From NCBI GenBank assembly GCA_019429255.1, contig JAHYIY010000026.1:1-34728 (forward strand): DNA of 34,728 nucleotides, in the 5' to 3' direction. Below the pieces are notes generated by a model. It was not told the DNA's origin and searched no databases. It saw only the letters and a program-made list of their open reading frames with translations. The position numbers were made by a program, and so were the translations under genes. Every line of letters starts with the position of its first letter. Within the stretch, counting starts at the first letter, position 1. This DNA comes from Desulfuromonadales bacterium. Lineage in GTDB: Bacteria > Desulfobacterota > Desulfuromonadia > Desulfuromonadales > Geopsychrobacteraceae. Positions 1 through 34,728 of the stretch are shown in pieces.

Positions 1-2140
1 TATTGCGCCCTGGTGCCGGGATCTTGTCCAGCGGCTTCTGGGGGTGGTAGTTGACGGCCAGCCCGAGGACCTTCTGCTTGGCGTCAGCGATCAGACGATC
101 GAGATCCATACTGATGCTGTCACCCCGGCGCATGTAGTTCAGGTCGTACATTTCCGCCGCCCCCATCGACACGGTGGCCATGCCGATCTGTTTGAAATAT
201 TTAAAGATAAAGGGGGTCGGATCGATATCGCCGTGGCGCGCCAGGTCAACCGCACGCAGGCACATTTCCTTGGTGCCGCCACCCGCCGGGATCAGGCCCA
301 CGCCGATTTCAACCAGTCCCATGTAGGTTTCCGCATAGGCGTTGATGGCGTCTGCATGGAGGCTGAATTCACAACCGCCGCCGAGGGTCATACCGAAAGG
401 TGCGGCGACCACCGGCACGTCAGAATATTTGACCGCCATGGTCGCTTTCTGAAAGGCGCGAACCATCATGTCGATGTCCTCAAAGGCTCCTTCCGCCAGG
501 GCGACGGCAAGCAGCATCAGATTGGCGCCGACGGAAAAGTTGGCCCCCTGATTGCCGATGACCAGCCCGACACCGTCTGTTTCGGCGCGCTTGATGGCTT
601 TGTGGGTCATTGCCAGAATGTCACCGCTGATGGAGTTCATCTTGGAGTGAAATTCAAAGCCGAAGACCCCGTCGCCCAGGTCGAGCAACGAGCAATTGGC
701 ATTTTTCTCAACCACACCGCTGCTTTTCTTGAGGATCTGCAGGTTGATTTCGCCGGGCTTCAAGGGGATGGAGTGATACTCAGCGCGGGTCAGATCAAAA
801 TATTCCTTCTGCCCTGCATCGTTGAAGCGGTAAAAAGAGGTGACCTGTTTTAACGAGTCGGGAACCGCCACACCATCCTGCTCAGCACGTTTGACAAAAT
901 CGGCAACGCCAATCGCGTCAAGCATTTCAAAGGGGCCGATCTCCCAGTTGAAGCCCCACTTCATGGCATTATCGATGTTAAGCACATCGTCAGCGATTTC
1001 CGGAATCCGGTTGACGGTATAGATCAGGGTATCGCGCAGGGTTTTCCAGGCGTATTCGGCCGCCTTGTCCTGCCCGCTAACCACCATTCTGATTTTCTGT
1101 GCCGGATCATCGACCATTTTAACCGCTGCAATGGACGCGAACTTAGGCTTTTGGGCCGGCTTGAATTCACCACTGGTGTAATCGTAGTAGAGAATCCGGC
1201 GCTGTCCATCGACCTGCTGCTTCTTGTAGAATCCAGCCTTGCTCTTGTTGCCGAGCAGGCCGTTGTCGATCATCTGCTGCATGAACTCAGGGACAACGAA
1301 GGTGTCCCGCTGTTCGTCGTTCTTGAGCAATTCGAAGGAGTTTTTACAAATGTGCGCCAGGGTGTCGATGCCGACCAGATCGACGGTACGAAAAGCAGCG
1401 GATTTGGGGCGCGCTGTGGCCGGTCCGGCAATGGCATCAACCTCTTCAACGGTCATCTCCATGGCCAGCATGTGCTCAATTCCTTTGAAGATGGCGTAGA
1501 CACCGATGCGGTTGGCAATAAAGTTGGGCGTATCCTTGGCGTAGACGATGCCTTTACCGAGGCGGCGGCTGATAAAATCCGCCATGGCGGCGACGACTGC
1601 CGGGTCGGTTTCCCGGCAGGGGACGATTTCCAGCAGGCGCATGTAGCGGGGTGGATTGAAAAAATGGGTAATCAGGAAGTTTTTGCGGATTTCCGCCGGC
1701 AGCACCTGCGCCATCTCGTTGATCGACAAACCGCTGGTGTTGGAGGTGAGGATTGCTCCCGGCGCCAGATGGGGGATCAGTTTTTCGAGCAACTGTTTTT
1801 TGATCGGCAGATGTTCGATGACAACCTCAATTACCCAATCACAGTGGTTGAGCTGGGTTAGATCATCCTCTAAATTGCCGACCCGGATCCGTCCGGCATA
1901 TGCCGGCAGGTAGAATGGGGCCGGTTTCATTTTCATCAGTCCGGCCAGTCCGTCAGCGGCGATCCGGTTGCGCACCTGCGGACTTTCCAGGGTCAGTCCC
2001 TGGGCCTTTTCGTTGGCGTTCGGCTCTTTGGGGATAATGTCGAGGATCAGGACATCGAGTCCGGCGTTGGCCAGATGCGCTGCAATGGTCGCGCCCATGA
2101 CGCCGGAACCCAGAACGGCGACCTTTTTGATCTGTCTCAT
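1..2140 (-). CDS. 3-hydroxyacyl-CoA dehydrogenase / enoyl-CoA hydratase fusion (FadN/YusL-type), C-terminus cut by window edge
   Basis: This gene encodes a bifunctional beta-oxidation enzyme that hydrates enoyl-CoA and oxidises 3-hydroxyacyl-CoA with NAD. The frame is open without a stop from the ATG at 2140 to the left edge, giving 713 codons with the end missing; family members are usually near 790 aa. The N-terminus is a Rossmann NAD site with GSGVMG at residues 11-16. The dehydrogenase motif HFFNPPRYMRLLEIVP follows around residue 158. A crotonase domain comes last, with GANFSVGANL, GMTLGGGCEF and ETYMGLVEIGVGLIPAGGGT. The dehydrogenase-then-hydratase order is that of Bacillus FadN/YusL, the reverse of FadB/FadJ. 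The ATG overlaps the TGA of the upstream acyl-CoA synthetase (ATGA), with GGAGGTGA as ribosome binding site, so the two are translationally coupled. A thiolase or acyl-CoA dehydrogenase could follow outside the window. Confidence 0.9.
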   Translation of the reverse strand, partial: MRQIKKVAVLGSGVMGATIAAHLANAGLDVLILDIIPKEPNANEKAQGLTLESPQVRNRIAADGLAGLMKMKPAPFYLPAYAGRIRVGNLEDDLTQLNHCDWVIEVVIEHLPIKKQLLEKLIPHLAPGAILTSNTSGLSINEMAQVLPAEIRKNFLITHFFNPPRYMRLLEIVPCRETDPAVVAAMADFISRRLGKGIVYAKDTPNFIANRIGVYAIFKGIEHMLAMEMTVEEVDAIAGPATARPKSAAFRTVDLVGIDTLAHICKNSFELLKNDEQRDTFVVPEFMQQMIDNGLLGNKSKAGFYKKQQVDGQRRILYYDYTSGEFKPAQKPKFASIAAVKMVDDPAQKIRMVVSGQDKAAEYAWKTLRDTLIYTVNRIPEIADDVLNIDNAMKWGFNWEIGPFEMLDAIGVADFVKRAEQDGVAVPDSLKQVTSFYRFNDAGQKEYFDLTRAEYHSIPLKPGEINLQILKKSSGVVEKNANCSLLDLGDGVFGFEFHSKMNSISGDILAMTHKAIKRAETDGVGLVIGNQGANFSVGANLMLLAVALAEGAFEDIDMMVRAFQKATMAVKYSDVPVVAAPFGMTLGGGCEFSLHADAINAYAETYMGLVEIGVGLIPAGGGTKEMCLRAVDLARHGDIDPTPFIFKYFKQIGMATVSMGAAEMYDLNYMRRGDSISMDLDRLIADAKQKVLGLAVNYHPQKPLDKIPAPGRN

Positions 2141-3972
2141 TGTTCACCTCCGTTGGCCAGATAGAGTGCTTCTATCTGCTCTTTGTGTATGGCGTAGATT
2201 GCCTTGCGTTTCTGTTTCATGGTCGGGGTCAGCTCGCCGCCTTCAATAGAGAATTCCCGTGGCAGCAGGGCAAATTTTTTAATCGTTTGATAGGAAGGCT
2301 GGGTCTGGTTGAATAGTTCAACCCGCTCATTGAACAGGTCAATCACGCGGCGGTTGGTGACCAGTTCGTCGACGGCCAGATAGTCAAGTTTCTCCCGCTG
2401 AGCCAGTTCGATCAAGCGCTCAAGGTTCGGCGTCAATAGCGCGACCAGGTAAGGCTTGCGGTCGCCATGAACGTAGACCTGGGAAATATATTTATCCAGC
2501 TTCAGGGCATTTTCCAGCGGCTGGGGGGCGATGTTCTTGCCGGCGGCGGTGATGATGATCTCTTTTTTACGGTCGACGATCGTGACAAACCCCTGGTCAT
2601 CGATGGTGGCAATATCACCGCTTTTAAACCAGCCGTCAGCCATAGCGGCGGCCGTTGCCGCCTCATCTTTATAGTAACCCTGCATCACCTGCGGGCCCTT
2701 GATCAGCAGCTCGCCATCTTCAGCCAGTTTCAGCTGTGTCCCTTCCAGCGGGATGCCGACCGAGCCAAAGCGCAGATGTTGACGGTTGTTCAGGGTGACC
2801 GCCGGACTGGTTTCGGTCAGTCCATAGCCTTCAAAGACCGGCAGGCCGATAATCCACATGAACTCGTTAATGGTTTTGTCCAGCGGCGCTCCGCCGCAGA
2901 TGAACGAGCGCAGGTTGCCGCCGAACTTTGCGCGGATCTTGCTGAATACCAGTTTGTCATAGATGCGGTATTTCAGCCCCAGCAGGCCCACCGGCTGATT
3001 GTTGATGTAGCGTCTGCGCACATATTCGCGCCCGATGTCAATGGCGCGGTGAAACAGATTGCGTTTGAAGGGCGAGCTCTGGTGGATGCTTTCGTAGATA
3101 CGTGAATGGATTTTTTCGAACAAGCGCGGCACGCTGACGATGAAGGTGGGCTTGATTTCAAGGATGTTTTCAATAACGGTGTTAACGCTTTCAGCAAAGG
3201 CGATGTGACTGCCGAGGAGCAGGGCACTATGGTAGCCGGCGGTCCGTTCGAGGACATGACTTAAGGGCAGGAAGCTGAGAAAAACGTCTTCCGGATGGAT
3301 GCCGCCAAGGTGCTGATGGCCGATGGTGGCATTGCTGAGCAGATTGTACTGGCTCAGCATCACCCCTTTGGGTTCGCCGGTGGTTCCGGATGTATAGATC
3401 ACCGTCGCCAGACGGTCGGGCGTAATCGCATCAATCTCCTCTTCAATCTGGGTTTTCTCCTCTGCCGTCAGGGGGTGGGAAACCTCGGAAAGTTGATTGA
3501 GGGTGTAGACCGGGAGCTTGAGGTCACCGAGAAAGCGCTCGAAAGAAATAACCAGCTCAACCTGTGGTAGCTGATCGCGCACACCGAGAAGTTTTTCGTA
3601 CTGCTGGCGCCCTGAGACAAAGACGATTTTCGCAGCGCAATGATTGATGATGTAAGCGGCCTGGGCGCCGGTATTGGTAGCGTAGATTGGAACACTTGTC
3701 CCTCCGGCGGCCTGAATACCGAAATCCGCAATGGCCCAGCCAATACGATTTTCGGAGAATATGGCGACATTATCACCGAACTGCATCCCGGCTTTACGCA
3801 GGCCGCGCGCCGTCATCAGCACCCTGATGTAGAATTGCTGGTAGTTCAGGCTGATATAGCTGCCGCTGCGTTTATTGCTGAGGGCCGGCCTGGCGCCGTG
3901 GAGTTCAGCGGTTCGGCGCAGCATCTGCGGCAAGGATTGATAGGGACTGTTCAGATGAGGTGTGCTGGACAT
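2137..3972 (-). CDS. Long-chain acyl-CoA synthetase (AMP-forming)
   Basis: This 611-aa enzyme activates fatty acids to acyl-CoA with ATP and CoA, probably at the cytoplasmic membrane. It has the P-loop signature YTSGTTGEPKGVML near residue 195. It also has the adenine-binding stretch EGYGLTETSPAVTLN, the hinge region WFKSGDIATIDDQGFVTIVDRKKEIIITAAGKNIAPQ (in part DRKKEIIITAAGKNI), and a C-terminal lysine-rich segment PTMKQKRKAIY. The length matches the FadD15-like long-chain ligases of about 600 aa. A GGAGAGG box precedes the ATG at 3972. It overlaps the downstream hydroxyacyl-CoA dehydrogenase gene by 4 bp, and a candidate promoter lies at 4039-4067, so these two genes may form their own transcription unit. 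The exact acyl chain preference cannot be read from the sequence. Confidence 0.93.
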   Translation of the reverse strand: MSSTPHLNSPYQSLPQMLRRTAELHGARPALSNKRSGSYISLNYQQFYIRVLMTARGLRKAGMQFGDNVAIFSENRIGWAIADFGIQAAGGTSVPIYATNTGAQAAYIINHCAAKIVFVSGRQQYEKLLGVRDQLPQVELVISFERFLGDLKLPVYTLNQLSEVSHPLTAEEKTQIEEEIDAITPDRLATVIYTSGTTGEPKGVMLSQYNLLSNATIGHQHLGGIHPEDVFLSFLPLSHVLERTAGYHSALLLGSHIAFAESVNTVIENILEIKPTFIVSVPRLFEKIHSRIYESIHQSSPFKRNLFHRAIDIGREYVRRRYINNQPVGLLGLKYRIYDKLVFSKIRAKFGGNLRSFICGGAPLDKTINEFMWIIGLPVFEGYGLTETSPAVTLNNRQHLRFGSVGIPLEGTQLKLAEDGELLIKGPQVMQGYYKDEAATAAAMADGWFKSGDIATIDDQGFVTIVDRKKEIIITAAGKNIAPQPLENALKLDKYISQVYVHGDRKPYLVALLTPNLERLIELAQREKLDYLAVDELVTNRRVIDLFNERVELFNQTQPSYQTIKKFALLPREFSIEGGELTPTMKQKRKAIYAIHKEQIEALYLANGGEQ

Positions 3973-4038
3973 GATCTGAGCCTCTCCCGGAGATGATAAC
4001 GCTGCGTCAATGCCAATCAGTTCGTGTCGTTGTTGTTC

Positions 4039-4067
4039 AGTCTATCTAACCTTAACGTTCACGTCAA
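4039..4067 (-). promoter_or_regulatory. Candidate sigma70 promoter with dyad operator in front of the acyl-CoA synthetase gene
   Basis: On the minus strand TTGACG (4067-4062) is followed after 17 bp by TAGACT (4044-4039), a reasonable -35/-10 pair. The spacer contains ACGTTAAGGT (4058-4049), nearly symmetric around TTAA. The larger 16-mer TTGACGTGAACGTTAA fits a TTnACGTnnACGTnAA dyad. Similar motifs occur in predicted promoters upstream of the DUF1302 gene. Seen in the sequence; function is inferred. Confidence 0.45.
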
Positions 4068-4125
4068 ATTAAAAATAAAACGTTTTTATATTTATTTGCA
4101 CGGGTTTTTGTCACGCTGCTCGTGT

Positions 4126-4278
4126 CCCGTTTGGTTAGTCCGTTTAGATAATTCTGAGGTATTTTGGTCGTTGGCAAGGTTCGTCGACGCAGGTCTAGTC
4201 CCTGCGCTAAACCGAGGAGACGTAACGCAGCCAGCGGCCAAAAGGGCCAGAATTAATAGATGGAATTAACCAATCGGG
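4126..4278. repeat. 153-bp palindromic (MITE/BIME-like) element
   Basis: The gap between the acyl-CoA synthetase and RND genes holds a long nested palindrome. The outermost arms are CCCGTTTGGTTA (4126-4137) and TAACCAATCGGG (4267-4278), matching at 11 of 12 positions. Further in are AATTCTG (4150-4156) with CAGAATT (4248-4254), and TTTTGGTCGTTGGC (4162-4175) with GCCAGCGGCCAAAA (4230-4243), which pair fully if G-U pairs are allowed. A central small hairpin has CGCAGG with CCTGCG. The element ends 3 bp from the RND stop codon. It could act as a transcript terminator or stabiliser for the RND gene, or be a non-autonomous mobile repeat. No open reading frame of note lies inside it. Confidence 0.7.
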
Positions 4279-4281
4279 GCA

Positions 4282-6612
4282 CTAGGGTTGCGCGGCTTTG
4301 TTTTTGGGTAAGAGCAGGCAGGCCAGTGCCGGCAGCAGCAGGATAGCACCGAGCATGTTGACCAGAAACATGAAGGTCAGCAGGATCCCCATGTCAGCCT
4401 GAAATTTGAGGGGTGAAAAAATCCAGGTGGCGACGCCGATGGCAAGGGTGACCCCGGTAAATACAACACCGTTTCCGGTGACCGCCAGGGCATGCAGATA
4501 CGCTTGTTGCAGGGACATTTCCAGGTTCATGTTGCTGCGCAAACGGCTGAAAATATAGATACCGTAGTCAACTCCGACGCCAACTCCTAAAGCAACTACC
4601 GGCAGGGTCGAAACCTTCAGGCCGATTTCCAGCAGACTCATCAGCGCATAGGCGAGCAGCGAGACCAGCCCAAGGGGCAGGACAATACAGAGAACCGCCC
4701 TGATCGAGCGGAACTGGACATAGCAAAGCAGAATGACCGCACCAAAGACATAGAGCAGAATGGGAAACTGGGCCGCCGAGACCTCTTCATTGGTCGCTGC
4801 CATGACCCCGACATTGCCGGTCGCCAGACGAAAAGAGATGTTTTCATCGGCTTGTTGCCGGCGGTAATTTTTCACCTCCGCGACGATCCGATCAATGGTT
4901 TCGGCTTTATGGTCCTCGGTGAAGATCATGATCGGCATGACGCTGCAATCGGAGTTGAGCAAACGACTGCTGGTCGGAACATACCCAACCGCCTGCACCA
5001 TGCTTGACGGATTGCGTGGTAACACCCGCCACTTAAGGCTGCCTTCGTTCCAGCCGGAATAGATGGTTTTGGCGATTCCCGGCAGCCCGACCACCGATTG
5101 CACTCCGGGAACATTGTTCATGTGCCAGGCAAAATCATCAATAGCGGTCATAATACCATGATCAATACAGCCATCGGCGTCGGTTTCGACGATCACTGAC
5201 AGCAGATCAACGCCGATGGAAAAGTGGCTGGTAATGACCTCACTGTCGATGTTGTAGCGCGAATCGGTACGCAGTTCCGGTACGCCACGATGCATGTCAC
5301 CGATCTTGACATCAGCGCCTTTCCAGGCGCCAAAAGCGAAAAGAACCAGGGCTATGCCGATGATGATGCGCGCCGGGCGCGGTTCAGCGGCTTGTTCAAA
5401 AAACCGCCACACCGGTTTGAGAACCTGAATCTGCTGATTGACCCGGCGATTATAGCGGTTACCGGTTCTGACATAGGAAAGCAGGATCGGAAGCAGAACC
5501 AGATTGGTCAGAATGATGGCAGCAACGCCAAGACTGGCAGTGACCGCCATCTCCTGGATCACCTGGATTTCGATCAGGCGGATGGTGATAAAGCCGATGG
5601 TGTCACTCGCCAGGGCAACAAAGCCGGGCAGCAGCAGTTGCCGAAAACTGGCCTTGGCGGCATCCATCCGCTCGGCTCCGGCCCGGACTTCGGCGGTGTT
5701 GGCAGTAATCATCTGCACCGCATGACTGACCCCGATGGCAAAAATCAGAAAAGGTACCAGCAGCCCCATGGGGTCGATACCGTAGCCGAGAACCGGCAGC
5801 ATGCCAAGTTGCCAGATTACTGCCGTTAGGGAACAGGCCAGGGGTATCAGGGTGAGGATCACTGAGCGGGTGTAGAGAAACACCAGGATCGTGGTGATGA
5901 TAAAGGCGATCAGAAAAAACAGGACGACCCGCTGGGCACCATCGGCAATATCGCCGACCACTTTGGCAAAGCCGATGATGTGGACATCGATCCGGTCGCT
6001 CTGATACTGGTCGCGGATCTTTTCTTCGAGCAGGTGAGAGACGTGGATAAAGTCGAGCCGTTCGCCGCTGCCGGGATCAATTTCCAACAGTTCGGCGCTG
6101 ATCATCGCACCACTGAAGTCGGTGGCGACCAGACGCCCGACGATGCCGGCTTTCAGAATGTTTTCGCGAACCCGCTCAAGACCTTCTTCCGTCGGGGTAA
6201 AGTTGGCCGGGACCACATTGCCGCCGGCGATGCCGTCTTCAACTACTTCGGTATAGCGAACATTGGGGGTGAACAGGGAGCTGACCTGGGAGCGATCAAC
6301 GCCGGGGATGAAGAACACGTCATCGGTTGCCTGCTCAAGGATTTTGAAAAAATCGGCGGTAAAGATATCCCCCTCTTTGACCATCAGGGCGATCATCACC
6401 CGGTTAGCGCCACCGAATTCCTGACCATGCTCAATGTAGGTCTGCATGTACTCATGTTCGAGGGGGAGCAGTTTGGCAAAGCCGGCATCGATGCGCAACT
6501 GGCTGAGGGAGAACCCCATCAGCAGGGTAATAACCAGAAAAATTGCCAGCAGCAGGGGGCGCTTGCCGAAAACTAAAGATTCCAGCAGGTTGGTGATCCA
6601 GTCGCGTTTCAT
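4282..6612 (-). CDS. RND superfamily / MMPL-type hydrophobic-substrate transporter
   Basis: This 776-aa inner-membrane protein has two repeats. Each has one N-terminal transmembrane helix, a periplasmic domain of about 200 residues, and a block of five helices, as in MMPL/HpnN-type RND proteins. The second block holds VVALGVGVGVDYGIYIFSRL, the usual conserved acidic helix-4 motif. The reading frame could start 26 codons upstream, but that would overlap the preceding gene. The ATG at 6612, preceded by AAGAG, leaves 25 bp and starts with the expected basic segment MKRDWITNLLESLVFGKRP. In other proteobacteria such RND proteins are often found beside DUF1302, DUF1329 and YCF48 genes, as here. The direction of transport and the substrate are not known; lipids are favoured because an acyl-CoA ligase and a beta-oxidation gene follow. 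Confidence 0.88.
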   Translation of the reverse strand: MKRDWITNLLESLVFGKRPLLLAIFLVITLLMGFSLSQLRIDAGFAKLLPLEHEYMQTYIEHGQEFGGANRVMIALMVKEGDIFTADFFKILEQATDDVFFIPGVDRSQVSSLFTPNVRYTEVVEDGIAGGNVVPANFTPTEEGLERVRENILKAGIVGRLVATDFSGAMISAELLEIDPGSGERLDFIHVSHLLEEKIRDQYQSDRIDVHIIGFAKVVGDIADGAQRVVLFFLIAFIITTILVFLYTRSVILTLIPLACSLTAVIWQLGMLPVLGYGIDPMGLLVPFLIFAIGVSHAVQMITANTAEVRAGAERMDAAKASFRQLLLPGFVALASDTIGFITIRLIEIQVIQEMAVTASLGVAAIILTNLVLLPILLSYVRTGNRYNRRVNQQIQVLKPVWRFFEQAAEPRPARIIIGIALVLFAFGAWKGADVKIGDMHRGVPELRTDSRYNIDSEVITSHFSIGVDLLSVIVETDADGCIDHGIMTAIDDFAWHMNNVPGVQSVVGLPGIAKTIYSGWNEGSLKWRVLPRNPSSMVQAVGYVPTSSRLLNSDCSVMPIMIFTEDHKAETIDRIVAEVKNYRRQQADENISFRLATGNVGVMAATNEEVSAAQFPILLYVFGAVILLCYVQFRSIRAVLCIVLPLGLVSLLAYALMSLLEIGLKVSTLPVVALGVGVGVDYGIYIFSRLRSNMNLEMSLQQAYLHALAVTGNGVVFTGVTLAIGVATWIFSPLKFQADMGILLTFMFLVNMLGAILLLPALACLLLPKNKAAQP

Positions 6613-6637
6613 GTTTTTCTCTTGTCGAAAACTACGG

Positions 6638-7594
6638 TTAGCGGAGCAGGGATGACGGCAGCAGGGTGACACCAAAGTCGCCAACCGCAACGATCCGTCC
6701 GTCAGCCGTTGCCAGCAACTTGCTGAAACCCTTGCGCTCCGGCTCCTCGTGACAAATAACGCTTAAATCCTCTTCAGCAACCAGCAGTAGAGTGCCGCTT
6801 AGTCCCGCTATCACCAGGGTGCCATCGGTAAGCTGCACGGCGCTGTTCAGGCCGGCATCGGTGTCGGTGTCAAGCTGGATCCAGGTTTCCCCACCATCGT
6901 CTGAATGAAACAGATTGCCCCGTAAGCCAAACAGCAGCAGTTGATCATCGGCGAACGGAAGGAGGCCGAAAAACGAACCCTCATAGTCCGGATAAAGTTC
7001 ATCAAAGGTTTTACCATTGTCTCTGGACTGGTAAACCATTCCCGCTTCAGCCGCGATGTAGATGGCCGCGCCGCTGGTGACGATGGCGTTCAGGTGCAAA
7101 TCGTCTTCACTGATCCAGCGCTGCTCCCAGGTGCGGCCACCGTCCGTCGACGCAAAAAAGGTTCCGTAGGCACCGACGGCAAAGGCGGTATGTTCATCGA
7201 TAAACAGAACATCCAGCAGTGGCGGCTGCTCGTCACGGTCTTCATAGACGAGTTCCCAGCGGTGGCCGCCATCTTCGGTGCGCAGAATGGTCAGGTCATG
7301 GCCGACTGCTAAGCCGTGCAGACGGTCGATAAAGGTCACGGCGGTGAGGGTTGCCCGGGTCGGCACGATGATCTGCTGCCAGCTCCGACCGTGATCGCTG
7401 CTACGCAGGACGTGCCCACGCTCACCAATAACGACCAGATCGTCACCCGCTTTTGCGCCCCCCAGCAGCAGGGATTGGGCCGCCAGACGGGCGGGAACCG
7501 AAGTCAGCTCGGCGGTGACAGAGATCGGCACCATGGTGAGGATCAGCAGGCAGATTAGACCGAAGAGGTGATTTTTTTTCATGACGCTGCTCAT
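6638..7594 (-). CDS. YCF48-like (BNR-repeat) exported beta-propeller protein
   Basis: This 318-aa protein has a signal peptide (KKNHLFGLICLLILTMVPISVTAEL) and then successive repeats with the S-DGG-TW pattern, for example SSDHGRSWQQI, TEDGGHRWELV, STDGGRTWEQR, SRDNGKTFDEL and SDDGGETWIQL. That is the YCF48/photosystem II assembly factor propeller fold, which is not limited to phototrophs. It is probably periplasmic and may scaffold the neighbouring RND or outer-membrane proteins; this role is inferred from gene order. Two start codons are possible, at 7594 and at 7582 (MKKN), the second giving a more typical signal peptide. It lies 25 bp upstream of the RND start, so the two are likely cotranscribed. 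Confidence 0.85.
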   Translation of the reverse strand: MSSVMKKNHLFGLICLLILTMVPISVTAELTSVPARLAAQSLLLGGAKAGDDLVVIGERGHVLRSSDHGRSWQQIIVPTRATLTAVTFIDRLHGLAVGHDLTILRTEDGGHRWELVYEDRDEQPPLLDVLFIDEHTAFAVGAYGTFFASTDGGRTWEQRWISEDDLHLNAIVTSGAAIYIAAEAGMVYQSRDNGKTFDELYPDYEGSFFGLLPFADDQLLLFGLRGNLFHSDDGGETWIQLDTDTDAGLNSAVQLTDGTLVIAGLSGTLLLVAEEDLSVICHEEPERKGFSKLLATADGRIVAVGDFGVTLLPSSLLR

Positions 7595-7629
7595 AACATT
7601 CCTGCTATGTCAATTGCGATGGGTTTGTC

Positions 7630-7766
7630 GGGGCGAAAAATATTTCACCCCTACGGCCTGAAAACAAGGGAGGAAATTGAACCCGTGTTGTAGGGGCGAT
7701 TCGTGAATCGCCCCTACGGGATATGATCTGGTATATCGTCGGGGCAGGTTTTCTTGCCTGTCCCGA
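7630..7766. repeat. Cluster of three REP-like hairpins
   Basis: Three hairpins fill the gap between the DUF1329 and YCF48 genes. The first pairs GGGGCGAAA (7630-7638) with TTTCACCCC (7643-7651), one mismatch. The second is a perfect 13-bp stem, GTAGGGGCGATTC (7690-7702) with GAATCGCCCCTAC (7705-7717) and a 2-nt loop. The third pairs TCGGGGCAGG (7739-7748) with CCTGTCCCGA (7757-7766), with one G-U pair. The first two share the GGGGCGA/CGCCCC-type ends typical of dispersed REP sequences. They may end or trim the DUF1329 transcript. No T-run follows on either strand. Confidence 0.7.
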
Positions 7767-7774
7767 TTCTATGA

Positions 7775-9136
7775 TCAGCGCTGACCGGCGCGGCGCAGGG
7801 CCGCCTGGGAAAAGTCCTGCTCACTCAAGGTCACATCAAAATTATAGGTGGTCGACTCGTTGTCCATGCCGATGGCCAGATAGCGCCCCGACTGCAGATC
7901 ATAGTGGGCTTCCACTGTCGTCCAGTAGGTCGGTACCTCGTAGTAGTTGAGGCCGTGCCCTTCCGATACCCGCCACAGCTGGTCGCGGTTGTCGTAGAGG
8001 TCGGCGGTGACGATCTGCCAGGAATCTTCATCAATATAAAAGGTGCGCTTTTTGTAAAGATGGCGCGAGCCGTCACGCAAAGTCGCTTCGATGACCCAGA
8101 CCCGATGCAGTTCATAGCGCAGATGTTCGGGGTTCAGGTGCAGCGGGGTCAGCACGTCGGCATATTTAAGCTGATTGCTGTGAAGCTTATAGCTGTTGTA
8201 GGGAACGTACAGCTCTTTTTTACCGATCAGTTTCCAGTCGTAACGGTCGGGAGCGCCGTTGAACATGTCAAACTGGTCGGTGGTGCGCAGGCTGTCGGAG
8301 GCCGTGCCGGGGTTGTCATAGGCGACATTGGGGGCGCGGCGGACGCGGCGTTGACCGGGATTGTAAACCCAGGCGCTGCGCGGTTCGGCCACCTGGTCGA
8401 GGGTTTCATGAACCAGCAGCACTTCACCGGCCAGGCGCGCTGGAGCGGTGACCTCCTGACGGAACATGAGGATGCGATTGTTCATCTTCTCTTCGGTCAT
8501 CCCTTCCTGGGAATAGATCAGGCTGAACATGTCCTCAAACTGGACCAGGGTGTAGGCACCGCCGCGCGTCAATGCTGCCTGGGCAATGCTGCGGGTAGCA
8601 AAGGCGCCGCGATAGCGCAGCATGTGATTCCACAACACTTCAATACCGCTTTTGGGAATCGGGAAGGGGATGCCGATAACGGTACCTCTGACGCCGTCGC
8701 CATTGTTGACCAGTTCAGCGGTCCGCGCGACCTCTTTAGTGGCATCATAAATGCGCTGGGGCACTGAGGCACTACGGCGGGTCGGATAAACATTCATCTT
8801 AAAGGTATCGTAGTTTTCCAGCAGGGCCTGATGGCCGACGGTCAGTTGGTCACGATACTGTTCGATATTGGCGGCGGTGATGGTGAACTGAATCTGATCA
8901 TTGGCATAGGGGTCAATATGGTGTTGGCCTTTGACATAACCGGCAGGTGGAGTAGTGATTCCCCCTTCCCAGGCGGGAATGGTACCGTCGGCGTTGCCGG
9001 CGCGTTCAGCGCCTAAGGGGGTCAGATCCTGCCCGAGGCGGGCGGCTTCTTCAGCGGAAATGGCGGCAAGGGAAAGTCCGGCTGTCGCTGTGACCAGCAG
9101 AACGGCGGCTATCAGGATGAATGCTTTTTTCAGCAT
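7775..9136 (-). CDS. DUF1329 family exported protein
   Basis: This 453-aa protein has a signal peptide (MLKKAFILIAAVLLVTATAGLSLAA) and then the start EEAARLGQDLTPLGAERAGNADGTIPAWEGG, which is highly typical of DUF1329. Other family-like parts are YDATKEVARTAELVNNGDG, VLWNHMLRYRG and the C-terminal HRVWVIEATLRDGSRHLYKKRTFYIDED region. The family is thought to have a LolA/LolB-like lipid-binding fold and is nearly always paired with a DUF1302 gene; that is general family knowledge, not shown here. It likely works in the periplasm or at the outer membrane. The DUF1302 gene lies directly upstream, separated by a hairpin-rich gap of 158 bp. GGAGCAACC precedes the ATG at 9136. Confidence 0.9.
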   Translation of the reverse strand: MLKKAFILIAAVLLVTATAGLSLAAISAEEAARLGQDLTPLGAERAGNADGTIPAWEGGITTPPAGYVKGQHHIDPYANDQIQFTITAANIEQYRDQLTVGHQALLENYDTFKMNVYPTRRSASVPQRIYDATKEVARTAELVNNGDGVRGTVIGIPFPIPKSGIEVLWNHMLRYRGAFATRSIAQAALTRGGAYTLVQFEDMFSLIYSQEGMTEEKMNNRILMFRQEVTAPARLAGEVLLVHETLDQVAEPRSAWVYNPGQRRVRRAPNVAYDNPGTASDSLRTTDQFDMFNGAPDRYDWKLIGKKELYVPYNSYKLHSNQLKYADVLTPLHLNPEHLRYELHRVWVIEATLRDGSRHLYKKRTFYIDEDSWQIVTADLYDNRDQLWRVSEGHGLNYYEVPTYWTTVEAHYDLQSGRYLAIGMDNESTTYNFDVTLSEQDFSQAALRRAGQR

Positions 9137-9175
9137 GATGGTTGCTCCTTCAATTTAAGTTGTTTTGACTGGGGT

Positions 9176-9273
9176 GATCACAGATCCCATGTCAAGGGAC
9201 GCTTTTCGTCGTCCATGACCGCTTGATTGTCGCCGTCCTGGCGACAAACACCCTTGTCATGGGACCTGCGATC
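9176..9273. repeat. Inverted-repeat hairpin between DUF1302 and DUF1329 genes
   Basis: Two 23-nt arms at 9176-9198 and 9251-9273 are inverted copies of each other with 20 of 23 positions matching; two of the three mismatches can form G-U pairs. A second perfect hairpin sits inside, TTGTCGCC (9227-9234) with GGCGACAA (9240-9247). In the transcript this would be a large stem just after the DUF1302 stop. It could protect the upstream mRNA or set the ratio of the two proteins. There is no T-run. Confidence 0.65.
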
Positions 9274-9294
9274 CCCCGATGATCCTGCTCGTTA

Positions 9295-11343
9295 TCAGAA
9301 AAAGTACTTGATCTCAGCGGCCAGAAAGTCACGGTCGTTGATCAGGTTGTAACGTCCGGCACCAAAGAAATCGGTGTAGCTGATATCGGCCATCCACTTG
9401 TTCTGATAGTTGGCGCCAAGGCCCAGGGTGATGGCTTTACGACCTTCAACAAAGTTGCCGCCGGGGCCGGGGGTTGTGCCGTTGACATCGTGCGCCCAGG
9501 CGACCCGTGGCGACAGGGTGACGGCACCGATGGCGTTGTTGAAATCGAGCTTGGCCACCATGCGGTAGCCCCAGGAGGTGGCGTCGGCAAAGGCGGAGGA
9601 GGGTTCGGTTTCGCCATAATGTGCTCCTGCAAGAAGCTCATTGCCGCTGATCGGCGTGCCGGGGCCATCAAAGCGCAGTTTGCTCTTGCTTGGCATGCCG
9701 TGAACTCGTGTCAAGCCAACCTCGCCCACAAGGGTGAACTGACTGGCGCCTAAAGTTGGGCCAAACAGCTTGGTTGCAGTGGTTTGTATTTGGGTGACAT
9801 CTTTGAGTTGGTACCCTTGAATGTAGTGTTCGTAAGGATTTGCCAAGGTCCCAGTATTGAAAATTTGATTAAAGGTTGCGAGGCCAGAATTAATTGGCCC
9901 GAGGGCTGCGAATATTAATTCAATATCATCCATTTGCAAAGGGACGTCTTTTTTGTGAGAAATTTCTCCCTGAAGAGCTATTCCCGTATTCTGAAGCAGT
10001 GTATTGAAACTGATACCAAATAGTTTTATGTCTTCTGGGTATTCCACGATGTACTGGGCTGTTTGAGCATATTCATTGACAGCATAGGCTTGAGTCAAGG
10101 CGGCATCGCCCGTCGTCGCAGCATTCACCGCACCGGTCGCGACAGCTTGAGCGGTTGCCGGATCAAGACCAGCGGTAATGCCGGTAGTTGTGCCTGCCGT
10201 GATTCCGGCAGTAATTGCTGCTTGCGGATTGTTAGGATCATTGGCAAAGGTTCCAGCGAAAGTTTGTGCAGCGGTTCCTGCCACCAATGTTCTCAATGCA
10301 CCCACTCCGGTGCCTGTTCGTGCACTAAGGACTGGAAGGCGACTATGATAATTAATGAAATAAAAGCCGAATTCCGTATCATTGAGGCCGGGGGCAAAGA
10401 CGCGCATAGCAATACCGTACTGACCGTCGTCATCTGCATAAACAGTCTTGCCGCGTGGAACCATATTGAAACGATCATCTGAATCGGGGCCAAGGGCTCC
10501 CGTCCAGCTTTCACCCTGGTCAGACCAGCGACCAAAACCGAGCATGACTCGATCACCACTTTCCCCGGCAAAATCATTAGTACTCCAGTAGCTGCCGGTC
10601 GGGTCAATCTTGGTTTCTTCCCACTGGTACTGATAGAAGGCTTCAAAACTGATATTTTGTGTCGGGCTGATGGAGCCGGAAATCATGCCGACGGGAACCA
10701 GTCCTTCACGCAGTTCGGCCCCGGCGACGCGCAATTTGCTGACGTCGAAGGGGTTGATGATATTGATACCGTTCTGGATGAAGGTGCTTTCCCCCCAGCT
10801 GAGCACCTGCTGACCGACGCGCACCTGTGCCGGCGCGCTGGCAATGGCGAAATCCCAGTTGAGGTAGGCGTCCAGCAGGGTGGCGTCCTTGCCGACCATG
10901 TCCTTGGCGTCACTGCTCAGTTCCGTGCGTTGGCGGCTGCCGTCGTTGTTTTCAAAGTCGTAAAAGGCCGTTCCGCGCACAAACAGGCCGAAATTACGCC
11001 ATTTCAGGGCGAGCTCACTGGTGATTTTGGCGGTATGGTTGATCAGGTCGCCCTTGTCGTAGTTGAGGTTGCCGTCATCGTAGTTGACTGAATAGGCATC
11101 GCCTTTGCCGGAGTTATACTGCCGATTAGCAACACCGATAAGGTCGGAATCCCGGTCCTTCATGCGCCAGGCGGCGCCGTAGGAGAGGGTGGTGTCGAGG
11201 TTGCCGCTGACTTCATCGCCGAGGCTGAACTGGAAGGCGGCGGCGGGGGTGGCCATGCTGAATGGCAGGGCGAGCAGGGCACAGGCCAGCAGGGCATTGA
11301 TGCGGTGAACCAGAGGGGGCTTGGACGCAGGTCGGCTGTTCAT
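9295..11343 (-). CDS. DUF1302 family outer-membrane beta-barrel protein
   Basis: This 682-aa protein has a signal peptide ending near AAAF. It then begins with FQFSLGDEVSGNLDTTLSYGAAWRMKDRD and continues in alternating strands, ending in AAEIKYFF, where the final Phe is the usual outer-membrane barrel signal. Family-typical parts include QVLSWGESTFIQNGINIINPFDVSKLR and a FEAFYQYQWEETKIDPTGSYWS region. It is probably a channel for hydrophobic molecules. An insertion rich in Ala, Thr and Gly lies at about residues 345-420 (ITAGITAGTTTGITAG and similar), probably an extracellular loop. The base composition in the middle of the gene (about 9780-10060) looks more AT-rich than at its ends. AAGGAGGAACCG precedes the ATG. 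It is the first gene of the putative lipid operon. Confidence 0.88.
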   Translation of the reverse strand: MNSRPASKPPLVHRINALLACALLALPFSMATPAAAFQFSLGDEVSGNLDTTLSYGAAWRMKDRDSDLIGVANRQYNSGKGDAYSVNYDDGNLNYDKGDLINHTAKITSELALKWRNFGLFVRGTAFYDFENNDGSRQRTELSSDAKDMVGKDATLLDAYLNWDFAIASAPAQVRVGQQVLSWGESTFIQNGINIINPFDVSKLRVAGAELREGLVPVGMISGSISPTQNISFEAFYQYQWEETKIDPTGSYWSTNDFAGESGDRVMLGFGRWSDQGESWTGALGPDSDDRFNMVPRGKTVYADDDGQYGIAMRVFAPGLNDTEFGFYFINYHSRLPVLSARTGTGVGALRTLVAGTAAQTFAGTFANDPNNPQAAITAGITAGTTTGITAGLDPATAQAVATGAVNAATTGDAALTQAYAVNEYAQTAQYIVEYPEDIKLFGISFNTLLQNTGIALQGEISHKKDVPLQMDDIELIFAALGPINSGLATFNQIFNTGTLANPYEHYIQGYQLKDVTQIQTTATKLFGPTLGASQFTLVGEVGLTRVHGMPSKSKLRFDGPGTPISGNELLAGAHYGETEPSSAFADATSWGYRMVAKLDFNNAIGAVTLSPRVAWAHDVNGTTPGPGGNFVEGRKAITLGLGANYQNKWMADISYTDFFGAGRYNLINDRDFLAAEIKYFF

Positions 11344-11476
11344 TCGGTTCCTCCTTGAAGCGATAGTGTACGGCAGGGGCGCATGAAAAACCCTTTAAAA
11401 GCCATCATCTCTGACCCCATCCGGCAGATGTTGTCAGGACGAGCGCTTTTGTCGAGTTTCTATTAAATTAAGCAGA

Positions 11477-11505
11477 ATTTTAACCTTGACGATCTAGAGG
11501 TGCAA
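11477..11505 (-). promoter_or_regulatory. Candidate promoter P1 of the DUF1302 gene with dyad motif in the spacer
   Basis: On the minus strand TTGCAC (11505-11500) is followed after 17 bp by TAAAAT (11482-11477). TCGTCAAGGT (11492-11483) lies in the spacer and matches the ACGTTAAGGT motif of the acyl-CoA synthetase promoter at 8 of 10 positions. The -35 box is weak. Confidence 0.35.
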
Positions 11506-11617
11506 GGATAAAAAAACGTTACATTCAGAGGTCAGATTTCTTTTTGCCGGTGATGGGCAGTCTCACGTCGAACAAAAGAAGACAATCTGCACCATGTTAG
11601 TATGGCAGCTTGTTCAG

Positions 11618-11646
11618 GTTTTACTTTCATTTTACGTTAAGGTCAA
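11618..11646 (-). promoter_or_regulatory. Candidate promoter P2 of the DUF1302 gene with dyad motif at the -35 box
   Basis: On the minus strand TTGACC (11646-11641) is followed after 17 bp by TAAAAC (11623-11618). The same place reads TTTACGTTAAGGTCAA (11631-11646) on the plus strand, a dyad with the ACGTTAAGGT core found in the acyl-CoA synthetase promoter. The untranslated leader would be about 270 nt. Confidence 0.35.
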
Positions 11647-11722
11647 TATAAAAATAACGCTGTTCTGTTTTTCTTCCGGAAGGTTGTCGCGACCTGTGAG
11701 TTTGTTGAGAAGGAAATTTCCC

Positions 11723-11751
11723 TTGGCGCTAGGTAGACTAGCCTCTATAAT
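11723..11751 (+). promoter_or_regulatory. Sigma70 promoter of hemL
   Basis: TTGGCG (11723-11728) and a perfect TATAAT (11746-11751) are separated by 17 bp. Transcription would start near 11758, leaving a leader of about 200 nt before hemL that contains the hexanucleotide repeats and a small hairpin, CCGGTTA/TAACCGG (11898-11913). Confidence 0.6.
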
Positions 11752-11780
11752 GTCCAGTTGAAAGATACAAGCAGCTTGAT

Positions 11781-11834
11781 CTATCGCTATCGCTATCGCT
11801 ATCGCTATCGAAATCGATCCCGATCCCGATCCCG
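11781..11834 (+). repeat. Tandem hexanucleotide repeats in the hemL leader
   Basis: Five exact copies of CTATCG (11781-11810) are followed by AAATCG and then three copies of ATCCCG (11817-11834). A direct repeat TTTGGACAAA follows at once (about 11835-11857). The rest of the 613-bp gap between DUF1302 and hemL holds the promoters listed separately; no gene was seen in it. Confidence 0.9.
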
Positions 11835-11956
11835 ATTTGGACAAAAATTTGGACAAAGAATGTTCCCGGTGATAGGTTGCGCCTGGCGTTACCGGAGCCG
11901 GTTAGATAACCGGAAAAATCTTTTTACCCTGTCTTTATCGAAGGAGTTTGTTCTAC

Positions 11957-13246
11957 ATGCGCTATCAGAAATCACAGGAACTTTTTGCCAGGGCGCAACA
12001 GCTCATCCCTGGTGGTGTCAATAGCCCGGTGCGGGCGTTCAAGTCGGTGGGAACCCAGCCGATTTTTATTGAGCGGGCGGCGGGCAGCAAAATTACTGAT
12101 GTTGACGGTAATGACTATATCGACTACGTCGGTTCCTGGGGGCCGATGATCCTTGGACATTGTCACCCCAAGGTGGTTGAAGCGATTCAGCAGGCGGCAA
12201 CCAAAGGAGCGTCCTTCGGCGCGCCGACGGCGCTTGAGACGGAACTTGCCGAGCTGGTCAATCAGGCTTACCCCAACATCGAAAAAGTCCGGATGGTGTC
12301 TTCCGGTACCGAAGCGACCATGAGCGCTATCCGTCTGGCGCGGGGTTTTACCGGGCGCGACAAGATTCTCAAGTTCGACGGCTGTTATCATGGCCACGCC
12401 GATTCCCTGCTGGTCAAGGCCGGTAGCGGCGCGGCAACCTTCGGCGTGCCGACGTCCCCCGGCGTGCCGGCGGATTTTGCCAAATATACCCTGACCGCCA
12501 ACTACAACGATCTGGCCGAAGTGGAGCAGATGGTGGCGGCCAACAAGGGGGAGATCGCCTGCATTATCCTCGAGCCGATTGCCGGCAATATGGGCTGTGT
12601 TCCGCCGCGTCCAGGCTTTTTGGAAGGGCTGCGCAAACTCTGTGATGCCGAAGGTGTTCTGCTGATTATGGACGAAGTCATGACCGGTTTCCGGGTGGCT
12701 TATGGCGGCGCGCAGGAGCGTTATGGCGTGCGCGGTGATCTGGTCTGTCTCGGCAAGATCATCGGCGGCGGTCTGCCCGTCGGCGCCTTCGGTGGGCGGC
12801 GCGAGATTATGGATTGTCTCTCGCCGGTGGGTGGCGTTTACCAGGCCGGTACCCTGTCGGGTAATCCGCTGGCCATGAGTGCCGGTATTGCCACCCTCAA
12901 GCTGCTGCAGGCAGAAGGTTTTTATCAGCAGATTGAAGAGAAGAGCGCTTATCTCGAAAAGGGGCTATTGCAGGTGTGTGCCGCTCAGCCGCTAGCAACC
13001 CGTTGGCAGCGGGTCGGCGGCATGTTCTGCACCTACTTTACCGACAGGGAGGTTTTCTCCTTTGCCGATGCGGCGACCAGCGATACCCAAATGTTCGGGC
13101 GCTTTTTCCGTGCCATGCTCGATGAAGGGATCAATCTGGCCCCCTCGCAATTTGAAGCGGGCTTCATGAGCGTCGCCCATAGTCGTGAAGATCTGGATAT
13201 AACCATCACCGCCGCGGAAAAATCTTTCGCGTCCCTGAAGGGTTGA
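11957..13246 (+). CDS. hemL: Glutamate-1-semialdehyde 2,1-aminomutase
   Basis: HemL converts glutamate-1-semialdehyde to 5-aminolevulinate, the first committed tetrapyrrole precursor of the C5 pathway, in the cytoplasm with PLP. The 429-aa length is that of the family. Visible motifs are the start [27 protein letters not shown], the substrate region [16 protein letters not shown], the PLP aspartate in [10 protein letters not shown], and the PLP lysine in [16 protein letters not shown] at about residue 267. A TTG at 11948 is in frame but sits 1 nt from the AAGGAG box. The ATG at 11957 has proper 10-nt spacing and is chosen. A high demand for haem fits the cytochrome genes that follow. Confidence 0.97.
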
Positions 13247-13274
13247 AGTTGCCCGTTGTGGCGCAGAAAAGCGG

Positions 13275-13303
13275 TTGACTTGGCGGGGTTGCTGTGCTAG
13301 TTA
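13275..13303 (+). promoter_or_regulatory. Promoter of the atpZIBE operon
   Basis: TTGACT (13275-13280) and TAGTTA (13298-13303) are separated by 17 bp, 43 bp before the atpZ start. The GTGCTAGT around the -10 is also present in the imcH promoter. Confidence 0.55.
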
Positions 13304-13346
13304 AAGGTCGCTTTTGCGCCCACTTCTGGGTCGGAGCAGATTGTCT

Positions 13347-13607
13347 ATGAGTGAATTGGAGCGCGAGCAGAAACGCCGGTTGTACCGCAGCCTCGGGTTT
13401 TTATCTTCCCTGGGGATTTCGATGGTGGCGGCGACCCTGCTGGGTCTGGCCATCGGCTACTATCTCGATCAATGGCTCGATACACGCCCGATTTTCACTA
13501 TAATTATGCTGATTTTCGGTATTGCTGCCGGTTTCCGTAACGTCTATGTCCTGACGTCGTGGGAGCTGCGGCGGCAACAGAAAGATCAGGACGAGAACTC
13601 CCAATGA
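13347..13607 (+). CDS. atpZ: AtpZ-like ATP synthase accessory membrane protein
   Basis: This is an 86-aa protein with a charged N-terminus (MSELEREQKRRLYRS), two transmembrane helices (about 13-38 and 48-70) and a charged tail. The pattern GLAIGYYLDQWLDTRPIFTIIMLIFGIAAGFRNVY is typical of the AtpZ/AtpI family found at the head of ATP synthase operons. Such proteins help assemble the c-ring or take up magnesium; the exact role here is inferred. An in-frame ATG-like start exists 11 codons upstream, but the ATG at 13347 gives a standard N-terminus after GGAGCAGA. The TGA overlaps the start of atpI. Confidence 0.85.
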   Translation: MSELEREQKRRLYRSLGFLSSLGISMVAATLLGLAIGYYLDQWLDTRPIFTIIMLIFGIAAGFRNVYVLTSWELRRQQKDQDENSQ

Positions 13608-13975
13608 CCGATCAGGATGCCGGTCTGGAGACAGCTCTGGCGCGGCGTAACTGGGGGATTCTGGCACTGATGGTCGCAGTCAGTCTGTTTTGGCGCTCCG
13701 CTCCGGTAACCCTCGGCGTACTTGGCGGCGGGCTGGTTATCGCCCTCAATTACCACTGGATGGGGCGCTCACTGACCAGGTTGCTGGCTGACCCGCAACG
13801 CGCGCCGCAGCGAAAAATCTTCACCGGGATCAACTATCTGTTGCGCCTGGTGGTGATGGGTCTGGTCATTTACCTGCTGCTGGTCCAGATCAAGGTTCAT
13901 CCTATTGGCCTGGCTGCCGGTTTATCGTTGTACGTTGTTAACCTGATATACAGCACGATCAGGCGCATTTATTAG
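13604..13975 (+). CDS. atpI: ATP synthase subunit I (AtpI)
   Basis: This is a 123-aa membrane protein with four predicted helices. Its ATG overlaps the atpZ stop (ATGA), so the start at 13604 is taken instead of upstream in-frame codons. AtpI proteins act as chaperones for c-ring assembly in F1Fo ATP synthases; the sequence is weakly conserved and the call rests mainly on position between atpZ and atpB and on the helix pattern. The stop is followed by 45 bp and then atpB. Confidence 0.8.
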   Translation: MTDQDAGLETALARRNWGILALMVAVSLFWRSAPVTLGVLGGGLVIALNYHWMGRSLTRLLADPQRAPQRKIFTGINYLLRLVVMGLVIYLLLVQIKVHPIGLAAGLSLYVVNLIYSTIRRIY

Positions 13976-14020
13976 TAAGTAATTAGTGGCAAATCAGCAG
14001 CAAAACGAAAGAGAGAGCTT

Positions 14021-14695
14021 ATGGTTCATCCTTTTATGTTTCTCGATTGGATCGCCGGCCTGATTAACCTGCATGTCGGTGAGCATGTTCTGTACACCTG
14101 GCTGGCGATGGCCATTCTGTTGTCCGGAGCCTGGTTGGCTGGCCGTAATATCAGTATGGTGCCGGGGAAAATGCAAAACTTCATGGAAGCGGTCATGGGC
14201 GGCTTTGACAGCCTGATCGAAAATGTCATGGGTAAGGACGGCAAACCGTACTTCCCGTTGATTGCTACCATTGGCATGTTTGTTCTGGTGAGCAACCTGC
14301 TCGGTCTGGTGCCTTCCTGCTTTCCGCCAACCGCCAGCCTTAACACCAATGCCGCGCTGGCCCTGACGGTCTTTTTCATGACCCATTATATCGGCATTAA
14401 AAAGCACGGCTATCATTACATTCAGCACTTCATGGGGCCGATCATCTGGCTGGCACCACTGATGATTATTATCGAGATCCTCAGTCATCTGGTTCGTCCC
14501 ATTTCCCTGTCGCTACGTCTGTTCGGTAACATGTATGGCAAGGAAATCGTGTTGATGATCTTTTTTGCCCTGGTGCCACTGTTCATGCCGATTCCGATCA
14601 TGTTTCTCGGGGTGTTGATCAGTATGATCCAGGCTTTTGTTTTTGTTCTTCTGTCGATGATTTATATTGCCGGCTCCCTTGAGGAAGCCCACTAA
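14021..14695 (+). CDS. atpB: F1Fo ATP synthase subunit a
   Basis: This 224-aa protein is the proton-channel subunit a of the Fo motor in the inner membrane. The essential arginine lies in [15 protein letters not shown] at about residue 166, and the family motif VSNLLGLVP is at about residues 90-98. The length fits the short delta-proteobacterial form. GAGAGAGC precedes the ATG. It is followed after 101 bp by atpE. Confidence 0.97.
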
Positions 14696-14796
14696 TATCC
14701 ATATACAGTTATTCATGCGTTCACAGGGGTGATCGCATAAGTCCTATACTTTAGGAACAATCACCATTCACAACAGCACAACAAAGGAGTAGTACC

Positions 14797-15075
14797 ATGG
14801 ATTTTTTCACCTGGAGCATTATCGCAGCAGCATTCGGTATGGGCATTGGTTCTGTCGGTACCGGTATCGGTATGGGTATCGCGATCAGCAAGGCTTGTGA
14901 AGGTGTTGCCCGCAATCCCGGCGCATCCGGTAAGATCCTGACCAACATGATGGTCGGTCTGGCCCTGATCGAGTCCCTGGCAATTTACGTTTTCGTTATC
15001 TGTATTATTGCCCTCTACGCCAACCCCTTTACTGACACGGTGGTTGAATTGCTGCGTGCCGGTATGGGCGCTTAA
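14797..15075 (+). CDS. atpE: F1Fo ATP synthase subunit c
   Basis: This 92-aa hairpin of two helices forms the rotor ring. The polar loop is ARNPGASGK, and the ion-binding glutamate is Glu59 in LALIESLAIY. Sodium-binding rings have a glutamine 33 residues before this glutamate (Gln32/Glu65 in Ilyobacter); here that position is Met26 (GIGMGIAIS), so a proton-driven ring is inferred. AAAGGAG precedes the ATG. The operon ends with a terminator, and the F1 genes are not in the window. Confidence 0.97.
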   Translation: MDFFTWSIIAAAFGMGIGSVGTGIGMGIAISKACEGVARNPGASGKILTNMMVGLALIESLAIYVFVICIIALYANPFTDTVVELLRAGMGA

Positions 15076-15108
15076 TGCACTAAGCACTAGCAACACACAG
15101 AATAATCT

Positions 15109-15143
15109 AAAAAGGCGATTCTCATGCGAGGGTCGCCTTTTTT
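15109..15143 (+). terminator. Rho-independent terminator of the atp operon
   Basis: AAAAAGGCGA (15109-15118) pairs with TCGCCTTTTT (15133-15142) around a 14-nt loop and ends in a T-run. Confidence 0.9.
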
Positions 15144-15426
15144 GTATATTGTATACAGTGTCTTGAATAGATAAATGTTTAAACTTATATATATATCAGA
15201 GTATTAGCTTCTTTTGACGGTAAATAAGAAGGGTTTTTGTTGCCTTCTTTTCAAGTTCAGAGTAGTCTTTGCCCTGTATGTTATAAATGTACATTAGCGT
15301 GTGTTGTGGCTAGTGCAAGACTGCCACCGGGGAGTGGAAAGATTTTTCTATCTCCTCCGTCTTGCCCTGGATGCATTTGCCGTTGTTTGTCAATGTGGTT
15401 CTGATAATTATCCAAGGAGAGTTTCG
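15144..15426 (+). other. AT-rich leader region upstream of the cbcL-like gene
   Basis: This gap holds no gene. A small dyad TGTATA-TTG-TATACA lies at 15143-15157, just after the terminator. No convincing promoter was found: TTGACG (15214-15219) has no good -10 partner, and TATAAA (15282-15287) has no good -35. AAGGAGA just before 15427 is the ribosome binding site of the next gene. Confidence 0.4.
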
Positions 15427-17280
15427 ATGCATAATCTTGTCTTCCTGTTGGTGTTGCTGCTGACAATGTTATCCAGTTCGCAGGCGCTGGCTGAGCCCAC
15501 TCTGGTGACTTCACCTGAAACCTGTCTGATGTGCCACAGCGATGTTGTCTCAGCTGACGGCTTTGCGACATCGGTTCATGGTCCCAACGGTTGTGTCGCC
15601 TGTCACATTGATCTGGTTGATGTTGAAGGTCATATGAGTGGCGAGGTTACCCCGCAACCACCCATGTGCGTGCGCTGTCATAAGGTCGAGACGGCGGAAC
15701 ACTATGCCAGTGTCCATATGCTGTCAGGAATCGATTGCTCAAGTTGCCATTGGGATATTCACACCCACCGGCCTTGGGCGGGTGACAAAAATATCGCTTC
15801 GGCCAAGTGTGCTGAATGTCACTTTGATACCAATGAAGTATGGCAGGAATCGAGCCACGGTCAGGCAGTCATGGCCGGAAATATGGACTCAGCCGCTTGT
15901 CTCGATTGTCACAACCTGCATGCGATCAGCGAAATTGGGCAGCCGGGTGATCCGGGCCATTGGGAGTTTCACACCGATGCCTGCATGAAGTGCCACGCTG
16001 ATCGCCAGATGATGGAGCGCAACAACGTCATGACCGTTGCGGTAAGCTCCTATTTAAGCAGTTATCACGGCAAGAATTATCGTCTTGGTTATCCTGATGA
16101 GGTAGCCGGTTGTGCAAACTGCCATACCTCTCATGCCATCTTCCCTCATAATGATCCACGTTCTACCCTGTATCCTGAGAATCTGATTGGTACCTGCGGC
16201 GCCTGTCACTCTAACTCGTCGGCGCAGTTCGTTAAATTTTATTCTCACGGCGATATGACGGATCGCGAAAACTATCCGATTTTGTGGTGGACTTTTGTCA
16301 GCATGACTACCTTGCTGGTGTCCACCTTTGGGGTGTTCTGGGTACACTCTTTGTTCTGGTTGTTCCGTGGATTTGTTGATAACCGCCAGAAACATCGTGC
16401 CATGATAGCGGGTCACTTCCATGTGATCCCCGATGCCCATAAGGTTTACCGGCGTTTCACCAAAACCCACATTTTCCTGCATTTACTGGTTATTATCAGC
16501 TTTCTGCTGTTGTCGATGACGGGTATTCCCCTGAAGTTTGCCGACCAGGAATGGGCCAAGGTGTTGATGGGTTTTTTTGGTGGAGCCCCGATGGCAGCTG
16601 ATTTGCATCGTCTCGGTGCGGTGATCACATTTGTCTACTTTGGTGTTGCTCTCTTTATGAGTGCCAAGTTCCTGTTCTACAAACTGGAATATCCGGCTGA
16701 ATTCTTCCAGCGCCTGTTCGGCCCCGAATCCCTGTGTCCCAACCTGCGTGATATTCGCGACGTTACGGCAATGGTGCGCTGGTTTTTGTTCCTTGGTCCC
16801 AAGCCGACCTTTGAGCGCTGGACCTACTGGGAGAAGTTTGACTTTATCGCGGTCTTTTGGGGTATGTTTGCTATCGGTGGTTCAGGTTTGATGCTCTGGT
16901 TCCCGGAGTTCTTTGCCGCCTTCCTGCCCGGTTGGTCGCTCAATGTGGCCACCATCATCCATTCGGATGAGGCGTTGCTGGCAACCGGCTTCATCTTTAC
17001 CGTCCACTTCTTCAATACCCATGGACGTCCGGAGAAGTTCCCCATGGACTTCGTTATCTTTAATGGCGAGTTGAGTAAAGAAGAGTTCATCGAGGAACGT
17101 GCTGACCAGTGGCAGCGTTATGAAGAAGCAGGTATTCTCGATCAGTACATTAAAGAAAAACCCAGTGGTATCGCTTATGATTTCATCATTAAAACCTTTG
17201 GTTTCCTCGCCTTGTTTATTGGTCTTGGGTTGCTGGTATTGATGATCTATGCCTTCCTCCTGGGTGGCCATACGCATTAA
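15427..17280 (+). CDS. cbcL: CbcL-type inner-membrane nonaheme cytochrome c / cytochrome b fusion
   Basis: This 617-aa protein begins with a signal peptide (MHNLVFLLVLLLTMLSSSQALA). A periplasmic part follows with nine CxxCH haem sites at about residues 33, 56, 81, 104, 128, 158, 186, 229 and 257. The C-terminal half has about six transmembrane helices resembling cytochrome b561/hydrogenase b subunits, with several helix histidines that could bind haem b (THIFLHLLV, LHRLGAVITF, IHSDEALLA, VHFFNTH). Nine c-haems fused to such a b domain is the layout of Geobacter sulfurreducens CbcL, which passes menaquinol electrons to low-potential extracellular acceptors. The ATG at 15427 follows AAGGAGA; an upstream in-frame start would add 42 residues in front of the signal peptide and is rejected. 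A small membrane protein gene follows. Confidence 0.85.
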   Translation: MHNLVFLLVLLLTMLSSSQALAEPTLVTSPETCLMCHSDVVSADGFATSVHGPNGCVACHIDLVDVEGHMSGEVTPQPPMCVRCHKVETAEHYASVHMLSGIDCSSCHWDIHTHRPWAGDKNIASAKCAECHFDTNEVWQESSHGQAVMAGNMDSAACLDCHNLHAISEIGQPGDPGHWEFHTDACMKCHADRQMMERNNVMTVAVSSYLSSYHGKNYRLGYPDEVAGCANCHTSHAIFPHNDPRSTLYPENLIGTCGACHSNSSAQFVKFYSHGDMTDRENYPILWWTFVSMTTLLVSTFGVFWVHSLFWLFRGFVDNRQKHRAMIAGHFHVIPDAHKVYRRFTKTHIFLHLLVIISFLLLSMTGIPLKFADQEWAKVLMGFFGGAPMAADLHRLGAVITFVYFGVALFMSAKFLFYKLEYPAEFFQRLFGPESLCPNLRDIRDVTAMVRWFLFLGPKPTFERWTYWEKFDFIAVFWGMFAIGGSGLMLWFPEFFAAFLPGWSLNVATIIHSDEALLATGFIFTVHFFNTHGRPEKFPMDFVIFNGELSKEEFIEERADQWQRYEEAGILDQYIKEKPSGIAYDFIIKTFGFLALFIGLGLLVLMIYAFLLGGHTH

Positions 17281-17354
17281 TTGGCCGCAATTTTTAGCTG
17301 AATATTCGGGGCTGCCGGCTGGTGGCCCCGAATTGTTTGTAGAGATCATTAACA

Positions 17355-17588
17355 ATGAACAATATGCAAAAAGATTTAATTCTGTCGATTTTCTCTCTTG
17401 GTGTTTACATCGTTGGCGGTTTGACGACCTTTGTCGGCGTCGGTATTGTGATCCTGATGAAGGGGAAAGATCTCTGGGGCTGGGGTGATGCCTACGGCAT
17501 CGGCTACCTGATGATCTGTGTCGGGCTGGTACTAACGATTCTGGGGGTCCTGGTGATGCGGATTGTGAGAAACCGTTTCAAGATCTAG
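17355..17588 (+). CDS. Small two-helix membrane protein
   Basis: This 77-aa protein has two predicted transmembrane helices (about residues 7-34 and 49-70) joined by KGKDLWGWGDAYG, and ends in basic residues (RIVRNRFKI). I do not recognise a family. It lies 74 bp after the cbcL-like gene on the same strand and may be a subunit or assembly partner of that cytochrome; this is inferred from position only. The ribosome binding site is weak (AGAG at about 17341). Confidence 0.6.
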   Translation: MNNMQKDLILSIFSLGVYIVGGLTTFVGVGIVILMKGKDLWGWGDAYGIGYLMICVGLVLTILGVLVMRIVRNRFKI

Positions 17589-17712
17589 CATTTGTTAGGC
17601 GCCTTGATAAATTGGCCGGCAAGATTAAAATTTTTTAGCTCCAAGGACTCTTGTCTGAGTTTTTTCAGCGGGTTGCACGTTGATTTTTTATGAATCAGGG
17701 CGGCCGAGGGCA

Positions 17713-17741
17713 TTGACAAATAGCAAGCAAAGTGCTAGTGA
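17713..17741 (+). promoter_or_regulatory. Promoter of the imcH-like gene
   Basis: A perfect TTGACA (17713-17718) is followed after 17 bp by TAGTGA (17736-17741) within GTGCTAGTGA. The remaining part of the 266-bp gap after the small membrane protein shows nothing else clear. The 11-mer ATTGACAAATA at the -35 recurs at 21752 before the next cytochrome operon. Confidence 0.55.
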
Positions 17742-17854
17742 ATCGGCACTTTTTTGAACATATCCTGGTAGAAGAGCAAATTCACCATCTCAATGTGCCG
17801 CTCGAGCAGCAATAATGTTCGACCAATAATGTCCCACCCGCAGGAGGAAAACGA

Positions 17855-19339
17855 ATGGAAGACAATCAGAAAAAGAATGACACGGGTGTCACGTCAACCA
17901 GTTTGGCAGATATCCCCAAAACTTTTTTCAAAGGAATTGCGAAAAGTAGAGTATCGCTAGTCGGCGCTATGGCCGTAACGGTGATCTTTCCGTTTCTGGT
18001 CGGAGCTGTACTTTACGACCTGGCATTCGGCATTCCCAATACCTATTTTGCCGGCCTGGTTTATATGGTGCTTGGTCCGGGATTTATCGGTGGGCTGGTG
18101 CTGATATTTATCGGCTTGTTTTTTTCCAAGGGGAAAGAAGAGGTTCGTCTTTTTACCCTGGCCTATTTTCGGGATAAGCTGGCCGACGATTCAGGCTTCG
18201 ATCGTTTGCGCAAGATGATTTTTATCGGGGTATTTTTGACCTGTATTAACCTGTTTGTCGTCGGTGTTCTTGCCTATAGCGGTTATCACTATATGGAATC
18301 CAATGCGTTCTGTGGCGAGTTCTGTCATGTGCCCATGACGCCTGAATATACCGCTTATCAGAATTCTGCTCACTCCCGTGTTGCCTGTGTCGATTGTCAC
18401 ATCGGCAGCGGCGCCAAGTGGGTGGCTAAATCAAAGATCTCCGGCGTGCGCCAGCTCTATGCTGTAGTTGCTGATACCTTTGCCCGTCCCATCGCAACTC
18501 CGGTTCACGGATTGCGTCCGGCCAGTGGTACCTGTATGGAGTGCCATCGTCCGGAAATGTTCCACGGCGATCGTTTGCGCATCAAGGACAAGTTTTTGGA
18601 GGATGAGGCCAATACTCATGTCCAGACCGTGTTGCTGATGAAGATTGGCAGTGCCGGTGATCAGGCGTCAGAGTCCCATGGCATTCACTGGCATGTGGAT
18701 CCGGGCAACGAAATTACTTATGTAGCTGCCGATTGGGAACGCAGTATCATACCGGAAGTCATGCAAAGGAAAGCAGACAGCGGCGTGCTTGTTTATCGCG
18801 ACAGCGATGCTGAAGAACAGATCGCTAATGCGACTCATCTGCAGGAACGGGTTATGGATTGTATCGATTGTCACAACCGACCAAGCCATGTCTACCTTGG
18901 TGCTGATGAAGCCCTTGATAAAAAAATTCTCACTCGTGACATTCCCCAGGAGCTTCCCTACGTTAAACGGCAGGCCAAGGCCGTTGTAGCTGTTGAGTAT
19001 CCATCTCACGATGCAGCACGAACTGCCATTGCCAGTGAACTGCGTACCTTTTACCGGAATAACTATCCGGAGCTTTATAGCGAGAAACAATATCTGGTTG
19101 ATCAAGCGATTGCCGGAACACAGGCCGCCTACGTTGAAAATGTATTTCCGGAGATGCAGATCCAGTGGAATACTTACGCCAACTGGATGAGCCACGATGG
19201 CTGTTTTCGTTGTCATAATTACCAGCACGAAGCAGCAACCGGTGAGTTGATCGCCATGGACTGTGATACGTGTCATACGGTGCTGGCCGAAGAAGAGCAC
19301 AAGCCCGCGATCCTGAAACAACTCCTCGGGATGAACTGA
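17855..19339 (+). CDS. imcH: ImcH-type NapC/NirT family inner-membrane multiheme cytochrome c
   Basis: This 494-aa protein has three N-terminal transmembrane helices (about residues 34-56, 66-90 and 121-145) and a periplasmic haem domain. The first haem site is CGEFCH (CX3CH, residues 153-158), normal for this subfamily. Five CX2CH sites follow: CVDCH (178), CMECH, CIDCH, CFRCH and CDTCH. The block FCGEFCHVPMTPEYTAYQNS and ACVDCHIGSGAKWVAKSK is characteristic of NapC/NirT proteins. Three helices plus this haem domain match ImcH of Geobacter sulfurreducens, needed for electron transfer to higher-potential extracellular acceptors. A strong AGGAGG precedes the ATG. It has its own promoter and terminator. 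It could instead be another NapC-like quinol dehydrogenase, so the symbol is given with moderate certainty. Confidence 0.75.
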   Translation: MEDNQKKNDTGVTSTSLADIPKTFFKGIAKSRVSLVGAMAVTVIFPFLVGAVLYDLAFGIPNTYFAGLVYMVLGPGFIGGLVLIFIGLFFSKGKEEVRLFTLAYFRDKLADDSGFDRLRKMIFIGVFLTCINLFVVGVLAYSGYHYMESNAFCGEFCHVPMTPEYTAYQNSAHSRVACVDCHIGSGAKWVAKSKISGVRQLYAVVADTFARPIATPVHGLRPASGTCMECHRPEMFHGDRLRIKDKFLEDEANTHVQTVLLMKIGSAGDQASESHGIHWHVDPGNEITYVAADWERSIIPEVMQRKADSGVLVYRDSDAEEQIANATHLQERVMDCIDCHNRPSHVYLGADEALDKKILTRDIPQELPYVKRQAKAVVAVEYPSHDAARTAIASELRTFYRNNYPELYSEKQYLVDQAIAGTQAAYVENVFPEMQIQWNTYANWMSHDGCFRCHNYQHEAATGELIAMDCDTCHTVLAEEEHKPAILKQLLGMN

Positions 19340-19373
19340 GGAACAGGATCGACAAACCGCCAGGTAATCAAGC

Positions 19374-19417
19374 ACCAAACAAAAAGCCCCGCATTACTGC
19401 GGGGCTTTTTGTTTGGT
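19374..19417. terminator. Bidirectional rho-independent terminator
   Basis: A perfect 19-bp stem (19374-19392 with 19399-19417) has a 6-nt loop ATTACT, GC-rich top (GCCCCGC) and A/T-rich base, giving T-runs on both strands. It lies between the convergent imcH-like and 595-aa membrane protein genes and can serve both. Confidence 0.95.
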
Positions 19418-19448
19418 AGTGGCTGACATGCCAGCTGGCACCACAGGT

Positions 19449-21236
19449 CTAGGCTGGTGTCAGATGTTCCTTATCCGGCTCCTTGCGGTCCTTCCAGCGA
19501 GCCAGAATCAGGGACTGCAGGGCCGCGGCAATGCCGAAGGCAAGCAGTCCAACGACCAGCCAGGGACCGCTGATCTGCAGCATGTCATAGACGAAAACCT
19601 TGGCCCCCCCCATGACCATGATGAGACAAGACAGGTTACGCAGTTCCCGGTTGTTACGGTAGGCAGCAAGGGACATGAGCACAATCGCGGTACCATTAAT
19701 CAGCAGGGAGACCAGGCCGGTAAAGGCAACGTTAAGCTCTCCGCTATAATTGCGACTCAAGATGAAATAGCCCAGGGCCGAGGCTGCGATCAGTGCGATG
19801 GACAGGCCACTAAGCAGCGGCAAGGCCGCACTGCGGTCGTGGGTGTCGTAGCGGGAGAAGGCGACTGATTCAGCCGGCGGCGGATTCTGACGGCAATAGC
19901 TGTAGTGGTGGATCGCCAGGTAAGCGCTGATCAGCGCAATGCTCATTAAGGGTACCGGAGCAACGGTGAGGTTGGCAAGGGCCTCCATGGCGATGATCAC
20001 AAGGATATAGCCCTGTAAAACATAGGAGGTGATGCGCATGCCGCCACTGCTCCAGATGTTGGAGCAGATGCAGATGCCAAGGGCAAGGAGCGATAAAAAC
20101 GGCAGGGGTAGCAACATTCCGCCCATCAGAGCCGGCAGGGACAGTCCCGCCAGAATCACCCCGCCGGCGGTAAAGGTATTGGTGCCGGGTGCATTGACGC
20201 GCTTGCGCTGGGCCAGCCAGAACACCAGAGCGAAGTGGAATCCGGCAGCAATGGCAGCAGGTACGCCGAACAATTCCGGACTCTTGAGCGCGTAGATTCC
20301 CGCGACGTAACACCAGGCAGCATTGATGGCAGGCAGACTGTAGTCGAATTTGGATATTTTTTCGTCGCCACTGCGGATAATGCCAAACAGGGAAATCAGC
20401 ACGAAGGTGAAGCCGATCAGGGTGACAATGGGAACAAACCAGCCTGCACTGATATGTTGCTGCGTCGCTGTGCCACTGAGCACGCCACTGATTTTAAGAC
20501 CCCAGATCTGGAGCATGAAATGGGTCGTCAGCATCAGCAACCAGCGTAGCCAGGAGCAGCGCTTGATCCGGGAAGCGAAGAAACCAAGGATATTGGACAG
20601 CCACAGCATGAGCCCGAGATAAGGAAAGTAGGGGTTGGGATAATCGATAACTACCGCAGCCCAGCACATGCCCAGAGTGCCCACGATAATTGGTAGCGAG
20701 ACCTTGCGGTCAAGGCTGATAAGCGCCATCGCAATGCCTGTGACAGCCATCAGCAGATAGACGATTTCTACCGGGACGGAGGAAAAGCGGATGTGGGTCT
20801 CCATCAGAACACTGAACATCAGTATTGCACCGATGATGGTGAACAGGGGCGCCATACTACTTGCACGTCGGTAGAGGGCATAACCTGCACCAATCAACAG
20901 AGAGGCATAGGCGATGCCAAGAATTGTGCCCAGCCGCATGTTGATTAGATCGTTATCTCCCAATGCCCGAAGCCCCAGGCCGATAACCAGCAGAAAACAC
21001 ACTGCTGAAATATGTTTGAGCAGGGAACTGCCACTGACTAACAGCGATCGCTCTTCATTCAAAGCGGGGCTTTTGGTCTGTTTGGCAGGTTTTATGACAG
21101 GATCCGTAGCTTGTTGCATTGGCTGTTCAAGTAACTGCGTTTGATTTTCCAGCTGGCCGACTCGAACGGTAAGAAGAGCAACCTGTTGGATCAGTTCTTC
21201 TACTCGTTCAGAAAGACTGACTTGATCATGGGTCAT
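19449..21236 (-). CDS. Large polytopic membrane protein with N-terminal coiled coil (DUF2339-like layout)
   Basis: This 595-aa protein starts with a heptad-like segment (SLSERVEELIQQVALLTVRVGQLENQTQLLEQ) and a polar linker. About 15 or more hydrophobic helices follow, and it ends in a charged tail (RWKDRKEPDKEHLTPA). A coiled coil followed by many helices resembles the DUF2339 family, but I see no sequence motif that decides it. There are no obvious catalytic residues. It stands alone, convergent to imcH and divergent from the six-gene respiratory operon. A GG-poor region precedes the ATG at 21236, so initiation may be weak. Function unknown. Confidence 0.75.
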   Translation of the reverse strand: MTHDQVSLSERVEELIQQVALLTVRVGQLENQTQLLEQPMQQATDPVIKPAKQTKSPALNEERSLLVSGSSLLKHISAVCFLLVIGLGLRALGDNDLINMRLGTILGIAYASLLIGAGYALYRRASSMAPLFTIIGAILMFSVLMETHIRFSSVPVEIVYLLMAVTGIAMALISLDRKVSLPIIVGTLGMCWAAVVIDYPNPYFPYLGLMLWLSNILGFFASRIKRCSWLRWLLMLTTHFMLQIWGLKISGVLSGTATQQHISAGWFVPIVTLIGFTFVLISLFGIIRSGDEKISKFDYSLPAINAAWCYVAGIYALKSPELFGVPAAIAAGFHFALVFWLAQRKRVNAPGTNTFTAGGVILAGLSLPALMGGMLLPLPFLSLLALGICICSNIWSSGGMRITSYVLQGYILVIIAMEALANLTVAPVPLMSIALISAYLAIHHYSYCRQNPPPAESVAFSRYDTHDRSAALPLLSGLSIALIAASALGYFILSRNYSGELNVAFTGLVSLLINGTAIVLMSLAAYRNNRELRNLSCLIMVMGGAKVFVYDMLQISGPWLVVGLLAFGIAAALQSLILARWKDRKEPDKEHLTPA

Positions 21237-21577
21237 AACTGAATCCTCACACCAATATTAAGATGGTTCACGAACAGAAGCCTTTTTCGATAATTTTTGC
21301 GTTAATCTGCGCTGTTGCATATGCGACGTAACGTACTAGTTTTCGGCTCAACTCCTTGAATCTTTTAGCCTTGCGAAAATTTGCCGGTTACCAACGCGTA
21401 AAACTCGCCAATGGATCTTCGAAGCTTCCGGATGGTAAAGAAATAGGATCAGACACGTAAAAAATAGAACGTAGTTATTTATAAATGAGTTTTTAGCTGA
21501 TTTCCATAATTATTTTTAATTGAAAAAGCTTCTCAAAAACAAAAATAAATATGAAAAAACAAGTATGGATTTAATTG
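21237..21577. other. AT-rich intergenic region with a possible structured repeat
   Basis: No gene is seen. Between about 21270 and 21400 there are several self-complementary pieces, such as GTTGCATATGCGAC (21312-21325, pairing with itself with two G-U pairs), GCGTTA (21299-21304) with TAACGT, and AATTTTTGC with GCGAAAATT. The 9-mer GACGTAACG is shared with the 153-bp palindrome at 4126-4278. This could be a decayed repeat, but the arms are too imperfect to be sure. From 21470 on the sequence is very AT-rich. Confidence 0.3.
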
Positions 21578-21609
21578 CCTAAAACCAAATTATTCATGTA
21601 GGTTTTAGG
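21578..21609. promoter_or_regulatory. Perfect 9-bp inverted repeat, candidate operator or hairpin
   Basis: CCTAAAACC (21578-21586) and GGTTTTAGG (21601-21609) flank a 14-bp spacer, about 150 bp upstream of the predicted promoter of the six-gene operon and in the divergent region with the 595-aa membrane protein. A short AT-rich stretch follows it. It could be a regulator site or a weak terminator of readthrough. Confidence 0.35.
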
Positions 21610-21752
21610 AGGGAATTATTTTTAAAAAAGAAACCTTGACAAAAAAAAACAAGGGTTTAGTTTTCAAGATAATGTTTTATTTTGTCGTAAACGAAAAGGG
21701 TTGTTGCGAAAAACCATGCCTTCAGACCACAGTTGGTTTTGTCCCTGAACAA

Positions 21753-21780
21753 TTGACAAATACAAAGGTCTCATGATAAG
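21753..21780 (+). promoter_or_regulatory. Candidate promoter of the six-gene cytochrome/NrfD operon
   Basis: TTGACA (21753-21758) is followed after 16 bp by GATAAG (21775-21780). The -35 lies in ATTGACAAATA, identical over 11 bp to the imcH-like promoter. The leader would be about 50 nt. A second TTGACA at 21636-21641 has no well-spaced -10. Confidence 0.4.
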
Positions 21781-21835
21781 AACCAAACCTCGTTTTACTA
21801 GTTGCACGCATCTTTCATTGTGTGGAGGAAAGCTC

Positions 21836-22450
21836 GTGAAAATCAATCTCCGGCGATCACTGTCTTTGGCCATCGGCTTGACGGCCCTTGGCGCAACCTT
21901 GATCTCGGCGGCCGAAGTCGAAAAATTCTTTGACCGTCAGGGCAATCTGGTTGTTCAGGAAAAAGTTGAAAAGTACAAGCGGCGTGCTGACGAAGGCACC
22001 AGCTATCCGGTGCCGCCACCACCATTTTCCGATGGGATCTTCCCCTGTTCTGACTGCCACGCAGGCATGGAACCCGATCCGGAACGGCGCGAACTGGTCG
22101 GTATGCATGCTGATATCATCCTCGACCATGCCGAAGGGCAGCGCTGGTGCCTGGACTGTCATAATCTCAACGACCGCGACAGCTTGCGCCTGGTGAATGG
22201 CGACCTCATTCCGTTCACCGAGTCCTACCTGCTTTGCGGCCAGTGTCACGGCGACAAGTTGCGCGACTGGAAAGTTGGCATTCACGGCAAGCGGACCGGT
22301 TACTGGAACGGCGAAAAGCAGTATCTGCTCTGCGCCCACTGCCACGACCCGCACAGCCCGAGTTTCAAGCCCTTGGCACCGATGCCGCCGCCCATTCGCC
22401 CCGAGAACATCAGGCGCGAGGCAGCTCCTGTCGCGCCCGTTCCTCATTAA
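21836..22450 (+). CDS. Periplasmic tetraheme cytochrome c (first module)
   Basis: This 204-aa protein has a signal peptide (KINLRRSLSLAIGLTALGATLISAA) and four CxxCH sites: CSDCH (71), CLDCH (105), CGQCH (134) and CAHCH (166). It has a proline-rich tail (PLAPMPPPIRPENIRR). The start is GTG at 21836 because GGAGGA lies 7 nt before it; an earlier in-frame ATG at 21773 would bury the signal peptide. It heads an operon with an iron-sulfur protein and an NrfD protein, so it is the likely electron-accepting periplasmic subunit of a quinol-oxidising complex of the Nrf/Cbc/alternative complex III kind. The nearest named relative cannot be set by eye. Confidence 0.85.
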   Translation: MKINLRRSLSLAIGLTALGATLISAAEVEKFFDRQGNLVVQEKVEKYKRRADEGTSYPVPPPPFSDGIFPCSDCHAGMEPDPERRELVGMHADIILDHAEGQRWCLDCHNLNDRDSLRLVNGDLIPFTESYLLCGQCHGDKLRDWKVGIHGKRTGYWNGEKQYLLCAHCHDPHSPSFKPLAPMPPPIRPENIRREAAPVAPVPH

Positions 22451-22488
22451 GCCAAAAAGACTGACAACCTCATTCAGAGGAGATCGAT

Positions 22489-23415
22489 ATGTGCAACGAT
22501 TCGAAATGCGACAAGCAGGCCTTTCAGAAGTCCCGTCGCAAGGTGCTTAAAGGACTTGCCGCCGGAATTGGCGTGCTGGCACTGCCGGCTCCCGATGCCG
22601 CCGCATCGGTTTGGGAAACTTTTTTTCAGAAGCATTTTCGTGAGCTGACCAGGGATGAGCTCAAGAAAGTACTGGCCCGCCTCGAGAGCAACTACAGCAA
22701 AGAGTTTGGCCAGCAGGTCAGCGTTAAGGCAACACCGCCGATAGAGGGCGTCAAGTTCGGCTACGGCCTCGATCTGTCACGCTGCATCGGCTGCCGGCGC
22801 TGCGTCTATGGTTGCGTCACCGAAAACAACCAGTCCCGCGAGCCGCAAATCCAGTGGATTCGCGTACTACAGCTCGACAAGGAAAAAGGCGTCTCCCTGG
22901 AACACGCCAAACACTACTACAACCCGCCAGAGGTGCCGACAGAGGGGCACTTTTACATGCCCGTACAGTGTCAGCAGTGTGAAAACCCTCCCTGTACGAA
23001 AGTCTGTCCTGTGCAGGCGACATGGATGGAGAAGGACGGCATCGTCGTTGTCGACTACAACTGGTGCATCGGCTGTCGCTACTGCATGGCAGCCTGCCCT
23101 TATGGTGCGCGCCATTTCAACTGGGCCAAAAGCAAGCTGCCCAAAGAAGAACTGAATCCGAATACCCATTATCTCGGTAACCGGCCAAGACCGACCGGCG
23201 TCGTGGAAAAGTGCACCTTCTGCATCCAGCGGACACGCGAACAGCCTGGCCGCTACCCGGCCTGTGAGGAGGTCTGTCCGGTCGGTGCCCGCAAGTTCGG
23301 CAATCTCCTTGATCCCAAAGGTGAAATCCGCTACCTGATCGAGAACAAGCGTGTGTTTATTCTCAAGGAAGACCTCAATACGCAACCGAAATTCTTCTAT
23401 TTCTATGCGACCTAA
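22489..23415 (+). CDS. Tat-exported ferredoxin-type subunit with four [4Fe-4S] clusters (NrfC-like, first module)
   Basis: This 308-aa protein has a twin-arginine signal (KSRRKVLKGLAAGIGVLALP, residues 14-33) preceded by two unusual cysteines (MCNDSKCDK). A helical stretch of about 50 residues follows, then four cluster motifs: CIGCRRCVYGC (99-109), CQQCENPPCTKVCPVQA, CIGCRYCMAACPYGAR, and CTFCIQRTREQPGRYPACEEVCP. This is the NrfC/PsrB/DmsB electron-wire pattern. The protein would sit on the periplasmic face, bound to the NrfD protein encoded 17 bp downstream, and pass electrons between quinol and the tetraheme cytochrome. AGAGGAGA precedes the ATG. Confidence 0.92.
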   Translation: MCNDSKCDKQAFQKSRRKVLKGLAAGIGVLALPAPDAAASVWETFFQKHFRELTRDELKKVLARLESNYSKEFGQQVSVKATPPIEGVKFGYGLDLSRCIGCRRCVYGCVTENNQSREPQIQWIRVLQLDKEKGVSLEHAKHYYNPPEVPTEGHFYMPVQCQQCENPPCTKVCPVQATWMEKDGIVVVDYNWCIGCRYCMAACPYGARHFNWAKSKLPKEELNPNTHYLGNRPRPTGVVEKCTFCIQRTREQPGRYPACEEVCPVGARKFGNLLDPKGEIRYLIENKRVFILKEDLNTQPKFFYFYAT

Positions 23416-23432
23416 CTTTTGGGAGTAGTCAG

Positions 23433-24746
23433 ATGAAAAATATCTGGAATTTTTTCAAAGGGACTCTGGTTCTGACCGCCCGGGGGAGCACTGCCTATTA
23501 TTGCTGGGTATTCAGCCTGCTGGCCCTGATGGTAATCGGCGCCTTTGCCTACGTGGTGCAGCTCAACGAAGGCCTGATCGTCACCAACATGCGCAACCAG
23601 GTCTCCTGGGGCTTCTACATCTCGAATTTCACTTTTCTGGTTGGCGTCGCCGCGGCTGCGGTTCTGCTGGTCATTCCGGCATACGTCTATCACTGGAAGC
23701 CGATCAAGGAAATCGCCCTGCTCGGGGAATTGCTGGCCGTTTCGGCAATCATCATGTGCCTGCTTTTCGTTACGGTCGACATCGGTCGACCGGACCGCTT
23801 CTGGCATCTGATTCCGTTTGTCGGCATTCTGAATTTTCCACAATCATTACTGGCCTGGGACGTGGTCGTTCTCAATCTCTACCTGACCCTCAACCTCACC
23901 ATCGCCGTTTATTACCTGTACAACCTTTATTACAAGCGGGTCCCGAACAAGAATTTCATAACGCCCCTGCTGCTCTTCTCGATACCGGCGGCAATTTCCA
24001 TTCACACGGTGACGGCCTTCCTGTATAACGGGCTCGGGGCACGTCCGTTCTGGAATGCGTCGATTCTCGCCCCGCGTTTCCTGGCTTCAGCGTTCTGTTC
24101 CGGGCCGGCTTTCATGATCCTGGTGTTCTTCCTGGTTCGCAAGTTCACTCGCTTCCAGATCAAGGACGAAGCGATCCAGAAAATTGCCGAGCTGATCGCC
24201 TACGCGATGTTCGTCAACCTCTTTCTGTTGGGCGCCGAAATCTTCAAGGAATATTACACCGGCACCGTTCACCTGGCACCGATGCAGTACCTGCTCCAGG
24301 GTCTGCACGGGTACAATGCCCTGGTCCCCTGGATCTGGACAGCCATGATTTTCAATATTACGGCGTTCCTGATCTTTTTGATCCCAAACACGCGACGCAA
24401 CAACACGACCCTGATCCTCGGCTGCGTTCTGATCTTTATCGGCGTCTATATCGAAAAGGGGATGGGCCTGGTCATTCCCGGTTTTGTTCCCGATGTCCTA
24501 CACGAAATCTACGAATATCTTCCTTCAGGGTTGGAGATGGTGCTTGCCCTGGGGATATGGGCAACCGGTTTGTTTGTCTTCACGATGCTGCTGCGGGTGG
24601 CGATCCCCATTATGAACGGCGACTTCCACGTTGCCGACGACGGCGTCGGATCCTACATCGGTGACCAGATGTTCCTGGTGAAAACCAAGGACAAACCACA
24701 GCCAGGGTCTAAACCGGGGGATGAAATTGCGGCTGCCGACGATTGA
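23433..24746 (+). CDS. NrfD-family quinol-interacting membrane subunit (first module)
   Basis: This 437-aa protein has about ten predicted transmembrane helices, from STAYYCWVFSLLALMVIGAF to GLEMVLALGIWATGLFVF, and a polar C-terminal tail of about 45 residues. It has the NrfD/PsrC pattern with a conserved acidic region, WGFYISNFTFLVGVAA near the N-terminus and NASILAPRFLASAFCSGPAF in the middle. Such proteins hold the quinol site and anchor the ferredoxin subunit. GGGAGTA lies before the ATG. A 100-bp gap without visible signals separates it from the second cytochrome gene. Confidence 0.9.
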   Translation: MKNIWNFFKGTLVLTARGSTAYYCWVFSLLALMVIGAFAYVVQLNEGLIVTNMRNQVSWGFYISNFTFLVGVAAAAVLLVIPAYVYHWKPIKEIALLGELLAVSAIIMCLLFVTVDIGRPDRFWHLIPFVGILNFPQSLLAWDVVVLNLYLTLNLTIAVYYLYNLYYKRVPNKNFITPLLLFSIPAAISIHTVTAFLYNGLGARPFWNASILAPRFLASAFCSGPAFMILVFFLVRKFTRFQIKDEAIQKIAELIAYAMFVNLFLLGAEIFKEYYTGTVHLAPMQYLLQGLHGYNALVPWIWTAMIFNITAFLIFLIPNTRRNNTTLILGCVLIFIGVYIEKGMGLVIPGFVPDVLHEIYEYLPSGLEMVLALGIWATGLFVFTMLLRVAIPIMNGDFHVADDGVGSYIGDQMFLVKTKDKPQPGSKPGDEIAAADD

Positions 24747-24846
24747 CACGGAAAACCCCGGATTTTGGCTGTCTGCTGAGAACCTGCATTGCAAGCTTGC
24801 TCTGCCATAACATAACGAAACCATCCACTGGGTAAGGGAGATCGCT

Positions 24847-25335
24847 GTGAAGAGTCATGTCTGGCGACCGCTGTTCGTGGTTTTGGGTCTTGTCGCCGGG
24901 ATCCTGCTGTTCCGGGCGTATTACGTTCCGGGAACCTTCGGTTCCGGCGAATACGGCTTCATGTACAGCTACCACAACAAGGAGAATCTGGAGTATTGGA
25001 AGAATCAGCCGGTGCGGTACCGGGATACCGGCAAGCAGAAGATGCATGAATACTGCGGCGAATGCCATGCTGAGGAAGTTGAGGTCCGCACCGAGGACAT
25101 GCACGGTATCATCGCCTGCGAGAACTGCCACGGTCCGGCCCTGAAACATCCGGACGAGCCACATATGCTGTTCGTCGATCGCGGCCGCGATGTTTGCCTG
25201 CGCTGCCATACGCAGCTCCCCTATACGACCAGTGAGCGCAAGCGTATCCCGGGTATCGATTCCAACGAGCATAATCCGGGCTTGGCCTGTGTCGATTGTC
25301 ATAACCCGCACAATCCGAGACTGGAGGACATGTAG
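24847..25335 (+). CDS. Membrane-anchored tetraheme cytochrome c (second module)
   Basis: This 162-aa protein starts with GTG after AAGGGAGA. It has one N-terminal hydrophobic segment (about residues 7-24) that is followed by no clear cleavage site, so a membrane anchor is likely. Four haem sites follow: CGECH (70), CENCH (91), CLRCH (117) and CVDCH (148). The end CVDCHNPHNPRLEDM is short. It is not alignable by eye with the first cytochrome beyond the haem sites. Its stop codon lies 2 bp before the next start, so it is coupled to the iron-sulfur gene. Confidence 0.87.
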   Translation: MKSHVWRPLFVVLGLVAGILLFRAYYVPGTFGSGEYGFMYSYHNKENLEYWKNQPVRYRDTGKQKMHEYCGECHAEEVEVRTEDMHGIIACENCHGPALKHPDEPHMLFVDRGRDVCLRCHTQLPYTTSERKRIPGIDSNEHNPGLACVDCHNPHNPRLEDM

Positions 25336-25337
25336 TT

Positions 25338-26114
25338 ATGAAGAGGCGTGATTTCATGAAAAGCACGATTATTGCCATTGCCGGCGCCTCGGTTCCTCTC
25401 TCTGCTCTCGAGTTTATCGATCCGAAAGAGGTTCTCGCGGCTAATCCCGAGATCCACTGGGCGTTTCTGATCAACACCTATACCTGCGTCGGCTGCGGTT
25501 TCTGCGTTAAAGCGTGCAAGACCGAAAATGACGTGCCGTTCGAGGCGAACGTCAGCCGTACCTGGGTCGAGCGCTACGTCTACACCAAGGACGACCGCCG
25601 CTATATCGACAGTCCGCAGGCGGCCCTCTATGGTTTCACCGAATCGAAAATTGACCTGGGCGCACGCCTCGGCTTCAAGGAGATCGATCCGGACAACGTC
25701 GGCAAGGCGTTTTTCGTGCCGAAGCTCTGCAACCATTGTGCGGCACCGTCCTGTACCCAGGTCTGCCCGGTCGGCGCCACCTATAAAACCGACGACGGCG
25801 TGGTGCTGGTCGATCGTTCCTGGTGTATCGGCTGCGGCTACTGCATTATGGCCTGCCCCTTCGGTGCCCGGTACTTTCACCCGGTGCACCACGTGGCTGA
25901 TAAATGCACTTTCTGTTACCATCGCATCACCAAAGGGCTGGAAACCGCCTGCGTCAACGCCTGCCCCTTCGGTGCGCGCAAGATGTGCAATATCAGGGAC
26001 ATCAATGATCCGATCACCAAGATCATTCTCAACGACCGGGTTGGCGTCCTGAAAGACGAATTTGGTACCAAGCCCCAGGCCTTCTATATCGGCCTCGCCT
26101 CGGAGGTGCGTTAA
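25338..26114 (+). CDS. Tat-exported ferredoxin-type subunit with four [4Fe-4S] clusters (NrfC-like, second module)
   Basis: This 258-aa protein has a canonical twin-arginine signal (MKRRDFMKSTIIAIAGASVP). Its four cluster motifs are CVGCGFCVKACKTEN (50-64), CNHCAAPSCTQVCPVGA, CIGCGYCIMACPFGAR, and CTFCYHRITKGLETACVNACPFGAR. It differs from the first NrfC-like protein in having a short linker after the signal and in much of its sequence, so the two are old paralogues. The ribosome binding site GGAGGA lies inside the end of the cytochrome gene. The NrfD partner starts 2 bp after its stop. Confidence 0.93.
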   Translation: MKRRDFMKSTIIAIAGASVPLSALEFIDPKEVLAANPEIHWAFLINTYTCVGCGFCVKACKTENDVPFEANVSRTWVERYVYTKDDRRYIDSPQAALYGFTESKIDLGARLGFKEIDPDNVGKAFFVPKLCNHCAAPSCTQVCPVGATYKTDDGVVLVDRSWCIGCGYCIMACPFGARYFHPVHHVADKCTFCYHRITKGLETACVNACPFGARKMCNIRDINDPITKIILNDRVGVLKDEFGTKPQAFYIGLASEVR

Positions 26115-26116
26115 TC

Positions 26117-27406
26117 ATGGTTGAGCAAGTTATGACCGTTCACGGAGAACTCTGGACCGTTAAGGAACTCTTCGTTCTTCCCAATGAATATGTTTACTGG
26201 TCGATCCAGATCGTTATGTACCCTTTCATGACGGGCCTGGTCGCCGGAGCCTTCGTTTTATCTTCTCTTTACCATGTGTTCGGGGTCAAGCAGCTCAAAG
26301 AGATCGCTCGCTTCTCCCTGGTTTTCTCCTTTGCGCTGTTGCCGGTTGCCATGATGCCGCTCCTGCTGCATCTGGCTCAACCTTTCCGGGGCTTCCATGT
26401 CCTGATGACACCGCATTTCACTTCGGCGATCTCGGCTTTCGGCATCGTTTTCATGGCCTACGCCTGCATCGTCGCCTCAGAGCTCTGGTTCGAGTACCGC
26501 AAGCATTTCGTCCTGACCACGCAGGGCCTGGCGGCACGGTCAGCACGATCCGGTTTTGATACCCTACGCATGCACTTTTTCAAAATATTGACTCTCGGGG
26601 CCATGGATATCAGTGAGGAGGCTGTTGCCAAGGACCACAAGGCAGTCAAGAAACTGGCGATGCTGGGAATTCCGGTCGCCTGTTTCCTGCATGGCTATGC
26701 CGGCTTCATCTTCGGTTCGGTCAAGGCCAACGCGCTCTGGATGACGCCGCTGATGCCGGTTATCTTCATCTGTTCGGCGGTGGTCTCCGGGATTGCTCTC
26801 TGTATCGTTTGCTACGTCGTCACCATGGAAATCCGCAAGTTCATGGCCAAGCGTAAAATCAGTCGCTGGGCCGCCGATAAAACCGCGCCCACGGTCACCG
26901 AGTTGAATTCGGCGCAGCAGCAGGAAATCGGCATTGTCTCCAATTATCTGCTCTATTTCATGATCGCAGCCCTCACCCTGGAGATTCTTGACCTGATCTT
27001 CCGCGGCTATACCCAGGTGAAGTCGTGGGATATTCTTCGTGAAGTCATCATGGAGCGCGACTTTACCAAGATTTTCATCATGCAGTACGCCATCGGCAAC
27101 GCACTGCCTTTCCTGATGATGGTTCTGCCGGGACGCACAGTGCGCAGGACAACAATTGCCGCCTGCTTGGTCATATTCGGTGTGTTCATGATGCGCTGGA
27201 ACGTTGTTATCGGCGGCCAGGCCTTCTCTTTGAGCTTTGCCGGCTTCATGCATTACCACCTGCCAATCCTGCCGACAACTTGGGAAACCTTTCGCGAAGG
27301 CCTGGCCGGTGCGCTGACGGTTATGGCAACACCGTTCGTGATTTTCTGGTTCCTGAACAAAATCTTCCCGGCCTTCCTCGAAGAAAGGAAAATCGAAAAA
27401 GCATAA
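26117..27406 (+). CDS. NrfD-family quinol-interacting membrane subunit (second module)
   Basis: This 429-aa protein has about nine predicted helices, including YWSIQIVMYPFMTGLVAGAF, FTSAISAFGIVFMAYACIVA and WNVVIGGQAFSLSFAGF; the last resembles the RWNVVIGGQ segment common in PsrC/NrfD proteins. A GGAGGTG in the end of the preceding gene serves as ribosome binding site. It closes the six-gene operon; no terminal reductase, molybdopterin or nitrite reductase subunit is encoded in the window. The complex therefore probably transfers electrons between menaquinol and cytochromes. Confidence 0.9.
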   Translation: MVEQVMTVHGELWTVKELFVLPNEYVYWSIQIVMYPFMTGLVAGAFVLSSLYHVFGVKQLKEIARFSLVFSFALLPVAMMPLLLHLAQPFRGFHVLMTPHFTSAISAFGIVFMAYACIVASELWFEYRKHFVLTTQGLAARSARSGFDTLRMHFFKILTLGAMDISEEAVAKDHKAVKKLAMLGIPVACFLHGYAGFIFGSVKANALWMTPLMPVIFICSAVVSGIALCIVCYVVTMEIRKFMAKRKISRWAADKTAPTVTELNSAQQQEIGIVSNYLLYFMIAALTLEILDLIFRGYTQVKSWDILREVIMERDFTKIFIMQYAIGNALPFLMMVLPGRTVRRTTIAACLVIFGVFMMRWNVVIGGQAFSLSFAGFMHYHLPILPTTWETFREGLAGALTVMATPFVIFWFLNKIFPAFLEERKIEKA

Positions 27407-27489
27407 TAAAGCAAAGCTCCTCTTGCGATATCGAGGATGTTGTGCCCACTAAATCTTTGGTCTAATATCTGATAAGTCATGAGGGTTGA

Positions 27490-27837
27490 TTCCATTCTGA
27501 TAATTATCAGCATGATGCAGAGATTTCCAAAAGAGATGGGCAGATCGTGTGGAAAGATTCCTGTGTGTTTGCCATGAATGTCGAAGGTAAGATACTGGCG
27601 CACCCTTTTATGCCCGGCCTGATGAGCATGGGCAATCTGCTGTTGACACCGGACAAAAATGTGGAAGAACCGAAAAAGCTCTTTGTTGAATTTGTAGTTG
27701 TCGCAAGCACTAAAGGCGAAGGTTGAGGTGATTATTTGTGGCCGAAGCCGGGAAGAACAACTCCCTCGATAAAAGAAACCTACATCTACCGCGTACCGGA
27801 TACCAATATGTTTGTTGGTGCCGGAATGTACCGGTAA
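27490..27837 (+). pseudogene. Remnant of a Cache-domain protein with an in-frame TGA
   Basis: One frame reads HDAEISKRDGQIVWKDSCVF, then AMNVEGKILAHPFMPGLM, and after a TGA at 27724-27726 continues with GDYLWPKPGRTTPSIKETY and IYRVPDTNMFVGAGMYR to TAA at 27835. This follows a single Cache sensor domain, in which the usual GEGWVDYxWPKP has tryptophan where the TGA stands; TGG to TGA is one base change. No start codon, signal peptide or ribosome binding site is found in this frame, as a TGA at 27487 closes it. Intact relatives are small exported sensors of about 150 aa. It is probably a decayed gene; the region between 27407 and 27489 holds nothing else clear. Confidence 0.7.
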
Positions 27838-28153
27838 CCGTTTTGATGTTATTGCGTTAAATTTTCAGGATTGCAGGAAAAAGAGTTTTTGGAGGCGCTC
27901 ATTTTTAGTGGGCGCTTTTTTTCTGGGCTTTGCCAGGGGAATCGGATGGCCCGTGAACGTGAATCTGTCTTCTGTACACTGTGCGCATTTCTTCACCATC
28001 ATGGCCGGAGCATACTGGTTGGAACGCTCCACCCACATGGAGAAGTATTCTGTGCAATACCAGGTCAGGGCAAAGAGGGTGACAAGGGTGATGATCAAGG
28101 TTGGGGTCAGCAGTTTTTTCCAGATGAGCGAATCCTTGTTTGATTAGAACTGT
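27838..28153. other. Intergenic region with a possible second gene remnant
   Basis: On the minus strand a frame is open from 28143 to 27865. It would read WKKLLTPTLIITLVTLFALT, a good transmembrane helix, and later SNQYAPAMMVKKCAQCTEDR. A ribosome-binding-like AAGGA lies before an ATC codon where an ATG would be expected; the remaining start choices are TTG at 28098 or ATG at 28038. It may be the broken start of a membrane protein. The family is not recognised. Confidence 0.25.
27895..27922 (+). terminator. Rho-independent terminator
   Basis: GCGCTCA (27895-27901) pairs with TGGGCGC (27909-27915), one G-U pair, and is followed by seven T. It would end transcripts from the Cache remnant or read-through from the NrfD operon. 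Confidence 0.7.
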
Positions 28154-30676
28154 TCAGCGACGCAGATAGGTAGAAGCTTTTTGTCCCAGGGCTTTCCAGG
28201 TGCCGAGCAACCCCAGGATCATGGTCAGGGCAATTCCCGTCAACAGGGTAAACAGCACCGCAACGCCCTGCAGCTGAAAATCACTGTTCAGTGGACCCTC
28301 GAGAATGGCAAAGGCCGCCAGGGTGCCGATGAACAGACTGACTCCGCCGGTAATAAGTCCAAGCAGCAGAAATTCGGCAGCAAAGACCCGCAGAATGTCC
28401 TGGCGGGTGGACCCGCACACCTTGTAGATGACAGCATCACGGATGCGGCGATGTTGATCGGCAGAGATGGCACCGATCAGCACCAGAAATCCGGTCAGCA
28501 GGGTAATTGCCGCCATCCCTTTGAAGGCCCAGCCGATATGTTCAAGGTTACGCGCGACATTGGCGAGGATTTCGCGTACCGAAACCGCAGATACGTTGGG
28601 GAAGGCGGCGGTGATCCGGCGATAGAGTTCCTCTTCCTGCTCCGCCGGCAGATGGGCTGCCGCGAGAAAGCTGTGGGGTGCCTGTTCGAGGGTGCCCGGC
28701 GCGAAGATCAGGGCGAAATTGAGTTCCAGTGTTGACCAGTCAACGCTGCGCAGATTGGCAATTTCCGCAGTGATGGTGCGACCGAGGACACTGACGCTGA
28801 TAGTGTCGCCAATGCCGACGCCGAACCCTGCGGCCAGATCGCTGGTGATGGAGAGCAGCGGTGGTCCCTGATAATCGTCCGACCACCAGTCGCCGGCGGT
28901 GATCCGGGTACCGGCGGGCATGGCGGCAGCATAGCTGAAAAAGCGGTCACCACGAATCGCCCAGCGCACTGACGGATCAATGGTTCGTTCTGTTATCGGG
29001 ACCCCGGCAATGGCGGTAATGCGTCCACGCAGGGTTGGTGATGCATCAAAGGTGACATCCTGGGAGTAGTCAGCAAGCATTGCGTTAAACGGCTCAATTT
29101 GCTGCGGTTGCAAGTCAAAAAAGAAGAAGGTCGGCGCCTTTTCCGGCAGGGTGGTGGTCACCAGGCTGTTGAGGTTTCCCTGAATCTGCACAATCAGCAC
29201 CAGTACGGTCAGGCCGATCCCCAGGGAGAAAACGATATTGCTCGCCGGTGAACCGGGACTTTTCAGGCTGGTCAGGGCCAATCGCAGCAGCGGCTGTGAG
29301 GGTCGGGGAACCATCCGCGTCAGCTTGATGACCAGTGCAGCGAGCAGATGAAACAACACAAAACACCCGGCAGCACCGCTGATAAACCACAAGGCCAGGC
29401 GCTGATCGGCGCTACTGAACAGGGCAACGGCGATGAGCAGGGCAGCGGTGATGGTCATGGCAACCCGCACCCCGGTGCCGCTGGTTTTTTTACGCGTTTC
29501 AACGTAGCCGCGAAACAACAGGGCCGGCGGGATGCGACAGGCAGTCCCCAGTTCCTTAAGGGAAAACAGCAGTGCCGTCAGCAGGCCAAAAATGGCAACA
29601 ATGACCCACACTCTGGGGAAAATCGCCACCGTCAGGGGGAAGGGCAGGTTACTGCCCAATAGACTGCTGAGCAGCCAGGGAATAGCTGCCCCGCAGATCA
29701 GCCCGGCAAGGGTGGCGATAGCGCCGAGAAAGAGAATCTGTGCCAGATAAGTGGTAAAAATCAGCTTCCGGGATGCGCCCAGGGATTTCATCGTGGCAAT
29801 GTGGCTGACCTTCCCGCCAAGGTAGCCACGCACCGCGCCGGTCACCCCGAGCCCGCCCAGCAACAGGGCACAGAGCCCCAGCAGCGTCAGGTTGGTTTCC
29901 ATGCGATCGAGAAAATCACTGATGCGCGGCGTTGCCTGGCGCCAGGTACGGATGCGCCAGCCGGCGTCGGGAAAGCGGGCCTCCAGTTCACGGCGGAATT
30001 CGTCTACCAGTTCCCGGTCAGCAAGTTTTAAACGATAGTTATAATCAACCAGGCTGCCCGGTTGCACCAACCCGGTTGGCATCAGTCGGGCCTGGTCAAT
30101 CATGATTCTCGGTCCGAGGGTAAAGGCACCAAAGCTGCGATCCGGTTCGTTGATCAGCCGGCCGCGGATCTGAAATTGGGTTGAACCGAGCTGAATGAGG
30201 TCGCCGACAGCCAGGTTAAGGCGATCAAGGAAAGACGATTCAACCAGGGCACCGGGCAGATCATCGCGTTCGGCAAAGGCCTGCTCAAGGCGTTGCGGGG
30301 GATCGAGGAGGAGCCGGCCATAGAGGGGATAGAGATCATCGACGGCCTTGAGTTCAACCAGTCGTCGCTGTTCTGACCCAACCGCCAGAGCCATGGTGCG
30401 CAGTTGCAGGGTGCTGGAAACAACTGCGTTCTGTTGCAAAAATTCAAGTTGTTCATCATCAGCCGGGCGATGGGCGAGGCGCAGTTCCAGATCACCGCCC
30501 AGCAGGGCACCGGCATCATCGAGCAGGCCTGAACGGGCGGCGGCACTGAAATTACCGATGGCGGCGACAGCAAACACCCCGAGGAACAGGCAGGTGGCAA
30601 AGACCCCGAAACCTCGTAAACCGTGACGCAGTTCCCGCCGCATCAGCCGTAGTGATTGCGTCAGCAAATCCATCAT
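28154..30676 (-). CDS. ABC transporter permease, FtsX/YbbP family
   Basis: This 840-aa inner-membrane protein has one N-terminal helix (FGVFATCLFLGVFAVAAIG), a large periplasmic domain, and FtsX-type helix blocks near residues 260-380, 410-470 and 720-835. The pattern GYLGGKVSHIATMKSLGASRKLI, and in the second half RRIRDAVIYKVCGSTRQDILR, is the coupling-helix region of the MacB/LolE/YbbP class. Its ATG at 30676 overlaps the stop of the ATPase gene (ATGA). With that ATPase and the divergent esterase it resembles the ybbP-ybbA-tesA arrangement of Escherichia coli. The substrate is not known; export or envelope lipid handling is possible. Confidence 0.9.
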   Translation of the reverse strand: MMDLLTQSLRLMRRELRHGLRGFGVFATCLFLGVFAVAAIGNFSAAARSGLLDDAGALLGGDLELRLAHRPADDEQLEFLQQNAVVSSTLQLRTMALAVGSEQRRLVELKAVDDLYPLYGRLLLDPPQRLEQAFAERDDLPGALVESSFLDRLNLAVGDLIQLGSTQFQIRGRLINEPDRSFGAFTLGPRIMIDQARLMPTGLVQPGSLVDYNYRLKLADRELVDEFRRELEARFPDAGWRIRTWRQATPRISDFLDRMETNLTLLGLCALLLGGLGVTGAVRGYLGGKVSHIATMKSLGASRKLIFTTYLAQILFLGAIATLAGLICGAAIPWLLSSLLGSNLPFPLTVAIFPRVWVIVAIFGLLTALLFSLKELGTACRIPPALLFRGYVETRKKTSGTGVRVAMTITAALLIAVALFSSADQRLALWFISGAAGCFVLFHLLAALVIKLTRMVPRPSQPLLRLALTSLKSPGSPASNIVFSLGIGLTVLVLIVQIQGNLNSLVTTTLPEKAPTFFFFDLQPQQIEPFNAMLADYSQDVTFDASPTLRGRITAIAGVPITERTIDPSVRWAIRGDRFFSYAAAMPAGTRITAGDWWSDDYQGPPLLSITSDLAAGFGVGIGDTISVSVLGRTITAEIANLRSVDWSTLELNFALIFAPGTLEQAPHSFLAAAHLPAEQEEELYRRITAAFPNVSAVSVREILANVARNLEHIGWAFKGMAAITLLTGFLVLIGAISADQHRRIRDAVIYKVCGSTRQDILRVFAAEFLLLGLITGGVSLFIGTLAAFAILEGPLNSDFQLQGVAVLFTLLTGIALTMILGLLGTWKALGQKASTYLRR

Positions 30677-31362
30677 GAGGGGTTGTCTCCATCAGGGACA
30701 AGCCGACCGTCGGCAATGCGGATGGTGCGTTGGCAGCGCTGTGCCAGGGTTGTATCATGGGTGATCAGTATCAGGGATGTCCCTTTTTCCTGTTGCAAAG
30801 AAAAAAGCAGGTCCATCACCATCAGACCAGTATTGCGGTCGAGGTTGCCGGTTGGCTCATCAGCGAGAATCAACGCCGGTTCGGTAACAAAAGCGCGCGC
30901 CAGAGCGACGCGCTGTTGCTCTCCGCCCGACAGCTCACCGGGAAAATGGCCGCTGCGCTGGGCCAGTCCGGTGACTGTCAATGCTGCCGCTGCACGCTCC
31001 AGCGCCGTATCGTCACCGGAAAATTCCAGCGGCAGGGCGACATTCTCCAGCGCCGTCATGGTCGGGATCAGGTGAAAGGATTGAAAAACAATGCCAATGT
31101 GAGCACGGCGAAAACGCGCCAGAGCATCTTCGTCGAGGCCATTGAGGGTCGTGCCGGCGACCCTGATGGTGCCGCTGGTGGCTGGTTCCAGCCCGGCCAG
31201 GGCCATCAGCAAGGTAGTTTTACCGGCCCCGGACGGGCCAACAACACTGACGGTTTCTCCGCTCTCCACGCGCAGGTCGATACCGCGCAGGATCTTGACC
31301 GGCCCGGCACCACCAACTAGACTTAAATGAAGATCGTTTATTTCAATGATAGGATCAGGCAT
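30673..31362 (-). CDS. ABC transporter ATP-binding protein, YbbA/LolD family
   Basis: This 229-aa ATPase drives the FtsX-type permease encoded downstream. Walker A is VGPSGAGKTT (41-50), the signature LSGGEQQR is at 144-151, Walker B LILADEPTGNLD at 164-175, and the Q-loop VFQSFHLIP is at 92-100. A longer frame exists to 31440, but the ATG at 31362 has AGGAG at the right distance and gives the usual start PDPIIEINDLHL. The ATG shares two bases with the start codon of the divergent esterase gene. Confidence 0.93.
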   Translation of the reverse strand: MPDPIIEINDLHLSLVGGAGPVKILRGIDLRVESGETVSVVGPSGAGKTTLLMALAGLEPATSGTIRVAGTTLNGLDEDALARFRRAHIGIVFQSFHLIPTMTALENVALPLEFSGDDTALERAAAALTVTGLAQRSGHFPGELSGGEQQRVALARAFVTEPALILADEPTGNLDRNTGLMVMDLLFSLQQEKGTSLILITHDTTLAQRCQRTIRIADGRLVPDGDNPS

Positions 31363-31981
31363 GAAAACTCCTGTTTGCTGGTTATTGCTGCTCTTTTTAG
31401 CTGTACCTCTGACCCTGACAGCGGCTGCGCCCGTCACCATCCTGGTGCTGGGTGACAGCCTGACGGCCGGTTATGGCCTGGCGGAAAGTGAGGCCTTTCC
31501 GGCTCAACTTGAACGGGCACTTATTGAACAAGGTCATCAGGTGCGCGTTATCAATGCCGGTATCTCCGGCGACACCAGTGCCGGTGGCGCTGCCCGTCTC
31601 GAATGGAGTCTGGCCGATAATCCCGATCTGGTCGTCCTTGCCCTGGGAGCCAACGACGCCTTGCGCGGCTTGAATCCCGACCAGACCCGAACCAACCTCG
31701 CCGCCATTATTGAGCGCCTCAAGCAGCGACAGATCAGCCTGTTACTTGCCGGCATGCTCGCCCCGCGCAACATGGGCGAAAATTATTATAACAGTTTTGA
31801 TAAAATCTATCCGGAATTGGCGCAGGAATTCGACGTGCCCCTCTATCCTTTTTTCCTGGAAGGGGTGGCAGGCAAGCCGGAACTGAATCTTGCCGATGGG
31901 ATACATCCTAATGAGGCAGGGGTGCAAGTGATGGTGGAGGGGATCTTGCCGCTGGTGGTGGAAGAACTGTCGTCGCTCTGA
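31361..31981 (+). CDS. tesA: TesA-type SGNH/GDSL esterase (acyl-CoA thioesterase I / lysophospholipase L1)
   Basis: This 206-aa exported hydrolase has a signal peptide (KTPVCWLLLLFLAVPLTLTAAA). The GDSL block is VLGDSLTAGYG, with the catalytic Ser near residue 32. Block II is INAGISGDTSAGG, block III LALGANDALRG, and the Asp/His block is DGIHPNEAG near residues 179-182. TesA hydrolyses acyl-CoA, lysophospholipids and other esters in the periplasm. The ATG at 31361 is chosen over an in-frame start 5 codons upstream because the signal peptide follows directly. It is divergent from the ABC transporter, as in Escherichia coli. Confidence 0.92.
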   Translation: MKTPVCWLLLLFLAVPLTLTAAAPVTILVLGDSLTAGYGLAESEAFPAQLERALIEQGHQVRVINAGISGDTSAGGAARLEWSLADNPDLVVLALGANDALRGLNPDQTRTNLAAIIERLKQRQISLLLAGMLAPRNMGENYYNSFDKIYPELAQEFDVPLYPFFLEGVAGKPELNLADGIHPNEAGVQVMVEGILPLVVEELSSL

Positions 31982-32004
31982 TTCGTCCAGATTGTAGGTT
32001 TCAG

Positions 32005-32064
32005 TTGACAGAGGTCGGCATGACTGTCAATTTTCAGGTGCTGATTATTTACCACCATTATAAT
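32005..32064 (+). promoter_or_regulatory. Inverted repeat and -10-like box before the 77-aa gene
   Basis: TTGACAG (32005-32011) and CTGTCAA (32024-32030) form a perfect 7-bp dyad with a 12-bp spacer. A perfect TATAAT (32059-32064) follows, 24 bp before the next start, but has no good -35 partner. The dyad could be an operator. Confidence 0.3.
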
Positions 32065-32087
32065 GACGATTACTCAGGAGACTTTCC

Positions 32088-32321
32088 ATGCATATTTTTA
32101 CCGACGGCTTTACCAGCGTATCCCTGTCCAACGGCAACCTGCGGGTCAAACTGGCGCAGAACGGTCCCGACAATGAGCCGGTTGAGGTGGCGACTTTGAT
32201 TGTCCCGGCGGCATCGGCACCGAGTTTTGTCAACGGTTTGGCCAACGCCCTGCAGCAGCTCGAAGAGCAGATCAAGGCCAAGCAATCCGAGATGGTGGTT
32301 GAGGGGACCAAGCCGAACTGA
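32088..32321 (+). CDS. Small protein of unknown function
   Basis: This 77-aa soluble protein starts MHIFTDGFTSVSLSNGNLRV. Its first half is predicted beta-strand, and its second half, SFVNGLANALQQLEEQIKAKQ, is an amphipathic helix. GGAGACTTTCC precedes the ATG. I do not recognise a named family, but the codon use and clean start look real. It lies after tesA on the same strand and converges on gcvPB. Confidence 0.65.
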   Translation: MHIFTDGFTSVSLSNGNLRVKLAQNGPDNEPVEVATLIVPAASAPSFVNGLANALQQLEEQIKAKQSEMVVEGTKPN

Positions 32322-32330
32322 TCGTTTTTA

Positions 32331-32461
32331 GTCCACGGAAAACACGGAAAAACACGGAAGAAAAGCTTCATGTTAGAAAAACAGTCATTCACCAAAAAGC
32401 CAGGTGGTGCCTCTTCAAGGTTTTGTTTGGTTTTTCAGTGATTTCCGTGTTTTCCGTGGAC
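32331..32461. repeat. 131-bp element with perfect 20-bp terminal inverted repeats
   Basis: GTCCACGGAAAACACGGAAA (32331-32350) and its exact inverse (32442-32461) flank 91 bp. The left arm also contains ACACGGAA-type direct repeats (32341-32359). It fills the gap between two convergent genes. No coding capacity is seen. It may be a mobile non-autonomous repeat or serve as terminator. Confidence 0.75.
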
Positions 32462-32462
32462 A

Positions 32463-33920
32463 CTAATGTGGCTGCCAGCGCAAGCGTGGTTTGCGCGCAG
32501 CCGTGGCTTCATCTAGCCGGCGCCTACGGGCACGACTTGGGGCGTTTTTCAGTTTGTCCGGATCCTGCTTGGCTTCGGCGGCAATGGCGAGCATCGCGTC
32601 ACAGAAATCATCAATCATCTGCTTGCTTTCGGTTTCCGTCGGTTCGATCATCAACGCCCCGGCGACCACCAGAGGGAAATAAATGGTCGGCGGATGAAAG
32701 CCGTAGTCGATCAGGCGTTTGGCAACATCGAGGGTATGGCAGCCACCCCCCAACTTCTCTTCGGAAAATACCACCTCATGCAGTGAGCGCTCTTTATAGG
32801 GCAGGGCGTACACCCCTTCGAGTCGGGCGCGGATATAGTTAGCGTTCAGCACCGCCAACTCCGTGGCCTTTTTCAATCCGTCACCACCCATGGCGAGAAT
32901 ATAGCTGTAGGCGCGCACCAGAATACCGAAATGACCGTAGAATGACTTGACCCGCCCAATTGACTGCGGGCGTTCATAGTCAAAATGGTAGCTGTCCCCT
33001 TCCTTCGTAATCACCGGTAGCGGCAAAAACGGGATCAGTTTCTCGGCAACACCAACCGGCCCGGCGCCGGGTCCACCGCCACCATGGGGGGTGGAAAAGG
33101 TTTTGTGCAGGTTGAAATGCATGACATCGATCCCCAGATCACCGGGGCGGCTGATTCCCATCAGGGCGTTGAGGTTGGCCCCGTCACAATAGACCAACCC
33201 CCCCTGTTCATGAACCAGCTCACAAATGGACCGGATGTTAGCTTCAAACAGCCCCAGGGTATTGGGGTTGGTGATCATCAGGGCGGCAACCTCGTCGGAC
33301 ATGACGGCGGCGACAGCGTCGAGGCTAAGGATGCCGGTGGAAGTTACCGGCACGACCTCGTAACCGCAGAGAGCAGCGGTGGCCGGGTTGGTGCCGTGGG
33401 CGGTATCGGGAATGATGACCTTGGTGCGCTTGCTGCCATGCGCCTCATGCCAGGCGCGGATCATCAGCATGCCGGCCAGTTCCCCTTGCGCACCGGCCGC
33501 AGGTTGCAGACAGATGGCGGGAAAGCCGGAGACTTCAGCCAGCGCCTGTTCGAGCCGATACATCAGCTCCAGCGCCCCTTGATTGAGAGCTTCCGGCGTC
33601 TGCGGGTGAATCTCGGCGAAGCCGGGCAGGCGCGCCGCCACCTCGTTGACCTTGGGGTTGTACTTCATGGTGCAGCTGCCTAAGGGGTAAAAGCCGCTGT
33701 CGACGCCGTAATTCCAGGTTGAAAGACGCGTGTAATGGCGGATGACATCAACTTCCGACAGTTCGGGAAAGTCAGTGATCTCATCACGCAGTAGTTCGAT
33801 GTCGGGCAAGGCCGGCGGCACATCAGCATCTGGTAGACTGTAGCCAATGCGTCCCGGCTGGGACTGCTCGAACAACAGGGGCTCGTCAAGCATCAGACCA
33901 CGGGAATCGGTTGATATCAT
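32463..33920 (-). CDS. gcvPB: Glycine dehydrogenase (decarboxylating) subunit 2
   Basis: This 485-aa protein is the catalytic half of the two-subunit P-protein of the glycine cleavage system. It decarboxylates glycine with PLP and passes the aminomethyl group to lipoyl-H protein. The PLP lysine is in HFNLHKTFSTPHGGGGPGAGP at about residue 272. Other family parts are GSCTMKYNPK and LQPAAGAQGE. The basic C-terminal tail (RARRRRLDEATAARKPRLRW) is somewhat longer than usual. Its ATG overlaps the gcvPA stop codon by 4 bp. The other cleavage system genes (gcvH, gcvT) are probably to the right of the window. Confidence 0.95.
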   Translation of the reverse strand: MISTDSRGLMLDEPLLFEQSQPGRIGYSLPDADVPPALPDIELLRDEITDFPELSEVDVIRHYTRLSTWNYGVDSGFYPLGSCTMKYNPKVNEVAARLPGFAEIHPQTPEALNQGALELMYRLEQALAEVSGFPAICLQPAAGAQGELAGMLMIRAWHEAHGSKRTKVIIPDTAHGTNPATAALCGYEVVPVTSTGILSLDAVAAVMSDEVAALMITNPNTLGLFEANIRSICELVHEQGGLVYCDGANLNALMGISRPGDLGIDVMHFNLHKTFSTPHGGGGPGAGPVGVAEKLIPFLPLPVITKEGDSYHFDYERPQSIGRVKSFYGHFGILVRAYSYILAMGGDGLKKATELAVLNANYIRARLEGVYALPYKERSLHEVVFSEEKLGGGCHTLDVAKRLIDYGFHPPTIYFPLVVAGALMIEPTETESKQMIDDFCDAMLAIAAEAKQDPDKLKNAPSRARRRRLDEATAARKPRLRWQPH

Positions 33921-34728
33921 TGGTTACCTCCGGCCAGGGCTGCTACCAGTTGTTCCATCTGTTGTCTGCTGTTCTGTTCAGTAACACAGATCAGCAGGCC
34001 GGACTCAAGACCTGGGTAATCGCGGCCGATGGCCACGCCGGCAAGAATCTTCTGTTGCTCCAGGCGTTTTTTGAGATCGGCAACCGGCTCGGTGCAAGTC
34101 ACCACAAACTCATTGAATACCGGTGTATTAAAAGGCAGGGCAAAACCGTCAAGTTGCGCAATTTGCTCGCCCAGCCAGGCGGCACGGGCATAATTGATTT
34201 CAGCCAGCTGGCGTAGCCCCTGTTTGCCGTGCAGCGCCAGGTAGATGGAAACCATCAAGGCACACATCCCCTGATTGGAACAGATGTTGGAAGTGGCCTT
34301 TTCGCGGCGGATATGTTGCTCGCGGGTGGCCAGGGTCAATACAAAGCTGCGCTTGCCGTCGAGATCGACGGTTTCTCCCACCAGGCGTCCGGGGAGCAGG
34401 CGCATGTCTTTGTCGCGCACGGCAAAAAATCCGATTCCCGGGCCGCCATAGGACAAGGGGAGTCCAAAGCTCTGCCCCTCACCGACGACAATGTCGGCAC
34501 CCAGTTCACCGGGAGATTTGAACAGGGCCAGCGCCAGGGGTTCGGCAACAGCGGTAATCAGCCGGGCATCGACGGCATGGACGCCGGTCGCAAGGGCCGC
34601 AAGAGGTTCAATACAGCCAAAATAGTTGGGGTAGCCAACAACCAGGGCGGCGATCCGTTCATCGAGCAGTGGTTCGACCTGCTCAAGCGCAGTCACTCCG
34701 TTGGTGGCTTCAATGGTGATCAGCTCAA
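33917..34728 (-). CDS. gcvPA: Glycine dehydrogenase (decarboxylating) subunit 1, N-terminus outside the window
   Basis: The frame is open to the right edge, and at least 270 residues are visible of about 440 expected. Typical parts are NYFGCIEPL, ADIVVGEGQSFGLPLSYGGPG, REQHIRREKATSNICSNQ and FNEFVVTC. This subunit forms the alpha2beta2 P-protein with GcvPB. The GTG at 34696 is not the start, because ELITIEATNG continues upstream of it in frame. The stop overlaps the gcvPB start. Confidence 0.93.
   Translation of the reverse strand, partial: ELITIEATNGVTALEQVEPLLDERIAALVVGYPNYFGCIEPLAALATGVHAVDARLITAVAEPLALALFKSPGELGADIVVGEGQSFGLPLSYGGPGIGFFAVRDKDMRLLPGRLVGETVDLDGKRSFVLTLATREQHIRREKATSNICSNQGMCALMVSIYLALHGKQGLRQLAEINYARAAWLGEQIAQLDGFALPFNTPVFNEFVVTCTEPVADLKKRLEQQKILAGVAIGRDYPGLESGLLICVTEQNSRQQMEQLVAALAGGNQ

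Follow-up and report, generated by a model that had tools for sequence, protein, structure and literature searches.

Six neighbouring genes, here called A to F, were found at 21836-27406 of the window (the whole 34,728-nt stretch of DNA analysed) in an iron-reducer-like bacterium of the same genus as Pelovirga terrestris, and their products form two different membrane modules; judged from sequence, these probably take electrons out of the quinone pool and deliver them to cytochromes of the periplasm. The A-B-C module consists of a tetraheme cytochrome, a Tat-type 4x[4Fe-4S] protein and an NrfD protein of the DsrP type, and the D-E-F module of a tetraheme cytochrome, a Tat-type 4x[4Fe-4S] protein and an NrfD protein of the NrfD type. 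The best explanation, held at about even chances, is that these are complete quinol:cytochrome c oxidoreductase modules of three subunits each, which form an entry to extracellular electron transfer. In the same explanation ABCDEF is a conserved unit mostly inherited together, with ABC as an optional addition to a widespread DEF; the conservation and the linkage were observed directly. The arrangement was seen again in dozens of genomes and is therefore more than chance.

Genes and products of the locus

All six genes were open and co-oriented on the + strand. Gene A (21836..22450) encodes a c-type cytochrome with 4 CXXCH motifs, a match to Pfam Paired_CXXCH_1 / Cytochrome_C7 and a Sec-like signal; its start was placed at the GTG at 21836, which is preceded by GGAGGA, and the ATG at 21773 has no such sequence before it. 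The DsrO-like product of B (22489..23415) starts with a Tat-like RR motif and carries 16 Cys in four cluster motifs, and C (23433..24746) encodes an NrfD-family membrane protein of the DsrP/ActC class with about 10 helices. In the second module, the cytochrome D (24847..25335) has 4 CXXCH and one N-terminal hydrophobic helix, probably a membrane anchor, and E (25338..26114) starts with MKRRDF, again Tat-like, has 16 motif Cys and resembles TtrB, DsrO and NrfC while staying under their cut-offs. F (26117..27406) is an NrfD-family membrane protein of about 9 helices with NrfD-type quinone-site residues. The Sec and Tat signals were called by eye.

The gaps were 2 bp between D and E, 2 bp between E and F, and 100 bp between C and D, and a weak scan of the C-D gap found no promoter- or terminator-like site on the + strand. 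The initial annotation had placed all six genes in one operon, which we likewise infer. Its description of two tetraheme/Tat-FeS/NrfD sets in a row, with 2-bp spacing in the second, was borne out by the coordinates, motifs and NrfD matches. So was the absence of a catalytic reductase: a Pfam scan of 20 window proteins (A-F included, the genes at 13559 and 33917 left out) revealed no catalytic redox subunit, whether of the molybdopterin, nitrite reductase or any other kind. C and F shared only 20% identity across 281 columns, which rules out a recent duplication of ABC/DEF and agrees with the earlier view that the halves are old and different.

Profile matches and quinone-site residues

Both membrane proteins passed the Pfam model of the NrfD superfamily, PF03916 (C 143.8 and F 117.8 bits, cut-off 25.8), and C also passed the DsrP model (425.5 bits, cut-off 350). 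The DsrO model (cut-off 200) was passed by neither B (170.1 bits) nor E (163.1 bits), the QrcD model (cut-off 570) by neither C (45.7 bits) nor F (22.7 bits), and F was far under the cut-off of the curated NrfD model (38.6 bits, cut-off 347.6). At offsets of +10 to +15, 17/20 residues of the DsrP1 row in PMC8076601 were present in C. Residues D116, S138, D143 and Y150 of C were kept in 41/41 aligned sequences and Y62 in 38/41, and Y35, H85, S103 and Y194 of F in 57/57. The four F residues align with Y21, H74, S92 and Y162 of E. coli NrfD, which are four of the six residues given for NrfD (PMC8076601). Thr163 of NrfD is absent from F (Ala in 57/57), as is Asp15 (Ser/Thr/Ala instead), and this was counted against the best explanation.

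Both C and F have the quinone-site acid/His and the conserved Ser, which ActF is reported to lack (PMC8076601). That both proteins retain residues missing from ActF speaks for two quinone-reactive modules. The ActC/ActF analogy of the initial annotation did not hold at this point, and a pair of that kind with one silent site was ruled out on the residues. A tyrosine also stands in the CxGCxYC motif of each of B and E; it resembles the tyrosine of QrcC whose essential role has been demonstrated (PMC13059093), a likeness drawn from the motif and not from an alignment with QrcC.

In the proposed mechanism, menaquinol would be oxidised at a periplasmic-side site of each NrfD protein, made up of Y62, D116, S138 and D143 in C and of Y35, H85, S103 and Y194 in F. 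From there, electrons would cross the four clusters of the ferredoxin that partners it (B for C, E for F), reach the tetraheme cytochrome of that module, A or D, and leave it for PpcA-type periplasmic carriers. Each module would work independently, and ABCDEF would serve, alongside CbcL and ImcH, as an entry from the inner membrane to extracellular electron transfer. Because one site is of the DsrP-like and the other of the NrfD-like subfamily of NrfD proteins, the two modules probably have different potentials or different partners.

A rather unlikely alternative is one six-subunit complex, in which C and F would form an ActC/ActF-like membrane heterodimer with two live quinone sites, and B/E and A/D a joint wire. 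It is favoured by Foldseek, which, for the AF2 models of C and F, gave ActC chains the top rank and placed ActF after them, and by VIA-align, which agreed (F only); the match to ActC is, however, at the family level. It is also considered unlikely that the two modules make up one respiratory complex in which both quinone sites are live, one of the 10-helix DsrP type and one of the 9-helix NrfD type, and each has a separate FeS/tetraheme wire. If true, it would be a dual-input quinol:cytochrome c oxidoreductase coupling two menaquinol oxidations, or two potentials, for extracellular respiration.

Linkage and distribution of the two modules

In a survey of 277 genomes of the class, in which C was counted at an identity of at least 75%, 41 places were found; 33 of them had F immediately following C, with a C-to-F distance of 1353-2012 bp in linked places. 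Conservation of the six-gene order in relatives, which the initial annotation had suggested testing, was borne out. The remaining 8/41 places comprised four cut by contig ends, two with ABC and DEF on opposite strands and two that had lost DEF. F itself occurred in 153/277 genomes, DEF alone was commoner than the six-gene form, and the F proteins of six-gene loci formed one clade. Geobacter argillaceus was the only named isolate among the six-gene loci listed. In one genome (G128), the 421-residue matched segment of C contained no stop.

A few Nitrospirota carried the modules adjacent with the order swapped. Among the 17 genomes behind loci titled Nitrospira or Nitrospirae, C was found at an identity of at least 60% in four, each time within about 3.2 kb of DEF; other C matches in these genomes reached 41-47%, and one genome had none. 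The C tree carried a long-branch warning, so the deep position that it gives the Nitrospirota and the CBS-like clades is uncertain. Within the class, a more distant C-like clade of 60-63% identity was present at 8 places, on contigs without a listed F, with A- and B-like genes alongside in 2/3 stretches read, and 15 further C matches at 43-49% likewise shared no contig with any listed F. Neither group is of the ABC kind; the 60-63% clade without F was counted against the best explanation.

The linkage bears on the single six-subunit complex from both sides. C and F are directly adjacent and co-oriented in the 33/41 places, and the pairing is retained in some Nitrospirota despite the other order; with joint inheritance added, one physical complex fits equally well. 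Pairwise distances of the six proteins over 22 loci and the window correlated across the modules at r 0.74-0.85, as high as within ABC (0.70-0.82), a value that plain common descent could also yield, since the comparison had no control gene. Against a single complex, most genomes having F carry DEF by itself, two carry ABC by itself, and in two more ABC lies on the opposite strand. That each module exists alone, DEF commonly and ABC in two genomes, is evidence for two modules. The separation of the halves in most relatives, which the initial annotation had named as speaking for two unrelated complexes, applied to DEF, without ABC in most F-bearing relatives, and not to C, which lacked DEF nearby in only 2/41 places.

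Known systems and the proposed extracellular electron transfer setting

ABCDEF brings together, in a new way, kinds of module that are already known, and CbcSTU (Cbc4) of Geobacter is the closest by composition, as compared by description. CbcSTU combines a 4-heme cytochrome, a 4Fe-4S ferredoxin and an NrfD-like membrane subunit, a composition matched by ABC and by DEF, and the partial likeness to Geobacter Cbc clusters noted earlier is thereby upheld (PMC10989804, PMC11434368). Its membrane subunit is annotated like NrfD in PMC11434368 and called a b-type cytochrome in PMC10989804. G. metallireducens has two CbcSTU sets (PMC10989804), and the operon is reported to be highly conserved in Geobacteraceae (PMC11434368), in parallel with DEF, likewise widespread in the class; CbcSTU is a single three-gene unit, whereas ABCDEF is a tandem of two subfamilies. 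CbcT is counted as a DsrO orthologue (PMC11434368), which would also fit B. Among the 80 of 395 matches listed, none carried the name of G. sulfurreducens, the species of the CbcSTU genes GSU0068-0070. CbcMNOPQR, the Cbc complex of six subunits, was rejected as a match: its subunits are 10- and 5-heme and b-type (PMC10989804), and CbcOP is orthologous to CbcVW (PMC11434368), which is Rieske and b-type (PMC10989804).

DsrJOP of DsrMKJOP shares the gene order cytochrome-FeS-NrfD, and C passes the DsrP model, but A has 4 hemes instead of 3 and ABC is paired with DEF. A reading of ABC as what is left of DsrMKJOP, or as a variant of it, serving sulfur or sulfite metabolism is extremely improbable: although C is over the DsrP cut-off and B is DsrO-like, B is under the DsrO cut-off, A and D, with 4 CXXCH apiece, are not triheme like DsrJ, no DsrMK was found in the 20 window proteins scanned and no dsrA in the genome. 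Alternative complex III (ActABCDEF) likewise has two NrfD proteins in one cluster, and the modelled folds of C and F are nearest ActC among solved structures; ABCDEF differs in having separate FeS proteins and separate cytochromes, two of each, and in the quinone site kept by both NrfD proteins. No ActB-type (molybdopterin-type plus FeS) subunit was present among the 20 proteins, as originally noted. NrfBCD and SirCD (the latter per PMC11434368) resemble the modules as FeS and NrfD pairs feeding periplasmic cytochromes; F has 4/6 of the NrfD quinone-site residues, yet is far under the NrfD cut-off, and no NrfA was found in the 20 proteins.

QrcABCD shares a periplasmic FeS protein, a 10-helix NrfD protein, the site serine and a seemingly equivalent FeS-protein tyrosine, but its cytochrome has 6 hemes, against 4 in A and D, C is far under the QrcD cut-off, and no QrcB-like (molybdopterin-fold) protein was found in the 20 proteins. 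Since NrfD modules work in the direction of quinone reduction too, as in Qrc, the direction is not readable from sequence. Opposed modules, one oxidising menaquinol and the other reducing menaquinone with periplasmic electrons in a Qrc-like manner, would allow electron uptake, DIET or a redox loop. NrfD/FeS pairs do work both ways (Qrc versus Act), the C and F sites belong to different subfamilies, and C has the 10-helix layout of the class holding QrcD; the QrcD score of C, only 45.7 bits against 570, and the adjoining CbcL and ImcH, quinol oxidases by type, make opposed modules decidedly unlikely. PMC10504309 mentions homologues of DsrO encoded next to NrfD genes whose function is unclear, and ABC may be among them. 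The paired ABC-DEF unit is apparently not yet described, as none was found in the open-access literature (subscription papers lay outside the scope).

Upstream of the two modules, read here as quinol:cytochrome c oxidoreductases, lie a CbcL-type gene (15301..17280, + strand; 9 CXXCH and, at the C-terminus, a membrane part that matches formate-dehydrogenase-gamma weakly) and an ImcH-type NapC/NirT-like multiheme gene (17855..19339, + strand; 5 CXXCH and one CX3CH found). Their products were 63% identical to the proteins at the cbcL place and at the imcH place in D. soudanensis, respectively. Such neighbours point to a role of ABCDEF in extracellular electron transfer, and in Desulfuromonadales, where it adjoins genes of both types, it is a strong further candidate beside them. 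With at least 4.5 kb covered on each side of F and ImcH-like defined as at least 30% identity over at least 300 aa, an ImcH-like or CbcL-like gene was present at 35/40 non-Nitrospirota loci; 5/40 had neither in the stretch covered and 0/7 Nitrospirota loci had an ImcH- or CbcL-type gene nearby, both counted against the best explanation. A DUF2339 membrane protein gene (19449..21236, - strand) recurs beside DEF and beside ABCDEF.

Within the genus, Pelovirga terrestris carries only DEF at the same spot, with an upstream flank 86% identical, and ABCDEF seems to have replaced the simpler DEF there. This amounts to a natural experiment of sister species with and without ABC. The stretch at 21424..21730 is 78% identical to that preceding DEF in P. 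terrestris, and is possibly a promoter region common to both loci.

Composition and putative quinone sites of the six-gene unit

The unit at 21836-27406, on one contig of a 2.74 Mb genome, consisted of six genes on the same strand in the order A-B-C, a 100-bp gap, then D-E-F. A and D were tetraheme cytochromes, with a Sec-like signal on A and an N-terminal helix on D (both by eye), and each of B and E had an RR start and four cluster motifs comprising 16 cysteines. C and F were NrfD-family membrane proteins with about 10 and 9 helices by hydropathy, and were very distant from each other (20% identity over 281 columns). C scored above the cut-off of the NCBI DsrP model (425.5 bits vs 350), and F fell below the cut-off of all three models listed for it. 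No catalytic subunit was detected among the 20 window proteins scanned, and dsrA had no match in the genome. Likened by composition alone, each half (ABC, DEF) resembled CbcSTU (Cbc4) of Geobacter, and ABCDEF as a whole joins known modules in a new combination. At 27550-27840, in the stretch from F to the FtsX permease gene, a seeming degenerate coding remnant was noticed, sensor-domain-like by eye.

When F was aligned with E. coli NrfD (hhalign probability 85.7, E 5.4e-6), Y35, H85, S103 and Y194 fell on NrfD Y21, H74, S92 and Y162, and all four were invariant in 57 sequences; NrfD T163 was replaced by Ala and NrfD D15 was not retained. D116, S138 and D143 of C, invariant in 41 sequences, were placed on H139, S164 and D169 of ActC. 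C may also resemble DsrP1 of D. vulgaris: of the 20 residues listed for DsrP1, 17 were found in C at fitted offsets of +10 to +15 rather than by direct sequence alignment (unmatched: R152, K162 and T194). B and E both carried, in their third cluster motif, a tyrosine that resembled the essential one of QrcC. The AF2 models of C and F (mean pLDDT 78.7 and 76.5) had ActC chains as best matches, then ActF (VIA-align for F alone). The best reading is that ABC and DEF would each be a complete quinol:cytochrome c oxidoreductase module, the two differing in their quinone sites and both feeding periplasmic cytochromes and, through them, extracellular respiration. The main rival explanation is that ABCDEF forms a single complex. 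We infer the direction of electron flow, the partners and the stoichiometry.

Distribution of the two modules

F was present in 29 of 60 relatives (E<=1e-10) and in 153 of the 277 genomes of the class (E<=1e-60). C was present in 56 of the 277, with at least 75% identity in 40 genomes, at 41 places. At 33 of these 41 places, F of at least 76% followed on the same strand at a distance of 1353-2012 bp; four were truncated by the contig end, leaving D and some of E (genomes G095, G096, G113 and G246:C646), and two had ABC beside DEF on opposite strands (G128, and G129 with D and E seen and F cut). The remaining two (G242, G244) were without DEF, neither genome being among those with F, and the gene after C was one that comes after F in related loci (aminotransferase by eye). 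C was upstream at 33 of the 36 places with F of at least 76%, the other three having less than 1.1 kb of contig upstream, and in most F-bearing genomes the F was 62-74% identical and C of 75% was lacking. Therefore, DEF is mostly solo, and C of the kind with at least 75% identity seldom occurs without DEF. Strict pairing was contradicted by C-like proteins of 60-63% at 8 places and of 43-49% at 15 places, on contigs without a listed F.

ABC without DEF was observed at two loci (L125, L126), which the C tree nested within its six-gene clade and where DEF was probably lost; one 3-heme and one 12-heme cytochrome were encoded divergently upstream. Two further loci, L132 (7863-9569) and L133 (2597-4297), carried a DsrP-like NrfD protein about 60% identical to C with a C-terminal extension, CBS-pair-like by eye; the L132 gene adjoined two genes resembling aldehyde:ferredoxin oxidoreductases, and A and B homologues came after that of L133. 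A distant ABC-like triad with the tetraheme gene first (L145:4010-9350; 39/55/47% identity) was followed by an 11-heme cytochrome of 789 aa, and no adjoining DsrMK-like gene was noticed.

Phylogeny and possible replacement at the locus

The F tree comprised 94 distinct proteins from 107 loci, and 80 of 395 matches were listed in the homologue search. Among the matches listed, one clade (30 rows, two with unknown surroundings; support 100/99) took in all F with ABC directly upstream. It mixed rows titled Desulfuromonadales and Geobacteraceae, and in the class survey the window's order, as well as other families of the class, had F of the six-gene kind. Outside this clade were an opposite-strand case (L128), the Nitrospirota and the Pelovirga F, which stood beside solo F from the window's family. 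Three Nitrospirota MAGs (L093, L122, L124) had the order D-E-F-A-B-C, the contig of L123 stopped inside A, and L117 had A-B-C, two other genes, then D-E-F; C of at least 60% was found in 4 of 17 Nitrospirota genomes, near DEF every time. Correlations of pairwise distances were 0.74-0.85 across modules, 0.70-0.82 within ABC and 0.87-0.88 within DEF, and none of 2000 permutations reached any of these values. Calculated from the six proteins alone, without a control gene, the correlations are compatible with joint inheritance.

Pelovirga terrestris (G003), of the same genus as the window, was collinear over 10957-21287 (hemL, CbcL-type, ImcH-type and DUF2339 genes; 86% DNA identity) and matched 21424-21730 at 78%. 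At the spot of ABCDEF it carried DEF alone, with D, E and F 48, 65 and 69% identical at the protein level. Because of this collinear flank with DEF alone, together with the F tree, the simplest reading is that DEF may have been replaced here by the six-gene cassette through horizontal transfer. Of the genes that follow F in the window, none was detected in the 6.4 kb behind the P. terrestris F, and F and C were absent from both other genomes of the genus.

Neighbouring genes

Of the non-Nitrospirota loci, 40 had flanks of 4.5 kb or more on each side of F; 35 of these had an ImcH-like (29) or CbcL-like (21) gene, and 22 had the DUF2339 membrane protein gene (19449-21236 in the window), a recurrent neighbour of both DEF and ABCDEF. 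None of the three was detected in the seven Nitrospirota loci with the same flanks. In D. soudanensis (G048, L157), D, E, F and DUF2339 were enclosed by ImcH-type and CbcL-type genes, whose proteins were each 63% identical to those of the window. DSOUD_0207 and DSOUD_0214 have been described as ImcH and CbcL, respectively (PMC4914508), and the available literature passages on them make no mention of the four genes in between. In D. acetexigens, ImcH and CbcL homologues are reported to be expressed on electrodes (PMC12133095).
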